The notes below the pieces were generated by a model that saw only the letters and a program-made list of their open reading frames with translations, did no database searches and had not been told where the DNA came from. From an archaeon (GTDB lineage: Archaea > Methanobacteriota_B > Thermococci > Methanofastidiosales > NM3): a stretch of DNA of 64,000 bases. The stretch spans positions 124,001 through 188,000 of the forward strand of contig RXIG01000001.1 of assembly GCA_004212155.1 (NCBI GenBank), in the 5' to 3' direction. Made by a program: the position numbers and the translations under genes. Within the stretch, counting starts at the first letter, position 1. Every line of letters begins with the position of its first letter. Shown here one piece after another: positions 1 to 64,000 of this stretch.

Positions 1-90
1 TAAGACAAGCATATGTGAAAAAGAACAAAAATCATTCATCCCCCTGCAAAAGGCCGTGGGCTTTCTGGTAAAACTAGCGTACGGCGGGCG

Positions 91-594
91 TCACTCGAGG
101 ACGTCCTTGTCGATGATCTCGTCAGGCGTGATCACCGATATGCCCGTTCTGTTGCCAAGGATCTCCACCTTGACGATCTTTTTCGGATAATCGAGATTCA
201 CGACAGCCCCCAGTTCGTCGACGATGCGCGCCCCGAGCTCGCGTTCGATATCCTTTGACGAGGACACCTTGTTGCCCCTGCGCTTGCAGCGCACGGCAAA
301 CGCCTCCCCTTCGGCGATGCGTTCACGCGCCATCTCAAATCCTTGTTCGATGATGCGCCCCTTGTCGGTGGGGATCATCTCATCGAGCGGTATGGCGCGG
401 TGGATGGCAGTGGTCTCGTACGCGCGTATCGCCTCCAGGGCAGCATCACGCTCCATGGGAACGGTGACGAGGATGACGCCCGGATACGGCGTCCGCTTCA
501 CCTTCGCATCCTCTCCGAACGCCCATTCAAGCTCCCACATCGCGTCGAACTGCCGATAGAGGGGCGATGTCACGAGAAAGTACATGGTAGCCAT
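91..594 (-). CDS. THUMP-domain RNA-binding protein
   Basis: 167 aa. The C-terminal half (about residues 85-160) reads as a THUMP domain: a basic RRGNK segment, then SSKDIERELG and a VNLDYPKKIVKVEI strand. THUMP domains in ThiI, Tan1 and Trm11 families deliver tRNA to a modifying domain. No methyltransferase or sulfurtransferase domain follows, so this may be a stand-alone tRNA-binding partner, as Tan1 is for tRNA acetylation; that role is inference. It lies 16 nt behind hisD and is probably the last cistron of the histidine operon. ATG at 594 is taken; ATG at 585 is also possible, and neither has a clear ribosome-binding site. Bases 1-90 downstream hold no gene I can support. Confidence 0.75.
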   Translation of the reverse strand: MATMYFLVTSPLYRQFDAMWELEWAFGEDAKVKRTPYPGVILVTVPMERDAALEAIRAYETTAIHRAIPLDEMIPTDKGRIIEQGFEMARERIAEGEAFAVRCKRRGNKVSSSKDIERELGARIVDELGAVVNLDYPKKIVKVEILGNRTGISVITPDEIIDKDVLE

Positions 595-610
595 GGTGGT
601 TCACATGCAT

Positions 611-1843
611 TTATTTTTTCCGTCTGAGGGCGGCCTGGCGGTGTGATTCGAGTCCCTCGGCCTTGGCGAGTTCCGCCACGATGTCGGCGATGAAGTCGGG
701 CGAGGTGATCTTCTGGTAGGTCTGTATCTTCAGGAAGCTAAACACGGAAAGACCGCCCGTGAAGCGTGCGCATCCGCCAGTGGGCAGGATGTGGTTCGTA
801 CCCGACGCATAGTCACCGAAGCTCTCGGCCGAGTTCTTCCCGAGGAAGAGCGAACCGTAGTGCTTGAGGGATTCGGCGGCGTGCTGTTCGTTTTCGACCT
901 GGAGCTCCACGTGCTCTGGCGCCTTCTTGTTGGCGATGTCAAACGCCTCTTGCAGGTCATCGACGATCAGGATCATGCTGTTTTCAAGCGATTGTTCGGC
1001 GATCTCTCGCGTAGGGAGCACCTTGAGCTGTTCCCCCACCTCGCGAACGACCTCCTTGGCGATGCCGTCATCGGTCGTGATGAGATGCGCCTGCGCCATG
1101 GGGTCGTGTTCAGCCTGTGATATCATGTCGGCGGCGATGAGACCAGGGTCGCCCGACGAATCGGCGATGATGAGCACCTCGCTCGGACCGGCGAGGAAAT
1201 CAATGCCCACGTCGCCGTAGACCATGCGCTTCGCAGCGGTCACGTACTTGTTGCCAGGGCCGACGATCATGTGGACGCGCGGTACCGTCTCGGTGCCGTA
1301 TGCCATGGCGGCGATCGCCTGGACGCCGCCCATGGAAAATATCCTGTCAGCGCCTGCGATGTCGGCGGCGATGATTGTCTCGTCCTTGATCTTTGGCGAA
1401 CATACCACGATCTTGTCGACGCCCGCCACCCGCGCGGGGGTGATCGACATGAGGGCCGACGAGGGGAGGGGATACCTCCCACCGGGAACGTAACATCCGA
1501 CGACCTCGACGGGTATGATCTTCTGGCCCAGGATGCTCCACTGCGTCGTGAGCTCGAAGTCCTTGAGCGAAGCCATCTGTATCTCTGCGAACTCCTTGAT
1601 GTGTTCATGGGCGGAGCGTATCGCCTCGATGACCTTGTCATCGACCGCCTCATAGGCCCTCTTCTTGTCCTCGCCCGTTATCTCGAGGGTAGGGGGCTCT
1701 ATCTTGTCAAACTTCTTGGTGTATGCCCGTACGGCGGCATCACCCTGCGCGCGGACATCCCTGATGATGTCGTGCACGACCTCTATGTCCTCAAGCGGCG
1801 TTATGTCGAAAAACGACGATGGGACCTCTCGCATTATCTTCAT
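611..1843 (-). CDS. hisD: Histidinol dehydrogenase
   Basis: 410 aa, normal family length. It oxidises L-histidinol to L-histidine in two NAD-dependent steps, the last reactions of histidine synthesis. Visible signatures are VGPGNKYVTAAKR and GIDFLAGPSEVL (core), SQAEHDPMAQA with the conserved Gln/His pair that ligands zinc, EHVELQ with the catalytic Glu-His region, and ASGTNHILPTGG near residue 350. ATG 1843 overlaps the hisAIE stop as ATGA, so it is translationally coupled. ATG at 1834 is an internal alternative. Confidence 0.97.
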   Translation of the reverse strand: MKIMREVPSSFFDITPLEDIEVVHDIIRDVRAQGDAAVRAYTKKFDKIEPPTLEITGEDKKRAYEAVDDKVIEAIRSAHEHIKEFAEIQMASLKDFELTTQWSILGQKIIPVEVVGCYVPGGRYPLPSSALMSITPARVAGVDKIVVCSPKIKDETIIAADIAGADRIFSMGGVQAIAAMAYGTETVPRVHMIVGPGNKYVTAAKRMVYGDVGIDFLAGPSEVLIIADSSGDPGLIAADMISQAEHDPMAQAHLITTDDGIAKEVVREVGEQLKVLPTREIAEQSLENSMILIVDDLQEAFDIANKKAPEHVELQVENEQHAAESLKHYGSLFLGKNSAESFGDYASGTNHILPTGGCARFTGGLSVFSFLKIQTYQKITSPDFIADIVAELAKAEGLESHRQAALRRKK

Positions 1844-3069
1844 TTTCTTCTCCCCCTTAGTTCGTTCACTATCTCATGGGGTGCTATGCCCTTGCTGGCC
1901 ATGAGCACCAGTAAGAAGTATGTGATGTCGGCTATCTCCCATACAAGATTTGCCCTGTCTGTATAATTAATTATCTCCTGGGACTCCTCGGCGATCTTGG
2001 CCATGATCGCACGCTCGTCCTTCGAGAGCCGGTAAGTGTAGGAACCCTCGTCTCCCGATGCCACGCGGGCCATCAGCGTCTCGTAAAGGTCGCCAAGCTC
2101 GAATCCCTTGTCGCCGAAGCACGAGTAGCTGCCCGTGTGGCACGCCACGCCCTTCTGTTGCACCGTGAAAAGCAGCGTGTCGCGGTCGCAGTCGTAGCGC
2201 ACGGCAAGCAGCTCCTGCGTGTTCCCCGACTCCTCTCCTTTGACCCACAGGCGTGCTCGTGAGCGCGAGTAGTACGTACCGCGCCCCGTGTCAAGCGCGC
2301 GTGCGAGTGATGCAGGGCTAGAGTATGCCATCATGAGCACGGTGCCGCGCGTGTCCTGCACGATCGTTGGCACCAGGCCGCCGCTCTTGTCGAAATCGAT
2401 GATGGCACACATCGCCTCAGTGAGCGAGAGCGCCCCCGTGTAGACGGCCATGCCTATCTGGGAGTCTGCGCCCATCTCCTCGAGCGCGCGCACCTCGTCG
2501 ACGGTGGTGATGCCGCCGGCGACGGTAAGCGACATGCCATCGGGCACGGCCGCGCGTATCTCCCGGGCGACCTCGAGGTCGACGCCCTCCATCTTCCCCT
2601 CGATCTCGACGTTGGTGAAGAGGAACCCTCCACAGAGGTCCTTGACCTCGTCGATTCGTTTGGCTGTCGCGACGCCTGTGTCGTGCTGCCATCCCTTGTC
2701 TGTGATCAGGCCCTTCCTGCTGTCGATGGCCACGATGACGTCCTCCTTCCTGAAGTTGCTCAGGAATTCCGGGGTCGCAGCAGTGCCGATGATGATGCGC
2801 GTTGCGCCGCCCTTGAGCAGTTCGGTCGCACGCTCGACGGTGCGTATGCCACCGCCCACGCGGCAGTCGGCGACCTTCATGATCTCCTTGATCGTCTCGA
2901 TGTTGTCTCCGCGCCCCATGGCAGCGTCAAGATCGATGACGGCGATCTCGCCGTAACGGCGAAATGTCCTGGCCAGTTCGATGACGTCGTCACGCTCAAG
3001 CTTCTTTTCCCTGCCCTGCACGAGCTGGACCGCCTTTCCGTCCATGAGGTCGATGCTTGGGATGATCAT
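1840..3069 (-). CDS. hisAIE: HisA-HisI-HisE fusion: ProFAR isomerase + PRA-CH cyclohydrolase + PRA-PP pyrophosphohydrolase
   Basis: 409 aa in one uninterrupted frame covering three pathway steps. Residues 1 to about 228 are a HisA (beta/alpha)8 barrel: [10 protein letters not shown] with catalytic Asp7, [18 protein letters not shown] and [11 protein letters not shown] phosphate loops. Residues about 230-325 are His[30 protein letters not shown] and the zinc motif [12 protein letters not shown]. Residues about 330-409 are His[18 protein letters not shown] and [12 protein letters not shown]. HisI-HisE fusions are familiar in bacteria; HisA joined in front is not something I know. ATG 3069 overlaps the hisF stop as ATGA. 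The open frame continues upstream to 3453 only as a shadow of hisF. A sequencing frameshift that removed a stop is possible, but both junctions read cleanly. Confidence 0.93.
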
Positions 3070-3821
3070 CGTCGCACCTCCAGTCCCCGTTTCGCGAGGT
3101 AGTCCTTGACGTCGCCGACAGTGTATGTGCCGTAGTGGAATATCGATGCAGCAAGCGCCGCATCGGCGCCCCCCACCGCGAGCGCATCGTAGATCGACGA
3201 GAGCGATCCCGCCCCTCCCGAGGCGATGATCGGTATGGAGAGCGCATCTTGGGCAGCACTGAGCAGCTCGAGGTCGTAGCCCTCCTTCGTGCCGTCGCAG
3301 TCCATCGAGGTGAGAAGGATCTCGCCTGCGCCGCGGGCCTCGACATCCTCCATCCACTTGATGGCGTCGATGCCGGTGGCCGTGCGTCCGCCGTGTATGT
3401 AGACCTCCCAGCCCTCTCCCGAGCGTTTGGCATCGACGGCGACGACGATGCACTGGCTGCCGAAGTAGCGCGACGTCTCGTTGACGAGCGTCGGGTCGTC
3501 GACGGCGGCCGTGTTGAGCGAGACCTTGTCAGCACCCGCCTTCAGGATGCGCTCGATGGCGTCGATCGAGCGGATGCCGCCTCCGACGGTAAACGGTATG
3601 AATATCTCCCGGGCCACTCGCCCGACCATGTCAACGACGGTGTCGCGCCGCTCGTGCGACGCGGTGATGTCGAGGAAGACGAGCTCGTCGGCCCCCTGCT
3701 GGTCGTAGCGCTTCCCGAGTTCGACAGGGTCGCCGGCATCCCTGAGGCTGACGAAGTTCGTGCCTTTCACGACACGTCCGTTGTCTACATCAAGGCACGG
3801 TATTATTCTCTTTGCAAGCAT
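3066..3821 (-). CDS. hisF: Imidazole glycerol phosphate synthase, cyclase subunit
   Basis: 251 aa. It uses ammonia from HisH to turn PRFAR into imidazole glycerol phosphate and [17 protein letters not shown] places the catalytic Asp at residue 11, as in the Thermotoga enzyme; the second Asp is in VVAVDAKR near residue 130. Phosphate loops VGGGIRSID and IIASGGAGS are present. The start at 3821 gives the standard N terminus and overlaps the end of hisH by about 19 nt; ATG 3833 would add four residues. It pairs with the adjacent hisH. Confidence 0.97.
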
Positions 3822-4387
3822 GATAACCACCATTGAAGCAGTGAGAGGCCGTAGGGGCCGCTCTTTTCCGGGTGAAACTGAAACGCCGTCATCGTCCCCG
3901 TGCGTACCGCCGCGATGAACGTGCCGTGATAGTCCGACGTTGCGATCGCGTGGGATGATGAGGCAATGCGGTATGAGTTGACGTAGTATGCCCATCCCTC
4001 GGGCATGCCGTCGATGAGCGTGTCGATGTGATTCCAGCCGATTTGCGGAACCTTGCCTTTCGTGAATCGCGTGGCGCGCCCCTCGAGAAGGCCGAATCCT
4101 TCGTGGTCGGGGCTCTCGTCGCTTCCCTCAAAGAGAAGGTGGAGCCCGAGGCATATGCCAAGGTAGGGAGTCCCACCTCTTACCTGCTCGAAGAGCGGTT
4201 CGAAGAGCGAGCGTTCCCGGAGATTATCGACCATCGCGCCGAACGAACCGACCCCAGGAAACACGAGCGCATCGCAGCGTTCCATCTTCTCCGGCCCCGG
4301 GATGATAGTGGTTTCCTTGCCGATGTAGGTGAGAGCATTGCATACGCTTGCGATGTTGCCCGCACCGTAATCGATGACGCCTATCAC
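3803..4387 (-). CDS. hisH: Imidazole glycerol phosphate synthase, glutaminase subunit
   Basis: 194 aa class I glutamine amidotransferase that supplies ammonia to HisF. Seen: [12 protein letters not shown] at the N terminus, the nucleophile elbow [13 protein letters not shown] with the catalytic Cys, and FQFHPEKSG with the His-Glu pair. A GTG start at 4387 is chosen because it gives the usual N terminus and overlaps the hisB stop (GTGA). It extends about 19 nt into hisF, so the two subunits are coupled. Confidence 0.96.
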
Positions 4388-4974
4388 TCTATCACGCCCT
4401 TCGTGCTGGGGATGTCCTCGATCATGCGCGAGTCGTGCGAGCACGCCATGCGCATCGCCTTGCCGAACGCCTTGAAGATCGCCTCGGCCTTGTGGTGGTC
4501 GTTTCGCCCCTGGATGGCTCGCACCGCCACGGTGGCACGCAGATTGTCTGCGAACCCCTTGAAGAGGTCGTAGAGCAGGTCGGCGTCGAGCTCGCCTATG
4601 TAGCGTCGGGTGAACGGGGCGTCGTATTGGAGCGTCGGCCTGCCACTGATGTCCACGGCGACGACGGCAAGCGACTCGTCCATGGGGAAGACGAAGTAGC
4701 CCGTCCTGTTGATGCCGCGCCGGTCGTCAAGCGCCGCATCGAACGCCTTTCCCAGCGCGATGCCCACGTCCTCGACGAGGTGGTGCTGGTCGACCTCGAG
4801 GTCGCCCTCGGCCGATAGGGTGATGTCAAAGGCCCCATGGCGAGCGAACGATTCGAGCATGTGGTCGAGGAATCCGATGCCCGTTGCGACCTGTGAGGCG
4901 CCCGTGCCGTCGATGGAGAGCGTGAGCTTGATGCGCGTCTCCTTGGTCGTCCTGTTCACGGTGGCGGTCCTCAA
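4384..4974 (-). CDS. hisB: Imidazoleglycerol-phosphate dehydratase
   Basis: 196 aa, single-domain archaeal or plant-type HisB without the phosphatase half found in enterobacteria. It dehydrates imidazole glycerol phosphate to imidazole acetol phosphate and needs Mn2+. Metal-ligand motifs HHLVEDVGIALG and the C-terminal copy DNLRATVAVRAIQGRNDHH-KAE-AIFKAFGKA fit the internally duplicated fold. It overlaps both hisC and hisH by 4 nt. Histidinol-phosphate phosphatase must be encoded elsewhere, because no phosphatase lies in this operon. Confidence 0.97.
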   Translation of the reverse strand: MRTATVNRTTKETRIKLTLSIDGTGASQVATGIGFLDHMLESFARHGAFDITLSAEGDLEVDQHHLVEDVGIALGKAFDAALDDRRGINRTGYFVFPMDESLAVVAVDISGRPTLQYDAPFTRRYIGELDADLLYDLFKGFADNLRATVAVRAIQGRNDHHKAEAIFKAFGKAMRMACSHDSRMIEDIPSTKGVIE

Positions 4975-6020
4975 CAGATCTCCTCCTTGATCTCCTTAAG
5001 CGCATCCAGGAGCGTTCGCGCCTGGTCGCGCGTGCCAACGCCCATCCGTATGCATCCTTTGAGCAGGGGGTATGAGCTCCTGTCGCGGACGAGGATGCCC
5101 CGTTCCCTAAGGGCGGCGGCGTACGCCTTCGCGTCCTTGCCGATCCTGCAGACGACGAAGTTAGCCTCCGAATTGAACACGTCAAATCCCATCTTTTTCA
5201 GTCCTTCGATGAGATTGGCGCGCGCTTCGATGACCTCATCGACATAGCGTGCAATGTAGTCTTTGTCTTTGAGCGTTGCTATGGCGCATGCGAGTGCGAG
5301 CGTGTTGACGCTGTAGGGCGAGGCAACCTTCTTGAGCGTCGATATGATCTCGGGCGAACTGATGGCGAATCCGAGCCTGAGCCCTGCGAGGCCGAACGCC
5401 TTCGAGAACGTGCGGGTCAGTATGATGTTTTTCATCTCATCGAGCAGTGGAAGCGCCGTCGTCTTGTTGAACTCGCTGTACGCCTCGTCGACGAGGACGA
5501 GCTCCGCCTCGCCCGCTATACGGGCAATCGCATCTTGAGGCACGCTCGTACCGGTGGGATTGTTGGGATTGACGACCACCACGAGCTTTGCGCCACGGGC
5601 TGCCTCCACCATGCGCTCTACGGGAAATGAGAGATCGTCGTTGTAGTAGACCCTCTGTATGTCTGCACCGAAGAGCACCGACTCGAGCTCGAAGAGCGCA
5701 TATGAGGGCGCGGGCAAAACGACCACGTCCCCCTCATTGATGAACGTGTTGAATATGATGCGTATGGCCTCGTCCGTACCGTTCGTGGCAAGGATGTTCG
5801 AGACGTCTACGCCCCAGTGCCGCGCGAAGAAGTCGTACGCTTTCGCGTACTCCGGATAGGTTGAGAGCATCTCGGGCGTTGCGTTCCTGAGCACCTCGAG
5901 CGCCTTTGGCGAGGGTCCCTGGGTGTTCTCGTTGAAGTCGAGCCTGAGCTTGTCCCGCCTTCCCTCGAGCGGCGGGTCGTAGCGCGGCATCTCCTCGACG
6001 GTCTTTCTCGGCCTAATCAT
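4971..6020 (-). CDS. hisC: Histidinol-phosphate aminotransferase
   Basis: 349 aa fold-type I PLP enzyme that transaminates imidazole acetol phosphate with glutamate. Motifs: RLDFNENTQGPSP near the N terminus, ATNGTDEAIRIIF, NPNNPTGT, VDEAYSEF, and TRTFSKAFGLAGLRLG with the PLP lysine. ATG 6020 is preferred over GTG 6029 because GGTGG sits about 5 nt in front of it. It overlaps the hisG end by 8 nt. Confidence 0.95.
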   Translation of the reverse strand: MIRPRKTVEEMPRYDPPLEGRRDKLRLDFNENTQGPSPKALEVLRNATPEMLSTYPEYAKAYDFFARHWGVDVSNILATNGTDEAIRIIFNTFINEGDVVVLPAPSYALFELESVLFGADIQRVYYNDDLSFPVERMVEAARGAKLVVVVNPNNPTGTSVPQDAIARIAGEAELVLVDEAYSEFNKTTALPLLDEMKNIILTRTFSKAFGLAGLRLGFAISSPEIISTLKKVASPYSVNTLALACAIATLKDKDYIARYVDEVIEARANLIEGLKKMGFDVFNSEANFVVCRIGKDAKAYAAALRERGILVRDRSSYPLLKGCIRMGVGTRDQARTLLDALKEIKEEIC

Positions 6021-6645
6021 GCTTACCACCTATGACGACGCAGTCGCTCCTGAATATGACCTCGTAGATCTCGAGTCCGAACTCATCGATGCTCCTGCCC
6101 GAGTAGACGATGTCGACGATGGCGTCGGCGATGCCCTCGCTGCAGCTCGTCTCGACGCTGCCGTTCACGTAGATCTCCTCGATCTCGTATCCCTGTTCAC
6201 GCAGTTTGTCAAGGTACGTGGACACGATCGTCTGGTACTTGCCGCAGGCGCAGACGGTAAATGAACGTGGGAGGTCCTCTATTGTTTTTCCCTCGGGGCC
6301 GATGAAGCAGAGGGCGGGCTTCTCGTAAAGGGCCTTTTCGTCTGTCCATTCGATGCGCGAGAGCACCTCTGTTGCGTCATCGCCGTTCTTTAGCACGTAC
6401 TCCTTGTAGAGGTCCTCCCCTGTGAGTCCGATTGCCTTCTTGCCCTTCTTAGTGAGTTGTTCGACCCAGAACGGAACATCCTCCCCCCTCACGGTGATGA
6501 CCTTGCACGACCCAAGGTGTGGATGATTGTCGAGAAAGATCGATGCATATCGCTTCAATCCGGTGTTCTTTGGGAGCACCAGCATTACGTTGCAGGCGTC
6601 TTCCTGCGGTCCGGGAATGTAATTAGCAGCTATGAAAAGAGTCAC
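6013..6645 (-). CDS. hisG: ATP phosphoribosyltransferase, short form
   Basis: 210 aa. It starts the pathway by joining PRPP to ATP. The C-terminal half is diagnostic: YVNGSVETSCSEGIADAIVDIV-SG, then GLEIYEVIFRSDCVVIGG; AIGLTGEDL is the usual GITG(K/E)D motif. The N terminus is atypical (LFIAANYIPGP in place of an LPKGRL start; MLVLPKN follows about 20 residues in). The regulatory C-terminal domain of long HisG is absent. Short HisG normally works with HisZ, and no hisZ lies in this operon. The only in-frame start before the motifs is GTG 6645. The strong AAGGAGG upstream instead serves a short overlapping frame (see 6623-6658). Confidence 0.85.
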   Translation of the reverse strand: MTLFIAANYIPGPQEDACNVMLVLPKNTGLKRYASIFLDNHPHLGSCKVITVRGEDVPFWVEQLTKKGKKAIGLTGEDLYKEYVLKNGDDATEVLSRIEWTDEKALYEKPALCFIGPEGKTIEDLPRSFTVCACGKYQTIVSTYLDKLREQGYEIEEIYVNGSVETSCSEGIADAIVDIVYSGRSIDEFGLEIYEVIFRSDCVVIGGKHD

Positions 6646-6658
6646 CTTTGTCAGTCAT
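6623..6658 (-). CDS. Possible 11-codon leader ORF overlapping the hisG start
   Basis: ATG at 6658 has a near-perfect Shine-Dalgarno (AAGGAGG, 8 nt upstream) and encodes MTDKGDSFHSC before TAA. It runs 23 nt into hisG in another frame. The hisG GTG itself has no site at a normal distance. It could couple or tune hisG translation, or mark a frameshift near the hisG start. It contains a single His codon, so a classical histidine attenuator is unlikely. Confidence 0.35.
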   Translation of the reverse strand: MTDKGDSFHSC

Positions 6659-6659
6659 T

Positions 6660-6934
6660 TCGCAATCCTCCTTAGAAGATATGGTGCCACAACGCACAAG
6701 GGCCCTGGTTGCAAGAGTAAAAGAAGGCGTTGGACGCGGCCCTTTATCCGCATATATGAAGGCGACCAGCACTTCGTGCCTTAGCCTCCCCGTCTGTGGC
6801 ATTCATGTTACCAAACACCAAATTATCCTCAAGTCGTCCTGCGCCATTTATAAAAGTTTTGGTGCCAGCGGCGACAGGCGCGTTCGTAGATATGTTTTTA
6901 TTGGTGTTTCTCGAGCGCTTCATGGTGATAGTAC
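6660..6934. promoter_or_regulatory. Divergent promoter region between hisG and a membrane-protein gene
   Basis: 275 nt without a supported gene. The plus strand holds a TATA-like ATTTATAAAAG near 6845-6855 and a GGTGA ribosome-binding site at 6926-6930 for the gene at 6935. The minus strand holds TTCATATATG near 6752 that could serve the histidine operon. No convincing operator dyad was seen. Confidence 0.4.
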
Positions 6935-7675
6935 ATGCGCACATCAAGCTGGGAGTTCAGGCTCGCCTCGTCGCTTGTCATCGCGTCGGCCCTTTTATAC
7001 ACGTTCCATTACGTCATCTTCCATGATATGCACCACATCTTCATCTATATGGTGGGCGACGTCGCGTTCGTCCCCATCGAGGTGCTCCTCGTGACGTTGC
7101 TGATACACCGCCTGCTCGAACGCAGGGAGCGCACGCGCAAGCTCGAGAAGCTCAACATCGTCATCGGTACGTTCTTCAGCGAGGTAGGCACACGGCTTCT
7201 CACCTACTTTTCAGACCACGATCCCAATCTCGATGACATCAAGTCGCACCTCGTCTTCGACGCGGAGTGGGATGAGAAATCGTTCACGCGTGCCGCACGT
7301 GCCCTGGAAGCATATTCATACGATATCGATGAGGGCACCATCGAGATGCGCCCCGTGCGCGACCTGCTCCACGAGGAGCGCGACTTCCTTGTCCGTGTGC
7401 TGGAAAACCCCCTCCTGCTCGAGCATGAAAGCTTCACGGAGCTCATGCAGGCCGTATTCCACCTTGCAGAGGAGCTTGAGAGCAGGAAAGACCTCTCCTC
7501 GCTTCCCGCTTCCGACAGGTCTCACCTCGCGCTTGACATGAAACGCGTCTACACGCGCCTCGTCACGCAATGGCTCTTGTACATGCGCCACTTAAAAGAC
7601 CACTATCCATATCTGTTCTCGCTTGCCATGCGCACGAATCCGTTCGATGAGGGCGCAACGCCGATGGTGAAATAG
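6935..7675 (+). CDS. Membrane-anchored protein of unknown function
   Basis: 246 aa. Two hydrophobic segments near the N terminus (about residues 8-30 and 36-62, the second covering VGDVAFVPIEVLLVTLLI) are followed by a basic stop and a long, charged, mostly helical cytoplasmic region with many Leu-Glu-Arg heptads. I do not recognise the family. GGTGATAG lies 7 nt before ATG 6935. It is transcribed divergently from the histidine operon, and the next gene starts 45 nt downstream. Confidence 0.7.
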   Translation: MRTSSWEFRLASSLVIASALLYTFHYVIFHDMHHIFIYMVGDVAFVPIEVLLVTLLIHRLLERRERTRKLEKLNIVIGTFFSEVGTRLLTYFSDHDPNLDDIKSHLVFDAEWDEKSFTRAARALEAYSYDIDEGTIEMRPVRDLLHEERDFLVRVLENPLLLEHESFTELMQAVFHLAEELESRKDLSSLPASDRSHLALDMKRVYTRLVTQWLLYMRHLKDHYPYLFSLAMRTNPFDEGATPMVK

Positions 7676-7720
7676 GAAAAAAGACCACGTTTAAATAGTC
7701 CGGGCGACACATCTTCATGC

Positions 7721-9808
7721 ATGAATCCCGAAAGGTCGCCCAACAGGCTTATAGACGAACAGAGTCCTTACCTCCTCCAGCACGCCTACAATCCCGTCGA
7801 TTGGTATCCGTGGGGTGAGGAGGCATTCGAGAGGGCGCGGACCGAAAAAAAGCCTATATTCCTTTCGATAGGCTATTCCACATGCCATTGGTGCCATGTG
7901 ATGGAAGAGGAATCGTTCGAGGATGACAAGGTGGCGTCGATCCTCAACGCCCGCTACGTGCCTATCAAGGTGGACAGGGAGGAACACCCCGATATCGACC
8001 ATATCTACATGACCGTTGCACAGCTCATGACCAAGCGGGCCGGCTGGCCGCTCACCATCCTCATGACGCCCGACAAGAAACCATTTTTTGCAGCTACGTA
8101 CCTGCCTCGCAACAGTCGTGACGGCATGCTCGGGCTCATCGAGGTGCTCGAAAGGGTGTATCGTCTTTGGGTAACCGAGCGCAAAACGCTCCTCGAGGCT
8201 GCGGAGAAGGTCACGGCATCTCTTGATGTAGGCATGTCGATTCCGCCCGGCGACATGCTCGAACGTGAGGTGCTCTCCTCAGCGTTCGAGGAACTCACCG
8301 GCTCATACGACAAGGAGCACGGAGGGTTCGGCACATTCCCCAAGTTCCCCTCGCCCCACATGATACTATTCCTCCTTCGCTACTGGCGGCGCTTCCACCA
8401 TCCGCTCGCGGTCCACATGGCCGAGCATACCCTCTCGTCCATGCGGCGCGGCGGGGTCTACGACCACTTGGCAGGCGGCATCCACCGGTATTCGGTCGAT
8501 GCGGAGTGGAAGGTGCCCCACTTCGAGAAGATGCTCTATGACCAGGCGATGGTTGCGCTTGCCTACCTCGAGGCCTACCAGGCAACAGGCAACGAATGGT
8601 ACGCAACGGTCGCCCAGGAGACGCTTGACTTCGCCATAGGTGAGATGCGGGACCGTTCGGGAGCCTTCATCTCGGCAATCGATGCCGATACCGAAGGCGA
8701 GGAAGGTGGCTACTATCTGTGGTCTTTTGAAGAACTTGAACGCGAGCTCAACGAGTCAGAGCTCGTCGTGGCAAAAGGCGTGTGGGGCGTCAGCAGCGAG
8801 GGCAACATGCCCGACGAGGTGACGGGGGAGCCATCGGGCCGTAACGTGCTCTACCGTCCACGGCCGCTCTCAGATGTCGCCGAGGAGCTCGAAATGGACG
8901 AGTCAGAGCTGTCCGAACGATTGGAGCACCTGCGTTCACGCCTCCTTTCGCTGCGCAACGAACGAACACAACCCATGAAGGACGACAAGGTGCTAACCGA
9001 CTGGAACGGCCTCATGATAGCTGCATGCGCACGGGCGTCGTCCGTCTTGGGAAGCGATCGTTACCTCTCGGTCGCAGAGGAGGCAGTCGAGGCACTGCTC
9101 TCGCACATCTACGACGGGGGACATCTTCTTCACAGGTATCGCGGCTCGACGGCAGGGATACGCGGAAAGCTCGAGGACTACGCCTATCTCTCTTGGGGCC
9201 TCTTCGAGCTCTACGAGGCATCGTTTAACACGAAGCACCTCGAACTATCCAGGGAGCTTGTCGATTACGCTATCGACCACTTCTTCGATGAGGGAACTGG
9301 GGGCTTTTTCCTCACAGATGAGCATGATGAGACCGTGCTCGTGCGCCAAAAGGAGATCTATGACGGGGCCCTCCCGTCAGGCAACAGCGTGATGACGTAC
9401 CTGCTTTCTCTGTTCTCCGCGCTCGATGGGCGATCGGGATATGGCGCGCGCGCTTCGGATCAGATACGTGCGTTCTCGCGCCACATCGAACGAAGCCCTA
9501 CCGCGTTCACGTTCTTCCTTTGCGGCATCGACCTTCATCACGGTCCCATCGCCGAGGTGCGCCTCGTTGGTGACGACGTCTCTGCGTTCACCTCTGCGCT
9601 GCGAGGCGCATACGTGCCGCATGCGGTCGTGACGGTAAAGAGCTCGCGGTCAAACGAGGTGGCGATAGAGCGGCTCGTGCCATCGATGGCAGACATTAAA
9701 CCACCCGACAGGACACCCCGGGCCTATATATGCATTGATGCGACCTGCCAGGAACCGGCGACCGAACCCGAGGAGATGGTGGCACAGCTAGAGCGTATGT
9801 ACGAGTGA
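7721..9808 (+). CDS. Thioredoxin-domain protein, YyaL/SPATA20 (DUF255) family
   Basis: 695 aa, full family length. Residues about 1-160 are a thioredoxin-like DUF255 domain with [17 protein letters not shown] (CxxC near residue 50) and [10 protein letters not shown]. The rest is an (alpha/alpha)6 barrel like N-acylglucosamine epimerases and glycosidases: [31 protein letters not shown], and [15 protein letters not shown]. The biochemical role of the family is not settled. A hairpin with a T run follows (about 9857-9892). A TATA-like TTTAAATAG lies about 30 nt upstream, so the transcript may be nearly leaderless. Confidence 0.93.
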
Positions 9809-9856
9809 ACGAGATGGTGAGGACAGCATCCATGTCCTTTTTTCTCTTTTATCGTT

Positions 9857-9892
9857 CCTTTCTCTCATCACAAGAGAACGAAAGGTTTTTTT
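9857..9892 (+). terminator. Hairpin and T-run after the DUF255 gene
   Basis: TTCTCT (9860-9865) pairs with AGAGAA (9873-9878); an alternative outer pair is CCTTTC (9857-9862) with GAAAGG (9880-9885). A run of seven T follows (9886-9892). The placement between two same-strand genes fits termination. Confidence 0.45.
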
Positions 9893-9943
9893 CCTCATAC
9901 CATAATACTTCCTTGTTAGCTACTGAATTTTCTCAGTGTTCCG

Positions 9944-10912
9944 ATGAAAAAGCTTACCGTTCGCGTCAATCCCGAAAAGGCCAAGAATCTCTCAGAAGTG
10001 CTTGAAGACCATATCGTCTACGAGACAAACGAGAATGGCATCGCCAAGCTCGTCGCATACATACCCGACGACGCGGTCGATGATATCCTTACCGAACTTC
10101 ACAAACGGATCGACCTTCGCTACAAAAAGAACATTATCGAGGTCTCATCACCCAGCTTCGTTATCTCATCAGTCCTTAGCAAGGCAGACAAGAACAAGAA
10201 GGAAGAGGAGAAGACACCCGTCGAGCAGCTTCTGGAGCATGCCAATACATATTATCATTTTGATAAGGACAAAGTGGCCCTCATAGCAATTGCGAGCATC
10301 ATAGCGCTCGTCGGATTGTTCCAGAACAACGTGACGATCGTCATAGGGGCGATGCTGCTTGCCCCATTCGTCGGTCCCATTTACGCATTTACCATCAACA
10401 CGGCCGTGGGCAAGGGCAAGTGTGCCGTTCGCAACCTCTCTCAAATTGGACTGTATATTTCCATATCGTTTTTGATATCCTTGATATCGACCCTGATACT
10501 CGAAACTCGGTTCGACCTGGCGCTCACGCATGAGATCATGCTTCGTCTTGATACGAATCCCGTCTACATCCTTATGGCCGTCATGCTCGGCCTTGCTGCC
10601 GTCGTCTCATTCTCCAAGAGCATCTCGGAGGGTCTTGCCGGCGTTGCCATAGCCGCCGCCATTCTTCCTCCCGCAGTGACGGCGGGCATCATGGTCGCGA
10701 TCGTCCCACACGAAGCATTCAATGCAATCATACTGACGTTCCAAAATGTGATAGGACTGATGGCAGGAGGATTGATTGCCACCATCGTCCTTGACATCGT
10801 GCCACGAAGGGACAGGGAGCGCACCTTTGCGCGCAAAATGCTTGCGCGCATGCTCATCGCACTGGGCATAATGATCGTGGCGCTTGCCGTCGTCGCCGTC
10901 TTCTTCACGTGA
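9944..10912 (+). CDS. DUF389 family membrane protein
   Basis: 322 aa. Residues 1 to about 85 form a soluble N-terminal domain starting MKKLTVRVNPEKAKN. After a charged linker come six or so transmembrane segments with IVIGAMLLAPFVGPIYAFT and GLAGVAIAAAILPPAVTAG, the characteristic Gly/Pro-rich repeats of the family (TIGR00341/DUF389). The family's function is unknown; transport is often suggested. It stands alone, with the lsm operon promoter starting about 120 nt downstream. Confidence 0.88.
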   Translation: MKKLTVRVNPEKAKNLSEVLEDHIVYETNENGIAKLVAYIPDDAVDDILTELHKRIDLRYKKNIIEVSSPSFVISSVLSKADKNKKEEEKTPVEQLLEHANTYYHFDKDKVALIAIASIIALVGLFQNNVTIVIGAMLLAPFVGPIYAFTINTAVGKGKCAVRNLSQIGLYISISFLISLISTLILETRFDLALTHEIMLRLDTNPVYILMAVMLGLAAVVSFSKSISEGLAGVAIAAAILPPAVTAGIMVAIVPHEAFNAIILTFQNVIGLMAGGLIATIVLDIVPRRDRERTFARKMLARMLIALGIMIVALAVVAVFFT

Positions 10913-11030
10913 TGTCAAAAAACCCCGTTGCGAAAGCTTTTTAAACAAAAAAACAGGTGCTTAATCCGTTTTCCGCTCCTTGTAATAAAGGAGCAATGGA
11001 AAATATTTGTGTTCTGAACGAATTCAGATA

Positions 11031-11040
11031 CATTTAAATA
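11031..11040 (+). promoter_or_regulatory. TATA box of the lsm-rpl37e operon
   Basis: CATTTAAATA lies 45-54 nt upstream of the lsm start, leaving a leader of about 20-25 nt that carries the ribosome-binding site GAGGTGA at 11073-11079. Confidence 0.6.
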
Positions 11041-11084
11041 CCTCGCGAATTTAAGGAATTAGCAGTTTCATTGAGGTGAACAAT

Positions 11085-11312
11085 ATGGCTGAACGACCAT
11101 TGGACATCATTCATAAATCAGTTGAGAAAAACGTCCTCGTTGAATTGAAGGGAGGACGCGAATTCCGTGGAAATCTTAAGGGTTACGATATTCATATGAA
11201 CCTTGTACTAGAGAACGCAGAAGAGCTCAGGGACGGACAGCTCATCCGTAAGCTTGGTTATGCGGTCGTCCGTGGCGACAACGTCGTGCTCATCTCTCCA
11301 GACCTGAGGTGA
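11085..11312 (+). CDS. lsm: Sm-like RNA-binding protein (LSm/SmAP)
   Basis: 75 aa. It forms heptameric rings that bind U-rich RNA. The Sm1 motif is [19 protein letters not shown] with [10 protein letters not shown] following; the Sm2 motif is [11 protein letters not shown]. The start at 11085 gives MAERPLD and has GAGGTGA 5 nt upstream. It is followed after 5 nt by rpl37e, the usual archaeal pairing. Confidence 0.96.
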
Positions 11313-11317
11313 AGGCA

Positions 11318-11485
11318 ATGACCAAGGGAACACCGTCACAGGGAAAGAGGAACTCCAAGGTGCATATTCGCTGCAGAAGGTGCGGCAACCATTCGTACCA
11401 CATACGCAAAAAGAGATGCAGCTCGTGTGGTTATGGAATCTCACGCAGGTTACGAACCTATGAATGGAACAAGTACGGTTTCTGA
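11318..11485 (+). CDS. rpl37e: Large-subunit ribosomal protein eL37
   Basis: 55 aa. The family N terminus [12 protein letters not shown] is followed by a zinc finger with Cys19, Cys22, Cys34 and Cys37 (CRRCG and CSSCGYG), then [13 protein letters not shown]. The ribosome-binding site GAGGTGA lies at the end of lsm, 6 nt before the ATG. The tail overlaps the next gene by 26 nt. Confidence 0.97.
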
Positions 11486-12260
11486 TATACGCATTATCGT
11501 TGAAGGATTGAATGATGTCAGGAGGGTATGCGATGCACTCTCCGGATCGTTCCTTGGAAGCGACTATAACGCTTCTGTCACATCCATCATACCTACGACA
11601 GATGTTTCCATAGCCCATAGATCGGCGCAGGGGGCCCATGTCGTCATCATCGCCACCGATGCGGACGAAGCTGGCTCATCGCTTGCCAGGGCGCTGAGGG
11701 AACGGCTCGACGATGGCAGGTGCCTTGTCGAGACCGTCAGGCTCCCACAGGGTCAAAACATTGAGTATACTGACGCCGCCATGCTTCGCGAGGCCATTGA
11801 AAAGGCGATCGTTCGCGCCGGATTGGCAGGACTTGCGCGATATGTGCCTGCGGCAGCCGACAACGTGGACGATGGGGCGGATGCAGAATATGCGCCCGAT
11901 GAACCGGAATATGACTGGGACGACGATTCGTCGGACGAGGAGCCCGATAACGAGTCGGACGAGGAGGAGCTTCTCTACGAGATCAACCGCCTCGAGCTCG
12001 AGAACAAGAAGTATGCGTCGCGCATCGGCGACCTCGAGAATCGGCTCAACGAGATCATGATAGACTCCTATGGCAGATACAACATCGAAGAGGTGTGGGA
12101 GTCGCTCTTCGACGATCCCGTGCCCGATACGACGGAGTTGACTATGGCCGCATCGGAACTCTCTGACTCGGTTCACGTCTCCGGTAATTTTATATTTGCA
12201 CAGGGGCTCAAGGAAGTGGAAGTGTTCCTGAACGAATACAGGGATACCATCATGCAGTAA
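11460..12260 (+). CDS. TOPRIM-domain protein with acidic linker and coiled coil
   Basis: 266 aa from ATG 11460 (an earlier start at 11427 would overlap eL37 further). Residues about 1-120 are a TOPRIM fold: [10 protein letters not shown] with the catalytic Glu and [14 protein letters not shown] with the DxD pair, closest in layout to RNase M5 and small primase-like proteins. A very acidic stretch (about residues 135-180), a short coiled coil ([19 protein letters not shown]) and a C-terminal domain follow. Its place after lsm and rpl37e hints at RNA processing, but I cannot name a substrate. tRNA-Ala begins 2 nt after its stop codon. Confidence 0.8.
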
Positions 12261-12261
12261 T

Positions 12262-12338
<77 letters not shown>

Positions 12339-12443
12339 TTACTCTTTTTCGTGTTAATTTTCGTTACACTCGACATTTCCGCCGTGATTTTCAAAACCTT
12401 TAATAGTCTTGGCGATGATAAGATACGTGGGAGGTGTTAGTCG

Positions 12444-13124
12444 TTGGACGAAAAGGAGAAGATTGCAGCATTGAGTAAGTTATCTACGGCCTCTGTGGCC
12501 GACGTCCTGAACGGAAAGGGCGTGTTTAGCTCTTCTATCAAACCGATAGTGCCTGGCAAGAAGGTAGTAGGCAAGGCGTATACCGCCACCACCCCTGCGG
12601 GGGACATGCTTACATGTTACTGGGCGCTCAATAAGTCGCTTGAGGGCTACGTCCTCATCATCGATGGCGGAGGATACACCGAGTCCGCTATATGGGGCAG
12701 CCTCATGACGCAGGAGGCCAAGGAGAAGAAGCTGGCCGGCGTCATCATCGATGGGTCCATCCGCGACTCGGACGGCGTGCGCGACGCGGGGTTTCCCGTC
12801 TTTGCGATTACGACAACGCCGCGGGATGGGTCGATCCGTGCCATCGGTGAGCTTGAAGTGCCCGTCACATGCGGCGGTGCCACCGTACATCCAGGCGATT
12901 ACATCATCGGTGACGATGATGGGGTAGTCGTCATCCCCGAGCGGCTTCTTGAAAAGGTCATCGATGGCGCAAAGGACGCCGAGGAAATGGAAAAGAGCAT
13001 ACAAAAGGAGCTTAAAAAGGGCAAGTCGCTCTACGACCTATTTAGCCTTGACCGCATGGTGCTCAAGAAGGAGCGCGAGGACGTCACACTGCTCAACGAG
13101 CTCTACCGCGACATGGGCCTTTGA
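12444..13124 (+). CDS. RraA-like / HMG aldolase family protein
   Basis: 226 aa. Sequence blocks VADVLNGKGVF, GKAYTATTPAGDML, GYVLIIDGGG, AGVIIDGSIRDSDGV and GDYIIGDDDGVVVIP are those of the RraA/4-hydroxy-4-methyl-2-oxoglutarate aldolase fold; GSIRDSD carries the Arg-Asp active-site pair. Bacterial RraA inhibits RNase E, which this archaeon would lack, so an aldolase or other enzyme role is likelier; the substrate is not evident. A TTG start at 12444 is supported by GGGAGGTG at 12429-12436. Confidence 0.85.
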   Translation: MDEKEKIAALSKLSTASVADVLNGKGVFSSSIKPIVPGKKVVGKAYTATTPAGDMLTCYWALNKSLEGYVLIIDGGGYTESAIWGSLMTQEAKEKKLAGVIIDGSIRDSDGVRDAGFPVFAITTTPRDGSIRAIGELEVPVTCGGATVHPGDYIIGDDDGVVVIPERLLEKVIDGAKDAEEMEKSIQKELKKGKSLYDLFSLDRMVLKKEREDVTLLNELYRDMGL

Positions 13125-13162
13125 TAGGAACGTTTTTATTTTTTCTTCCTTTTTCTCTATTG

Positions 13163-14107
13163 ATGGCCAAGGACGTGCTCACCTATCTCCTGGACAATCA
13201 GGACACGTATGTCTCTGGCGAGTATATTGCCCATAAGCTTGGCATCACTCGCCAAGCGGTCTCCAAGAGGATAACGCAGCTCAAGGAACAGGGGTTCGAT
13301 ATCGATTCACGCACCAACAAGGGTTATCGCGTCGTCTCGTATCCGGATGTCATCCTTCCCGAGCTCATCGAACGTGAGACGAGCTTTGGTCCCGTGGTAC
13401 ACTTCGATACCATCGACTCCACCAACATCCACGCACGAAAGTGCGCCCTGGACGGCTCGCCCGAGCGAACGCTTATCGTCGCAGAGGAACAAAAGGCGGG
13501 ACGGGGGCGCCTCGGACGAGAGTGGGTGTCGCCCAAGGGCGGCCTTTGGTTCTCATTCATTATCCGACCTCGATGCAATCCCGCATCGGCCCCCCTCATC
13601 AACTTCGTGGCAGCAAACGCCGTTGCCAAGACGGTCCATGATTTGTATGGCATCGATGTTTCGATGAAGTGGCCAAACGACATCTATTACGAGGATCGCA
13701 AGATGTGCGGCATAGCGTTGCTCGTTTCCTCCGACACCGACCTGATCCATTACCTCGTCGTCGGCATAGGGATCAACGTGAACAACGATCCCCCTCAACC
13801 GACGCATACGGTGTCGCTCAAGGACATCGTTTCGCGACCGATCGACCGCAACTCGCTGCTCATATCGGTACTCGACCATTTCAAGGACGAGTACGCCCAT
13901 TTCGAAAGGGGGGACTACGAGACGCTGCTCTCGTACTCGCGGAGTATCTCGAACACGATAGGCAGATTCGTCCGCGTGTCGTTTCTTGGCAGGGACGTCG
14001 TGGGGAAGGTCAGGGACATTAACGACCAGGGGGCGCTCGTGCTCGAACACGACGGAACGACGCATGTGGTCTATGCCGGTGATGTCGACTTCCTGCGTCC
14101 GCTCTAG
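13163..14107 (+). CDS. birA: Biotin operon repressor / biotin-protein ligase
   Basis: 314 aa. An N-terminal winged helix (about residues 1-60, YIAHKLGITRQAVSKRITQLK) precedes the ligase domain with the biotinyl-AMP loop GRGRLGREW and KWPNDIYY. The C-terminal SH3-like domain ends DVVGKVRDINDQGALVLE. It biotinylates carrier proteins and, given the DNA-binding domain, may repress biotin genes. None lie nearby. The start at 13163 removes a hydrophobic upstream extension to 13121 that is T-rich non-coding sequence. Confidence 0.94.
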   Translation: MAKDVLTYLLDNQDTYVSGEYIAHKLGITRQAVSKRITQLKEQGFDIDSRTNKGYRVVSYPDVILPELIERETSFGPVVHFDTIDSTNIHARKCALDGSPERTLIVAEEQKAGRGRLGREWVSPKGGLWFSFIIRPRCNPASAPLINFVAANAVAKTVHDLYGIDVSMKWPNDIYYEDRKMCGIALLVSSDTDLIHYLVVGIGINVNNDPPQPTHTVSLKDIVSRPIDRNSLLISVLDHFKDEYAHFERGDYETLLSYSRSISNTIGRFVRVSFLGRDVVGKVRDINDQGALVLEHDGTTHVVYAGDVDFLRPL

Positions 14108-14115
14108 GTGAGCTC

Positions 14116-15096
14116 ATGGAGTATCTGTTCTATCTCAACGGGGACCATCCGGACCTCGCACGCTACGAGATCACATCGCTACTCTCTGCATATGGACACG
14201 ATGTCTCGTTGCGCATCATCCACCCGCAGCTCGTGCTCCTCTCGTCGCGTGAGCTGCCGCGTCCTGCGCTAGAACGTCTGTCCCTGACCCATTCGGTGGG
14301 CACCTATATGGGGGGCATGGAGGCGTCCACAGGCTCTCTGGAGCCTTCCACGATCGAGCACATCATGTGCGATGACCCATTTAGTGTACGGATCAAGAAG
14401 CTGGACAAGGGTATCAACGCGATGGGGGAGGAGCGGCGGCTGGCGCGCCAGATACTATCCGTCGTGTCGGCTCCTGTCGATCTCGGCTCGCCTGCTCAGC
14501 GCATCGTCGGTTTTCATGTGGCGGGCACCATCCATGTCGCAAACGTGATCGCCTCGACGAGCGCGCAAGCGTTTGACGGAAGAAAACCCCAATACCGGCC
14601 ATACTTCCACCCATCTTCCCTCCATCCGCGCATCGCGCGCGTGCTGGTCAACATCTCACAGGCGAGAAGGGAGGTCTTCGATCCGTTCTGTGGGACCGGG
14701 GGGATCCTCATTGAGGCGGGATTGATGGGCCTTGAGACCTTCGGCATGGACATTGAGGAGAAGATGGTCATCGGAACGAGAGAGAACCTTGCCCATTTTG
14801 GCCTCGAAGGCGATGTTCGCAAAGGTGATGCGACGCGCATCGGGGACACGTTCGATGAACCGTTCGAGTGCATCGTCTCCGACCTACCCTATGGCAAGTC
14901 CACGGTGGTGGCAGGGGGAAGGGAGCGCCTCTACGCGCGTGCGTTCGAGCAGATGTATGAGCATTCCCTACACAGGCTCGTAACTGTCATTCCCGTATTT
15001 TTCGACTTCGCATCCCGCGGATACACGGTGGAATCTCATTTCACGATCCGCGTCCACAGGTCGCTTGAACGCCACATCCATGTATTGAGCCATTAG
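14116..15096 (+). CDS. tRNA (guanine-N2)-methyltransferase, Trm-G10/Trm11 type
   Basis: 326 aa. A THUMP-containing N-terminal part (to about residue 165) is followed by a Rossmann methyltransferase: SAM motif VFDPFCGTGGILIEAG, acidic FGMDIEEKMV, and catalytic motif IV SDLPYGKS, the (D/N)PPY variant of N2-guanine methylases. It should make m2G or m2,2G at position 10 of tRNA. It lies 8 nt behind birA. Confidence 0.9.
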   Translation: MEYLFYLNGDHPDLARYEITSLLSAYGHDVSLRIIHPQLVLLSSRELPRPALERLSLTHSVGTYMGGMEASTGSLEPSTIEHIMCDDPFSVRIKKLDKGINAMGEERRLARQILSVVSAPVDLGSPAQRIVGFHVAGTIHVANVIASTSAQAFDGRKPQYRPYFHPSSLHPRIARVLVNISQARREVFDPFCGTGGILIEAGLMGLETFGMDIEEKMVIGTRENLAHFGLEGDVRKGDATRIGDTFDEPFECIVSDLPYGKSTVVAGGRERLYARAFEQMYEHSLHRLVTVIPVFFDFASRGYTVESHFTIRVHRSLERHIHVLSH

Positions 15097-15190
15097 CAGC
15101 GGCTCAATCGGCATTGTTTGATATGTTTTTCTACTTTCTTTCTTTATTTTTTGAGAAAATAATATAAGAGTGGAGAATAGAGTTATTATA

Positions 15191-16222
15191 ATGAACCCAT
15201 CCATGAAAAAATACACAGTGGCCATATTCGTAGTCATCCTTTTTTCTTCGCTGCTTTCAGGTTGTATCGGTGGTGATTCAGACGATACCTCCGACAGGGA
15301 TGGTGATGGTGTCCAGGACACATACGATGCATGCCCCGATATCCCGGGCGAACCAACGAATCAAGGATGCCCCACCACGACACCGGCGCCCACGACGACC
15401 TCTCCGCCTACGACCACCGCAGCTCCCACCACGACACCTGCGCCCACGACGACCGCAGCCCCCACTACTACAGCCCCGCCTACCATTACCATATTTCCAA
15501 CATTCACAGCGTTTCCCACATACACCCTTCCACCAGACTTTTACAAGTTCTTCTGGTTGGGAGAGTGGGAACGAGAGGGGGTAACAAAGATCACGGGGAC
15601 GACCAAGGTGTGGATCGTCTATGATGAAGATAACAATCTCGAGGTCCACTACTTCGTGCGTTGCTTCCCGACATCGTGTTACATGGGCTACTTCCGAGCC
15701 TTCTACAGCGATGGCGACCTCGTTGGCATCATGAACTTCTCCGACAGACAGGAGCTCCTAACACTTGAACGGAACAGCGATGGCACGATCTCGTTCACAC
15801 GACAGGGATTCTATACGTCTGACGGCGGTGAGGACTATGAACAGACTTCAACGCTCGAGAAGACGGCAGCGCTGTCAAGCCTTCCCGAGGATCATTACAT
15901 CGAATCATTCACTGGCATGTGGATCGATTTTGACAATACCCACTTCCTAAGCTCCGTCAACATAACAAAGATAGACCCCAAGACGCTCGAGGTGCGCGTC
16001 TATGAGCACTGTACACCAGACAACTGTTACTGGGGCATAGACCAGTCGAACTTCTATCCGGGCGGCGTATCGTTTGACCTGACCAACCTCAATGGCGATG
16101 AGCTCTCACTTGACATCACTTTGACGGAAACAGGTGGGTTGCATGTCGAGTGGGACCTCGCGTATAAAGGTGGCGGAGTTGCCGCAGGCACACAGACGCT
16201 GGTGAAGATCATCTATCTTTGA
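15191..16222 (+). CDS. Secreted lipoprotein with thrombospondin type 3 motif and Thr/Pro linker
   Basis: 343 aa. A signal peptide ends in the lipobox LLSGC (Cys near residue 25). One calcium-binding-like DRDGDGVQDTYDACPD motif follows, then a Thr/Pro/Ala linker (about residues 60-110, repeats of TTTPAP) that is probably O-glycosylated, and two copies of a roughly 100-residue beta-rich domain, each starting with an F-W-x-x-(E/D) type region (FWLGEWER, FTGMWIDF). The domain is unknown to me. ATG 15191 or 15203 are both workable. It stands alone. Confidence 0.75.
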   Translation: MNPSMKKYTVAIFVVILFSSLLSGCIGGDSDDTSDRDGDGVQDTYDACPDIPGEPTNQGCPTTTPAPTTTSPPTTTAAPTTTPAPTTTAAPTTTAPPTITIFPTFTAFPTYTLPPDFYKFFWLGEWEREGVTKITGTTKVWIVYDEDNNLEVHYFVRCFPTSCYMGYFRAFYSDGDLVGIMNFSDRQELLTLERNSDGTISFTRQGFYTSDGGEDYEQTSTLEKTAALSSLPEDHYIESFTGMWIDFDNTHFLSSVNITKIDPKTLEVRVYEHCTPDNCYWGIDQSNFYPGGVSFDLTNLNGDELSLDITLTETGGLHVEWDLAYKGGGVAAGTQTLVKIIYL

Positions 16223-16240
16223 TCGTTCATTCTTTTTTTC

Positions 16241-16432
16241 TTATTTTTTCTTTCTCCGCTTGTCATGCAGGAGCGCCCCGTCGATACCTACGTTCTCAGC
16301 AGCATTCTCCTTGATCAAGACGGTGATAGAAGATATACCGTACTCTTCTGATGCCGCTCTCGTGAGCCGTTCAACTAATCTTCGCTTCGTCTCTATGCCA
16401 ATGGGCGGGCCTTCTACAATAATCGTTGGCAT
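16241..16432 (-). CDS. 4-oxalocrotonate tautomerase family protein
   Basis: 63 aa. After removal of Met the chain begins PTIIVEGPPIG, with the catalytic N-terminal Pro1 typical of the family; VLIKENAAENVGIDG matches the C-terminal half. Archaeal substrates are unknown. ATG 16432 is chosen because Pro must follow Met. The gene converges with the lipoprotein gene ending 18 nt away. Confidence 0.85.
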   Translation of the reverse strand: MPTIIVEGPPIGIETKRRLVERLTRAASEEYGISSITVLIKENAAENVGIDGALLHDKRRKKK

Positions 16433-16516
16433 TCGTAACACCATTCATCCTTCTACAAACACCTTTTTGTACGTTACCCAACAAAAGCATGGCTCAGACA
16501 AATGGTGCTCGTTTTT

Positions 16517-17011
16517 TTACGATGTGAACTGAAGCGTGGGCAGCGTGGTATTGATTGCTTCCTCAAGCGAAGAAGGCGATTCTGCAAGATAGAGGAATTG
16601 ATAGATGTAATCGCCACGGGCGGTAAGAAACAGTGCCGACTCGTATGTGGAAGTCTCGTCCTGGTAGCTCATGTCGAGCCGTTCGAACGTCACCCCTCCG
16701 TATGTCGCCTCGGACGTATCCCGCACGATGTATGATTCGTTATCGTTGAAGTTGTCTTTGATCTTTTGTATCTGTTCAGATACGTCCTTGTCTCCTAAAA
16801 AGCTCTCCCGTATGCCGAGGGCCGGCATGCCATTGGTGCCATAAAACATCTTCTCATCGACGGATTCGTCCCAGTGGGCAGGATAGGATATCTTGTATCC
16901 TCGGTCCTCATAGATAAAGGTCTTGAGGCCGTCGTTTGTCACGACCTTGCCGCCACCGGTGATGCATCCCATCACCATCACTGCACACATAAGCGCGAGG
17001 TATCGTTTCAC
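16517..17011 (-). CDS. Predicted lipoprotein, PsbP-like fold
   Basis: 164 aa. A signal peptide with lipobox VMGC (Cys near 16) anchors an extracytoplasmic domain with YKISYPAHWDES, FERLDMSYQ and a C-terminal VTFERL...TLPTLQF pattern, as in PsbP/DUF1795-like stress lipoproteins. Function unknown. It is divergently arranged with the HdrD-like gene across 360 nt. Confidence 0.7.
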   Translation of the reverse strand: MKRYLALMCAVMVMGCITGGGKVVTNDGLKTFIYEDRGYKISYPAHWDESVDEKMFYGTNGMPALGIRESFLGDKDVSEQIQKIKDNFNDNESYIVRDTSEATYGGVTFERLDMSYQDETSTYESALFLTARGDYIYQFLYLAESPSSLEEAINTTLPTLQFTS

Positions 17012-17373
17012 GCACTTATCTCGTTTATGTACTTTTTAAACATTGTCAATCTATGGGCTGCACATAGTGAAGGATGGAACTTCAAGCCCTCATCGACTGA
17101 CCAAACAGTATTTTTTTTCTCAATTTTTATATGTATGCCGTTCCATTTTACATTTATAATATACTCCATCATTCATGACGTCAACGCATATCAAATACGA
17201 ATAATGGCTCTACAAGGCGAATAATTTGTATAAGACTCGCTATAATGGAGAACGCATTCTCTAATGCACCTGGAGGATGAGGGCGTTATGTGCAAAGCTC
17301 AACCTTAGGGACAGGGTATTTATATCCACACATGAGAATGATTTCAATAGAAAATGTATTACATGGTGGTAAT
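17012..17373. promoter_or_regulatory. Divergent intergenic region upstream of the HdrD-like gene
   Basis: 362 nt with no supported gene. A TATA-like TTTATATCC at about 17318-17327 precedes the HdrD-like gene. A small inverted repeat GAGAA-CGCA-TTCTC lies near 17250. The 17100-17170 stretch is AT-rich and contains a TTTTTATATG element that could fire either way. Confidence 0.35.
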
Positions 17374-18465
17374 ATGTCCTCTTTTAAGGAACAAGTAGAA
17401 GAATGTACCGAATGTGGAGAGTGCAATTTGGTTTGCCCAGTTTGCGCAGTTGATGACAGGGTAATATTCGGCCCCGAACACAAGATCAAGCTCCTGGCCA
17501 AGATAGAGGCGAATGGGCAGCTCAGTCAGGAGGAGATCGACTCCATCTATCTCTGCACCCGCTGTGGTGTATGCAACGATGTATGTCCGGTGGACATAGA
17601 TATATACAACATCGTACAGTATGAACGCTCGCTCCTGGCAAAACAAGGTCGCGAACCGGATAAGACAAAGCACATCACGAACAACATATTGACCAAGTAC
17701 AATCCTAAAGGACTTGACAACGAGGAAAGGGAATCGATGTGGGTCACCGATGATCTCGAGTTCTCGGACGACTCCTCGCTTGGCTACATGGCAGGATGCT
17801 GGGTGGCCTTCAAGAACCCACATATCGCCCAGGACACGGTGCGACTTCTCAACACTAGTGGCGTCAAGCCGCGTCTGATACCCGACGAGCGCTGTTGCGG
17901 GCTCTTTGTCATCGATAATGGCCATCTCGAGGAAGCACGTGATTACGCCAAATCATACACGGACTACCTCGAGTCGCTAGGCATCAAACGTTTGCTTGTA
18001 TCATGTCCTTCATGCTACAATGTTTTGAATAATCTCTACCCTGGCCTCTATAGGAAACCGAAATATGAGGTCGTCCACGCTATTGCCTACTTCAAGGAAC
18101 TCTACGATGCAGGAAAACTCGACTTCAACAACATGGGCGAGAAGGTCATGATCAAAGATGCGTGCCCGATGAAAGATCACTACGACATGGCAAGGGAGCT
18201 ACTCGATGCCGCAGGATACTCTGTTTTTGACCCATTTGATAAGAAAGGATTTTGTTGCGGGGCCCCTGCAGGAGTGAAGCCGAACTACCCGGAGATCTCA
18301 AATGCCATAGGCAAGTATTCCCTCGACAAGAGGGGCGATGCCACAAGCGTCGTGACATACTGTCCCTTCTGTATGCATCACTTCGATGGTGTACGGGAGG
18401 CGTACGACATTGAAACTCCCATCGAGGATATCGCCTCACTTCTATGGCGCGCAATGAAAAAGTAG
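17374..18465 (+). CDS. HdrD-like iron-sulfur oxidoreductase
   Basis: 363 aa. Two [4Fe-4S] ferredoxin motifs at the N terminus (CTECGECNLVCPVC, CTRCGVCNDVCPVD) precede two CCG domains: CW...CCGLF...CPSC and ACPMKD...FCCGAP...CPFC. This is the HdrD/GlpC/TmcB arrangement, which reduces disulfides or couples FAD dehydrogenases to membrane carriers. No HdrE, HdrABC or dehydrogenase partner lies adjacent, so the electron partner is unknown. The start at 17374 has GGTGG upstream; the frame opens at 17290 without support. Confidence 0.88.
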   Translation: MSSFKEQVEECTECGECNLVCPVCAVDDRVIFGPEHKIKLLAKIEANGQLSQEEIDSIYLCTRCGVCNDVCPVDIDIYNIVQYERSLLAKQGREPDKTKHITNNILTKYNPKGLDNEERESMWVTDDLEFSDDSSLGYMAGCWVAFKNPHIAQDTVRLLNTSGVKPRLIPDERCCGLFVIDNGHLEEARDYAKSYTDYLESLGIKRLLVSCPSCYNVLNNLYPGLYRKPKYEVVHAIAYFKELYDAGKLDFNNMGEKVMIKDACPMKDHYDMARELLDAAGYSVFDPFDKKGFCCGAPAGVKPNYPEISNAIGKYSLDKRGDATSVVTYCPFCMHHFDGVREAYDIETPIEDIASLLWRAMKK

Positions 18466-18470
18466 GCGCC

Positions 18471-19388
18471 CTATTCTATGACCCCCTCTTCGTAGGGGGC
18501 CTCTCTTGGTTTTGCACGGCTCTCCTGAATGATGATACCGGTAGCAACGATGATCAGCGCACCCCCTATGATGGTGCCCGGATTGACCTTCTCAGCAAGT
18601 ATGAGGTATGCCCAGATGCCGCTGAGCACGCCCTCCAGGAGGACGATGACCGACGCCTTGGCAGCTTCCAGGTGACGTAGGGCGATGTTATAGAGGATAA
18701 ACGAGAGAGCGGTGCAGAAGCTGCCCATGATAAAGAGCATGGCCAATGAATATCCTGTTATCATCCCAGATGTTCCTCCGAATGGGAGGGTGATGATAGC
18801 AGCGAAGAGGAAGAGCCAGAACGTCGATGTGATGCCCTCATGCGTTTTTCCAAGCAGCCGCATGGCAATGGTGTACGTTGCCCATCCGAATCCCGATGCC
18901 GTTGCGACGAGGTCACCGAAGAAATGGGTCCCACCGAACTCGACGGCACCGCCATAATCATACCAAAGGATGAGAAATCCGCCTGTGATGCCGATGAGTA
19001 CAGCCAACGTCGTGCGGCGCGTGATGTCCTCCTTTAGAAAGAAGTATGATATGATGAGCACATAGATCGGTGCAAGTTGCTGTAGGAAGACGGTGTTTGC
19101 GATCGTGGTGTTTTTGATGCCCACGGTATAAGTGTAGATCGTGAATGCGATGAGGACGCCCGGGATGATGAGACGTACGAGCTCGGACTTGGAGACCCGA
19201 AGCATTGGCAGACGTTTTGTCACCACCGCATAGAGCAACAGCACGAGCGATGCGAAAATGAAACGGTATAGGATGATGAGCCCGGAGCTCAATTCAGGGA
19301 CCTGTCTGACAAAGATGCCAAGGATGCTCCATAGGACGACGCCTATGAACGTGTATATCACCCCCCTGACGTCGTCTTGTACATCCAT
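18471..19388 (-). CDS. EamA/DMT-superfamily permease
   Basis: About 305 aa with ten hydrophobic segments in two halves, each an EamA repeat (VIYTFIGVVLWSILGI at the start; FFGDLVATASGFGWATYTI in the second half). Such proteins export amino acids or other metabolites. GGAAGGTGAG lies just before tandem ATGs at 19391/19388; ATG 19415 is another possibility. It converges with the HdrD-like gene with a 5-nt gap. Confidence 0.88.
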   Translation of the reverse strand: MDVQDDVRGVIYTFIGVVLWSILGIFVRQVPELSSGLIILYRFIFASLVLLLYAVVTKRLPMLRVSKSELVRLIIPGVLIAFTIYTYTVGIKNTTIANTVFLQQLAPIYVLIISYFFLKEDITRRTTLAVLIGITGGFLILWYDYGGAVEFGGTHFFGDLVATASGFGWATYTIAMRLLGKTHEGITSTFWLFLFAAIITLPFGGTSGMITGYSLAMLFIMGSFCTALSFILYNIALRHLEAAKASVIVLLEGVLSGIWAYLILAEKVNPGTIIGGALIIVATGIIIQESRAKPREAPYEEGVIE

Positions 19389-19504
19389 CATCTCACCTTC
19401 CGTATTATCTCCCATCGTCGCCTTTCATTAAAGCTTTTTGGTCTTTTTGTCTTTTGCTGACGAAACGATGCTTTTTTTAACTCGTTGGGGATAGTGGTAA
19501 GCAC

Positions 19505-19729
19505 ATGAAGATCTATGTCGTTATAAGGGTCGATGAGCATGACATCCTCTATGTCGACTCCGTGGGTAATGAGGTGAGCGCTGGCCTCAAGGAGGAACGC
19601 GAGGTCATACTCGTCACGACGGATGCATCACGTGCACATGACGCCTTCGACACGCCGACAGGATTCAGGAGAATCCTTGAAGTGTGGGAGGATGAGGAAC
19701 GTACCGAACAGAAGGAATCATACAAGTAA
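19505..19729 (+). CDS. Small acidic protein of unknown function
   Basis: 74 aa with alternating strands (IYVVIRVDEHDILYVD, EVILVTTDAS) and a charged tail. The start at 19505 follows a TATA-like stretch TTTTTTTAACTC. I recognise no family. Codon use looks like neighbouring genes. Confidence 0.55.
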   Translation: MKIYVVIRVDEHDILYVDSVGNEVSAGLKEEREVILVTTDASRAHDAFDTPTGFRRILEVWEDEERTEQKESYK

Positions 19730-19821
19730 GCACACTACCTTTTTATTGTGCCGCGCCATATACAATATATGCATTATGATATGGTGCTAGCAACATTAAT
19801 TGTTTGCCTGGAGTTGTGGTA

Positions 19822-20004
19822 ATGGCAATTGATATCGTATCCATCATCGTTCTCATCGTGTTGATATTCCTGGTCGTGGCCATCATCAAGAAGTTCCTCT
19901 GGCTCATCGTATTGCTCATAATGCTTGCGATAGTATTGACGGTGGCCAGAAGGTATGATGCGCTGCCTGACTTCTTAACTGCCGTGTTACAATTATATAT
20001 GTAA
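19822..20004 (+). CDS. Small membrane protein
   Basis: 60 aa, almost entirely two hydrophobic helices (IVSIIVLIVLIFLVVAII, then FLWLIVLLIMLAIVLTV) split by KK, with a short soluble tail. ATG 19822 is preferred to the upstream frame because GGAG and TGTGGT precede it. GCGAG-ATTGC-CTCGC just after the stop could form a short hairpin. Function unknown. Confidence 0.5.
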   Translation: MAIDIVSIIVLIVLIFLVVAIIKKFLWLIVLLIMLAIVLTVARRYDALPDFLTAVLQLYM

Positions 20005-20210
20005 ACAGCGAGATTGCCTCGCCCTTACCAGGAAGTCAAAAGCATAGATTAGGTCATGGATCATCGTATTTTCTATTAGCATACGTATAGCCCCCATGGC
20101 TTGGCGCGCATGTGCAGTAGCTATGAATGGCGATGAGAGATGCATCCCCGACGCGGAGAGTCTCTTGTCCATCTGGCCCTAGTACTACCTCTTCATGTTG
20201 TCTTTAAGGG
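20005..20210. other. Intergenic segment, no gene seen
   Basis: About 200 nt between the small membrane protein and the candidate RNA. It has balanced base composition like a structured RNA and local inverted repeats (AGAGA...TCTCT near 20135-20165; ATACGTAT near 20081), but no frame or fold that I can support. Confidence 0.3.
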
Positions 20211-20375
20211 AAAAAGGGGCGTTACCACCTTGCCAGGGAGGTAGTCGTTTGCAAGAACGGCGAGTAGCACTCGCTCAGCCCTTTCCGTTACACATGGCGG
20301 TGGAACTGCTCCGCCACATCGTACTGTTCCTTGTTCACACCTTCAGCCCGCACCGCTGAGGATATCATAGGTGAA
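20211..20375 (-). ncRNA. Candidate structured RNA
   Basis: On the minus strand TATA-like elements (ATTTAAAG near 20406-20412 and AATATATTTT near 20393-20401) precede about 165 nt ending at a TTTTT run (20211-20215). There is no ORF. Pairings: CTCAGC (20355-20360) with GCTGAG (20274-20279); TGGCGG/CCGCCA (20311-20316 with 20295-20300); GCGAGT-GCT-ACTCGC (20260-20274). The stretch GTGTGAAC...GGAACAG...GGAGCAG...TTCC (about 20302-20340) resembles the apical part of SRP RNA helix 8, but the GNAR tetraloop is missing and the size and domain order are wrong for archaeal SRP RNA. No RNase P core motif is seen. Identity open. Confidence 0.4.
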
Positions 20376-20425
20376 AGTTGAAAGGGGAACGAGAAAATAT
20401 ATTGCTTTAAATCCTAAATGATGAG

Positions 20426-20430
20426 AAAAA
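20426..20430 (-). terminator. T-run behind tRNA-Arg
   Basis: Five T residues start 2 nt after the tRNA-Arg 3' end on the minus strand, a normal archaeal termination signal. Confidence 0.55.
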
Positions 20431-20431
20431 G

Positions 20432-20505
20432 CGCCCTCGCCGAGATTCGAACTCGGGATCTTCAGCTCCGCAGGCTGACGTCATATCCAGCTAGACCACG
20501 AGGGC
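20432..20505 (-). tRNA. tRNA-Arg(GCG)
   Basis: 74 nt, CCA not encoded. Acceptor GCCCTCG pairs with CGAGGGC; discriminator G. Anticodon stem TCAGC/GCTGA encloses CTGCGGA (anticodon GCG). T arm CCGAG-TTCGAAT-CTCGG. A TATA box TTTAAATAAG (20529-20538) lies about 25-30 nt upstream. Confidence 0.96.
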
Positions 20506-20528
20506 AACAGTTGACATAATTCGAAAAC

Positions 20529-20538
20529 TTATTTAAAT
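20529..20538 (-). promoter_or_regulatory. TATA box of tRNA-Arg
   Basis: ATTTAAATAA on the minus strand, centred about 28 nt upstream of the mature tRNA 5' end. The divergent radical SAM gene starts at 20559, so the 53-nt gap must hold both promoters. Confidence 0.55.
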
Positions 20539-20558
20539 CTTTTTATTGCCCCTACTTC

Positions 20559-21605
20559 ATGGAAGCGTTTCCCGAAGGCACGTATCACGGCCCCATACCT
20601 GAAGGGTGTACGCTGTGCGCCCTCGGGGCGAAGATGGTCCTCTTCGTAACAGGCGCCTGTCTCGGGACCTGTTATTACTGTCCTCTTTCCGAGAAGAGAA
20701 AGGGTGTTTGGGCGACGTGGGCCAATGAGCGCAAGGTGTCCTCTGCAGAGGAGGCAGTGGATGAGGCCCGTTTGATGGATGCTCTTGGCACCGGTATCAC
20801 CGGCGGCGACCCATTGCTCGTGCTTGACGATACCATCACCTATGCCAGGGCACTCAAGGATGCGTTCGACCATCACCACATCCATCTCTATACGCCCGGG
20901 ACGCTCGTTGATTCGATGGCCATGCAATATATCGAGCAGGTAATCGACGAGATACGATTCCATCCCCCTGGCTACGACGTAGAAAGGATCGAGCTCGCGC
21001 TGCGTCATGACATCTCCGTTGGCGCAGAGGTCCCTGCGATCCCAGGTTTGAAAGATGACCTTATCTCATTTGCCTGCAGGCTTGACGACATCGGTGCCCA
21101 TTTTCTCAACCTTAACGAGCTCGAGTACTCCGAGACGAACGCATCGGGGCTCAGGGCGAGGGGATTTTCCTTTTCGACCGATTCGAACGCTGTCGAGGGA
21201 AGCGAGGAGCTTGCCATTGACATCGTCGGGGCCACGGCGGACCTTGACATCCCCGTGCATTACTGTTCTTCCCGGTTCAAGGACAGCATCCAGTTCAGGG
21301 AGCGCCTGAAGCGCCGTGCGAAGAACGTGAGAAAGAAGTATGAGGACATCGATGACGACGGCCTCCTTGTGCGAGGCGAGATCGAGGCGCATACTGTCAA
21401 GCGGAGAGACGAGGTGCTAAGCGCCATATCCGAGCTCTTCGAACGAGACGACGACATGGTAGAGGCGCGCGGAACGGCCGTACGTACCAGCTGGGCAGCT
21501 GTCGAGGAGCTTCGCGAGATCCTTAACATCCCCGGTGTTCAGTTCTCGATAGTAAAGGAATACCCCACCTATGATAGGCAAGTCGTAGAAAAAGAGATAC
21601 TCTAG
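20559..21605 (+). CDS. Radical SAM protein, COG2108-like
   Basis: 348 aa. The cluster motif is CLGTCYYC (CxxxCxxC, near residue 35), preceded by a CTLC pair. GTGITGGDPLL matches the GGE-type SAM-binding motif and HLYTPG, IRFHPP continue the barrel. It belongs to a family found mainly in archaea and annotated only as pyruvate-formate-lyase-activating-like. The C-terminal third (KRRAKNVRKKYEDID, then a mixed domain) is outside the radical SAM core. Substrate unknown. It converges with the methyltransferase, overlapping 4 nt. Confidence 0.85.
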   Translation: MEAFPEGTYHGPIPEGCTLCALGAKMVLFVTGACLGTCYYCPLSEKRKGVWATWANERKVSSAEEAVDEARLMDALGTGITGGDPLLVLDDTITYARALKDAFDHHHIHLYTPGTLVDSMAMQYIEQVIDEIRFHPPGYDVERIELALRHDISVGAEVPAIPGLKDDLISFACRLDDIGAHFLNLNELEYSETNASGLRARGFSFSTDSNAVEGSEELAIDIVGATADLDIPVHYCSSRFKDSIQFRERLKRRAKNVRKKYEDIDDDGLLVRGEIEAHTVKRRDEVLSAISELFERDDDMVEARGTAVRTSWAAVEELREILNIPGVQFSIVKEYPTYDRQVVEKEIL

Positions 21606-22357
21606 GCCTTCTTGCCCATGTAGAGCATATACCCAAGCTTCTGTTCGCGAATGGCCTTCTCGCCCCTGCGCATGAGGTTTTCGAATCGTCCTGCATCGGC
21701 TGACGAGGCTTTAAGAAAGATGTTTGAGAAGAGGCGTATCTTCTTCCACTTCTGCAACAAGAGCTTCATGTTCTTCTCTGCGATCTGCTCCTTTTCCTCG
21801 GTGACGATGTTCGATAGGCCTGCCTGCTCCATGTAGTCCTTGAACGTTTCAACAGACAGGGAGGTGACCAGGCATGTAAGCTCCTTGAGCTCCTCTTGGT
21901 CCTCATCGCTCATCTCCGTTGTCGTGAAGTCGGCCATGGCAAACGTTCCCCCCTCCTTGAGGACTCGGCTACATTCGCTGATGGCCTTTGCCTTGTTGTC
22001 ATAGCATGACAGTGATCGTTCCAGGACGACGAGGTCAAACGTCCCATCCTCGAACGGGAGGTCTTCTGCAAAGCCCCTTACAAAGGAGACCTTCTTGGTA
22101 AGCTTTTCTCGGCGAGCGATCTTCTCGGCCTCCTTGATGTGCGCTTCGAAGATGTCGCTGCCCACGACGGTGCAACCGATCTCCTTTGCAAAATAGAATA
22201 CCGTCTCGCCACCCCTGCATGCCACTACCAGGATGTATGTGTTCTTGTCCACTGGAATTGTGTTGGTGAGTTCCTCGCGAATTTTCTGTGTTGTCGTGTA
22301 AAAGATGTCACCAAGGATCTTGTCGACAAAGCCCCTCTCGTATGCCTCTTCAACCAT
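21602..22357 (-). CDS. Class I SAM-dependent methyltransferase
   Basis: 251 aa. The Rossmann core is like UbiE-type methyltransferases: VVGSDIFEAHI (motif II), FVRGFAEDLPFEDGTFDLVVLERSL, and CSRVLKEGGTFAMADF. Motif I is unusual: YILVVACRGGETVFYF replaces the D-x-G-x-G-x-G signature. The last 60 residues are basic and helical. Possible substrates include small molecules or quinone- or arsenic-type acceptors; none is indicated. Confidence 0.8.
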   Translation of the reverse strand: MVEEAYERGFVDKILGDIFYTTTQKIREELTNTIPVDKNTYILVVACRGGETVFYFAKEIGCTVVGSDIFEAHIKEAEKIARREKLTKKVSFVRGFAEDLPFEDGTFDLVVLERSLSCYDNKAKAISECSRVLKEGGTFAMADFTTTEMSDEDQEELKELTCLVTSLSVETFKDYMEQAGLSNIVTEEKEQIAEKNMKLLLQKWKKIRLFSNIFLKASSADAGRFENLMRRGEKAIREQKLGYMLYMGKKA

Positions 22358-22477
22358 TGTACGTTAATAGGGGCGATAGATATATTAATTTTTTGTGGTA
22401 TCTAGAATATTATTCTATATTTTGTAATAAAATCACAAATGTACCTATATGTTATGCAATTATAAATTTTTATATAT

Positions 22478-22493
22478 TGGTACTATAGTACCA
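22478..22493. promoter_or_regulatory. 16-nt perfect palindrome next to a TATA-like element
   Basis: TGGTACTATAGTACCA is fully self-complementary and abuts TTTTTATATAT (22466-22477). A second inverted repeat ACACGT-TGTCT-ACGTGT follows at 22503-22519. No real gene starts within 90 nt downstream; the CPBP gene has its own TATA box at 22564-22573. This may be an operator for a short transcript, or an old promoter. Confidence 0.45.
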
Positions 22494-22593
22494 TGCAATG
22501 CGACACGTTGTCTACGTGTGCCACATAGCTGTCAAGAATGGTAGTTTTTCACCACTAAGCAATGTTTAAATAGTTTTCTATAGCAACGGGCAC

Positions 22594-23202
22594 ATGGGAA
22601 AACGAAGGCATCTGGCATGTTTGCTTGTCGTTTGCGTGACGCTCATACTCATCATGGTCGAGGATGCGTTGCCCGCATCGTCGTTTGATGGCTTTATATA
22701 CAAGGAGTTCGTACTCTATCTTGCAATACCCCTCGTGGCCGCATACGCTCTTCGCAGATCCGTGCGCCCATTTGGCTTTGCACTAGGCGACAGGAAGAAG
22801 GTGGCCCGGTATGCAGTGATGCTCTACGGGATTGGCATACCTTTCATGATCGTGGGGTCGCGCATGAGCGCATTTCGTGCGTATTATCCTCGTTTCTCAT
22901 TCGGCTCCTGGGAGGAGCTTGTATACTGGGAGCTCATGATAGGTGTTTTGATGCTCTCGACCGAGTTTTTCTTTCGTGGATTTCTCATGTTCGGGTGCAA
23001 GCGTGTCGGCAGGTGGGCCATACTGCTACAGGCCGTCCCCTATGCTTACATCCACCTGGGCAAGCCGATGCTCGAGGTCTACTACTCATTCTTCGCGGGC
23101 CTTGCGTTCGGATACATCGACTGGGAGTCCAAAAGCATCCTTCCTTCGTTTCTCGTTCACTGGTGCGCATCGGTGACCTTTGACATCCTCTGCATGGTGT
23201 GA
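22594..23202 (+). CDS. CPBP-family intramembrane metalloprotease
   Basis: 202 aa, about six transmembrane helices. Conserved motifs are STEFFFRGFLMFG (Glu and Arg of the ExxxR motif), AYIHLGK and VHWCAS with the later His. CPBP proteins cleave prenylated or other membrane substrates. The TATA box GTTTAAATAG (22564-22573) lies about 25 nt before ATG 22594, so the mRNA is probably leaderless. Confidence 0.85.
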   Translation: MGKRRHLACLLVVCVTLILIMVEDALPASSFDGFIYKEFVLYLAIPLVAAYALRRSVRPFGFALGDRKKVARYAVMLYGIGIPFMIVGSRMSAFRAYYPRFSFGSWEELVYWELMIGVLMLSTEFFFRGFLMFGCKRVGRWAILLQAVPYAYIHLGKPMLEVYYSFFAGLAFGYIDWESKSILPSFLVHWCASVTFDILCMV

Positions 23203-23233
23203 TAATCTTTATAAGCGAATCCTCAGAGAGTAT

Positions 23234-23791
23234 ATGACAACGATGAGGGCCCATTACAAGTATCCATTCTTGCTCGTGCTCGTCACGATCGTGGGCGTGG
23301 CGGTGTTTTCACTCTTCTACACGCCGGAACAGAGCCTCTCTATCGTGCTCCATGAGCGTGACACGAACATGACGGTCCATGTTCCCCTGTCGACCGTGCT
23401 CGAGCGATGCGAGGTAAAGGAACGGATCGTAAACGATGTGTGGCGAAACGAACTGATGACGTATGACTGCATCACGCTGCACGAGCTCCTTACGGATTCG
23501 GGGTATTTCTCCGAAGCACAGGAAGGCTTCGTATGCATGACAAACATACAGGGCACGATGGTATGCATACCAAGGGAGGACATCGCTGCCCATCCGCAAC
23601 AGTTCCTCTTCGCAGTGGGGCGATCGGGTGAGGACCTTGCCGTAAGCTTTTCCAACACACCCGAAGCAGGGGGCCCGATGCGCGTGCTTATCGAATATGA
23701 CGATACGCTTACTCAGGAGGAATACGGCCCATCGTACTGGATGTGGTGCGTCTACAAGATCAGTCTTGTACGAGAAGATCCTCGCTCGTGA
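23234..23791 (+). CDS. Secreted or membrane-anchored protein of unknown function
   Basis: 185 aa. One N-terminal helix (FLLVLVTIVGVAVFSLFY) anchors an extracytoplasmic domain that contains six Cys residues. VFLFAVGRSGEDL-like and VLIEYDD segments suggest a beta-rich fold, perhaps related to molybdopterin-oxidoreductase-like small domains (VHVPLSTVLE, TLHELLTDSG). I cannot name it. Its 3' end overlaps the convergent PRC-barrel gene by 32 nt. Confidence 0.65.
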   Translation: MTTMRAHYKYPFLLVLVTIVGVAVFSLFYTPEQSLSIVLHERDTNMTVHVPLSTVLERCEVKERIVNDVWRNELMTYDCITLHELLTDSGYFSEAQEGFVCMTNIQGTMVCIPREDIAAHPQQFLFAVGRSGEDLAVSFSNTPEAGGPMRVLIEYDDTLTQEEYGPSYWMWCVYKISLVREDPRS

Positions 23792-23984
23792 CGTTAAGGA
23801 TCACGCTATCACCGAGCTTGGACACCTTGTCCATGCTCACGAGGACCGATGTGCGAAATCCCTTGTGCACCTCGAGTGCCGTGATGGCATACGTAGTGGC
23901 GTCGAACTCCACATCGTGTACCTTGCCCATTTCCCGGGCATCAACATCATATACCCGTTTTCCCAAGAGCGACTTTACCATCAT
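23760..23984 (-). CDS. PRC-barrel domain protein
   Basis: 74 aa, a single PRC-barrel: LLGKRVYDVDAREMGKVHDVEFD and FRTSVLVSMDKVSKLGDSVIL. Archaeal one-domain PRC proteins occur near division or RNA-processing genes. Tandem ATGs at 23984 and 23981 have GGTG 6-9 nt upstream; longer frames from 24008 have no support. Confidence 0.85.
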   Translation of the reverse strand: MMVKSLLGKRVYDVDAREMGKVHDVEFDATTYAITALEVHKGFRTSVLVSMDKVSKLGDSVILNVTSEDLLVQD

Positions 23985-24098
23985 TGTGAACACCTTTTTT
24001 ATTATCATTACGGGCTGTTAATTATTTTTATTCTCTGCACTCTAAATTATATATTAGTGTCTATAAAAAACACTTCTATCCTTTAAAACCAAAAGATT

Positions 24099-24116
24099 TA
24101 TAAGTATATACTTATA
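24099..24116. promoter_or_regulatory. 18-nt perfect palindrome in the promoter of the DGC-protein gene
   Basis: TATAAGTATATACTTATA is fully self-complementary and sits 29-46 nt upstream of the start at 24145, over or beside the TATA position. This is where an ArsR-family repressor would block transcription; an arsR gene lies 0.9 kb downstream. Confidence 0.5.
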
Positions 24117-24144
24117 TCTATATATATTGAAGATAGGAAATGAT

Positions 24145-24819
24145 ATGATGAAGATTGGATTTTTACCCTGTCAGGGGACTTGTAATGTAGGAGTCATGAC
24201 CTCAAAAATAGCTATGGGATTTGCAGAAAAAGGGGTCGGCGACATGGTATGCCCGCTTGGTATACCTTTGGGTCTAGAAGGGATACTAAAGAAGGCAAAA
24301 ACAAATGATCGATTCATTGCATTGAACGGCTGCACCCTCAAATGTGCTTCAAAGACATTGGATTCGGCAGATCTACGAGAATATCAGGAAGTAGTGCTTA
24401 CTTCAGATTTCGGCATTGAAAAAAACAAGAACTACCATGAGGAGAATGGAATGGAACGGGTGGCAAAACACGTTTCCCAAATGCTTTCTGAAATGTTGGA
24501 AAAAGACGTGGAGTCCCCTATATTTCCTTCCGAACAAGAAAAACAAGAAAGAAGTGGTACCATGGACGAAGAACTGATGGAAAAGATAAAAACCCTAAGC
24601 AACGATGAGAAAGAGGAGGTCATTCGTATAATCCTTCCTGAAGCCTGTAAGGATATGCAACAGATGAAACGAATGATGATGCCTATTTGCATGGATATGA
24701 TGCAAAAAGGAAATACTACCATGGATGAGATGATGGGCATGATGATGAAGATGAGCAAAGAAATGCGCGAATCACAGAAAAAGCCCCCTCACAATGGATG
24801 CGGCTGCGGATGTTGCTAA
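24145..24819 (+). CDS. Putative zinc-binding protein with DGC domain (COG4273-like)
   Basis: 224 aa. Residues about 1-110 match the DGC-type zinc-binding family: LPCQGTCNVG, MVCPLGIPLGLEG and ALNGCTLKCASKTL with paired Cys. The rest is helical, very Met- and Lys-rich (for example KRMMMPICMDMMQKG), and ends GCGCGCC, a probable metal-binding tail. Tandem ATGs at 24145/24148 follow TAGGA. First gene of an AT-rich cluster with arsR, DUF169, ferredoxin and HdrA-like genes. Metal handling is inference from the ligands. Confidence 0.75.
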   Translation: MMKIGFLPCQGTCNVGVMTSKIAMGFAEKGVGDMVCPLGIPLGLEGILKKAKTNDRFIALNGCTLKCASKTLDSADLREYQEVVLTSDFGIEKNKNYHEENGMERVAKHVSQMLSEMLEKDVESPIFPSEQEKQERSGTMDEELMEKIKTLSNDEKEEVIRIILPEACKDMQQMKRMMMPICMDMMQKGNTTMDEMMGMMMKMSKEMRESQKKPPHNGCGCGCC

Positions 24820-25036
24820 ATAAGCTGTAAGATCGTGTACCAGAAACCACATTCATTTGGTGATCGTCGAGGCTTCAGTTGCCAGAGTATGTATTACACC
24901 CCCTGTGGCATAAAACCAATGTCATGAGCCCGGGGCTCTGGGAGATGACATTCAAGACCCAGTTGCTTTGGGGTTAGGTAGGGGAATGATTTCCAAGCTT
25001 CATTCGTATGAATGGCAATGAACACAAATCAAAAAC
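24820..25036. other. Intergenic region with a long imperfect hairpin
   Basis: AATGTCAT (24918-24925) pairs with ATGACATT (24945-24952), enclosing GAGCC (24926-24930) paired with GGCTC (24934-24938), giving a 13-bp stem with a 6-nt bulge. It could be a terminator for the DGC gene or a structured leader of arsR. No ORF. Confidence 0.4.
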
Positions 25037-25411
25037 ATGATGGACATGGATCATACAATTGATATCTTCAGAATGCTGTCAGATGAATCAAGATTACGGT
25101 TGCTTATACTGTTGTCTTACCAACCGTTATGCGTATGCCAGTTGTCCGAGATAATGGAAAAAACCCAACCTGCCATCTCCAGCCATCTGGCAAAACTACG
25201 TGCTAATGGCCTTGTTGCATACGACAAACATGGACAATGGGTATTCTATCATCTAAAATATGATAACGAAGTTCTAGATTTACTGTTAAAGTATCTGGTA
25301 CATAATCGTACGAGCTTTCCCACTCTAGAAAAGGATAGAGCGGCGTACGATTCCGTGGTAAGAGGGGACACCAAATGCCAACATGGCATAGGGGTGAAAA
25401 ATGATGAATGA
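25037..25411 (+). CDS. ArsR-family transcriptional regulator
   Basis: 124 aa. Winged helix: DIFRMLSDESRLRLLILL, LCVCQLSEIMEKTQPAISSHLAKLRANGL, WVFYHL. The CVC pair in the alpha-3 region (PLCVCQL) is the ELCVCDL-type metalloid-binding site of ArsR sensors. The extension after residue 85 is not part of the minimal family. It overlaps the DUF169 gene by 11 nt. It probably represses this cluster. Confidence 0.9.
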   Translation: MMDMDHTIDIFRMLSDESRLRLLILLSYQPLCVCQLSEIMEKTQPAISSHLAKLRANGLVAYDKHGQWVFYHLKYDNEVLDLLLKYLVHNRTSFPTLEKDRAAYDSVVRGDTKCQHGIGVKNDE

Positions 25412-26135
25412 ATATCAGGTGATGGAAACACGACTCGTTGAACTTCTTCATCTATCACGATGTCCTGTGGGCGTAAAGTTCCTAGATTCAAAAAATACAA
25501 ATAATTATAAAGATTTGCTTGAATCGAGCAAAAGAGTACGATATTGCCAAGCGTTGATGCTCGCAGGCAAGGGGGAAAGAATCGTTCTTTCCAAAGATAA
25601 AATAGCATGCCCTGCTGCCTCGGCAGCTTTTGGATTCGCACCTCTGACCGAGGCTTTAGAGAGTGGGAAGATGCTTCATACATTGGGTCTTTTCGAGAGC
25701 ATCGAATCTTCTAGAGAGCTCATGGCAAAAATGCCCAGACTTGTTGCCGGGGCTTATGATGCAGTGTTGCTCAGTCCTTTGGGATGTATGGTAGAAGACC
25801 CAGACATCGTGGTATTGGAATCCCAGCCAGAGCACCTGATGTGGGTTGCACTTGCTAGCATCTATACAACTGGCGAAAGGATGAAATTCAGTACTGGCGT
25901 ATTTCAGGCAACATGTGTGGATGCCACAGTAGTGCCTTTTCGTGATCACAAGCTCAATGCTAGTCTTGGATGTTATGGGTGCAGGGACTCGACAGACATA
26001 GGAAAAGATGAAGTGTTAGTAGGGTTTCCATACTGTTCTACAATACCCATCATACGTGCCTTAGAGCAATTGTCAACAAAACCAATGAAGCGCGTGAGGG
26101 AAAAAACAGCGCTAAAACACCTAAATAAATGTTGA
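25401..26135 (+). CDS. DUF169 family protein
   Basis: 244 aa. Family hallmarks are CPVGVKFL, RYCQALMLA, KIACPAASAAFGF, VLLSPLGCM-EDPD and the C-terminal NASLGCYGCRDSTDIGKDEVLVGFP. Several conserved Cys residues suggest metal or cofactor binding, but the function is not established. ATG 25401 or 25404, with GGGGTGA 3-8 nt upstream, overlaps arsR, so the two are coupled. Confidence 0.88.
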   Translation: MMNEYQVMETRLVELLHLSRCPVGVKFLDSKNTNNYKDLLESSKRVRYCQALMLAGKGERIVLSKDKIACPAASAAFGFAPLTEALESGKMLHTLGLFESIESSRELMAKMPRLVAGAYDAVLLSPLGCMVEDPDIVVLESQPEHLMWVALASIYTTGERMKFSTGVFQATCVDATVVPFRDHKLNASLGCYGCRDSTDIGKDEVLVGFPYCSTIPIIRALEQLSTKPMKRVREKTALKHLNKC

Positions 26136-26205
26136 TTATATACTAAAATCTATAATCGTAAGTATTATATGGATAAAGTCGATAATAAAACAGGGTGATG
26201 AAGCG

Positions 26206-26427
26206 ATGACCGATACTTGGTATCCTATAATTGATATGGTGCGATGCACCAAATGTCTGGAATGTGTGAACTTCTGTCCACATGATGTGTTTACTGTTGA
26301 GAATGATCGACCCATAGTGGAGCATCCGGAGAACTGTGTTGAGTTTTGCAGGGGCTGCCAAAGAGGCGCTTGCGAATATGAAGCTATTCTATTTCGTGGC
26401 GGGGATGTATGTATGGAGGAATTCTGA
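26206..26427 (+). CDS. Ferredoxin-like 4Fe-4S protein
   Basis: 73 aa. One classical motif CTKCLECVNFCPHD is followed by a variant cluster ENCVEFCRGCQRGACEYEA, with spacing different from a bacterial 2[4Fe-4S] ferredoxin. It would carry electrons in the cytoplasm. GGGTGATG lies 7 nt before ATG 26206. Its TGA overlaps the next ATG. Confidence 0.85.
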   Translation: MTDTWYPIIDMVRCTKCLECVNFCPHDVFTVENDRPIVEHPENCVEFCRGCQRGACEYEAILFRGGDVCMEEF

Positions 26428-26786
26428 TGGGGAAGAAAGGTCTAATCGTATGTGTATGCCAAGGCACATGCCCTTCATTCCAAAAGATGAATGTATTCAA
26501 TGTGCTCAATGCTATACGAAGGAAAAAACTAGTTGATTTCGTTTCACTCCATCCACAGCTATGTGCCAAGGATGGCGACGAATACCTTCGGACGCTACTA
26601 TCAAATACTGATATTGATAGATTGTATGTGGCAGCCTGTGAGTCTCATATGCAGGAGAAGATGTTTGAGCGAGCTTTCAACGATGCAGGCTTTGATCCTT
26701 CAAAACATTCGTCTGTCGATATACGCAACATGAACACCGAGGAAGCTGTGACCGCAATTACAAAGCTCATCGAGGAAAATCCCTAA
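26427..26786 (+). CDS. HdrA N-terminal-like protein
   Basis: 119 aa. The chain LIVCVCQGTCPSF, LHPQLCAKDGDEYL, LYVAACESHMQEKMFERAF and VDIRNM follows the N-terminal Fe-S domain of heterodisulfide reductase subunit A, but it has no FAD or ferredoxin domains. It may be a stand-alone electron-transfer domain working with the ferredoxin 0 nt upstream (ATGA overlap). GGAGGA gives a strong ribosome-binding site. Confidence 0.7.
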   Translation: MGKKGLIVCVCQGTCPSFQKMNVFNVLNAIRRKKLVDFVSLHPQLCAKDGDEYLRTLLSNTDIDRLYVAACESHMQEKMFERAFNDAGFDPSKHSSVDIRNMNTEEAVTAITKLIEENP

Positions 26787-27015
26787 TTCGTATGTCCTCG
26801 GCATCCGCGCTTCGGCCGAAGAGAATGTGAATTCAAAAACACATGCACCATATCTTTTCAACGTCGTATCCCATGTAGCGGGATATTTTTCATTTTTTTT
26901 CTGCATATTTTATGTAGAAAAAAATAGGCTAGTAATTATTAATATTATAATATTATAGTAGTATCAACTTCGTGGATGTCACAATCTTTATATTAACGTA
27001 TTCTACCACTCTCAC
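26787..27015. promoter_or_regulatory. AT-rich intergenic region and nep1 promoter
   Basis: Contains the palindrome CTTCGGCCGAAG (26810-26821) just after the HdrA-like gene, several T runs, and CTTTATATTAA (26986-26996), a TATA box 25 nt before nep1. No gene seen. Confidence 0.45.
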
Positions 27016-27636
27016 ATGCTTAAGATCATCATAGCCGAAGCAGAGCTTGAACCAATGCCCCGCTCGCTTCGCAGCCTTCCAGTCATGAAGAAGAAATATG
27101 GACGAAAGGATGTGGTCCTGCTTGATAGCAACTACCATCATACCTCGATGCAGACACTCCCCGATGCATATCGAAGAGGGAGGCCGGACATCGTGCACGT
27201 CTGCCTGCTCAATGCCCTTGAGTCTCCGCTCAACAAGGACGGAGGGCTGGAGGTATACGTCCATACCCGCAATGACAAGGTCATATACATCGACCCGTCG
27301 TGGAAGGTCCCCAAATCATACAATAGATTCGTGGGATTGATGGAACAGCTCTTTTCAACCCGCCGCATCACAGCAGGTGATACCGAACTGCTCCGTATGG
27401 TGAACAAGACGTTGCCAGACCTCATCACCGAGGTATCCAGCGGCATGCCTGTCAAGGTGATGCACTACGAGGGCGCCCCGTATGAGCCGGACCCTGACGA
27501 GGTCCTCGTCATCGGAGGATTCCCTCATGGCGATTTTGTCAGCGACCTCCCCTTTTCGCGTTTTTCGATCCATGGCGAAGAGCTTGTGGCATGGGCAGTG
27601 CTCAACCATGTCGTATACGGCGCGCACGGTACATAG
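27016..27636 (+). CDS. nep1: rRNA pseudouridine N1-methyltransferase Nep1
   Basis: 206 aa SPOUT enzyme that methylates a pseudouridine in 16S rRNA and helps 30S assembly. Seen: LLDSNYHHTSM, RRGRPDIVHVCLLNALESPLN, LEVYVHTRNDKVIYIDP and the SAM-knot region VIGGFPHGDF. The TATA box sits 25 nt upstream, so it is probably leaderless. Confidence 0.96.
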   Translation: MLKIIIAEAELEPMPRSLRSLPVMKKKYGRKDVVLLDSNYHHTSMQTLPDAYRRGRPDIVHVCLLNALESPLNKDGGLEVYVHTRNDKVIYIDPSWKVPKSYNRFVGLMEQLFSTRRITAGDTELLRMVNKTLPDLITEVSSGMPVKVMHYEGAPYEPDPDEVLVIGGFPHGDFVSDLPFSRFSIHGEELVAWAVLNHVVYGAHGT

Positions 27637-27668
27637 GTTTAAATATTTCTCACATACTCTCATACGAT

Positions 27669-28304
27669 ATGAAGTGGAAGCGCCGAAGGCGCCAAAGACA
27701 AAAGATCGCTTCCAGGCACATATCCCGCCTCTTCGACCTTGCAATGGCATACGTGCATGAGAACCCGGCACGCGCCCGCCGCTATATCGAGATGGCGCGT
27801 TCCATCTCCCGCAAGCACAAGGTATCGTTTTCCAAGGAACAGAAACGGTCATATTGCGCGGCATGCAATCTCCCTCTCGTTACCGGTTCCACGGCACGGG
27901 TCAGGATCGGGCATGGCAGGGTGAGCATCACGTGCCTTTCGTGCGGACACGTTAAACGGTATCCCTACCGCAAGGAACGGCGCCTGGCGCGCACGCGCCG
28001 CCGTGGTTATGCAGAAACCAAGGTCAAGGGAGGGCTCGTCTGCGTTGATGTCACACTCGAGGGCCGTGCCATCAAAGACATACAGATAAGCGGTGATTTT
28101 TTCTTCTATCCGGAGGAGAAGCTCTCCTTGCTCGAAGATCGCATGCGCCATGTCCAGACGTTCAAGGTACGAGATGCCGTGCACGCATTCTTCGAGCAGG
28201 AGGGCGTGAAGGCGCCGGGCATGACGCCTGACGAACTTGCCGGCGCCATCATGCGCGCCTCAGGCAGGGCAATGCCCCTTAAAAGTTGGCCTTCACCGTC
28301 TTGA
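27669..28304 (+). CDS. rnp4: RNase P subunit Rnp4 fused to a lipoate-ligase C-terminal-type domain
   Basis: 211 aa in one frame. Residues about 1-110 are Rnp4/Rpp21: a basic helix RRRQRQKIASRHI, helical hairpin, and a zinc ribbon with CAAC and CLSC. Residues about 118-205 read as the Lip_prot_lig_C domain: KGGLVCVDVTLEGRAIKDI, ISGDFFFYPEE, and MTPDELAGAIM. In lipoate ligases this domain is needed to activate lipoate. No catalytic LplA domain is present. The fusion is unexpected. TATA box TTTAAATATTT (27638-27648) is about 25 nt upstream, which supports this start over longer frames. The 3' end overlaps mcm by 26 nt. Confidence 0.85.
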   Translation: MKWKRRRRQRQKIASRHISRLFDLAMAYVHENPARARRYIEMARSISRKHKVSFSKEQKRSYCAACNLPLVTGSTARVRIGHGRVSITCLSCGHVKRYPYRKERRLARTRRRGYAETKVKGGLVCVDVTLEGRAIKDIQISGDFFFYPEEKLSLLEDRMRHVQTFKVRDAVHAFFEQEGVKAPGMTPDELAGAIMRASGRAMPLKSWPSPS

Positions 28305-30327
28305 GGACACCAGCACGCGGTTCGAAGATGTCCCCGCCCCGCTTTAGTTCCTCGATGGCACGGACGATGAACTCCTTTCCGATGCCTGCCTCCTTTGCCG
28401 CCTTGACCACTTCCTCATACGGTGCTCCCTCGTCATAGTCCTGTTCGATCTTTTCGATAAGCTCATAGACCTGTATAATCTTTTGGCGCTGCGAGGTGGC
28501 CTTTCCAGTCATAAGGATATCAACGTCCATAGAGCCCGTTTCCTTGTCCATCATGATCTTTTCTATGACGCTTCGGTATAAGCTGATCGTGGCGTCAGCA
28601 TCTTCGGGCGTGACAACATTGGAGAGCCGCATGCGCGCTCTGGCCTCCGAAAGGCGGATCAATGCCTCGAGCTGTCGCGCCGTGATGGGGACCGCGCCAC
28701 CCTCTGCCCCCTGTTTGCGTATCGAGACGTAGAACTTGTGCAGTTTTTCCACTGTCTCCTTCATGAGCTCGGGATACACATTCCTCTTGGCATACGATAT
28801 GTACTTGACAAGGAACTCCGGCTCGAGGATGGGAGATATGTTTTCCTCGACACCGCTGTGGCTGTCGAGGATGTGTCGCGCGATGCGCGAGTCCTCCGCA
28901 TCGTTTGGCACGTCCTTGAGCACGAAGATGAGGTCGAATCGCGAGAGCAGAGAATGGGGAAGGTCGATCTGTTCGAGTTCGTTCTTATAGTTGTCGAATC
29001 TTCCAAGCTTCGGATTCGCAGCGGCAAGGATCGACGCCCTTGCATTAAGCGTCGCCACGATGCCCGCCTTGGCGATGCTGATCGTTTGCTGCTCCATCGC
29101 CTCGTGCACCGACGAACGGTCATCGGTGGTCATCTTGTCGATCTCATCGATACAGGCTATGCCCCCGTCGGCGAGCACGAGGGCACCTGCCTCTAGCGCC
29201 CAGCCGCCCGTTGTTTCATCCTTGACGACAGCCGCGGTAAGGCCGGCGCTTGACGTGCCCTTTCCTGAGGTGTAGACGCTACGCGGGGCGAGACGGGCGA
29301 CATATTGGAGGATCTGTGACTTGGCAACACCAGGATCACCGACGAGCAGCATATTGGAATCACCTCGCAATCTCGTGCCGTCGGGGAGCTCGCGCATCAC
29401 ACCTGCAAAGAGTTGGAGTGCTATTGCCTCCTTGACGTCGCTGAGGCCGTAGATAGAGGGGGATATGGACCCAACGACCTTCTGAACGATGTTCTCGTCC
29501 TGGGACAGCTCCCATATCCGCGCCTCGTCCTCATCGGTGATGAGCGTGTCGTCGACGTCCTTTTCGAGCACCTCGATGCAGTTCACCTCGATGTATTTGG
29601 AAAACGTTGTCTTCTTGACCTTGAACTGACTGTCCTGAACGGTCTTGAGGATGCCCGTGACGGTCACGCGTGAGCCTGCCTGGGCCATATCTACGATATC
29701 GTCGCGCAGCAGGCAGTTGATGTGCTGGGGCATGCGCCCTCCCTTGAGGGTCTCGGGACGCTCCTGCACCTTGATCAGCTGCCAGTCGATGAATCGCGAC
29801 TGATCTTCCAAAAGCTTGAAGGGACCTGACTTGCCGCATGCCGGATTGGGACATGCAGGGGGTTTCTTGAAGTTCGTCGAGTCCTGGCGTATGAAGATGA
29901 TCTCACCGCACCGTTCACATTCAAAGACCGCCTCTATGATCTCGGGCTTCACCTCGGAGGCCCGTCCTACGATGGCGATGATCTGTATGAGCTTGTGCAT
30001 ATCCTCCGTTCGTATCTGCCTGATCCCCTTATCGCGCGTGGCATCAAGATTGTGAAACCGTACATGAAGCGACTGGTCGGGAAACTCTGGCAAGGCCTCC
30101 TGGAGAACCTGTTCCGCGATGGGGATGACCTCAAGCGGCTTGTCGACCAGTTCGGTATAGATGTCCTGGTCATACGTTATGAGGTCGTCACAGTCGACGA
30201 CGAGGCTATGCGTGTCGTTCGCCCTCATATCCTCTATCTTCTTCTTGTACTTGGGAAACGATACGTCGGGATAAGTTTCGAAAAAATCCCTGAATCCGCT
30301 GATGATGGAATCGAAATCTACTGCCAT
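28279..30327 (-). CDS. mcm: Replicative helicase MCM
   Basis: 682 aa. The N-terminal DNA-binding part has a zinc finger (CERCG and CPNPACG near residues 135-165). The AAA+ core has Walker A GDPGVAKSQIL, Walker B CIDEIDKM, sensor 1 AAANP and arginine finger SRFDLIF. A C-terminal winged helix ends the chain. It unwinds DNA as a hexamer with GINS and Cdc45/RecJ. It overlaps the GINS gene by 10 nt. Confidence 0.98.
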   Translation of the reverse strand: MAVDFDSIISGFRDFFETYPDVSFPKYKKKIEDMRANDTHSLVVDCDDLITYDQDIYTELVDKPLEVIPIAEQVLQEALPEFPDQSLHVRFHNLDATRDKGIRQIRTEDMHKLIQIIAIVGRASEVKPEIIEAVFECERCGEIIFIRQDSTNFKKPPACPNPACGKSGPFKLLEDQSRFIDWQLIKVQERPETLKGGRMPQHINCLLRDDIVDMAQAGSRVTVTGILKTVQDSQFKVKKTTFSKYIEVNCIEVLEKDVDDTLITDEDEARIWELSQDENIVQKVVGSISPSIYGLSDVKEAIALQLFAGVMRELPDGTRLRGDSNMLLVGDPGVAKSQILQYVARLAPRSVYTSGKGTSSAGLTAAVVKDETTGGWALEAGALVLADGGIACIDEIDKMTTDDRSSVHEAMEQQTISIAKAGIVATLNARASILAAANPKLGRFDNYKNELEQIDLPHSLLSRFDLIFVLKDVPNDAEDSRIARHILDSHSGVEENISPILEPEFLVKYISYAKRNVYPELMKETVEKLHKFYVSIRKQGAEGGAVPITARQLEALIRLSEARARMRLSNVVTPEDADATISLYRSVIEKIMMDKETGSMDVDILMTGKATSQRQKIIQVYELIEKIEQDYDEGAPYEEVVKAAKEAGIGKEFIVRAIEELKRGGDIFEPRAGVLKTVKANF

Positions 30328-30770
30328 GCGTCTCCCTCGAACAATGAGCGCCCTATGTCTTCAACGAGCGATGAGAGCTTGACATAGAACTCAGCTTCCT
30401 TCGGTTGCATATACGCCTTGATGCTTTTAGGTTGATTGAGGTGTTTATGTATCTTTTCCAAGCGCACGTAAAGTAATTCCATGGTGGCCTGGCGCAGGCG
30501 TCCCTGCTCCTTTTCCTCCTTTTCTGTGGCGATCGAATGGGCAACGAGTTCATAGATGTTTGTTGGCAGTTCCTGCAGACCGGGTTGAGAACGTTCAGTC
30601 ATCACATATTTTCGCATCGCGGCGCTTGAAACACGGGGGATCTCGACCACTTCGTTGCGCTCGAGCACGTAGGCGATGTGCGGTGGCAATTCCTTCGTTT
30701 CGCCCTTCTTTATCACGACAGTGAGCAAGTCGGATTCGTACTGATATGTCTGCAGCCCCTTCACTTTCAT
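30318..30770 (-). CDS. GINS complex subunit, Gins23 type
   Basis: 150 aa. A small beta-rich B domain (about residues 1-48, ELPPHIAYVLERNEVVEI) precedes the helical A domain (about 65-145). The B-then-A order fits Gins23 rather than Gins15/51. Coupled to mcm, as in many archaea. ATG 30770. Confidence 0.8.
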   Translation of the reverse strand: MKVKGLQTYQYESDLLTVVIKKGETKELPPHIAYVLERNEVVEIPRVSSAAMRKYVMTERSQPGLQELPTNIYELVAHSIATEKEEKEQGRLRQATMELLYVRLEKIHKHLNQPKSIKAYMQPKEAEFYVKLSSLVEDIGRSLFEGDAWQ

Positions 30771-30894
30771 GTGCGGTACCCCGGGTTCATGCGTATGCTT
30801 GATGCATTAAAAAAATCTTCTCACATACCGACTGGTCCAGGTGTTCATAAAGATTGCTTCGACCCCTTCATGTCCACTGGAACTTTCTACTCAT

Positions 30895-30914
30895 TTTTGT
30901 TAAATTACCCAAAA
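30895..30914. promoter_or_regulatory. 20-bp dyad shared with the second ECF S-component gene
   Basis: TTTTG-TTA-AATT-ACC-CAAAA, 31 nt upstream of ATG 30945. The same arms, core and right spacer occur at 53853-53872, 32 nt upstream of the other S-component gene. Probably an operator or activator site; the regulator is unknown. Confidence 0.55.
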
Positions 30915-30944
30915 GCTTTTAACATCCGTGGGCATGGAGATACC

Positions 30945-31712
30945 ATGAAGCGCAACTCTCAAGAGATTGCCGTGATCGGACTCTTTATAGCACTTATCGC
31001 CGTTTTGCAGGTGTCCCCCCTCTACGTGCCTACGGCATGGGGAATGCGCATCGATATCGTCGCCGTGCCGGTGCTTGTGGCATTCTTCCTGTATGGCCTG
31101 CGCACAGCTCTTGCGGTCTCTGCCGGCATGTTCGTAGTGCTCTCCATCGTTGCTGCCGAATCGGTTATCGGCGCTTCGATGAAGTGGATAGCGACAGTAC
31201 CCATGGTAATCACTCCTGCAATCCTCAGATTGCAGGTAAGCAAGGAAAGCCTTCGAAACGACATAGGCACCATCGTAGGGGCCGTGATTAGCATCGTTGC
31301 ACTCATTGCACTCGTTGGCATCATGTACGAGATGGCGGGCTCCGAATCCCGGGAGCTGTATTCACCCTTCATCGTGCTCATCGCTTCCGCCGCGTTCTAT
31401 GGTGCTTTCTACATCGTCAGTCAGCGTCATGAACCACAAAGCCTCGGCATTTACAAGGAACCAAAGATGATTGCCACTGTGCTCATCCTCGCTGTCCTCG
31501 TACGGGGGATAACGACCACCGTTATCAACTATTACTTCACGCTACCCGTATTCTTCGACATACCCACGGCGGCGGCGCTCGAATGGGTACCGTGGTATGT
31601 GATGTTTGGCCTCAATGCCATACAGGGTGCGCTTGAGGTCACCGTTGCATGGCTGCTCGTGTTCAAGACGAAGGCATTTTCGTACGTGCAAAAAGCTTAT
31701 ATACAATCGTAA
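30945..31712 (+). CDS. ECF-transporter S-component-like membrane protein
   Basis: 255 aa with seven or so hydrophobic segments. The start EIAVIGLFIALIAVLQV, then GMRIDIVAVPVLVAFFLYGLR, resembles vitamin-specific S components of energy-coupling factor transporters (RibU-like), though this protein is longer than most. No EcfA or EcfT genes are in the window. ATG 30945 has GGAG upstream. The substrate is unassigned. Confidence 0.6.
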   Translation: MKRNSQEIAVIGLFIALIAVLQVSPLYVPTAWGMRIDIVAVPVLVAFFLYGLRTALAVSAGMFVVLSIVAAESVIGASMKWIATVPMVITPAILRLQVSKESLRNDIGTIVGAVISIVALIALVGIMYEMAGSESRELYSPFIVLIASAAFYGAFYIVSQRHEPQSLGIYKEPKMIATVLILAVLVRGITTTVINYYFTLPVFFDIPTAAALEWVPWYVMFGLNAIQGALEVTVAWLLVFKTKAFSYVQKAYIQS

Positions 31713-31724
31713 GCAGTGGGGCGT

Positions 31725-32306
31725 ATGGTACAGGCCGCGGTGCTCCTAAAGCTCGTGGACGCGAAATCACGCCTCGCTCCTTTTCTTTCCCTTGCTCAGC
31801 GCCAGACCATGGTATTGTACATGCTCTCGCATGTGCTCAACGTTCTTGAGGACGTGCCCACAATGATCCTTACACGATCGTTTTGCGCATTGGGTACGCG
31901 TAGCGACGAGGAAAACATCAACGAATGTATCGACATGGTGCGACGGTCGATCGATGACGACCTGGTCGTTGTCACGAGCGATCTGCCTTTTTTTAACAAA
32001 GAAGCGCTTCAGGCGCTTACAAGCGAACCTGAAACGCTGGCGATAGGACCCTCCCACAACGGTGGCACGAGTGGTCTTTTCATCCCTCGTTCGATCGATT
32101 TCTCGCCGCGTTTTGGAAGGGGGAGCCTCGAGCGGCATCGACAGCAGTCTGTGGAGAAAGGGCATACCATGCGTTTGGTCGATATGCCCGCATTCAGGGA
32201 TGTCGATACATGGGAGGATGTGGAATGGATATTTGAAAACGCACCTTCATCGGCCATAGGACGATTTTTGTCCGGATTGGCCAAGCGCCCTATAACTGCC
32301 TTTTGA
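31725..32306 (+). CDS. cofC: 2-phospho-L-lactate guanylyltransferase
   Basis: 193 aa. It activates phospholactate or a related acid with GTP for coenzyme F420 synthesis. Motifs: VLLKLVDAKSRLAPFLS, LVVVTSDLPFF, IGPSHNGGTSGLFI, FGRGSLERH and FRDVDTWEDV. ATG 31725 is chosen over GTG 31716. A TATA-like CTTATATACAA (about 31697-31707) precedes it. Indicates F420-dependent redox chemistry in this organism. Confidence 0.88.
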   Translation: MVQAAVLLKLVDAKSRLAPFLSLAQRQTMVLYMLSHVLNVLEDVPTMILTRSFCALGTRSDEENINECIDMVRRSIDDDLVVVTSDLPFFNKEALQALTSEPETLAIGPSHNGGTSGLFIPRSIDFSPRFGRGSLERHRQQSVEKGHTMRLVDMPAFRDVDTWEDVEWIFENAPSSAIGRFLSGLAKRPITAF

Positions 32307-32934
32307 CAGACATTATCTCGAGGATGCTTGCGCTGTCCTCCATTCGGTCAGAGATGCTGGCGACATTGAGCACGAAGTCGCGCAGCCATAGTTTTTCTGC
32401 AAGGTGCAGGTCACTGTTTTCAAAGATCGTCTTCCTGAGCTTGTACTCGATCTTGTCAACGACATGCTCCTTTCGCTCCACTTCCTGCGTTTCCTTGATC
32501 GTCATCTCCCTGTCGGTTCGGAAATAGACGATCGCCTTCTTGAGATTCTCGAAGGGGGATATGGTGTTCTCGACAAGCTCGGTGAATCCTGATGACATCG
32601 ACGAAGGTATGTGGGGATGCTCGAGCACGAGCGTGTTGATGTTGAACTTGGCCTTGTCGGCTATGTCGTCATACGTATAGCTGAACGTATAGATGTCATC
32701 CCTGTAGAGGGGCATGAAAGCACCCTCGTAGAGCTTCATCTGCACGGCCCGCTTCTTCTCGTCGGCGATGTGCTCATCATGCATGATCTCATCGCGTATG
32801 GACTCGCACTGGCATATGTCGTCGCTTAGGTACGAATCCATGCCCCTCTTGAAACCTCGGAGACACTTTTCGATGTGGACCGTATGTTCATCGATGATCG
32901 AGGAGACTTCCTTCTCCTTCTTTCCAAAAATCAT
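32290..32934 (-). CDS. DUF47/PhoU-like protein
   Basis: 214 aa, all helical: MIFGKKEKEVSSII at the start, then E-x3-D-type metal motifs (ECS/ESIRDEIMHDEHIADE, RKEHVVDKIEYKL, LRDFVLNVASISDRMEDSA). These proteins often regulate adjacent phosphate transporters; none is here. ATG 32934 is chosen since the TATA box ATATATA (32958-32964) lies 27 nt upstream, giving a leaderless mRNA. It converges with cofC, overlapping 17 nt. Confidence 0.85.
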   Translation of the reverse strand: MIFGKKEKEVSSIIDEHTVHIEKCLRGFKRGMDSYLSDDICQCESIRDEIMHDEHIADEKKRAVQMKLYEGAFMPLYRDDIYTFSYTYDDIADKAKFNINTLVLEHPHIPSSMSSGFTELVENTISPFENLKKAIVYFRTDREMTIKETQEVERKEHVVDKIEYKLRKTIFENSDLHLAEKLWLRDFVLNVASISDRMEDSASILEIMSVKRQL

Positions 32935-33066
32935 TGAATATAGATTCTTGTGAAAAAATATATACTTTTCCATGACGGGCCGTGTGCGAACACACATGTC
33001 GTGCACTAATTGATGGCACGTTCATATACGGTAAGCTTTTTATCTGTCCGATAAAATGAGTATGCA

Positions 33067-33360
33067 ATGGACAAGGAACGGGAAGTAGCAAGCATCTTCA
33101 AAGCCCTTTCAGACGAGAATCGGGTGAAGATTGTGGAATTCCTGCGAGAAGGGGAGCGGTGTGTTTGCGAGATCGTGCCCTTCATCGGCACTTCCCAATC
33201 CAATGTTTCTCAACATCTTCGCGTGCTGCGTGAGGCGGGCGTCATCGATTACCGCCGCGACGGAAAGAAGATCATGTACTTCGTTGTTTTCAAAGATGTC
33301 TTTGATATCCTCGACACTGTCTATGCAACGACCACGCAGATGATGAACGCTTCCGAATGA
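33067..33360 (+). CDS. ArsR-family transcriptional regulator
   Basis: 97 aa. SIFKALSDENRVKIVEFL, ERCVCEIVPFIGTSQSNVSQHLRVLREAGVI and KIMYFVV make the winged helix; the CVC pair at the start of the recognition region is the metalloid-sensing ELCVC-type site. TATA-like CTTTTTATC about 27 nt upstream suggests a leaderless mRNA. First gene of the permease-thioredoxin locus. Confidence 0.92.
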   Translation: MDKEREVASIFKALSDENRVKIVEFLREGERCVCEIVPFIGTSQSNVSQHLRVLREAGVIDYRRDGKKIMYFVVFKDVFDILDTVYATTTQMMNASE

Positions 33361-33404
33361 GCTAACTCTCTTGTGCATACCCTCCATACCAAAAGTTTTT
33401 TAAG

Positions 33405-33440
33405 CTAAATATAATCATATTAGTAATTACTTATATTTAG
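33405..33440. promoter_or_regulatory. Inverted repeat in the permease promoter
   Basis: CTAAATATAA (33405-33414) and TTATATTTAG (33431-33440) are perfect 10-bp complements, with GTAATTAC at 33423-33430 between them. It covers the likely TATA box and ends 10 nt before the permease ATG, a likely ArsR operator. Confidence 0.5.
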
Positions 33441-33450
33441 AGGGTTCAAC

Positions 33451-34494
33451 ATGGGGTACATAGAGCGTGCATTGGAATCTGGCATATCCGAACTCATCGA
33501 ATATCTCTCGGCACATACGCTGACATGCCTCGTGCCAGCGTTTTTCATCGCAGGCGCCATAGCGGTGTTCATATCAAAACAGGCCGTCGTCAAGTACTTT
33601 GGGTGCAATACGAAACGCTACATCTCCTATGGTGTGGCATCGATCTCCGGCGTAATCCTGGCTGCCTGTTCCTGCACCGTGATTCCTCTCTTTGCGGGTA
33701 TATGGAGGCGCGGTGCTGGCATTGGCCCGGCCAGTACGTTCCTCTATGCGGGTCCGGCCATAAACATACTTGCCATTTCCCTCACGGCCAAGGTGCTTGG
33801 ATTCGAGATAGGCCTTGCACGCGCCGTGGCAGCGATCATCATGGGCATCATGATAGGCCTCATCATGGAGTTTATCTTCGAGAGGCATAAGGGGGAACCC
33901 GAACAAACCCCCTCGGTAGCATGCGACATAGCCGAGGGCATCACTGGTAAGCGTTCAGTATACCTCTTCATAGTTCTCGTGCTCATACTCCTTGTCGGCA
34001 CTGCTGCTATTGGGACCTATGTCAAGGTGGCCGCAGTTCTGGCATTGGTGGCCGTCGTAGGCTGGATGACATATGCATGGCTGTCTCGTGAGGAGGCACG
34101 ATCGTGGGGCGAGGAGACATTCTCGCTTTTCAGGATGATATTCCCATTGCTTTTGATCGGCGTGTTCGCCGCCGGTCTGATAAAAGAGTTCCTCCCCCCT
34201 GCGTACGTAGCACAATATGTGGGATCGAACTCGATAGTGGCCAATCTCATCGCGTCCGTGGCCGGCGCGTTCATGTACTTTGCGACCCTTACCGAGGTGC
34301 CCATCATCGAGTCGCTGACAAGCCTTGGCATGCACAAGGGCCCTGAACTTGCCCTGTTGCTTGCAGGTCCGGCGTTGTCGTTGCCGAACATGCTCGCCAT
34401 CCGTCAGGTCATGGGCACGAAAAAGACAGTCACGTATATCGTCCTCGTCATCGTGTTCGCCACCATGTCGGGCATCATCTACGGGATGCTGTAG
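33451..34494 (+). CDS. DUF318/ArsP-type permease
   Basis: 347 aa, eight or more transmembrane helices in two related halves. ILAACSCTVIPLFAGIWRRGAGIGPAS carries the conserved Cys pair of the family; FLYAGPAINILAIS and AGPALSLPNMLAI are the paired half-repeats. ArsP members export organoarsenicals; other members are untested. GAGGG precedes the ATG. Context with ArsR and thiol-redox proteins supports metal or metalloid export, as inference. Confidence 0.88.
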   Translation: MGYIERALESGISELIEYLSAHTLTCLVPAFFIAGAIAVFISKQAVVKYFGCNTKRYISYGVASISGVILAACSCTVIPLFAGIWRRGAGIGPASTFLYAGPAINILAISLTAKVLGFEIGLARAVAAIIMGIMIGLIMEFIFERHKGEPEQTPSVACDIAEGITGKRSVYLFIVLVLILLVGTAAIGTYVKVAAVLALVAVVGWMTYAWLSREEARSWGEETFSLFRMIFPLLLIGVFAAGLIKEFLPPAYVAQYVGSNSIVANLIASVAGAFMYFATLTEVPIIESLTSLGMHKGPELALLLAGPALSLPNMLAIRQVMGTKKTVTYIVLVIVFATMSGIIYGML

Positions 34495-34500
34495 AGAAAC

Positions 34501-34540
34501 ATATAAGTACATTATCTTATACGTATATATTAATACTTGA
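34501..34540. promoter_or_regulatory. Palindromic promoter region of the mini-thioredoxin genes
   Basis: AAGTA (34505-34509) and TACTT (34534-34538) flank the palindrome TATACGTATA (34518-34527), nearly co-centred. The half-sites resemble those at 24099-24116. The GGAGG at 34546-34550 serves the first gene. Confidence 0.4.
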
Positions 34541-34558
34541 AAACTGGAGGAAGATCAG

Positions 34559-34819
34559 ATGGTCAAGATGGAGTTTTTCACTGCAGAACCACCTTGCGCG
34601 GGGTGCGTGGCCCTGCTCGAGCTCGCGGACAGGGTGGCAGAAGAGTACCCCGAAGTGGAGGTCGTCAAGAATGTGGGTATGTGCGACGAGTTCAGAAAAT
34701 ATGAGATCACCTACGTACCGGCATTGATCATAGAGGGCGGAAAGATCGCCTTCATGGGACTTTGCCCTAGCTACGACACGCTCGTCGCTGCACTGGCGGA
34801 GATGGGGGTGAAGCGATGA
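34559..34819 (+). CDS. Mini-thioredoxin 1
   Basis: 86 aa glutaredoxin-size thioredoxin fold. MEFFTAEPPCAGCVALLEL places CxxC near residue 13; the cis-Pro loop is YVPALII. First of three tandem paralogues, overlapping the next gene by 4 nt. Probably reduces disulfides or arsenic species for the adjacent permease system. Confidence 0.85.
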   Translation: MVKMEFFTAEPPCAGCVALLELADRVAEEYPEVEVVKNVGMCDEFRKYEITYVPALIIEGGKIAFMGLCPSYDTLVAALAEMGVKR

Positions 34820-35070
34820 TCAAGGTGGAGGTGTTCGCGTCGGAACCACCCTGTTCGGGAGGGAGATTGCTTCTCAAACTCATAGACAGGGTTCGGTCGG
34901 ACTTTGAGGACAAGGCCGAGTTCATCGTCCACAAGGGCGTCAACGATGCGACCGAAGCATACGGTCTTGCGACGACGCCGGCCATCATCATCGATGGCGA
35001 CATTCGGATCATTGGTGTTTGCCCAAGCGAGGAAACGTTACGAAATGCCTTTTTCGAGGCAGGATTGTGA
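34816..35070 (+). CDS. Mini-thioredoxin 2, resolving Cys missing
   Basis: 84 aa paralogue of its neighbours: VEVFASEPPCSGGRLLLKLID and cis-Pro TTPAIIID. The motif is CSGG instead of CxxC, so it keeps only the attacking Cys. It may bind a ligand, form mixed disulfides, or act as a monothiol partner. ATGA overlap upstream. Confidence 0.82.
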   Translation: MIKVEVFASEPPCSGGRLLLKLIDRVRSDFEDKAEFIVHKGVNDATEAYGLATTPAIIIDGDIRIIGVCPSEETLRNAFFEAGL

Positions 35071-35074
35071 TAAC

Positions 35075-35323
35075 ATGGTAGAGGAAATTATGGTATTTGG
35101 ACCAGAACCAGCATGTGTGAAATGCAAGAAAACGACCGAGGTCGCACAACAGGTGGCAGGTATGCTCGGCATCAACATGGCCAAGTATGACGTGCTATCA
35201 GAGGAAGCGGACAAGTATGGCATCATGCTCTCACCGGCCGTTGTATTCAAGGGGGAGGTGTTGGTATCCGGAAAGGTGCCCACCTTCGACTCCCTGAAGG
35301 AAATGGTCGAAAAGCGGATGTGA
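35075..35323 (+). CDS. Mini-thioredoxin 3
   Basis: 82 aa. IMVFGPEPACVKCKKTTEVAQ carries CVKC and MLSPAVVFKG the cis-Pro. It resembles the thioredoxin_3 type redox-active disulfide proteins of methanogens. Separated by 4 nt from gene 2. Confidence 0.87.
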   Translation: MVEEIMVFGPEPACVKCKKTTEVAQQVAGMLGINMAKYDVLSEEADKYGIMLSPAVVFKGEVLVSGKVPTFDSLKEMVEKRM

Positions 35324-35331
35324 ATGCCATC

Positions 35332-35796
35332 ATGGCCATCAAAGGTGGAGGGAAGACCGTTTACATCTATGCGATGTGTATGTTAATCTTCCTTCCATTC
35401 ATGGCACAATGCATCACCGGCGATGGGGATGGCAGCGTTCCCGTCACGGCTGACCCATCGTTGAACGAGGTGCATGTGACATACTTCCATGAAACAAAGC
35501 GCTGTGAAGCCTGCATCCACATGGAAACATGGAGCTACCTCGTGCTCCAGACATACTTCGAGGGCGATGACATTCGCTTCTTTTCCTACAACATCGAGGA
35601 ACCTTCCTCATCCGATGCTGTCGAGTTGTATGATGCGTATTACACAAGCCTTTATGTAGACAGCATCTATGATGGCGCCCATCATATTGAGGAGTTCTCC
35701 GACTGTTGGCTGCTCTCGGGTGACAAGGAGGCGTTCATGTCGTCGTTTAAAGATTTTGTGCAACGGCATATTGACAATATGGAGAGATCATCATGA
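35332..35796 (+). CDS. Secreted CxxC thioredoxin-like protein
   Basis: 154 aa. A signal sequence (VYIYAMCMLIFLPFMAQC) could be a lipoprotein signal, with Cys as anchor. The mature part starts VHVTYFHETKRCEACIHMETW with CxxC and continues as a thioredoxin-like fold. The next gene encodes a clear homologue. ATG 35332 is chosen; GTG 35320 would overlap the previous gene. It overlaps the next ATG by 4 nt. Confidence 0.75.
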   Translation: MAIKGGGKTVYIYAMCMLIFLPFMAQCITGDGDGSVPVTADPSLNEVHVTYFHETKRCEACIHMETWSYLVLQTYFEGDDIRFFSYNIEEPSSSDAVELYDAYYTSLYVDSIYDGAHHIEEFSDCWLLSGDKEAFMSSFKDFVQRHIDNMERSS

Positions 35797-36488
35797 CACA
35801 ACGAGGAGGCATACCGAGGGAAAACGGCAATCGAATGGTAAATACGCATAAAAGCACCGATATGAAACGTACCGGCCAACACAAAAGAGGGGAGCATGGG
35901 AACAATTCGCGTGGCGGGGCCATGCTGCTTGTTGCGATCATCGCGCTGCTGATTATCGGCGCTGGATTCATCTTTGCTTTCGATACGTTTTCAGGCGATG
36001 ACCTACAGTCCACGACCACTCCCGCGCCAACGACATCGCCACCAACAACGGAGCCACCCACGACCACTCCCGCGCCAACGACATCGCCACCAACAACGGA
36101 GCCACCCACGACCACTCCCGCGCCAACGACGGCCCCTCCAACTACAGAACCACCACAACAAAAGGTAGTCCATGTATACCATTTCCATGGCACGACCCAA
36201 TGCCGGTCATGCATCTATGCTGAACAATATGCGCGCTACACGATCGAAACGTACTTTCCTGATAAGCTCGATGATGGCACCATCACCTATCAGAGCCTCA
36301 ACTATATGGATAGTTCCAACTCTGAAATCGTCAACGAGCTTAACGTCTACGGGTCGTCCGTCTACGTGGTGGTGGAAGAGGGCGGCGAGCGGGAGACGTA
36401 CAATCCCACCTATAATCTGTGGAGCCTGACAGGCAACAAGCAACGATTTGCAGAATACTTCTCAACATATCTGGAGAACCTCCTATGA
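35793..36488 (+). CDS. Membrane-anchored CxxC thioredoxin-like protein with Thr/Pro linker
   Basis: 231 aa. A basic N terminus, one transmembrane helix (about residues 44-65), a Thr/Pro/Glu linker of tandem 16-residue repeats, then a domain starting VVHVYHFHGTTQCRSCIYAEQY with CxxC. It is a homologue of the preceding protein with its own anchor. It faces outward and could take electrons from CcdA, whose ATG overlaps its stop codon. Confidence 0.78.
   Translation: MTQRGGIPRENGNRMVNTHKSTDMKRTGQHKRGEHGNNSRGGAMLLVAIIALLIIGAGFIFAFDTFSGDDLQSTTTPAPTTSPPTTEPPTTTPAPTTSPPTTEPPTTTPAPTTAPPTTEPPQQKVVHVYHFHGTTQCRSCIYAEQYARYTIETYFPDKLDDGTITYQSLNYMDSSNSEIVNELNVYGSSVYVVVEEGGERETYNPTYNLWSLTGNKQRFAEYFSTYLENLL
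36011..36130 (+). repeat. 48-bp tandem repeat within the linker
   Basis: Two exact 48-bp units (36011-36058, 36059-36106) and half of a third. Each encodes 16 residues of Thr/Pro/Glu linker, so the length can vary without breaking the frame. Confidence 0.9.
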
Positions 36489-37600
36489 TCGAGTTCATAG
36501 ACCAGCTTGCCCAACAGTCTGGCATCCCATTCATATCGGCGTTCTTCCTTGGTCTTTCCACTGCCATCGCGCCCTGTACCTTTGCCGCCAACGTAGCGGC
36601 CATCGGGTACATTGCCAAGGATGCGAAAAATCCCTTTAAGGCACTCTCATCCGGTGTCTTTTTCAGCATCGGACGGATGTTGACATACCTGTTCATCGGA
36701 CTGTTCATGATATCCGCTGGGCGAGTGATCGGATCGTTCGCGCGGGACACGCAGTCATACGGAAACCTCATAATAGGTCCCCTGCTGATAGCGATAGGCA
36801 TATGGTTTGCAGGCTCGTTCGATCTTCCTATCTCTCTTGGCGAGGGGCATGTGCTCTCAACTGCAAAGCGGATGTACCACAGAGGGTATATGGGTGCGCT
36901 ACTCGTCGGCATCATATTCGGGTTCGCATTTTGCCCCTATTCGGGAATGCTGTTTTTTGGCCTCCTGATACCTCTTGCGCTCTCATCATCGAGCGGCCCT
37001 GTGCTTCCCGTCATCTTCGGACTGGGCGTGAATATCCCAGTACTGATTTTCGCAGGTCTCCTCTACTTTAGCGCAACTCGCGCCCGTAGCTTTGGAAGGG
37101 CGCTAGCGTCAACATGGACATACCTTAGCAAGCTCATTGGCATGATACTCGTCGTGACCGGTTGTTACTACACGGGGCCTTACCTGGGTCTGTATTGGGG
37201 CATACCACATGGCGAGATATTCCTGTTCGTCTGCTCGTTGATCGTCCTTGCGACGGCATACCTCGTCCGGGCAAGAAGGGATGCGGCCCCGTGCAAGGAA
37301 CCAGTTCACGAAACTCCGGAGCGTAAGTCCGTATCGTACGCCAAGAAAAAGGCTGCGGCGGCACCACGCCACGAACAGAACCATGAACAAAATAAGCCCA
37401 CTAAGAGCGAGGACATCGATGCCATGCTACAGGGGTTCTCAACGCAGCTGTCGGAAGCACGAACGCACGATTACTTCAGATTAAAGCGAGAGTATGACAG
37501 GATAGAAGGGGAGATAGAGCGTCGTGGCATGCAGGGATCGTACGCAGACACCCTTCGTGCCTGCCACGACGTGCTCCAGACTATGCTAAAAGAGTTGTGA
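36485..37600 (+). CDS. ccdA: CcdA/DsbD-type thiol-disulfide transmembrane transporter
   Basis: 371 aa. Six or more helices with the paired Cys motifs IAPCTFAANVAA and FAFCPYSGMLFF, which carry reducing equivalents from cytoplasmic thioredoxin across the membrane. A soluble lysine-rich tail of about 85 residues (from about 285) is unusual for CcdA. It overlaps the upstream CxxC gene by ATGA. Confidence 0.88.
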   Translation: MIEFIDQLAQQSGIPFISAFFLGLSTAIAPCTFAANVAAIGYIAKDAKNPFKALSSGVFFSIGRMLTYLFIGLFMISAGRVIGSFARDTQSYGNLIIGPLLIAIGIWFAGSFDLPISLGEGHVLSTAKRMYHRGYMGALLVGIIFGFAFCPYSGMLFFGLLIPLALSSSSGPVLPVIFGLGVNIPVLIFAGLLYFSATRARSFGRALASTWTYLSKLIGMILVVTGCYYTGPYLGLYWGIPHGEIFLFVCSLIVLATAYLVRARRDAAPCKEPVHETPERKSVSYAKKKAAAAPRHEQNHEQNKPTKSEDIDAMLQGFSTQLSEARTHDYFRLKREYDRIEGEIERRGMQGSYADTLRACHDVLQTMLKEL

Positions 37601-37602
37601 TC

Positions 37603-38658
37603 CTATTCTAATTTGTTCTTGACCTTCTCCATCTTCTCGACAGCCTCGGCCATCTTGTCTGTGACAAGCGAGATCCTGAAGTGGTCCTCATACGGCCCAA
37701 AGGGACTTCCTGGAAGGACCGATACGCCCTCGTCGAGCACGGCCATGGCGAATTCGTCTGCGTTGCCGTTGAATCGTGGGAAGAGGTAGAATGTGCCGTC
37801 CGATGGCAGTACCTCAAACCCTGCGTCACGCAGCAGTGAGACCGCCTCGTCGCGTCGCTTCCTGTAGAAGTCGCTGATGTAGTCGGATGTCTCCTCGATG
37901 ATGTTCATGGCGGTAAGCGCCGCATACTGCGCGAACTCCGAAGGGCTCGTGGTCGTCAGTTGCTGGAACTCCTGTATCTTCTTGATGAGTTCTGGGCGTG
38001 CGACAGCATAGCCAAGGCGGTAGCCCGTCATCGAGAACGTCTTGGAGAACGACCCGATACAGATATAGTCGCAGTCGAACTCGGTGATCGAGGATGCCTT
38101 TGTAAACGACATGTGCGTGTAGACCTCGTCGGAGAGCACGGTGAACTCGTCATCGGCAGCCTTGTCCGCGAGTTCCTTGTACTGGTCGTGCGGGAGACCT
38201 ACGCCCGTCGGGTTGTTGGGATAGTTTATGACCGCCATTGTCGTCTCGCGTGGTATGGAGGAAAAATCTGGGCGGAACCCTTCTTCGAACGTCGTATCGA
38301 TCGTAGCATAAAGCTTTCCCAGCTTCTTGAGCATGAGGGTGTATGCTCCCCAGCAGGGGCGGATCAGCGTTGCGTTGCCCTCCATCTGCTCGAAAGCTGC
38401 AAAGATGGGGAACTTGCCTCCAGCGGTGATGATGACATGGTCCTCTGGCACGCCATACGCCTCAGCAACACGCTCGCGCAGCGGCGGTATGCCCTTGGAG
38501 TGGGTGTATCCCGTCCTGTTCTCGTCAATGGCGCGCTGGGTGGCCCTTTTGACAGCGGGAGGCACGGGGAGGTCTGGCTGACCGATATCAAGTCTGATGA
38601 GGGGCTTCCCTTCGGATTGTATCTTTGAGATCCTGTCTATAAGTTCGTAAACTGACAT
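37603..38658 (-). CDS. Class I aminotransferase (aspartate-type)
   Basis: 351 aa PLP enzyme. RLDIGQPDLPVP, TAGGKFPIF, NYPNNPTGVG, LSDEVYTHM and GSFSKTFSMTGYRLGYA (PLP Lys) are seen. It is somewhat short for the group; the substrate could be aspartate, an aromatic or branched amino acid. It converges with ccdA with a 2-nt gap. Confidence 0.88.
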   Translation of the reverse strand: MSVYELIDRISKIQSEGKPLIRLDIGQPDLPVPPAVKRATQRAIDENRTGYTHSKGIPPLRERVAEAYGVPEDHVIITAGGKFPIFAAFEQMEGNATLIRPCWGAYTLMLKKLGKLYATIDTTFEEGFRPDFSSIPRETTMAVINYPNNPTGVGLPHDQYKELADKAADDEFTVLSDEVYTHMSFTKASSITEFDCDYICIGSFSKTFSMTGYRLGYAVARPELIKKIQEFQQLTTTSPSEFAQYAALTAMNIIEETSDYISDFYRKRRDEAVSLLRDAGFEVLPSDGTFYLFPRFNGNADEFAMAVLDEGVSVLPGSPFGPYEDHFRISLVTDKMAEAVEKMEKVKNKLE

Positions 38659-38795
38659 GGTAATCGCCTCTTTGTAGCATGCGCATGGCTTATTTAAACC
38701 TTATCGCGAATATACTACCTATATGTCGATATTATATATATTTTTTTATTATATTGTTTTCAATTAGGTTTTGTAATAACTATTATTCAAAATTA
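38659..38795. other. AT-rich intergenic region
   Basis: 137 nt, very AT-rich with long A/T runs on both strands. It holds the 3' end of the HAD gene and the promoter of the aminotransferase. No gene. Confidence 0.3.
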
Positions 38796-39440
38796 TTAAA
38801 AAAAGTGCTGTAATTCAGCAACGGATTCGACGATGATGTCGGCCTCTTTGAGATCGTCCTCGTTTCCTCCCCCTGACAAGACGCCGATGGTAAGGCACCC
38901 AAGTGTTTTGCCGGCCGTGATCTCATACGTATAATCGCCCACGACGATGGCCTTCTCGGGTGTTGTGCCAAGCCGCTTTAAGGCACGTTCGAACTGGTCG
39001 GGATGCGGTTTCAGGCGTTCTGCGTCCTCCCTGCTAAGCAGCGTATCGACGTATGGCAACAACCCAGCGTTCTCGAGCGACACGAGCGCGGCATCCTTGT
39101 TGTTCCTTGTTGCCACGGCTATCTTGTATCCCTTGTCACGGAGGTGGGAGAGCGTCTCGCGAGCGCCCGGTATGGCGACGGTGTGCTCTGCCCGTTCGAC
39201 CTCGTATTCGTAGACGCGCGCAATGACGTCGTTTACCGCGCTGTCGCCGTCTAGCTTGAGGATCGCCATTTCCTCCCTGAACAGGTCAAGGGAGTCAACG
39301 ATGCTTATATCCCATGCTATCTTGTCCTCGGGAAATCCGTGGGAACACAGGATCTCCTCCAGTTCCTTTCGCAGCGCCTTGAAGTCCATCTCCAGTGTGA
39401 CGAGCGTTCCGTCCAGGTCGAATATGAACGTATCATACAT
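38796..39440 (-). CDS. HAD-superfamily phosphatase
   Basis: 214 aa. Motif I FDLDGTLV, motif II VATRNN, motif III region RLKPHPDQFERAL and motif IV VGDYTYEI (acidic pair reduced). Phosphoglycolate phosphatase or nucleotidase type; it could also be the missing histidinol-phosphatase, with no specific evidence. ATG 39440 has GGGATC upstream and overlaps the MFS gene by 8 nt. Confidence 0.87.
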   Translation of the reverse strand: MYDTFIFDLDGTLVTLEMDFKALRKELEEILCSHGFPEDKIAWDISIVDSLDLFREEMAILKLDGDSAVNDVIARVYEYEVERAEHTVAIPGARETLSHLRDKGYKIAVATRNNKDAALVSLENAGLLPYVDTLLSREDAERLKPHPDQFERALKRLGTTPEKAIVVGDYTYEITAGKTLGCLTIGVLSGGGNEDDLKEADIIVESVAELQHFF

Positions 39441-40710
39441 TGTTTGATCCCCCATTGTAGGTCTCTTTGACGTTTGTCAACAAAAGCATACCTGCAAGCA
39501 GCGTCCCAGCAGCGGTGAAGAGGAACGCGAGCTCGGGACCCCGTATGTCATAGATGATGCCTCCGACGAGGGGACCGAGCATCCAACCGGTCCCTGTCGC
39601 CAGCTGATAGAGCCCAAACGTCTTGCCCCTGCTGCGCTCGTCACTGACATCGGTCAGAAGCGTAAGTATGGCAGGGTCGCTCATCGCCCATCCCAGCGCC
39701 CGTATGCCGAGCACACCTATCATCTGGAAGGGCGTCCTTATAAATGCCATGGGTATCGTCGTCACGCCCGCATAGAACGCCCCGAACACCATCGGTTTCT
39801 TTCGCCCGATCCTGTCGACAAGATTTCCTGCCAGGGGTCGCCCTATGGCGCCAACGATGCCTGCAAAGGTGAAGGCGAAGCCCACCTGGGTCGCCGTCGC
39901 CCCGATCGATTCCTCTGCGAAGACGGGGAGGAGTGGCTCTATGAGCGCGAAGGCGAAGTTGAAGATGAATCCGCCCAGCAAGACGCTGAATATGGTGCGC
40001 GCATACGGATTCATGCGTATCTCCTCGTAATCGTCCTTGATCCATCCGAATGTGCGCTGTCTGAGTGACAGTGATTCAGTGTTCAACCCGTTTGCCTCGC
40101 GAACGACCGTCTCACGTATGGTCATGTGTATGAGAAGCGCTATCAATGCCGTGATGACGCTCGTGATGATGAACGGGACCTGCACGCCGTAGAGGTCCTT
40201 GAGGAATCCGCCAAAGGCGGGACCGAAGATGATGCCAACGCTGGCCGACATGCCCAGATACCCCATGGCACGCCCCCTGCGTTCCTTTGGCACGCTGTCC
40301 GCGATGAGCGCCGATGCGGCAGGCCATACCGATGCGGAGGCGAATCCCTGGGCCGCGCGCAGCAGGTAGAGCCAGTAGATGTTTGTTGCGAAGGCGAAGC
40401 CACCCATGAATATGCTGTAGCCGATAAAGCCGTAGATGAGCATGGGCTTTCGTCCAACCCGGTCAGAGAGGGCGCCAAAGGGCCTCACCGTAAGCGTTCT
40501 CGTCAAAGCAAACATCGTCGCAACAAGCCCTATCTCCGTCTTTGATGCTCCAAAGTCAGCGGCGATGGTGGGAAGTATGGGAAAGATCATGCCAAACCCG
40601 ATGACGCTCATGAAAATGGCCAGGCAAATAAGCAAGATGTTCCTGTTCTCAGGAAAAAATGACGCTATTTTCTCTCTGATCCTGCCCCTCATCGGTGTTA
40701 CGTTTTTCAT
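39433..40710 (-). CDS. MFS transporter
   Basis: 425 aa, twelve predicted helices with a central cytoplasmic loop. Motif A copies FGALSDRVGRKPML and LAGNLVDRIGRKKPMV mark each half. Drug/H+ antiporter-like; substrate unknown. Coupled to the HAD gene. Confidence 0.9.
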   Translation of the reverse strand: MKNVTPMRGRIREKIASFFPENRNILLICLAIFMSVIGFGMIFPILPTIAADFGASKTEIGLVATMFALTRTLTVRPFGALSDRVGRKPMLIYGFIGYSIFMGGFAFATNIYWLYLLRAAQGFASASVWPAASALIADSVPKERRGRAMGYLGMSASVGIIFGPAFGGFLKDLYGVQVPFIITSVITALIALLIHMTIRETVVREANGLNTESLSLRQRTFGWIKDDYEEIRMNPYARTIFSVLLGGFIFNFAFALIEPLLPVFAEESIGATATQVGFAFTFAGIVGAIGRPLAGNLVDRIGRKKPMVFGAFYAGVTTIPMAFIRTPFQMIGVLGIRALGWAMSDPAILTLLTDVSDERSRGKTFGLYQLATGTGWMLGPLVGGIIYDIRGPELAFLFTAAGTLLAGMLLLTNVKETYNGGSNNV

Positions 40711-40817
40711 GTCTCATAAAAACTTTTCTTTTTGTCTTTTAGACCCCATTAGAGCACAAAGCTTTTTTTGTTCCAAAGATTCGCAACCTTTAAAATGTCA
40801 GCTCACCAAGCGCATGC

Positions 40818-41750
40818 ATGGTCGAAGCGGTCTATCCCCTCATAGCGTTGGCCGTCACGTTCGTAGTGGCACCATTCCTGATACGCTCGTTCCTCTCACG
40901 TAACATCATCGGCAGGGACAGGCACAAGCCTGATCGTCCCCGTGTCGCCGAGATGGGGGGCATCGCACCGTTCATTGGGATCATGTGCGCCACGGCGCTC
41001 TTTTTGTTTTTCGAGGGTGATGCGGCAATCGCCGCTTTTGCGGGCTCGCTTGCGATCGTCTTTGCCGTAGGGGTGCTCGACGACCTGCGTGCACTGCGCC
41101 AGAGGACAAAGCTTGCGCTCCTCCTCACGGCCGGGGTACCCATCATCGCCCTGGGCAAAGGGTCGCTCGACCTCGTTTTAGTGACGCTTGATTTCGGTGT
41201 GGTTTACGCGCTCCTCGTCGTTGTGGGCATGAGCGCAGCTGCGAATCTCACCAACATCCTGGAGGGATTCAATGGTGAGGCGTGCGGCATGGGCGTCATC
41301 GCGACCGCGTTTCTCGTGATCGACGCACATGTCGTCGGCGCGCCGGGTCTCGCGCGCATGCTCGCTCCGGTCTGTCTTGCGTATCTTGCCCTGCTCTACT
41401 ACAATCGATATCCTGCGCGCGTCTTTCCGGGTGATACGGGGACGCTGCTCATAGGGGGTGCCATCGGCGCGGCGACCATCCTTGAAGGTGTGCCCCTGCT
41501 TGGCGTCATCGTGCTTGCCCCCCATATCGTTGAGTTCTTCCTCAAGGCCACGGTGCGATTCGGCGGAGTGAAGTACGGGCCAACGAGTGTTGATGACGAC
41601 GGCATCCTCCATCCGCCACCCTATCGGTCCCTTGCAAACACGTTGACGCGCCGTATGCGCCTCACAGAGCCGCACCTCGTTGCTGTGCTTTGGATCATCG
41701 AGATGGCCGCAGGTTGCGCAAGCATTGTCGTGGCGTATTTTCTCTACTGA
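40818..41750 (+). CDS. UDP-GlcNAc:polyprenyl-phosphate transferase, AglH/Alg7-like
   Basis: 310 aa integral membrane enzyme of the MraY/WecA/Alg7 family. VGVLDDLRALRQRTKL (catalytic DD), NLTNILEGFNGEACGMG and RVFPGDTGTLLIGG are diagnostic; the cytoplasmic loop near residue 250 contains HPPPYR. It puts a sugar-1-phosphate on dolichyl phosphate to start N-glycan synthesis. The next gene, glmS, supplies the hexosamine precursor. Confidence 0.9.
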   Translation: MVEAVYPLIALAVTFVVAPFLIRSFLSRNIIGRDRHKPDRPRVAEMGGIAPFIGIMCATALFLFFEGDAAIAAFAGSLAIVFAVGVLDDLRALRQRTKLALLLTAGVPIIALGKGSLDLVLVTLDFGVVYALLVVVGMSAAANLTNILEGFNGEACGMGVIATAFLVIDAHVVGAPGLARMLAPVCLAYLALLYYNRYPARVFPGDTGTLLIGGAIGAATILEGVPLLGVIVLAPHIVEFFLKATVRFGGVKYGPTSVDDDGILHPPPYRSLANTLTRRMRLTEPHLVAVLWIIEMAAGCASIVVAYFLY

Positions 41751-41816
41751 CCCCTTATTCCGCAGAACGCAACAACCTTTTTTAACATATGATGTGCATC
41801 TAAGCATGGTGAAAAT

Positions 41817-43556
<1,740 letters not shown>

Positions 43557-43590
43557 GTGTAAAAAAAGGTCAAAAAATAATGAAAAATAG

Positions 43591-43607
43591 AAGGGGAGCA
43601 TGTCCCC
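43591..43607. terminator. Bidirectional hairpin between glmS and rpl12
   Basis: AGGGGA-GCATG-TCCCCT, followed by CTTTT on plus and by a T-rich stretch on minus. It separates two convergent operons. Confidence 0.5.
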
Positions 43608-43617
43608 TCTTTTCGAT

Positions 43618-43932
43618 CTAACCGAAGAGTGAACCGAGTCCTTCGAGTGCTTCCTCTTCCGAGGCTTCCTCTTCTTCCTCTTCTTCCTCTTCTTCCTTCG
43701 TCTCGCCTGCTGACTCTGCAGCCGGAGCGGCTGCGGCAGCCGGAGCCGCTGATGGTATGGCGGCTGACTTGATAGCCTCATCGATGTCGACGTTCTCAAG
43801 AGCAGCGATAAGCGCCTTAACTCTCGCCTCGTCCACTTCTACACCAGCTGCATCGAGGATCTGCTTGACGTTCTCCTCGTTGACTTCCTTGTTAGCAGCA
43901 TGCAAGATCATTGCAGCATATACGTATTCCAT
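43618..43932 (-). CDS. rpl12: Ribosomal protein P1 (L12 stalk)
   Basis: 104 aa: helical dimerisation domain [17 protein letters not shown], Ala-rich hinge, and an acidic C terminus ending EGLGSLFG that recruits translation factors. Strong GGAGGTG before the ATG. Last gene of the L11-L1-L10-L12 operon. Confidence 0.97.
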
Positions 43933-43958
43933 TTCTACACCTCCAAGTTAACATAACC

Positions 43959-44963
43959 TTATCCAAAGAGTGAGTCCAGTCCTCCAAGAGTCTCCTCTTC
44001 CGATGCTTCCTCTTCTTCCTCTTCCTCTTCGGCCGCTTCCTCCTCCGCGGCAGGGGCTTGCTCTGCAGCGGGGGCGGCAGCCGTCGCTCCGAGGCGTGCT
44101 ATGAGCTCCTCGTCGAGTGCATCCTCGGCGACGTGCCGTGCGAGGCTGAGCATCTCTGCCTGACTCTTGGCTATGAGTAGCGGTAGGCTCTCTTCGTTGA
44201 CTATACCTGCGTTAAACGATAGGTTGCGCATGTTGTTGAACGCGATGGTGACCAACATGCTCGTCGTGTCGTCAGTGGTGATGGCCGCGTTGATGGCCAG
44301 ATTGAGTGCAGACCTGTATGCATCCTCGAACTGGTCGCGGACCGCCGATTCGTCGATCGCGAGGTCGTGTGCCTCGAAGACGAACCCGTTCTCGTACGCA
44401 GCGAACAGGTTGAGCCCCACCTCGAGCGGCTCGATCTCAAGCTTGTTGAGGATCTCTGCCACTTCGGGTTTGATGACCTCTCCTTCCTTCACTACGACAT
44501 GGTCCTTTTTCACCACGATCTTTCCAGACTCTATGGCGGCAGGTATGCCGATCCTTTGCATCTCGCCCACGAGCGGTCCGGGAGGAAATCCCGTATCGCC
44601 CTTGGGGATCATCACGTCATTGGGTGCGACCTCTCCTCCCTTGGCGGGAGCGCTCGTCTTGCCTTTCTCGAACTTCTTGTACAAGACAAACGGATTGAGG
44701 GTGCTTAGCGCAAGTGATGCGCCGCCTTGCACATACGATGCAAGGGAACGCAAGGCCTCGTCATCGGACTCTTGCAGCGCAAATCTGAGCAACGTGTTCC
44801 TCGCTATGCGGATCTGCACGTTGCCATAGAACTCCCGTCGCATGGACTGAAGCTGTTTGGCTGCGATGCCCGATATGTCGACGATGCCTATGACCGGATA
44901 GGATTGCAAGAGCGCCGAGAGCTTCTCGACCTCTTCTTTTTTCCAGGCAGCCACATGTGCCAT
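43959..44963 (-). CDS. rplP0: Ribosomal protein uL10 (P0)
   Basis: 334 aa. MAHVAAWKKEEVEKL, GIVDISGIAAKQL, GEVAPNDVMIPKGDTGFPPGP in the rRNA-binding and insertion parts; helices that bind P1 dimers; and an acidic tail ending GGLDSLFG like P1. Its ATG shares the A of the L1 stop (TAATG). Confidence 0.97.
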   Translation of the reverse strand: MAHVAAWKKEEVEKLSALLQSYPVIGIVDISGIAAKQLQSMRREFYGNVQIRIARNTLLRFALQESDDEALRSLASYVQGGASLALSTLNPFVLYKKFEKGKTSAPAKGGEVAPNDVMIPKGDTGFPPGPLVGEMQRIGIPAAIESGKIVVKKDHVVVKEGEVIKPEVAEILNKLEIEPLEVGLNLFAAYENGFVFEAHDLAIDESAVRDQFEDAYRSALNLAINAAITTDDTTSMLVTIAFNNMRNLSFNAGIVNEESLPLLIAKSQAEMLSLARHVAEDALDEELIARLGATAAAPAAEQAPAAEEEAAEEEEEEEEASEEETLGGLDSLFG

Positions 44964-45601
44964 TATCGACGCACCTCCACCTTCACTGGTGTTCCCATCG
45001 TCGTTTTCATGTAAAGGGACCTTACGTGTGCAAGTCCTCGTTCGTACTTACGTTCGACAACGTTGAGGATTGCCATGGCGTTCTCTGCGAGCTCGTCGTC
45101 TGGCATCTTCTCCGTGCCGATGAGGACCTGGATCACAGGTGCCTTCTTCATTTCTATCTTTACTGTCTTTTCGAGGTTCTTTACCATTGCTTCTAGAGGG
45201 GCGTTTGGTGGGAGCGGCTTAGGCATCTTACCCCGTGGGGCAAGGATGGGGCCAAGCAGTTTACCCACTTGAGGCATAAGGTCTGCCTGAGCCAAGAAAA
45301 AGTCATGATCCTTGGCGAATCGCTTCGCTTCACGCTTGTCGCCTGCAAACTCCTCCAAGTCTTCGATGACGTCAAGACCCAATTCTTTGGCATTGTAGGC
45401 TAGTTCTCGCTCTGCAATTACCGCGACCCGTATCGGTTTACCCCTTCCGTAGGGAAGGTTGACCTCTTGACGGATCTTGTTCTCAGGTTTCTTGATGTCG
45501 ACTTCTTTGAGGTTTGCTATGATTTCGATCGACTGCGTGAAGTTTCGCGGCTTGGAGTTCTCCTTTGCCTCCTTCACTCCTCGTGCCAATGCTTCATTCA
45601 C
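44963..45601 (-). CDS. rpl1: Ribosomal protein uL1
   Basis: 212 aa. KPRNFTQSIEIIANLKEVD, GKLLGPILAPRGKMPKPLP and the closing LYMKTTMGTPVKVEV are family signatures. GTG start at 45601 with GGAGGTGA 4 nt upstream. Archaeal L1 often represses its own operon by binding the mRNA. Confidence 0.97.
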   Translation of the reverse strand: MNEALARGVKEAKENSKPRNFTQSIEIIANLKEVDIKKPENKIRQEVNLPYGRGKPIRVAVIAERELAYNAKELGLDVIEDLEEFAGDKREAKRFAKDHDFFLAQADLMPQVGKLLGPILAPRGKMPKPLPPNAPLEAMVKNLEKTVKIEMKKAPVIQVLIGTEKMPDDELAENAMAILNVVERKYERGLAHVRSLYMKTTMGTPVKVEVRR

Positions 45602-45638
45602 GGATTCACCTCCGTATGAGAAGCTGATACGACCGTGT

Positions 45639-46109
45639 TCAGAAGTACTCGTCGTAGGCTCCTTCGTCGATTTCTTTCTGTACGTCCTTTATTTTCTTGT
45701 TGTCGACTGTGATATTCATGGGTACGCCTGCGCCAAGGACCTCCTTGGTCGCATGCTTCATGTCATATGAGAGGACATTGTCCATCTTCATCTTGGCGAT
45801 CTTGACGGCCTGTTCGAACGTCAGATTCCCGCCTGTCTCGCTGCCGGGTTTCTGAGGGCCTCTCTCGATGCCAATCTCCTTCTTGATGAGTGCCGTTGTG
45901 GGTGGTGTGCCCACGGTGATCTCAAAGTTTCTCTTATCGTCGACGGTGACGGTGACGGGGACCTTCATCCCTGCGAAATCCTTCGTCTTCTCATTAATGG
46001 CCTGAACGACCTTGGGCACAGGAGCACCAAGCGGCCCAAGCGCAGGGCCCAGTGGCGGTCCAGCTGTCGCCTTTCCTCCGTCAACCAGTGTCTTTATCGA
46101 TTGTGCCAT
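45639..46109 (-). CDS. rpl11: Ribosomal protein uL11
   Basis: 156 aa. KTLVDGGKATAGPPLGPALGPLG and GTPPTTALIKKE, LSYDMKHATKEVLGAG identify it. ATG 46109 follows GGTGAGACAA; the earlier in-frame start lacks support. Confidence 0.97.
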   Translation of the reverse strand: MAQSIKTLVDGGKATAGPPLGPALGPLGAPVPKVVQAINEKTKDFAGMKVPVTVTVDDKRNFEITVGTPPTTALIKKEIGIERGPQKPGSETGGNLTFEQAVKIAKMKMDNVLSYDMKHATKEVLGAGVPMNITVDNKKIKDVQKEIDEGAYDEYF

Positions 46110-46120
46110 TTGTCTCACCT

Positions 46121-46585
46121 TTATTCTTCATGACTCACTTTCTCAATGATTCGCACATAACTACCATTCACCGTGACAGGAATCGGTATGGTGACCTCGA
46201 GCAGTTCGACGGTAAGTTCTTCCTTGTTCTCGTCGATGCGTACGACCTTGGCCCGCTCTCCCTTGAAAGGACCGGCGACAAGTTCGACGATATCACCAGG
46301 TTTGATGCCCTCGACGGCAGGCTTTTCCTCGAAGAAGTTTTCCACCTCTTCGAACGGCACATGGCCGGGCAGTATGCCGCGAACATGCCGTATGCCTTCG
46401 ATTGCTTCCTGTACAGCTCCTTCGTCGATGGCTTCAATGAAAATATAGCCTTTTAAAGTTTCCGGTGCCAATATTGCAGATACTGCAATGTCTTTGTTAC
46501 GTACCTTCTCTTCGAGCAACGTTGCAACGTTTCTCTCTTGATTCATCGTTGTTTTAAGAATAAAGAGCGGATAATCTTTTGTCAT
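46121..46585 (-). CDS. spt5: Transcription elongation factor Spt5/NusG
   Basis: 154 aa. NGN domain (LFILKTTMNQERNVATLL, KGYIFIEA, VRGILPG) and KOW domain (IKPGDIVELVAGPFKGERAKVVRI). It binds RNA polymerase with Spt4. ATG 46585 is chosen over GTG 46594 because GAGTGA lies just in front. Confidence 0.95.
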   Translation of the reverse strand: MTKDYPLFILKTTMNQERNVATLLEEKVRNKDIAVSAILAPETLKGYIFIEAIDEGAVQEAIEGIRHVRGILPGHVPFEEVENFFEEKPAVEGIKPGDIVELVAGPFKGERAKVVRIDENKEELTVELLEVTIPIPVTVNGSYVRIIEKVSHEE

Positions 46586-46597
46586 GCTATTCACTCG

Positions 46598-46789
46598 TTA
46601 GAAAGTTGTTCCCTGTATCAAGGAAGATACGATCTTTACAAAGAATCCGATCACTGCCACCAACGCGATGCCGATGGCACATACCTTGGCGGTCTGGGAA
46701 AACTCCTTCCTGTCGGGTTTCTTGGTAAGTCTGAGTACCTTCTTGTAACCCCGTAATGTGTCTGTGAATCTCTTTTTGTCCATGTTCAT
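46598..46789 (-). CDS. secE: Preprotein translocase subunit SecE (Sec61 gamma)
   Basis: 63 aa. An amphipathic basic helix (RFTDTLRGYKKVLRLTKKP) precedes one tail-anchor-like helix (CAIGIALVAVIGFFVKIV). AGAGGTGA lies 7 nt before ATG 46789. Between ftsZ and spt5, the common archaeal order. Confidence 0.94.
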   Translation of the reverse strand: MNMDKKRFTDTLRGYKKVLRLTKKPDRKEFSQTAKVCAIGIALVAVIGFFVKIVSSLIQGTTF

Positions 46790-46830
46790 GCGGACTCACC
46801 TCTCTGTGTTAGGTCCCCGTTGGAGGAGGA

Positions 46831-47955
46831 TTATATAAAGTCTATGCCCAGATTGACCTTTCCGCGCCCCCCCTCTTCGCCTACGAGCATCTCGGTCTCG
46901 CGAGGTCCGAGGATGTATGGTGAGTTCACGCCCGACAGAACGAGAAGCACACGAACCGTCCCCTTAAGCGATTCGTCTATCTGGGCACCCCAGATGACCT
47001 GCGCTTCGGGGTCAAGCTCGTTTGAGACGGCCTCGACGATGCGTTCAGCCTCCTCGAGCTTAAGGTCGTTTGACCCTGTGATGTTGATGAGCGCTCCGCG
47101 GGCGCCAGTGATCTCGACATCGATAAGCGGTGAGTTAAGCGCCTCTTCGACCGATTCCATCGCCCTGTTCTCCGTATCGGATTCGCCCATGCCGATCATG
47201 GCGACGCCGCCGTCGCACATGACGGACCTGACGTCCGCGAAGTCGAGATTGATGAGTCCCGGTTGGGTGATAAGGTCTGTAATGCCGCGCACCGACTGGA
47301 TGAGTATGTCGTCAGACACCTTGAACGCTGCTCCGATTGGCAGCCCGGGTGCGAGTTCAAGGAGCTTGTCGTTTGGTATGACGATGACCGTGTCAGCCGA
47401 TTTCCTGAGATTCTCAAGGCCCTGTTCCGCATTCCTCTGGCGCCTGATACCCTCTACGGTGAAGGGAAGCGTTACGATGCCGACGGTCAGGGCATTTGAC
47501 TTCTTCGCTATCTCCGCTATGATCGGTGCCGCGCCTGTGCCGGTGCCGCCCCCGAGTCCGCACGTGACAAATACCATGTCGGACTTGTCGATCGCCTCAC
47601 GGATCATACGTTCGTCTTCCCTGGCAGCCTGTTCACCAATCGATGGGTCGTTGCCAGCGCCTAGTCCTTTCGTGATCTCCCTGCCTATGAGGATCTTCTT
47701 GTTCGCCTTGCACTTTTTCAGGTCTTGGGCGTCTGTGTTGATAGCGATGTCCTCGCTACCTTCAACCCCGACCTCGATGAGTCGTGTAATGGCGTTGCAG
47801 CCTGCTCCGCCTACACCTACTACCTTGATGTGGGCTTGGCATTGTCGTATGATTTCTTCGAGTTCTTCGTCCTCGGCTGACGGGGCGTTTTCATATGTGA
47901 GCGCGCCCTCTTCCTCGGAAGCGCGCGCAACGGCATCTTCTATCAGTGACTTCAA
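46831..47955 (-). CDS. ftsZ: Cell division GTPase FtsZ
   Basis: 374 aa from TTG 47955. VGVGGAGCNAI, INTDAQDL, CGLGGGTGTGAAP (tubulin signature), and the T7 loop region LINLDFADVRSVM. The first possible start (TTG 47970) would place GGAGGG inside the coding region; that GGAGGG is 7 nt before TTG 47955, so the later codon is preferred. First gene of the block. Confidence 0.96.
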   Translation of the reverse strand: MKSLIEDAVARASEEEGALTYENAPSAEDEELEEIIRQCQAHIKVVGVGGAGCNAITRLIEVGVEGSEDIAINTDAQDLKKCKANKKILIGREITKGLGAGNDPSIGEQAAREDERMIREAIDKSDMVFVTCGLGGGTGTGAAPIIAEIAKKSNALTVGIVTLPFTVEGIRRQRNAEQGLENLRKSADTVIVIPNDKLLELAPGLPIGAAFKVSDDILIQSVRGITDLITQPGLINLDFADVRSVMCDGGVAMIGMGESDTENRAMESVEEALNSPLIDVEITGARGALINITGSNDLKLEEAERIVEAVSNELDPEAQVIWGAQIDESLKGTVRVLLVLSGVNSPYILGPRETEMLVGEEGGRGKVNLGIDFI

Positions 47956-48078
47956 GCTTTTTCCCTCCAATAAACGTCCGATGATTTTTAAAATATTTAA
48001 TTATAGAATTTAATTTATAATATTTAAAGGTTTTTATATACCCAAACCTCAAAAACACACTTTTTTTATAATTCTTGT

Positions 48079-48876
48079 TTAAAAATCTTTTGTTTTGAAT
48101 ACTTTGATACCCATTTGCTCCAGGAGGTCCTTGTAGCTTGATCTTTGGGGCGTCCCCTTCCAGTCCAATATGGCCGCAGATGTCGGGCCGTTCTTTTCGA
48201 TCATTTGGCGTGCCATGTCCATGCCGAGCGGGAACGCATACCGCGGGATTATGTGCCCTATGGACCACTCGGTCGCAAGGGCGACGTCGGTGATCTTGTA
48301 GGGATAGTGGCCCCCACCAACGCCGATGGCAACGGGGCTTTGGGCCTCTGTGTACCTCGTCGCGGTCATCGTGGCATCGGCGACGACATATCCTGCCTTC
48401 TCGTCGGTCCACTGCTCCATGCTGCTGCCGATCTCTAAGAAGGTCGTTGGCACTTCCGTGTAAGGGCCATGGTGGGTCGCCTCGAACGACACGTCATAGG
48501 GCATGTCATCATTTTTCACATGGTCGCGCATGGTTCGAAGCCCAATGCTTTGAGCATGAGGATTGGCGGGACAAAGCGTTTTCTCGCGCCCCCCCAGGTC
48601 GGCGCTGCCGAAGTTTCCCGGGGCGTGGGTCGAGAGCGTCGGCACCCCCTTCTCCGAAGCATGGCGAGTGATAAAGAACAACGCTTCTACTGACGTGAAC
48701 GTGCGCTCTATAGTGTCTGCGCTGATGGCGCGCAACCCAGTTATATGGAGCGTCACGTCCTTGTCAGCATGAACGTAGGTGTCATCCCCTTCCCGATCGA
48801 AGGGGAAGTGCTCGATGAGCTGTGTCGCTATGTTCATGCCAGCGGGGTCCTGCGACGATGCCACGATAAGGATCAT
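48079..48876 (-). CDS. dtdA: D-aminoacyl-tRNA deacylase DtdA
   Basis: 265 aa. LIVASSQDPAGMNI, FITRHASEKGVPTLSTHAPGNFG, FEATHHGPYTEVPTTFLEIGS and GVGGGHYP are the archaeal/plant DTD2 motifs. It hydrolyses D-amino acids from tRNA. ATG 48876 gives the conserved start; the frame upstream to 48939 is unsupported. Confidence 0.95.
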   Translation of the reverse strand: MILIVASSQDPAGMNIATQLIEHFPFDREGDDTYVHADKDVTLHITGLRAISADTIERTFTSVEALFFITRHASEKGVPTLSTHAPGNFGSADLGGREKTLCPANPHAQSIGLRTMRDHVKNDDMPYDVSFEATHHGPYTEVPTTFLEIGSSMEQWTDEKAGYVVADATMTATRYTEAQSPVAIGVGGGHYPYKITDVALATEWSIGHIIPRYAFPLGMDMARQMIEKNGPTSAAILDWKGTPQRSSYKDLLEQMGIKVFKTKDF

Positions 48877-49171
48877 GGGCGAACATGTTATTCGCTCAAT
48901 TAAAGGTTTGCCTTCTTTGCATGGTGGCATCAGCACCATTCATCCCGCTTTCGTTCATTATATCAATTATTGACATGCCTTCTCAAGTGAATCGCTTTCC
49001 GGTCACCACTACAATATATAAGCGCCATATATGGGTCACCCCTGAATATTTGGCGTTTTTTCAGAGGCATTTGTAGCACTTCCCGAGGCCTATCACTGCC
49101 CAGGTGCACGGCGTCTCGAATACGATAACCTTTAAAGGAAGACATCGGTAATTATTACCATGGAGCCGAGC
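48877..49171. promoter_or_regulatory. Divergent intergenic region dtdA-nifS
   Basis: 295 nt with no gene. AATATATAAG at about 49012-49021 is a good plus-strand TATA box, 150 nt ahead of nifS; a second (ACCTTTAAAG, about 49128-49137) is closer to the start. The sequence between may be an alternative leader or a short RNA. Confidence 0.35.
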
Positions 49172-50335
49172 ATGAAGCGCGTATATCTTGATAATAGTGC
49201 GACTACAGCCGTGGATCGGGCGGTCATCGAGACCATGCTTCCCTACTTCGACAAGGCATATGGGAATGCTTCAAGTTTCCATTCGTTCGGACGCGAGGCG
49301 GCACGTGCCCTTGAATCCGCCCGGGACCAGGTAGCGACGCTCATAGGCGCCAAACCATCGGAGATCTACTTCACTGCGGGCGGCACTGAATCTGACAACA
49401 TCGCCATTTTAGGCATTGCATACGCCAATCGCGACAAGGGCAATCACATCATCACATCAGCGATCGAGCACCCCGCTGTTCTCGAGACGTGCAGGCATCT
49501 TGAAGAAAGTGGATTCAAGGTCACCTACCTTCCCGTCGACATCGACGGCCGCGTGTCGCTTTCAGACCTGCGCGATGCTATCACTGAAGAGACGATCCTT
49601 ATCACCATCATGCATGCCAACAATGAGATCGGCACGATACAGCACGTCCGTGACATGGGCGCACTCGCACGCGACCGCAACATCGCATTCCATACGGATG
49701 CGGTGCAGTCCATAGGAAAGGTACCCCTTGATGTCGAGTTCAGCAACATCGACCTGCTTTCCATCTCGTCGCACAAGCTCCATGGCCCCAAGGGCGTGGG
49801 AGCGCTCTATGTGCGCGAGGGCACGGCCATAACGCCCGTCATCTTTGGCGGTGGCCATGAACGCGGTCTGCGCCCATCGACAGAGAACGTCCCCGGCATC
49901 GTCGGGTTCGGCAAGGCATGCGAGATCGCGCACAATCGCCTTGACGAGGACATCGAGCACATGTCCTCGCTGAGGGACAAGCTTATTAAGGGCATCCTTG
50001 ATGCCATTCCCAAGTCAGTGCTCAACGGCCCGTGTTCGGACCGTCTTTGCAACAATGTCAACATATCATTTGAGGCCGTTGAAGGCGAGGCACTCATACT
50101 CGCCCTCGATCGCGTCGGCATAGCGGCATCGACAGGGTCGGCCTGTTCATCGAAGAAGTCGACCGCATCACATGTGCTCCTTGCGACCGGCCTTTCTGAA
50201 CAGATGGCATACGGTTCCCTTCGCATATCGCTGAGCAGATTCACCACAGAGGATGATATTGGATACGTGCTTGAGAAGCTGCCACCCATCGTAGAGCGAT
50301 TGCGTTCGATGTCACCATTATGGAAGGAGGAATGA
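49172..50335 (+). CDS. iscS: Cysteine desulfurase, NifS/IscS type
   Basis: 387 aa. VYLDNSATTAVD, TAGGTESDN, SAIEHPAVLE, MHANNEIGTIQ, SISSHKLHGPKGVG (PLP Lys) and STGSACSSKKSTASHVL with the catalytic Cys. It supplies sulfane sulfur to IscU. GGAG before ATG 49172 favours it over ATG 49160. Its stop codon is 2 nt before iscU. Confidence 0.96.
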   Translation: MKRVYLDNSATTAVDRAVIETMLPYFDKAYGNASSFHSFGREAARALESARDQVATLIGAKPSEIYFTAGGTESDNIAILGIAYANRDKGNHIITSAIEHPAVLETCRHLEESGFKVTYLPVDIDGRVSLSDLRDAITEETILITIMHANNEIGTIQHVRDMGALARDRNIAFHTDAVQSIGKVPLDVEFSNIDLLSISSHKLHGPKGVGALYVREGTAITPVIFGGGHERGLRPSTENVPGIVGFGKACEIAHNRLDEDIEHMSSLRDKLIKGILDAIPKSVLNGPCSDRLCNNVNISFEAVEGEALILALDRVGIAASTGSACSSKKSTASHVLLATGLSEQMAYGSLRISLSRFTTEDDIGYVLEKLPPIVERLRSMSPLWKEE

Positions 50336-50337
50336 AA

Positions 50338-50727
50338 ATGGGATACGAGTTCAACGAAAAGGTTATAGAACATTTTGAGAATCCGCGCAATGTCGGAGAG
50401 ATAGAGGATGCCGACATCGTCGAAACAGTCGGTAGCCCCGTCTGCGGAGACATGCTCACCCTCTACATCAAGCTCAAGGACGACAAGGTAGAGGACGTGA
50501 AGTTCAAGACGTTCGGTTGCGGTGCCGCCATCGCCACCTCTTCCATCTTTACCGAGATGGTAAAGGGAAAGACAGTGGACGAGGCTCTCAAGATCACTAG
50601 CGACGTCGTGGTCGATGCGCTCGGCGGCCTTCCGGAAAAGAAGGTGCACTGTTCCCTGCTAGCACCCGATGCGTTCCACAATGCCATAGAAAAATACAAG
50701 AAGGAACATGATCCAAAAGAGCAGTGA
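50338..50727 (+). CDS. iscU: Fe-S scaffold protein IscU/NifU-N
   Basis: 129 aa. HFENPRNVGEIEDAD, GSPVCGDMLTLY, FGCGAAIATSSI and KVHCSLLA carry the three ligand Cys. GGAGG at 50326-50330 fits ATG 50338 (7 nt) and not ATG 50332. Its tail overlaps the next gene by 20 nt. Confidence 0.95.
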   Translation: MGYEFNEKVIEHFENPRNVGEIEDADIVETVGSPVCGDMLTLYIKLKDDKVEDVKFKTFGCGAAIATSSIFTEMVKGKTVDEALKITSDVVVDALGGLPEKKVHCSLLAPDAFHNAIEKYKKEHDPKEQ

Positions 50728-51214
50728 GACGCTCAAAGAGGTCGTCGAGCGATACAATGACGACCCCGTTGGATGGCACGTGACCGTGGGGCGCGACAAG
50801 AAGGGCAGAAGCGTGGTCATCTTTCACAAGGGCACGACAGTCTGGCATGTGAAGACCCATCATGTCACACCATATCATGCCATCAGCGTCGGCGGAAGCG
50901 CCAAATCCAGGAAACCCCCGGGCGGCGGCTCTACACTGACGTTTGGATGGAGACCGCTTTCTTCATCCCTGATGAAACGCATCCGACAGGATGTGGAAAG
51001 GGGCGGCACGGTGTCATCCGACGTGATACAAGAGATCTCTTCTATAGAACCACGTCCCCTCGATGACCTCCGCGAGGGTGTGCTACAGGGCCCCTTCTCA
51101 TTTGCAGACAATCCTGTGCACGCCATCTCCAAGCGTCAAAAGCGCCTCGATGCCATGCTCTCTTCCGAGCTAGACAAGCTCGTGTTCAAGCAGGAAGGTT
51201 CCACCTACGGCTAA
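50708..51214 (+). CDS. Unknown protein coupled to iscSU
   Basis: 168 aa. N-terminal half beta-rich with HVTVGRDKKGRSVVIFHKGTT; the centre is Gly/Pro/Ser-rich and basic (SRKPPGGGS); the C terminus is helical. No Cys at all, so it is not an Fe-S carrier. I do not recognise the family. Its ATG lies inside the end of iscU, so expression is coupled and a role in Fe-S or sulfur transfer is plausible. Confidence 0.65.
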   Translation: MIQKSSETLKEVVERYNDDPVGWHVTVGRDKKGRSVVIFHKGTTVWHVKTHHVTPYHAISVGGSAKSRKPPGGGSTLTFGWRPLSSSLMKRIRQDVERGGTVSSDVIQEISSIEPRPLDDLREGVLQGPFSFADNPVHAISKRQKRLDAMLSSELDKLVFKQEGSTYG

Positions 51215-52404
51215 TCCCTGAGATGGTCCTTGACGACAGCTGCGAGTCGTCGAATGCCCTCGCGTATCTTATCGTTGTCCATGTAGGCAAACGTAAGGCG
51301 CATGTAGTTGTGCCCACCGTTTACGAAGAACGCACCGCCCTGGACATAGGCCACGTTTTGCTTGATGGCGTCGGAAAACATCTCCTTCGCGTCGATATAG
51401 TCTGGCAAGGTGACCCATAGGAACATGCCCCCTTCTGGATGCGTCCATGTGACCTCGGGTGGGAAGTATTCCTCGAGTGCCTTGAGCATGATGTCGCGTT
51501 TCTCCTTGTACATCGTTGCAATCCACGGTATGTGGCGATCGATGAGTCCCCTTCGCAGAAGTTGATACGTAATGAGCTGCACGTACGAGTTTGAGCACAG
51601 ATCGGTCGCTTGCTTGACGATGACAAGTTTTCGCACCACGTCCTTTGGGGCGCATATCCATGCGAGCCTGAATCCAGGAGAGAGGATCTTTGAAAACGAT
51701 GAGAGGTAGATGGTGTGGTCGGGGGCGAACACCTTGACCGAGGCTATGTCCTCGCCCTCGAAGCGAAGCTTTGCATATGGATTGTCCTCCACAAGGAGCA
51801 GGTCGTATTCCCTGGCTATCTCCGCAAGCTCCTTTCGTTTCTCAAGGGAATAGGTGATGCCCGATGGGTTCTGGAATGTGGGGATGATGTAGAAGAACTT
51901 TGGAGGTGTAGGGAGCGTGTCGAGCAGATGCCGCAGTACATCAAGGTCTGGCCCGTCGTCCTCGAGTGGCACCGTCTCAAACGATGCCTGGAAGAGCCGG
52001 AATGCAGAGAGGCCGCCAAGGTAGCTTGGTTCCTCGACGAGCACGGTATCACCCTTGTCAAGGAACGTCTTTGAAACGAGCTCGAGGCCCTGCTGGCTTC
52101 CGCTCGTGATCAAGATGCTCTCCTCGTCGACCTGCACGCCGACGCTGCGCTCGCGCGCAGCCAAAAACTTTCTGAGTTCGATATATCCCTCTGTCGTGCC
52201 GTATTGGAGCGCCTGTTCGCCCTCGTTGAGCAGCACGCTTTGGGAGATACGAAATATGTCCTCTATGGGAAAAGACTTAGGGTGAGGCAGGCCTCCTGCG
52301 AAGGAGATGACCTCCGGGCGCATGGTGAGCTTGAGGAGCTCGCGGATGTCGGATGCCTTGACACCATGTGCCCGTTCGGCGTAACGGCTTGTCCAATCGA
52401 TCAT
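51211..52404 (-). CDS. PLP aminotransferase, LysN/ARO8-like
   Basis: 397 aa, MocR-like aminotransferase domain without the HTH. ISFAGGLPHPKSFP, QYGTTEGYIELR, ITSGSQQGLEL, PTFQNPSGITYS, DNPYAKLRF and SSFSKILSPGFRLAW (PLP Lys). Possible 2-aminoadipate or aromatic aminotransferase. It converges with the unknown gene, overlapping 4 nt. Confidence 0.9.
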   Translation of the reverse strand: MIDWTSRYAERAHGVKASDIRELLKLTMRPEVISFAGGLPHPKSFPIEDIFRISQSVLLNEGEQALQYGTTEGYIELRKFLAARERSVGVQVDEESILITSGSQQGLELVSKTFLDKGDTVLVEEPSYLGGLSAFRLFQASFETVPLEDDGPDLDVLRHLLDTLPTPPKFFYIIPTFQNPSGITYSLEKRKELAEIAREYDLLLVEDNPYAKLRFEGEDIASVKVFAPDHTIYLSSFSKILSPGFRLAWICAPKDVVRKLVIVKQATDLCSNSYVQLITYQLLRRGLIDRHIPWIATMYKEKRDIMLKALEEYFPPEVTWTHPEGGMFLWVTLPDYIDAKEMFSDAIKQNVAYVQGGAFFVNGGHNYMRLTFAYMDNDKIREGIRRLAAVVKDHLRD

Positions 52405-52614
52405 ATGATCCCCATCTTACTCTGGTGGCCACGCACATAAACTTTGTTGCTGAGTGTGGGCCGCACGTCCTTTTTCCCCTCCAATGCAACGGATGCGCAC
52501 TGTTTTACAAGATTGTCAAAAGATGTAAGAAGTGGTGCTACCACCTCGCCACGAACCAATAATGAAAATTATTTATACCTTCCCCCTTGAGTAAGGACTG
52601 ACAGTGATCGTCCT

Positions 52615-53847
52615 ATGCAGGTACATCAAGAGAACAGATGCAGCATTTGCAAGGGCCACAAGCACCTCTGTGGCCGCAGCGAGTGTCCCATCCTCCAGAG
52701 GGTCAGGATCAGGTCCTCGATACTCCCCAAGCTCTCCCAGGACATCTTCGGTTCGTCGCCATCCTCTATATTCGTGGGCAGCTGGAACTACCCCAAGGTC
52801 TACGTTGGTCCCCTCGTACCGCCCGTCATCGGCGATACGTCAGACATGGACCACCCTGAATCATGGTTTGGCAAGTCGCTTTCCGACATCATCGAGTTCC
52901 GTTCGAGCATGGTGCGTTCCAAGGACTCCCACGACGTCAACGCAGTGAGGGATCCAAATCGTTCGATCATGCTTATGCAAGAGATCGTCATGTCCGACAA
53001 GCCCGTTGACACAGAGCTCTCGCTGGAGAAGAAACCCCGTTTCTCGTTCAAGTTCAACGAGTTCTCCCCGCCCTACGGACCCAGCGAGGTCATGCGCAAG
53101 CTCGATGTCACACAGAATCCTCACATACCCCGCGTGGTCGACTCCGTCCACAACGACGAGCTCGCCGCCAGCGACGGCATCAGGCGCCTCTACGAGAAGG
53201 AGATCGAGGTATCGCACATATCAAAGATGCTCTCCGCAGGCATACTGGGCGACCCGAAGCGCAGGAAGTTCGTCCCGACGCGATGGTCGATCACGGCCAC
53301 AGACGACATCATCTCCAAGCAGATGATCGACGATATCCGTACGTATCCGCAGATCTCAGATACCCTCATCTTCCACGCCCATGATGTGGGGAACACGCTT
53401 GCAGCAGTGCTCGTCCCTGGCATATGGTCGTACGAGTTCCTTGAGTGCTGGCTTCCGGGCGCCCTGTTCTCGGGTGGTTCGGCCGTGCCCCAGATCATCT
53501 CCGACTGGGAATACTACCAGGGCCGTAAGACATATGCGAAGATTATTGCAGGCGCGTACTACGCCGGGCGCCTTCCGGTAGCCGAATATCTCGAGCACGT
53601 GGGGCGCCAGGCCACATGCTTTGTCATTATGGAAGTGGATCCCTCATACCACACCCCTATAGGCGTATGGCGCATACGAACCATCCTGCGCGAGGCGTTC
53701 TCGGCACGCCCTGTCTCGTGCGAATCGACACACGAGGCGTTTAGCTACCTCTCATCCGTTCTTCACTTGCCAGGCACTGACTACATGGATGCGTCGCAAC
53801 TCCTTCATTTCTCCGAGCGCCAGAAGGTGCTTGATGAGTGGTTATAA
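52615..53847 (+). CDS. nreA: DNA repair protein NreA with C-terminal PIP box
   Basis: 410 aa. An N-terminal zinc motif (CSICKGHKHLCGRSECP) starts the chain, then SSIFVGSWNYPKVYVGPL, the FKFNEFSPPYGPSEVM block and a long C-terminal domain. The last eight residues QKVLDEWL match the PCNA-interacting pattern Q-x-x-h-x-x-a-a. Nre proteins act in repair of alkylation and crosslink damage in halophiles. TATA-like TTATTTATACC (about 52568-52578). Confidence 0.9.
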   Translation: MQVHQENRCSICKGHKHLCGRSECPILQRVRIRSSILPKLSQDIFGSSPSSIFVGSWNYPKVYVGPLVPPVIGDTSDMDHPESWFGKSLSDIIEFRSSMVRSKDSHDVNAVRDPNRSIMLMQEIVMSDKPVDTELSLEKKPRFSFKFNEFSPPYGPSEVMRKLDVTQNPHIPRVVDSVHNDELAASDGIRRLYEKEIEVSHISKMLSAGILGDPKRRKFVPTRWSITATDDIISKQMIDDIRTYPQISDTLIFHAHDVGNTLAAVLVPGIWSYEFLECWLPGALFSGGSAVPQIISDWEYYQGRKTYAKIIAGAYYAGRLPVAEYLEHVGRQATCFVIMEVDPSYHTPIGVWRIRTILREAFSARPVSCESTHEAFSYLSSVLHLPGTDYMDASQLLHFSERQKVLDEWL

Positions 53848-53852
53848 CTCAA

Positions 53853-53872
53853 TTTTGCATAATTACCCAAAA
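53853..53872. promoter_or_regulatory. 20-bp dyad shared with the first ECF S-component gene
   Basis: TTTTG-CAT-AATT-ACC-CAAAA, 32 nt upstream of ATG 53904. Only the left three-base spacer differs from 30895-30914. Directly followed by a TATA-like GTTTATTAAT. Confidence 0.55.
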
Positions 53873-53903
53873 GTTTATTAATCTACGTTCGCGAGCCTCT
53901 CCC

Positions 53904-54413
53904 ATGGAAACGCGCGACATAGCCATACGCGCTGCATTCACAGCACTCGTGTTCATCGCAACGGCCGTCATACCCCCCCTACCCATCGCGGCATCGGGAG
54001 GTTATCTCAACTTTGGCGATACGGCCGTTTATATCACCGCGCTGCTTTTTGGCAGCTACACGGGTGCGTTCGCTGGCGGCGTCGGCTCTGCGCTTGCAGA
54101 CCTGTTTCTCGGATTCGGCGCCTTTGCCCCTGTGACGTTGATCGTGAAGGGCACTGAAGGATTTGTCGTGGGCTACCTGGGAAAGAGTGCGGGTACCACC
54201 ACTCGCATCATCGCCCTGGCGCTTGGCGGTGTCGTGCTCGTCGCTGGCTACTTCGTCTTCGAGGTCGCAATGTTCGGATACCCTGCCGCCATAGGCGAGG
54301 TGCCGTTTAACATGCTTCAATTCGCCGTGGGCGCGATGATCGCAATCGCCGTGGTAAGGACGGTCGAGTCGCGCCTCAACATAGACACGACTGATGATGG
54401 GCCCCGTCCGTGA
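53904..54413 (+). CDS. ECF-transporter S-component protein
   Basis: 169 aa, five or six helices. TRDIAIRAAFTALVFIATAVIP, GGYLNFGDTAVYITALLFG, AGGVGSALADLFLG and IVKGTEGFVVGYLGK are typical of vitamin S components (HmpT/ThiW/PdxU-like). ATG 53904 follows the promoter described above. Needs an EcfAT module encoded elsewhere. Confidence 0.82.
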   Translation: METRDIAIRAAFTALVFIATAVIPPLPIAASGGYLNFGDTAVYITALLFGSYTGAFAGGVGSALADLFLGFGAFAPVTLIVKGTEGFVVGYLGKSAGTTTRIIALALGGVVLVAGYFVFEVAMFGYPAAIGEVPFNMLQFAVGAMIAIAVVRTVESRLNIDTTDDGPRP

Positions 54414-54484
54414 TGCGTGATGGTGCATTCTAAGAAAAGCGGACAGCCCACCTGGCGACTGTCACACGTGGGTCGTGGCATCGC

Positions 54485-54949
54485 TTATTCCTTCTCGTTT
54501 TCACAGTGATGAAGGCCCGTCTCTTCATATATCTTGTAATGTTCAAGCCAGAAGGGGGACTCTGGGGCTGTTTCAACGAACCTGACAAAGGTTCTGAGCT
54601 TTTCTATGGTAACGGGGTGCAAATGGTGTTCCATGATGCATGCGTCATCATCAGCCACCGAGGGGGGAACACCTATGATCTCTAGAAACGTGCGTATTAT
54701 CGTATGGCGTCGCTGAACGGCCTTTGCAACCTCCTTTCCCTTCCTCGTAAGCTTGACACCCTCGTATTTCTTGTGCACCACGAGTCCCTCGTCATGGAGG
54801 CGTTTGAACATCTCGGCCACGCTGGCGGGGGTCACGTCAAGGGACGCGGCAACGTCCTTGGTGCGTGCATGGCCCTTCTCGCTCACGATGGCCAGAATTG
54901 CCTCGAGATAATCCTCGAACTTCCTGCTGTAGGGGTGTTGTTCAATCAT
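54485..54949 (-). CDS. DtxR/MntR-family metal-dependent regulator
   Basis: 154 aa. HTH domain (FEDYLEAILAIVSEKGHARTKDVA, VTPASVAEMFKRLHDEGLV) and dimerisation/metal domain (RRHTIIRTFLEIIGV, CIMEHHLHPVTIEKL with Cys, Glu and His ligands). It senses Fe2+ or Mn2+. ATG 54949 is 26 nt from TTTAAAAC (54971-54978), giving a leaderless mRNA. TTCGGCTTCCCAA (54981-54993), an imperfect TTnGG...CCnAA dyad, lies just upstream. Confidence 0.88.
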   Translation of the reverse strand: MIEQHPYSRKFEDYLEAILAIVSEKGHARTKDVAASLDVTPASVAEMFKRLHDEGLVVHKKYEGVKLTRKGKEVAKAVQRRHTIIRTFLEIIGVPPSVADDDACIMEHHLHPVTIEKLRTFVRFVETAPESPFWLEHYKIYEETGLHHCENEKE

Positions 54950-54980
54950 TTTCATCCACATGGGGCTAATGTTTTAAAGG

Positions 54981-54993
54981 TTCGGCTTCCCAA
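54981..54993. promoter_or_regulatory. Imperfect TTnGG-CCnAA dyad upstream of the DtxR gene
   Basis: TTCGGCTTCCCAA has four of six symmetric positions matched and sits at the TFB-side of the TATA box. It resembles the outer pattern of DtxR/IdeR sites; autoregulation is a guess. Confidence 0.25.
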
Positions 54994-55090
54994 ACAATAT
55001 TTATCATACATTTAAAAATGTGAGGGGCGATGAGTGGATTATAAAACGCATGTGACCAAAATCGGTCAATATACTGCATTATGATACGAG

Positions 55091-55110
55091 TTATGAATAT
55101 ATATTCATAA
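55091..55110. promoter_or_regulatory. 20-nt perfect palindrome in the mrp promoter
   Basis: TTATGAATATATATTCATAA, directly followed by the TATA box AATTTATAAA (55111-55120). The TGAA-N6-TTCA core is the ArsR/SmtB metal-sensor half-site arrangement. Confidence 0.55.
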
Positions 55111-55155
55111 AATTTATAAATGTTTCCGCCATACCCCGCTCAAGGAGGAACCTCT

Positions 55156-55941
55156 ATGAATGAACAGATGGAGGAGCAAAATCAAAAGATCCAAGAAAGA
55201 TTGGAAAATGTCAAGCACCGCATCGCCGTTGCAAGTGGCAAGGGCGGCGTGGGGAAATCGCTCGTGAGCGGTCTCCTTGCCAGTTATCTAGCGAAGAAGG
55301 GATATTCCGTCGGCCTGCTCGATGCAGACATCACAGGACCCAGCATACCTCGCATGTTCGGTGTTGCCGGCATTGAAGGAAAAAGCGACAAGGGAATTCT
55401 CCCCCCGTCATCCGCCAATGGCGTTAAGATCATGTCACTCAGCCTCGTCCTCAGCGATAACAGCTCGGCAGTCATATGGCGTGGACCAATGATATCCAAC
55501 GCCATCCGGCAGTTCGTATCAGATATCGACTGGGGAGACCTTGATTACCTGATCGTCGATCTTCCCCCAGGGACGAGCGATGCGCCGCTTACCGTCATGC
55601 AGATCCTCAATCTCGACGGCCTCGTCGTCGTGACATCGCCCCAGCAACTCGCGTTTGAGATCGTTCGCAAGGCCATCAACATGTCAAAAACGATGAACGT
55701 GAAGGTGCTCGGCCTTGTTGAGAACATGGCATATGCCATGTGCCCCCATTGCAACGAACGCATCAATCTGTTTGGTGATACGGGCGGCGACATCCTGGCG
55801 AAAAAGGCTGAGGTCCCCTATTTGGGCAGCATACCTATTGACCCAAGGATCTCGACGCTTTCTGACAGTGGAGGCATCGAACAGTACGAGAACGAGGACA
55901 TCGACAAGATCGTTGACAAGATCATCGAGAACGTGGATTGA
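55156..55941 (+). CDS. mrp: Mrp/NBP35-family Fe-S carrier ATPase
   Basis: 261 aa. Deviant Walker A ASGKGGVGKSLVSGLLA, DADITGPSIPRMFG, VDLPPGTSDAPLT, and the metal-binding pair CPHC (near residue 197). It transfers Fe-S clusters. AGGAGG before ATG 55156 decides the start over 55120. Confidence 0.96.
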   Translation: MNEQMEEQNQKIQERLENVKHRIAVASGKGGVGKSLVSGLLASYLAKKGYSVGLLDADITGPSIPRMFGVAGIEGKSDKGILPPSSANGVKIMSLSLVLSDNSSAVIWRGPMISNAIRQFVSDIDWGDLDYLIVDLPPGTSDAPLTVMQILNLDGLVVVTSPQQLAFEIVRKAINMSKTMNVKVLGLVENMAYAMCPHCNERINLFGDTGGDILAKKAEVPYLGSIPIDPRISTLSDSGGIEQYENEDIDKIVDKIIENVD

Positions 55942-55978
55942 TACGTTCTCCTCTTTTTTATTATATGGGGCTCCTGAT

Positions 55979-56839
55979 ATGCAGATCGTGCCACGCTGTT
56001 TTGGATGTTTCATTCGACAGGCCGAGTCGGTATGCGACGTGTGTGGCGTCACGGGCAGACAACGCAGTTTGGTACTACGCTCGGTCTGTGAGGTACTTTC
56101 CAAAGCTCCCCTTGACGTGCCTCCTCCTGTCGTTTCCGATGATGTGTATGGATGTATCCGCAATGAATTGGGCATCGACGACCCCTATGCGGATCTCAAG
56201 CATGAGTACAACGAACAGGCGCTAGCGCATTATCCTGCGTGCAGGGAACTCATAGAATCATCCGACCAACCGCTGCGCACCGCGCTCCAGCTTGCGATCG
56301 TAGGCAACGTGGTCGACTTCGGGTGCGACACTGCCTTTGACCTCGACGCTTCGATCGGGGCCGTCCGTGAGCTCCCCCTCTCCGACCGTCTTGTCGATAC
56401 GCTCGATGCTGCGTTGCGGAAAGCCTCGTCCCTCGTCTACCTTACCGACAACTGTGGGGAGATCGTGTTCGACCGGCTCGCGCTCGAGCTTATCATCGAC
56501 CGGTATGGGCCAAAGACCATCGATGTTGTTGTCAAAGGAGGGCCATGGATCAACGATGTCACCGCAGACGATGTTGCATCGGTAGGCATATCCTCGCTTC
56601 CTTCCGTCAATATCGTCGAGGTGAGCAACGGCGATGAGGGCACGGGCATGGCACGGCATTCGTCTGCGTTTCATGATTTCATCGCCGGCCACGAAGTGTG
56701 TATCAGCAAGGGCCAGGCGAACTGGGAGCTCTTGTCCGAAAAGAGCAACATCTTCTTTTTTTTCATGGCAAAATGCCCGGAGATCGCTTCTTCATGCAAT
56801 GCCGAGCTCGGTGAGCCAATTGCCTACCTCTCGAAATAG
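55979..56839 (+). CDS. DUF89/ARMT1-like metal-dependent phosphatase
   Basis: 286 aa. An N-terminal four-Cys region (CFGCFIRQAESVCDVC), then YLTDNCGEIVFDRL, VVKGGPWINDVTADD and ISKGQANWELL, the metal-binding motifs of damage-control phosphatases. Likely removes damaged or excess phosphometabolites. ATG 55979 follows TTTTTTATTATAT by about 20 nt. Confidence 0.88.
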   Translation: MQIVPRCFGCFIRQAESVCDVCGVTGRQRSLVLRSVCEVLSKAPLDVPPPVVSDDVYGCIRNELGIDDPYADLKHEYNEQALAHYPACRELIESSDQPLRTALQLAIVGNVVDFGCDTAFDLDASIGAVRELPLSDRLVDTLDAALRKASSLVYLTDNCGEIVFDRLALELIIDRYGPKTIDVVVKGGPWINDVTADDVASVGISSLPSVNIVEVSNGDEGTGMARHSSAFHDFIAGHEVCISKGQANWELLSEKSNIFFFFMAKCPEIASSCNAELGEPIAYLSK

Positions 56840-57109
56840 ATGGCACCGTCTCGCATGGCCCTGTCTACATTCGAATGCGCAACGGGCATGGTGACACAAT
56901 CGACTTCGTCGATACACGTATGAAAAAGCATCAGTGCTACCGAGTTCATGTGCCAGTTAGTCTATCGTTGAACGGCATATGATACCGGATTTCGACGGCG
57001 ATGGTATATGAAGTTCCAGTGGAAACAAAGGGGTATAAATAGGTTTTAAAAGGCATGGGTATTGGCTTCGCATATCCCTTTTTTCCTTTCGACGATAGAT
57101 GATGCCGTC
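56840..57109. other. Intergenic region, no gene seen
   Basis: 270 nt between convergent genes. GGTATAAATAGG near 57031-57042 looks like a plus-strand TATA box but leads only to a 15-codon frame at 57053. Contents otherwise unassigned. Confidence 0.3.
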
Positions 57110-57943
57110 CTATCGCTGGCTCGTGCTATCGTTGTATCGACGCATGAACCAATCGATGCCAAAGTCGACAAGTCCTCGTTGTTCGAGCAGGTACGACTCA
57201 GCGTTTCCCACCTTCCCAGTGATGCCTCGGCCTTGTTCCAAGAAATCGGAGAGTATCGAGGGAAAGAGGTCTGAATTGTCATCATAGTCCTCGTACTCCT
57301 TCCATATGCGCTCCCCGTGCTCGAGGACCGGACTGCCACGAGGGATGACCTTCTTCTCGAAGGGCGCACGTGCCTCAGCCAGATGGAGTATGGTGTTGCG
57401 TAGCGTGCCTATGAGCAGGCTGTATCCTCCCTCATCGCACATCTTTGAGAGCGGTGACCCCTCCCCGAAACTGTATGAAAGCGGATGCCCCTCCATGAGG
57501 CGCTCGGCCAAGAGCCCCACGGCTACGAACGAATCCGTCGGATGGTATGAGCGCACTGCGCCGGGCCATGCGCGAAACGTCTCGGCGACCTTCCCCATGG
57601 CGCGCGTGGGAGTAACGTCGGGGCGATAGGGCGGCGTGTGGTCGCGGATGGGCTGCCACCATGATGGCGGTACGGGGGGATTTTGCCATCTCGATGGTTC
57701 GGAGTAGTCCCCCGACATGGAGGGCATGACGATCGTGCCTTCATTCCCCACCGCCTCGAGCAGGGCTTCGATGACGGCGACAGGTCCCCCGGCGACCCAT
57801 CCAATGGTCGAAAGCGACGTGTGGACAAGGAGTACCATCCCCTTCCTTACACCAAGAGCAACGAGGTCGTTTACCATCCTTTCCCGCGTGATGGGCGCAT
57901 CCGGAAAGCGGTCGATGACGTCCCGCTCGCTCATCTCAACCAT
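57110..57943 (-). CDS. AAC(3)/YokD-fold N-acetyltransferase
   Basis: 277 aa. VHTSLSTIGWVAGGPVAVIEAL, GTIVMPSMSGDYSEP, RSYHPTDSFVAVG and NTILHLAEARA are motifs of the antibiotic N-acetyltransferase fold. Archaeal members are chromosomal; their acceptor may be a sugar amine rather than an antibiotic. ATG 57943 overlaps the upstream gene by 8 nt; ATG 57934 is an alternative. Confidence 0.87.
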   Translation of the reverse strand: MVEMSERDVIDRFPDAPITRERMVNDLVALGVRKGMVLLVHTSLSTIGWVAGGPVAVIEALLEAVGNEGTIVMPSMSGDYSEPSRWQNPPVPPSWWQPIRDHTPPYRPDVTPTRAMGKVAETFRAWPGAVRSYHPTDSFVAVGLLAERLMEGHPLSYSFGEGSPLSKMCDEGGYSLLIGTLRNTILHLAEARAPFEKKVIPRGSPVLEHGERIWKEYEDYDDNSDLFPSILSDFLEQGRGITGKVGNAESYLLEQRGLVDFGIDWFMRRYNDSTSQR

Positions 57944-59465
57944 TCTCCCCCGATTCCAGTTGCTCCAGGAGCGACTTGAGCTCATCGAGCAGGGCTTCGA
58001 CCTCGTCTATCTTCTGGCGTATCTGTTCTATGGCCTCGTCACCTGGTGGCGTTGGTGGGGGAGGTTCCCCTCCCTTGAAGAATTCCCTGACCTGCCGGTC
58101 GGTATCAAAGGCGATGACTTCGCTCGTCTTGGCGTTGACGACGCACTGCTTTGTCACTCCGGCAGAATCGGCGTGAACGACCGAGACGAGCCAGTAGAGC
58201 GTCCCTTCCTTGATGATGGGCCTCGGTTCCGATATGAAAAACGAGTCCCAGTCAAAGTTGGGAAATGTCTTTTTCACATAGTCGACCGAGTAACGGGGGC
58301 CGGTGAGGCTGTCGCCCGAGATGCTATATGTGTAGATGTCCCCTGTCATGGCGTCCTGGAAGAAGATCTTGTAGAGTCCGTAGCTCTTCCCCCTGGGCTC
58401 CACAGCGGTCATCCACACGAGACCCTCGTCCGTGTCGAGCATGAACGGCTGCTGATTGCCTCCGCTGTAGACGTCCTGTATCTCGAGCATCTCCTCGTGG
58501 TAGACCCACATGTTGAGCAGGCCGTTTTTCGTGTTGACGACCTCTACTTGCTTACGGGCGAGCGATTCGGGATATACTCTGTTACCCCACGGTTGCTCTG
58601 CAGCCTCTTCGGGAGAATAGTGTGTGACGTTTCCATCAAAGTCGATCGTGTAGACGCCACCGAAGTAGGGATAACGTCCGATGAGCTTGAACTTGTACTT
58701 GATGACCGACACGATGACGAGGTCGTCCTGATAATAGACATCGGCGATGTCGCAGAACATGTCTTCCTTGTATATCCTCCATGAGATGTTGTCGGTGATG
58801 CCTATGTCCTCGCCAACATCCATTTCCTCCATCGTGGCGGTGGTCTCCTTGGCGCTCGTGTCGGCGGCCACGGAGATGACGCCTTGGGGTTTCTTCGTGT
58901 AGTAGAGGAGCGCTCCCTCGGGGACGATTGGGAACTTCCAGTAGAGGCGCCCCTGTTCCTTGACGAGATCGCCGTCGCCAAGCGTGTACTGTGGATCGGC
59001 GAACACATCAAGCGAGTAGCGCTGCGCTATGGAGAGCGGCAGGAATCGAATGGTCTCAGTCTCCGGCATCGCATCGATGTCGATGTAGTTGGTGTTCTCA
59101 TACAATGAGCGGTCCATGTAGTATCCGCTATACATATACAGTGGTATAATGCAGACGACAGCTACGATGCCGATGATCATGACAAGCGACAGGTAGGTCT
59201 GGTAACGCTTGAATCGGGTCGTGTCCTTGTATTGCCATTCCAGCGCGCGTGCCTTGATGATGGTATAGACGATAAAGAGCACGACTATGATGACGATGAG
59301 AAAGAGGGTGAGGGGAGATTTGTAGAATGCCATCACGAGCCCGTGAAACCACGGCCGCACATAGTAGGCGAGCATCGCCACTATGGCTATAATTGCAATG
59401 GGGATCCAATTCCCCGCAGAAACGTCTAATCGTTGCATGAGTGCCTTGAGGGGATTTTCTCGCAT
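57936..59465 (-). CDS. Large membrane protein of unknown function
   Basis: 509 aa. Three N-terminal helices (about residues 20-40, 48-70, 90-115), an outer region of repeated beta-strands with YFGGVYTIDFDGNV, GLVWMTAVEPRGKSYGLYKIFFQD and ISEPRPIIKEGTLYWLVSV, reminiscent of PepSY-like propeptide folds, a Pro linker (PPPPTPPG) and a C-terminal coiled coil. Family unknown to me. Coupled to the acetyltransferase. Confidence 0.75.
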   Translation of the reverse strand: MRENPLKALMQRLDVSAGNWIPIAIIAIVAMLAYYVRPWFHGLVMAFYKSPLTLFLIVIIVVLFIVYTIIKARALEWQYKDTTRFKRYQTYLSLVMIIGIVAVVCIIPLYMYSGYYMDRSLYENTNYIDIDAMPETETIRFLPLSIAQRYSLDVFADPQYTLGDGDLVKEQGRLYWKFPIVPEGALLYYTKKPQGVISVAADTSAKETTATMEEMDVGEDIGITDNISWRIYKEDMFCDIADVYYQDDLVIVSVIKYKFKLIGRYPYFGGVYTIDFDGNVTHYSPEEAAEQPWGNRVYPESLARKQVEVVNTKNGLLNMWVYHEEMLEIQDVYSGGNQQPFMLDTDEGLVWMTAVEPRGKSYGLYKIFFQDAMTGDIYTYSISGDSLTGPRYSVDYVKKTFPNFDWDSFFISEPRPIIKEGTLYWLVSVVHADSAGVTKQCVVNAKTSEVIAFDTDRQVREFFKGGEPPPPTPPGDEAIEQIRQKIDEVEALLDELKSLLEQLESGENG

Positions 59466-59558
59466 CGCTACCGATTTTCATCACATCTTTAAAAAATGCT
59501 CGTCAGTCCTCCTTAAAAACAATTAAATATGGGGCACATCATTGAAGGAGATGATATC

Positions 59559-60518
59559 ATGCTGGTCGAGCTTGTCCTCATAGCCATCGGTTTCATCCTC
59601 CTCGTCAAGGGTGCAGACTATCTCATCAAGGGGGCATCGTTTGTCGCCCGTTCCTTTGGCGTGTCATACTTCGTCATAGGGCTCACCATCGTGGCGTTTG
59701 GCACGTCGATGCCCGAGTTCGTCGTCAACGTCATATCCGCGATCGCGGGAACGACCGACATCGCCGTGGGAAACATCCTTGGCAGCAACATGGCAAACCT
59801 TCTCCTCATCGTCGGCCTCACATCGCTTGTACTGCCCATGGAGATCAATTACTTTGCAAAGAAGCGCGACATCCCCTTTGCGCTCCTTTCTGCCGTGCTC
59901 CTCTTTGTCCTGGCAGGCACATCGTACTTCTTCGACAGGTGCGACCTCTGCATCGGGCGCATCGAGGGCATCGTGTTGTTGTCGGCGTTTGTCATATTCC
60001 TCGTCGGCGTGCTGGCGCGGAGCAGGGAGGGGGTCATCGATGAGGTAGAGGTGGATGAATACATCACTAACAAGAAGGCAGCGCTCTACCTCGCTGCAGG
60101 ACTCGTCGGTCTTTACTATGGGGGAGTGTTCATAGTGGAAAACGCGGTATCTCTTGCCACACAGTACGGCCTTTCGGAAATACTCATCAGCTCGACCATC
60201 GTGGCGTTTGGCACATCGCTTCCTGAGCTTGCCACATCGCTTGTGGCGGCGTATAAGCGCAACACCGACATCGCCATAGGCAACGTGGTCGGGTCGAACA
60301 TCTTCAACATCCTCTGGGTGCTCGGATTCACGAGCGTTATCACGCCCATACACCTTGACACGTCGCTTTTCGTGGACATGGGCCTTGTCATCATCGCGAC
60401 GTCGGTGCTTTTAGTCATGTCACACGTTGGGCGCGTGGAGTCGATCGACAGGCCCCAGGGGCTCATTCTCATCGTGTTCTACCTGCTCTACGTGGCGATG
60501 CTGATAGCGCGTGGATGA
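59559..60518 (+). CDS. Na+/Ca2+ exchanger family protein (CaCA)
   Basis: 319 aa, ten helices in two inverted repeats with alpha motifs VAFGTSMPEFVVNVISA and VAFGTSLPELATSLVAA, plus GNILGSNMANLLL and GNVVGSNIFNILW. A cytoplasmic loop lies near residue 165. Start 59559 has GAAGGAG upstream. Confidence 0.94.
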   Translation: MLVELVLIAIGFILLVKGADYLIKGASFVARSFGVSYFVIGLTIVAFGTSMPEFVVNVISAIAGTTDIAVGNILGSNMANLLLIVGLTSLVLPMEINYFAKKRDIPFALLSAVLLFVLAGTSYFFDRCDLCIGRIEGIVLLSAFVIFLVGVLARSREGVIDEVEVDEYITNKKAALYLAAGLVGLYYGGVFIVENAVSLATQYGLSEILISSTIVAFGTSLPELATSLVAAYKRNTDIAIGNVVGSNIFNILWVLGFTSVITPIHLDTSLFVDMGLVIIATSVLLVMSHVGRVESIDRPQGLILIVFYLLYVAMLIARG

Positions 60519-60543
60519 AAAGAAAAGTGGATCCCTTAGGGGA

Positions 60544-62310
60544 TCACTTGTAGTAGCGCTTGTAGAACTTCTCTATCGTCTTCTTGTCAGGCAGGGAGAT
60601 GTTGTTCCAGTACTCGATAATCGGCCTGAGGTCGTCTTCGCCCTCCTGGCCGGCAAAGAGCGACCTGAGGAACGTTGTGCGCTCCTCTATGTCCTGTTTA
60701 GCGAAGTCGATGAGCTCGGATGCCGTATAGTGGTTGAGCAGATTGAATCTGGTCGTATAGCCCTCGAGTCCGTGCTTTTCCTCGATCTCCTCGGGGTGCG
60801 GCACGAGATAGCCGAAAAGCGGCGTCCTGACCCACTCCTCGATGGCATTGTTGTCTACGAGGTCAAGCAGCAGCTTCGTGTCGCCAACGCGTATCTTCTC
60901 CCCCATCGGATTGCCGTTTTCATCGTAGCGCGTGTTGCCGGCAAGGTCGTTGCGCCCCATGTAGCCCGAGTTCATGATGAAGAAGACGAGATTGCCGCCG
61001 AGTGAGAGGTCGAGGTCCTCGTAGACCTTCCATTTGAGCAGCGCCTGCTGTGACTGCTCGCGCGCCATGAAGTCGGTGGCCGCATACGAGCGGACCTTCG
61101 ACCCGGCCTTCTTGCCGGAGACAGCGGATGTGATGATCGATTCGCAGGCGCTGTCGAGCGCCACTGCCATGCGGGGATCGATGACCCTGAAGAGCGGCTC
61201 CATCGTGTTGAATCGCTTGAAGACGAGCGCCTCTCGCTTGAGCGTCTTCTTCTTCGTGTTCCACTCAGGGTTGAGCGCGGAGAAGTCGAAGATGAACCTG
61301 CCGTTTCGCGTGCCGGACCGTTCATACTCGTTGGTGAGTAGCGAGCCGGCCTTCTTGCCCTCCTCGACGCGAGGCACCTTTATCGTATAGGGGCCCTCCT
61401 CGATCTCGGTATAGTATACGTTCTCGCAGTCGATGTTCATGGCGATGACGTAGCTCTCATGCGCACGCATGAGGCCCGCCCACTCGGGGCTGTCGGGACC
61501 AAGGCCCTCAGACTTGGCAAAGCTTGCCGCCTCGAGGCCGATGATGTCGATCATTTGTGCATTGTCGTCGTCGTAGGTGATCTTGCCAAGGAGCGCGTCG
61601 TCCTGCTCAAGCTCGGGCCCGACGGAAAGCGTTGTCTTCCCCGTGCCGCTAAGCCCCTTGATGATGCGGTGCTGGGTGCAGCCGCCGTGGTATGAAATGA
61701 GGCCGTCTGACTCGCCCCTGTTCCATACGAGCGTGAGGTTTGGTTTCTTGTAGGCACCCCCGAAGTAGTCCACCTTCAGTGAGAGGACCTTTCGTATGTC
61801 CTTGTCAATCCCTGTGAGGTCGTAGAGAGTGAGCGGCACGCTGGGGTCGTACTCAGGCCATACCTCTCTGATGCGCTCCACGTACTCCGAAGGAAGTTCC
61901 TCGGGTATGATGTAGTTGAAGCATGACAGCTTGGTCTTACCGTCATGGGGGTAGACCATGTGCTTGCCGATCCACGGGATGTAGGCGGACTGGGTGCAGT
62001 CGATGCTTGTCGTGATCTGTATGCCGGTCTTGTAGGGGTCCTCTCCCTGGATCGCGTCCTGCACGATCACGTCGGTCTTCTCGAGGTATTCCATGGCGAC
62101 CCTGTAGACGACCTGGCCCACGTCTTTGGGGAACGAGTTCTGGCCATAGCCCAGCTTGTACCCCTCGGGCACCATGTAAAACGCCCGGTCGGGACGCCGG
62201 CCCGGTTGCGAGGAGGCAAAGAGGTATTGGCCGTCCTTTGTCTTGACATAGTATGGTGACAACGTATCTACGAAGTATGCATCATCTGGATTTCGTATTA
62301 CTTCTCTCAT
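60544..62310 (-). CDS. Divergent ATP-type phosphoenolpyruvate carboxykinase-like protein
   Basis: 588 aa. P-loop IKGLSGTGKTTLSVGPEL is that of ATP-PEPCK. Where E. coli has LIGDDEHGW and NFEGGCYAKTI, this has ITYDDDNAQMID and GLEAASFAKSEG, so the kinase-2 and -3a motifs are altered. The N-terminal region (about 1-200) and C-terminal region do not match ordinary PEPCK. Likely interconverts oxaloacetate and PEP, or a related kinase. GGAGAGATACT supports ATG 62310; TATA-like at 62365-62374 on this strand. Confidence 0.75.
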   Translation of the reverse strand: MREVIRNPDDAYFVDTLSPYYVKTKDGQYLFASSQPGRRPDRAFYMVPEGYKLGYGQNSFPKDVGQVVYRVAMEYLEKTDVIVQDAIQGEDPYKTGIQITTSIDCTQSAYIPWIGKHMVYPHDGKTKLSCFNYIIPEELPSEYVERIREVWPEYDPSVPLTLYDLTGIDKDIRKVLSLKVDYFGGAYKKPNLTLVWNRGESDGLISYHGGCTQHRIIKGLSGTGKTTLSVGPELEQDDALLGKITYDDDNAQMIDIIGLEAASFAKSEGLGPDSPEWAGLMRAHESYVIAMNIDCENVYYTEIEEGPYTIKVPRVEEGKKAGSLLTNEYERSGTRNGRFIFDFSALNPEWNTKKKTLKREALVFKRFNTMEPLFRVIDPRMAVALDSACESIITSAVSGKKAGSKVRSYAATDFMAREQSQQALLKWKVYEDLDLSLGGNLVFFIMNSGYMGRNDLAGNTRYDENGNPMGEKIRVGDTKLLLDLVDNNAIEEWVRTPLFGYLVPHPEEIEEKHGLEGYTTRFNLLNHYTASELIDFAKQDIEERTTFLRSLFAGQEGEDDLRPIIEYWNNISLPDKKTIEKFYKRYYK

Positions 62311-62393
62311 AGTATCTCTCCATAATCTGTTGTGATCTGAGTATGTGGTGTGTTGCACAGGGCCTATATAAAGTTTATAGTAAAATTGGTAAC

Positions 62394-62403
62394 TTTTATA
62401 TAG
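62394..62403 (+). promoter_or_regulatory. TATA box of the MBL hydrolase gene
   Basis: TTTTATATAG, about 27 nt upstream of ATG 62427, giving a leaderless mRNA. The divergent carboxykinase promoter lies at 62365-62374. Confidence 0.55.
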
Positions 62404-62426
62404 TGTTTTGTCTTAATTCGTGGGAA

Positions 62427-63218
62427 ATGGTGACTATTCGAAAATTTGATGAAGTATATTCATACATCACGACTAAACGATTCCTTGGACGCACGCTCTT
62501 TTCCTCGAACGTGTATGCGACAGGCGACGTGGTGATCGACAGTGGCATGAACAGGGACATCTCCTATTTTCCCGAGCTTGCCGCACCGTCGTCGCTCGTC
62601 CTTACCCATGCACACATCGACCATGCGGGTAATGCCCGAGCGTTCGCCAAAACGTTTGGAGCGCCGGTGTATGCTGACCAACGCGCCATTGCGACACTCT
62701 CGTCGCACCAGCGTCCCTCACTGCTCATACGGTGCAAGGTGGGAAGTGCCCCCCCGGTAGATGCACGCCCGCTTCCGGGGCCCATCGAGACGACCGAAGG
62801 CTTGCTCGAACCGCTTCACACGCCAGGCCATTGTGCAGACCATACGTGTTACTACCTGCCATCACGCCGCCATCTCTTCTCTGGTGACCTCGTGCTTCAC
62901 GCCACGACGACATGGGTGAGCTCCGAGGTGCGCATCTGGGAGGCGATCGAGTCCTTGAAACGCATATCGAAGCTGCGCATCGACACGCTCTTTCCGGGCC
63001 ATGGCGAGCCGTTTACCGACCCACATGAGACGATCGTGTACAAGCATGCCCGGCTCGAGGCGCTTGGCCGCCACGTCCTCGACCTGTCAGAAGACGGCAT
63101 GCGACCGGAGGAAATACGCGACGACGTCCTCGGGAGGGAAGGGCCCATCGCTTACCTCTCGCGCGGACGATTCTCGAAGTTAAATCTGATCAAGAGCTTC
63201 CTTGACGGCTCGCCTTGA
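62427..63218 (+). CDS. Metallo-beta-lactamase fold hydrolase
   Basis: 263 aa. LTHAHIDHAGN is the HxHxDH metal motif, LHTPGHCADHTCYYL and FSGDLVLH supply further ligands, LFPGHGEPF the last His. Glyoxalase II- or lactamase-like; substrate unknown. C-terminal helical region may bind a partner. Overlaps convergent lysS by 29 nt. Confidence 0.9.
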   Translation: MVTIRKFDEVYSYITTKRFLGRTLFSSNVYATGDVVIDSGMNRDISYFPELAAPSSLVLTHAHIDHAGNARAFAKTFGAPVYADQRAIATLSSHQRPSLLIRCKVGSAPPVDARPLPGPIETTEGLLEPLHTPGHCADHTCYYLPSRRHLFSGDLVLHATTTWVSSEVRIWEAIESLKRISKLRIDTLFPGHGEPFTDPHETIVYKHARLEALGRHVLDLSEDGMRPEEIRDDVLGREGPIAYLSRGRFSKLNLIKSFLDGSP

Positions 63219-64000
63219 TCTCCCGCTCGATGATTCGGCACGCCCTTTGTACGCCAATCGTCTTGATGAGCGTGCCCGCACGCGGGCCCCTCTGGACGCC
63301 GAGGAGCACATAATAGAGAAGCTTGAAGAACTTGGCCGGCTTGAGGTCGTGTTGTTGCGCCGTTGTGAACACAGCGTTTTGGATATCTTCTGCGTCCATG
63401 TCATCCCCAAGCACGTCGATGAGTTGCAGCAGGGCTTCCCTCTCGGCCTCGGTGAGTTCGAGCGGTTCGTGCGCCATGGGTCCTCCGGCGTCCTTGGTCC
63501 ACTCGGTGGCATACCGTATCATGCCCATGAGATCCTCACGCTGCTCCTCGGTGAGCGAGGACGGCGCCTTCTTCGAGTTCTGGAGGATGTTGATGATGAT
63601 CTCATCCCTGTTGGGCGTATCCGCGGGTATGACCGATGCGATGTTGGCGATGACGTTGTAGGGGACGCTCAGTGACGGTGTTTCAGGGACGTCAAGTAGC
63701 TTCACGTATTCGTAGAGGCGCCTGAGGTGCGTGCGTTCCTTTTCGTTGTTCACCTTGACCTTGCCGAAGTAGACATCCTCGAGATAGTTCACCTCGTCCA
63801 TGAGCTTTGGTATCTCCTCGAGATCGACCACGCGCGCATAAGCGAGACGCTTGAGCATGAGCAGGATGAGCGACTCAGGGGCGCCGTAGCGCAGCCATCG
63901 CTGGGGAGTGAAGACATTACCCTTGGACTTCGAGATCTTTCCGCCGCCGCGTTCGACGAAGAGTTCGTAGAACGCATGCACGGGCGGTGTGTAGGAGAGC
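63190..64000 (-). CDS. lysS: Class I lysyl-tRNA synthetase, C-terminal part (5' end outside the window)
   Basis: About 269 residues visible, continuing past the window edge. KISKSKGNVFTPQRWL is the KMSKS loop of the class I enzyme; the helical anticodon-binding region with AEDIQNAVFTTAQQHDLKPAKFFKLLY, then GPRAGTLIKTIG, closes it. Bacteria mostly use class II, so this supports archaeal origin. Confidence 0.92.
   Translation of the reverse strand, partial: LSYTPPVHAFYELFVERGGGKISKSKGNVFTPQRWLRYGAPESLILLMLKRLAYARVVDLEEIPKLMDEVNYLEDVYFGKVKVNNEKERTHLRRLYEYVKLLDVPETPSLSVPYNVIANIASVIPADTPNRDEIIINILQNSKKAPSSLTEEQREDLMGMIRYATEWTKDAGGPMAHEPLELTEAEREALLQLIDVLGDDMDAEDIQNAVFTTAQQHDLKPAKFFKLLYYVLLGVQRGPRAGTLIKTIGVQRACRIIEREIKASRQGSS

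Follow-up and report, generated by a model that had tools for sequence, protein, structure and literature searches.

A horizontally acquired gene cassette in a methanogen, probably arsenite-responsive, combining DGC, ArsR and DUF169 proteins with a ferredoxin-HdrA-N pair

Five consecutive genes occupy positions 24145-26786 of the 64,000-nucleotide stretch of archaeal DNA analysed here (the window), and the question they raise is how such a set came to lie in this genome and what its products might do together. A preliminary description suggested that they could form a metal-responsive reductase or assembly system, possibly acquired by transfer. All five are present on the + strand at these positions, encoding in turn a DGC-domain protein, an ArsR-type repressor, a DUF169 protein, a ferredoxin and a protein resembling the N-terminus of HdrA (HdrA-N). 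The host genome (1.49 Mb, about 90% complete) is that of a methanogen, since it encodes McrA.

The island is clearly AT-richer than its surroundings, as had been supposed: its GC content is 43.0%, against a mean of 53.6% (SD 3.7) for same-sized blocks of the window, and the GC3 of its five genes is 0.40-0.45, compared with 0.64-0.71 in each flanking gene tested, the edges being sharp. Codon choice also departs strongly from that of the surroundings (Lys AAA 0.64 vs 0.15; Ile ATT 0.29 vs 0.07). The full insertion is slightly larger than the unit first delimited, spanning 3,019 bp (23995..27013) between the PRC-barrel and EMG1 genes. A sibling of the same genus (G017, contig L212) matches the window at 22424-23994 and 27014-32917 with 94-95% DNA identity (blastn), and there the two genes are separated by just 45 bp, constituting an empty site. 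They are likewise adjacent in G018, G016 and G015, so that the island is missing from all four of the genus and family relatives checked. No DUF169 match at E<=1e-10 was found among the genus, family or order relatives of the host, although distant paralogues exist in two remote members of its class, which is the single class (115 genomes) representing the phylum in the set of relatives. The island is a horizontally acquired insertion, given the empty site in so similar a sibling and the absence of DUF169 from near relatives; these observations document a recent and precise transfer into the methanogen. Neither insertion junction revealed a recombinase, terminal repeats or a tRNA target, and a search of plasmids (tblastn) returned one distant DUF169, with DGC and HdrA-N absent.

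Within the island, two pairs of genes overlap, ArsR/DUF169 by 8-11 bp and ferredoxin/HdrA-N by 1-19 bp, rather than three genes being linked in this way as originally stated; gaps of 217 bp and 70 bp separate DGC from ArsR and DUF169 from the ferredoxin gene, respectively. The description of all the products as Cys-rich holds for DGC (11 Cys), DUF169 (9), ferredoxin (9) and HdrA-N (5), but not for ArsR, which has three. Of these three residues, two lie within a CVCQ motif at residues 32-35 (C32/C34), and none precedes residue 32. The repressor itself (25037..25411, + strand) scores 58 bits against HTH_5 and 84 bits against the NCBIfam model HTH_metalloreg, and its closest PDB match is SmtB. 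Its motif indicates a CxC site of the As(III) type. Regulators of the CadC type, which respond to Cd/Pb, carry additional N-terminal Cys ligands, and the CVC sites of ArsR proteins may also serve Sb(III) and, given further ligands, Cd/Pb; with CVC at 32-34 and N-terminal Cys absent, we take the site to be of the arsenite rather than the CadC type. Upstream of the DGC gene, a perfect 18-bp palindrome, TATAAGTATATACTTATA (24099..24116), overlaps a TATA-like box. When the upstream region (136 bp) was subjected to dinucleotide shuffling, 12 of the 2000 shuffled sequences contained a palindrome of this length; the element is a candidate ArsR operator.

The first gene of the cassette (24145..24819, + strand) encodes 224 aa, of which the N-terminal part is a DGC domain (PF08859, 80 bits against a cut-off of 27) with C9, C36, C63 and C67 invariant in the alignment. 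The domain is predicted well, as an alpha/beta structure with pLDDT above 90, and no PDB fold match at E<=1e-3 was found for the model. Fused to it, at residues ~139-224, is a C-terminal tail rich in Met and Cys that finishes with GCGCGCC, a combination seen in none of the 12 other homologues aligned. This tail matches separate small Met-rich proteins encoded 3' of DUF169 in two clostridial loci, L111 and L112, and a further one in L110, at 30-36 bits (E 3e-7 to 5e-9). That the two form one frame in the window suggests that DGC and the Met-rich protein work together.

The DUF169 protein (25401..26135, + strand; 244 aa) is matched by PF02596 over positions 1-200 of 209, with 182 bits against a cut-off of 27. 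Cys 49, 70, 172, 191 and 194 are invariant across 51 aligned sequences, and four of them are also present in the other clades inspected. The AlphaFold model has a pLDDT of 94 and a pTM of 0.91. As this confident model finds no PDB match by structure (Foldseek, E<=1e-3) and a sequence search of the PDB likewise gave none, the predicted fold is one without a recognised solved relative. In the tree, the protein falls within a supported eight-member clade (100/95) together with five sequences from Clostridia and two from methanogens, all of whose members are encoded in the order ArsR-DUF169, while 28 control DUF169 sequences group on one side of a supported branch.

The ferredoxin (26206..26427, + strand; 73 aa, Pfam Fer4) is small and has two Cys clusters; its nearest relatives are paired with HdrA-N in Thermococcaceae-like genomes. 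HdrA-N itself (26427..26786, + strand) has the pattern CxCxxxC...C...C, its open reading frame beginning at 26409 and the conserved start lying at 26427. Described at first as an HdrA-like fragment, it does resemble the N-terminus of HdrA, the 125-aa frame aligning with positions 3-97 of 777 in the NCBIfam HdrA2 model at 33 bits and with HdrA chains in the PDB (9sfi, 7bkb) at E 4e-4 to 1e-3. It is not a broken HdrA, though, but a member of a conserved stand-alone family of 120-125 aa whose genes lie beside that of a ferredoxin. The FAD/thioredoxin-reductase and ferredoxin domains of HdrA were not found in it. Stand-alone proteins sharing 59-64% identity with it are encoded by 11 genomes of the host's class, frequently in the arrangement DGC-HdrA-N-ferredoxin. 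Nearest relatives were assigned by identity because the HdrA-N tree is poorly resolved. A look-alike CxGxC layout in DGC and HdrA-N was not accepted as homology (profile comparison probability 5%, E 0.007). The host holds its own full-length HdrA elsewhere in the genome; an in-frame TAG there, considered as a possible pyrrolysine codon, is simply the stop preceding its start codon.

The association of these genes with arsenic resistance in other genomes was then surveyed. A search of contigs with the single DUF169 protein of the window gave zero matches, and an alignment of ten relatives was used instead, retrieving 80 loci from GTDB genomes, of which the closest (51-54% identity) are in Clostridia. 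Strong ars matches were defined as at least 100 bits for ACR3, 200 for ArsA, 50 for ArsD, 40 for ArsC, 50 for ArsP and 120 for ArsM, within 6.5 kb; the seeds were confirmed with Pfam/NCBIfam on representatives (ACR3 393, ArsA 837, ArsD 148 and ArsR-ArsM 316 bits). Such a gene is present at 45 of the 80 nearest DUF169 loci and at none of 26 control loci, each covering 11-18 kb, that represent other DUF169 clades (Fisher p=3e-8), the controls being archaeal and the test set mixed. Individual relatives in which linkage to ars genes is seen include L112, L097, L065, L259, L261 and L263. The remaining 35 loci have no strong ars gene nearby, some being short contigs. Weak matches at the control loci to ArsM (27-53 bits) and ArsA (22-30 bits) correspond to general methyltransferases and Mrp-type ATPases, and were not counted. 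Given the archaeal makeup of the controls, the decay with distance within the 80 loci provides the better control: between 0-2 kb and 8-10 kb from DUF169, matches per 100 kb fall from 11.3 to 1.2 for ArsR, 6.8 to 1.2 for DGC, 6.8 to 1.8 for ArsP and 6.5 to 1.2 for Trx, and the density of ArsC likewise drops several-fold.

The arrangement of individual loci gives the same impression. The order DGC-ArsR-DUF169 recurs in Clostridia (L110, L111, L112 and L115), with broken frames in the DGC gene of L111 and the DUF169 gene of L112. The latter locus, from Caloramator, reads ArsR-ACR3-ArsD-ArsA-DGC-ArsR-DUF169-CMD-MetRich, its ACR3 (393 bits) and ArsA (837 bits) each exceeding the equivalog cut-off. 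Among methanogens of another phylum, G319 has ArsR-DUF169-small protein-ArsD-ArsA with ArsC and DGC nearby, and in G182 ACR3, DGC, ArsR-DUF169 and an ArsR-ArsM fusion all lie within ~13 kb. Ferredoxin genes adjoin DUF169 in many loci and HdrA-N in every locus inspected; 12 of 50 genomes with the ars-type DUF169 also hold HdrA-N, with ferredoxin adjacent in 12 of 12 regions. The HdrA-N-ferredoxin pair has arsenic associations of its own, being found beside or near ACR3, ArsM, ArsC, ArsP or DUF169 in L255 and L258-L263, for instance in the orders ArsC-ArsR-DUF169-ArsM-HdrA-N-Fd-DGC-like (L259, Solibacteraceae), ArsC-ArsM-ArsR-ACR3-USP-HdrA-N-Fd (L261) and ArsC-ACR3-HdrA-N-Fd (L263). Of five long loci from Thermococcaceae-like genomes, L265, L267 and L269 have both ACR3 (338-350 bits) and ArsC no more than ~8 kb from the pair, and L266 has ArsC alone. 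Clostridial loci have the order flavoprotein (Lpd-like)-HdrA-N-Fd-several DGC-like proteins, preceded by ArsR in Fusibacter (L253); the Lpd-, USP-, lipoate ligase- and some DGC-like names given to neighbours are sequence readings, except where the DGC seed matched. No second example of the exact five-gene order of the window was found. Overall, co-occurrence of these families elsewhere is strong, the reverse of the combination of normal composition and no co-occurrence that would speak against the preliminary description.

The five cassette genes include no arsenite efflux pump, arsenate reductase or ArsM, and no ACR3 was found in the host genome at its 90% completeness. A methyltransferase at 21602-22357 was considered as an ArsM for the cassette and rejected, since it bears only a distant likeness, its composition is that of the host, its position is outside the insertion, and both relatives with contigs reaching it have retained it. 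About 7 kb from the cassette, outside the insertion and of ordinary composition, a second cluster (33067..37600, + strand) comprises ArsR (CVC), an ArsP permease (ArsP_1, 269 bits), three thioredoxin-like proteins, two small proteins and a CcdA/DsbD-like protein, and may be a partner exit route for the cassette.

The best explanation of these data is that the cassette joins two modules recurrent in the arsenic islands of anaerobes, namely a DGC-ArsR-DUF169 module of the type found in Clostridia and a ferredoxin-HdrA-N module of a type also found in the host's class. The CVC-containing ArsR and the repeated linkage to ACR3, ArsA, ArsD, ArsC, ArsM and ArsP sharpen the suggested metal response to one to arsenic, and on these grounds the cassette very probably belongs to arsenic or metalloid defence. 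In full, this horizontally acquired cassette is likely to serve accessory detoxification in response to arsenite, and it may act as the reductase or assembly system originally envisaged. ArsR would repress the cassette until As(III) occupies its CVC site; the arsenical would then be bound by DUF169, with its many Cys, and by the DGC/Met-rich fusion, and ferredoxin and HdrA-N would supply low-potential electrons. By this means an arsenical in oxidised, thiolated or methylated form, or the corresponding thiol adduct, might be reduced to an exportable species, leaving through a permease such as the nearby ArsP-like protein, or another. The reductive step in this form is put forward tentatively. 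Bolder still, and improbable as matters stand, is the proposal that DUF169 proteins of this clade, with their ferredoxin, HdrA-N and DGC, form a ferredoxin-dependent system for arsenical reduction in anaerobes that has yet to be described.

As regards the chemistry, plain sequestration is nearly as likely as reductive handling. DUF169 and the DGC-Met-rich fusion might trap As(III) in the manner of ArsD and hand it to an exporter, the role of ferredoxin and HdrA-N being confined to the repair or reduction of arsenic-damaged thiols or Fe-S clusters. The tail ending in GCGCGCC, the five invariant Cys of DUF169, the separate Met-rich proteins within the same operons, and the direct adjacency of DUF169 to ArsD/ArsA/ACR3 genes in L112 and L117 would all accord with such a role, which nevertheless leaves unexplained why HdrA-N constantly, and DUF169 frequently, has a ferredoxin as its partner, and why the clostridial order is flavoprotein-HdrA-N-Fd-DGC. 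This account is credible but has clearly less than an even chance of being correct, and ferredoxin-fed reductive handling of arsenicals is favoured.

It is rather unlikely that the cassette handles some other thiophilic element, such as antimony, mercury, copper or selenium, and travels with ars genes as metal genes cluster in islands. The ArsP-type permease of the window does show a resemblance, though scoring below cut-off, to SaoE and Cu/Zn transporter models, DUF169 is listed among co-occurring genes in a survey of selenium genes (PMC5322559), and a DUF3343-like gene, read from the sequence, is included in the clostridial HdrA-N loci; against this, direct linkage to arsenic genes exceeding equivalog (ACR3, ArsA) or family (ArsD, ArsM) cut-offs is repeated, and the regulator has the As(III)-type CVC but no N-terminal Cys like that found in CadC. 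If the island were an inert or decaying piece of foreign DNA with functionally unrelated parts, this might explain why the modules differ in their closest relatives, Clostridia-type in one case and Thermococcaceae-type in the other, and why HdrA-N is short. Such a chance patchwork is very improbable, however, as the five frames are intact and still overlap as described, and both modules are conserved elsewhere with links to ars genes.

A link between DUF169 and arsenic was not found in the open-access literature, where the family name turns up in 16 of 5.39 million papers, several of these apparently being spurious matches to longer names; subscription papers were beyond the search, so it may have been noticed earlier. 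A review of ars genes does not mention DUFs or ferredoxin as ars parts (PMC6205960), and the sole phenotype found for a DUF169 gene is a nitrate fitness entry in Desulfovibrio G20, listed beside a TauE-like gene (PMC4001038). Fusibacter 3D3 shows arsenate-dependent growth without ArrAB, for which ferredoxin-derived electrons have been supposed (PMC9751042). Its genome carries both modules (L111 and L253), offering a lead towards an explanation of this growth, to which a ferredoxin-dependent arsenical reductase, if real, could contribute. The arsenic islands of many bacterial and archaeal phyla are now tied to one DUF169 clade, a group of DGC proteins and the pair formed by stand-alone HdrA-N and ferredoxin, suggesting that arsenic handling in anaerobes draws on low-potential electrons. 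Neither DUF169 nor DGC, both of them conserved families of wide distribution, has so far been assigned a job, and a role in arsenic defence can now be tested for each.

Compared with canonical ars operons (arsR-D-A-acr3/arsB-C, arsM), the cassette shares the CVC-containing ArsR, and its relatives have ACR3, ArsA, ArsD, ArsC and ArsM as neighbours, but it is itself without a pump, reductase or methyltransferase. The regulator has the HTH_5 domain and, in the sensing region, the CVC motif of ArsR/SmtB repressors with an alpha-3 site, and differs from CadC in lacking N-terminal Cys. The DUF169 protein is a full-length member of its family (PF02596, COG2043), sharing four Cys with the other clades inspected, yet around C194 the ars-linked clade has GC[YF]GCR (GCYGCR), where most other clades have Ser (GCNGSR or similar), and the order ArsR-DUF169 marks its sub-clade. 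The first protein of the cassette has the Cys pattern and GC motif of DGC proteins (PF08859), from which its fused Met/Cys-rich tail sets it apart. Finally, HdrA-N is weakly but genuinely similar to the N-terminal domain of HdrA (33 bits; PDB E<1e-3), from which it differs in being a stand-alone protein of 120-125 aa without FAD or ferredoxin domains, the ferredoxin being encoded by a separate gene.

A radical SAM gene lying convergent with that of a DVU_1556/ArsM-like methyltransferase (window 20559-22357) is retained, as a pair, in the related genomes G018 and G016. An archaeomyxosortase MrtA-like protease (22594-23202), scoring 177.8 bits against a cut-off of 200, and the second protein encoded by an overlapping gene (23180-23791) are both kept in the sibling and in the family relatives. 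At 33067-37600 the window carries another metal(loid) cluster, this one unremarkable in composition, in which an ArsR with the CVC motif is followed by an ArsP permease, three thioredoxin-like proteins, two small proteins and a CcdA/DsbD-like protein.

Two archaeal families have in common a three-gene set, DUF169-ferredoxin-Hsp20-like (L066, 9156-10472; L067, 5886-7217), and no ars genes were found near it at either locus. The frames of the Fusibacter DGC copy (L111, 9463-9636) and the Caloramator DUF169 copy (L112, 6537-7277), otherwise among the nearest relatives, are broken, reflecting either decay or sequencing error. In Clostridia (L252-L258), the recurring order is an Lpd-like flavoprotein, HdrA-N, ferredoxin and three tandem DGC-like genes, frequently accompanied by lipoate-ligase-like, aminotransferase/cysteine-desulfurase-like and DUF3343-like genes.

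Follow-up and report, generated by a model that had tools for sequence, protein, structure and literature searches.

An in-frame fusion of the RNase P protein Rnp4 to the lipoate ligase subunit LplB in a family of Methanofastidiosales

The open reading frame at positions 27669–28304 (+ strand) of the window, the 64,000-nucleotide stretch of DNA analysed here, encodes a 211-residue protein without internal stops, and it is a genuine in-frame fusion of the RNase P protein Rnp4 (Rpp21) to the lipoate ligase subunit LplB. A sequence-only reading of this DNA had proposed an Rnp4 fused to a lipoate-ligase C-terminal-type domain, which is borne out by the profile matches to PF04032 and NF053749, by the predicted folds and by recurrence of the fusion within a clade; the C-terminal match is, more exactly, to the archaeal LplB subunit rather than to the C-terminal domain of bacterial LplA. 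The parts are known and the architecture, fixed in one archaeal family, is new; nothing relevant to an Rnp4–LplB fusion was found in the literature searched, a scope that leaves out most subscription journals. Two systems that are nearly universal and seem unrelated are united in one polypeptide throughout an archaeal family.

The Rnp4 half (aa 1–110; 27669–27998, +) comprises a helical N-terminal part and a zinc ribbon, and matches the Pfam Rpr2 family PF04032 at 6.2e-16 over aa 18–93 (58.9 bits; cut-off 29.3), the single confident PF04032 match in the window's genome. Its match to NCBIfam NF003045 (7.2e-27, aa 4–111) scores 93.9 against a strict equivalog cut-off of 162, and so lies below it. 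A short junction (aa 111–117; 27999–28019, +) leads into the LplB half (aa 118–197; 28020–28259, +), for which the profile scores are near the curated cut-offs. PF10437, the model suggested earlier as a check on the lipoate-ligase assignment, matches aa 116–164 at 6.2e-5 with 23.3 bits when the protein is searched (cut-off 24) and with 25.1 bits, enough to pass it, when the genome is searched, and it is also above the cut-off for the fusions of two relatives (G003 and G004; see below). Likewise NCBIfam NF053749 matches aa 116–197 at 2.4e-17, scoring 62.9 against 65 as a protein; the search of the genome gives 65.0 bits, which passes, and the fusion of relative G002 reaches 67.5. The motif ISGDFFFYPEE, from which, together with its flanking pattern, the assignment of the second half had been drawn, is located at aa 140–150; in the LplB signature SGDFFFYPEE (aa 141–150; 28089–28118, +) the GDFF and P residues are invariant in fused and stand-alone LplB alike.

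Both folds are recovered by structure prediction. In a phmmer search against the PDB, the solved chain closest in sequence to the Rnp4 half is Pyrococcus horikoshii Rnp4 (1x0t; 2e-19, aa 4–108) and that closest to the LplB half is Thermoplasma acidophilum LplB (3r07_C; 7e-15, aa 117–193). The AlphaFold2 model of the fusion has a pLDDT of 89 and a pTM of 0.52, the latter leaving the relative placement of the two domains undefined, and Foldseek aligns it with 1x0t (TM 0.90, rmsd 1.0) and 3r07_C (TM 0.88, rmsd 0.9), each TM value being taken over its target.

The full-length fusion is found in all five genomes of one family of Methanofastidiosales, which are uncultured, methane-making archaea (here f1, with the window's genome as G000 and its relatives as G001–G004), spanning three genera, and in no other of the 61 related genomes searched. 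The carriers are draft metagenome assemblies and include SpSt-1146, CSMAG_1224 and Candidatus Methanofastidiosia archaeon Zod_Metabat.1406; the four other fusions are 94, 49, 50 and 44% identical to the window's protein. Separate genes in relatives, with a frame error joining them here, had been named as one outcome that would overturn the fusion and the lack of a significant PF10437 match as the other; neither applies, and recurrence in five genomes indicates that neither a frame nor an assembly error is responsible. In whole-genome searches for second copies, the fusion is the sole detected LplB match in each of the five genomes, and the sole Rnp4 match as well if a fragment in G003 is counted as overlap. 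That fragment was rejected as a paralogue: contig C134 ends within it, its sequence is almost that of the complete gene on C189, and it is for these reasons taken to lie on an overlapping or strain-variant contig. An in-frame stop reported in the G004 fusion proved to be the normal stop that ends the gene. LplB itself is present in 108 of 115 genomes of the phylum by profile search.

The locus is otherwise an ordinary one, with nep1 (EMG1; 27016–27636, +; PF03587 4e-55) as a syntenically conserved upstream neighbour. Converging from the other side (28279–30327, −) is mcm, recognised by inspection as the gene of the replicative helicase; it overlaps the 3′ end of the fusion by 26 bp, the overlap being 11 bp in G002 and in G004. 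Fusion and mcm are separated in G003 by a gene of 672 aa with FrhB (F420-hydrogenase beta) and nitrite/sulfite reductase domains (L047:868–2886), which is absent from the other four loci. Outside f1, rnp4 and lplB lie at different places wherever both are found, and in families f2 and f4 lplB directly adjoins lipS1 (L110, L113, L115). The lip cluster of f1 reads archaemetzincin–lipS1–lipS2–lplA, without lplB (L045, L106, L108; the G003 locus, L107, is cut at its end). In f1, lplB has left its usual lipS1/lipS2/lplA neighbourhood, whose genes were assigned with family models, and now sits at the 3′ end of rnp4, and because the nep1–rnp4 adjacency is common to the sister family f3, the position of rnp4 is the older and lplB the newcomer. 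An LplB tree bearing on whether the lplB of the fusion is native or acquired (5 rows, 4 changes) is short and weakly supported.

Other features of these loci can be recorded. In three genomes of f1 the archaemetzincin-family gene immediately precedes lipS1 (L045:4466–5095, L106:5005–5634, L108:8837–9469), overlapping it in G000, which makes the pairing a conserved one, and tandem paralogues of ∼370 aa follow lplA, two in G000 (L045:7665–9913) and three in G002 (L106:8123–11486). In f3, LplB is the exception in being joined to LplA, in a 375-aa frame (L118 in G009:C127, and G006:C14), so a single order holds LplB fusions to two different partners.

Conserved residues are largely kept in both halves. 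The zinc-ribbon cysteines of the Rnp4 half, C63, C66, C89 and C92 (27855–27944, +), are shared by all five fusions and the aligned stand-alone Rnp4 proteins, as are both conserved arginine positions, and the half retains the basic residues to which PMC4919917 refers. The five fused LplBs retain nearly every residue that is invariant in 18 stand-alone LplBs (K118, G122, I140, GDFF, P148, L155 and A197). Comparison of G000 with G001 gives dN/dS values of 0.08 for the Rnp4 half and 0.15 for the LplB half, rough figures based on few substitutions, and by this comparison both halves are under purifying selection. The ratio of LplB to Rnp4 divergence is 1.53 in the fusions, within the range of the unfused families (1.41 in f5, 1.81 in f2 and 1.91 in f4), so fusion has not visibly relaxed LplB. 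At aa 17 (27717–27719) all five fusions have His in place of R17 of the Rpp29 interface, the residue that in Pyrococcus Rpp21 forms a salt bridge with Rpp29 (PMC4919917).

The partners expected of each half are encoded elsewhere in the window's genome. RNase P RNA (RF00373) is on contig C22 and Rpp29 (PF01868) on C14, and LipS1 and LipS2 are present. The stand-alone catalytic LplA gene, which the earlier reading had suggested looking for, is also on C22, adjoining lipS1–lipS2 and lacking an LplB of its own, and its RRxTGGG and K-x-SGSAQ motifs are intact; LplA was not found in G001, which is 77% complete. Among possible acceptors, GcvH and GcvT of the glycine cleavage system occur in G002, G003 and G004, where GcvH with GcvT is likely to be the lipoyl acceptor. 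Neither was found in the window's genome (89.8% complete), though LipS1, LipS2, LplA and LplB are there; its biotin/lipoyl carriers number just two, lie beside carboxylase genes (G000:C20) and are biotin-type in appearance. A second LplA in G004 (L109, G004:C21) adjoins genes resembling E1-beta and E2 of a 2-oxoacid dehydrogenase, which is unusual for a methanogen relative.

We consider it probable that the product is one bifunctional polypeptide, which is a subunit of RNase P and also supplies the LplB of LplA–LplB, and that it arose when lplB joined rnp4 in the f1 ancestor. LplB is the accessory unit found where a catalytic domain of octanoyltransferase type has become an ATP-dependent ligase (PMC10332631). 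The Rnp4 half would pair with Rpp29 and RNase P RNA as a normal Rpp21/Rnp4 subunit, and the LplB half would bind the separately encoded catalytic LplA; LplA with LplB would activate octanoate or lipoate using ATP, and LipS1/LipS2 would then insert sulfur on a carrier protein (GcvH in the relatives). In evolutionary terms, lplB would have departed from the lip cluster and become an in-frame 3′ extension of rnp4, and the separate copies of both genes would have been lost after joining, so that both functions would now hang on the fusion. We infer in this account a single uncleaved chain, LplA binding, entry into RNase P and the biochemical roles of the halves. In M. jannaschii RNase P the C-terminal helix of Rpp21 rests against L7Ae and the P12 junction, distally in the particle (PMC6565675), a position with plausible room for an outward-projecting 80-residue domain, and by analogy it is plausible that the appended LplB could project outward from the enzyme. 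The main benefit of the fusion is probably constitutive co-expression, or else there is simple tolerance, since the Rpp21 C-terminus is peripheral; a regulatory purpose is without support. Of the roles first guessed for the second half, co-expression, or bifunctional use, is the best supported; recruitment for RNA binding alone is disfavoured, since the f1 genomes yielded no further lplB.

A stronger version of coupling is also conceivable, in which lipoate ligase would be tethered to RNase P through the fusion, or RNase P would be gated by LplA or lipoate status, and tRNA maturation and lipoate-dependent metabolism would be co-regulated. The suggestion that lipoate otherwise has no link to tRNA processing was wrong, as an RNase P/lipoic-acid link is reported from yeast mitochondria (PMC5014551) and in vertebrates the RPP14 mRNA is bicistronic, its other product being HTD2, a fatty-acid dehydratase of mitochondria (PMC4705651). 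Retention of the fusion, with both halves constrained, among f1 members that are only about 50% identical fits such coupling; however, no second, independent fusion was found, lplA itself is distant from rnp4, and the eukaryotic links concern other proteins and may be coincidence. They are analogies and not evidence of coupling in f1, and we regard functional coupling as doubtful, and equally so its particular form in which LplB on RNase P would be a dock for LplA, linking tRNA maturation to the lipoylation state. If true, such docking would add to the yeast and vertebrate cases a third RNase P/lipoate connection, independent of both.

Alternatively, the LplB half could have been repurposed as an RNase P extension contacting RNA or L7Ae, with LplA working without LplB as a LipM-like octanoyltransferase. 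Loss of LplB accompanied by a change of LplA to an octanoyltransferase is inferred to have taken place repeatedly (PMC10332631), and C-terminal residues of M. jannaschii Rpp21 contact L7Ae and RNA (PMC6565675). The near-complete retention of the stand-alone-invariant residues, at the same relative rate of divergence, together with the retention of LplA, LipS1 and LipS2, nonetheless makes repurposing unlikely.

Less likely again is that the reading frame yields two separate proteins by internal initiation or cleavage, the fusion being only genetic. The junction is basic and modelled with low confidence (pLDDT 57 over aa 101–110), as this would permit, but internal initiation is argued against by the start codons near the junction, which are either missing or unshared: from 25 codons before the junction to the first strands of LplB, G000, G001 and G004 lack one altogether, while G002 and G003 have no position for it in common, the junction itself being free of ATG, GTG and TTG in the window's genome. 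A TATA-like box (TTTAAATA; 27638–27645, +) lies 31 nt before the ATG, the same TTTAAATA precedes the fusion in the near-identical G001, and in each of the three remaining distinct relatives measured a similar box precedes the ATG by 31–33 nt, a spacing that suggests that the whole fusion gene is transcribed with little or no leader. Finally, although all of the sources are metagenome assemblies, an assembly or frame artefact is scarcely credible when the same junction appears in five genomes of three genera, in separate records and down to ∼44% full-length identity.

If both halves work, the cell has to keep RNase P and lipoate ligase in balance one to one, and RNase P must accommodate an 80-residue appendage near L7Ae. 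The fusion also makes the scattered reports of eukaryotic RNase P/lipoic-acid coupling testable in a simple reconstituted system. Compared with archaeal Rnp4/Rpp21/RPR2 proteins (P. horikoshii Ph1601p, 1x0t; M. jannaschii, 6k0a chain G), the fusion shares the full helical and zinc-ribbon domain, the four cysteines and the two conserved arginines (TM 0.90), but has the 80-residue LplB domain in place of a short basic tail, and His for R17. With archaeal LplB (T. acidophilum 3r07_C; T. kodakarensis Lpl-C) it has in common the whole domain, the K-x-x-G-G-L and GDFF-x-x-P motifs (TM 0.88) and a separate LplA gene, but the fused LplB is not a free subunit, lies outside the lip cluster and forms part of an RNase P protein. 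Lpl(AB) and Lpl(BA) ligases, of the E. coli LplA type or as in f3, also have an LplB domain fused to a larger protein; there the partner is the catalytic LplA domain, whereas in f1 it is a ribonucleoprotein subunit. Vertebrate RPP14/HTD2 likewise co-encodes an RNase P subunit and an enzyme that acts in mitochondrial fatty acid synthesis, the pathway that supplies the precursor of lipoate, but it does so as two separate open reading frames for other proteins in a eukaryote, and the resemblance is one of analogy only, with no homology.
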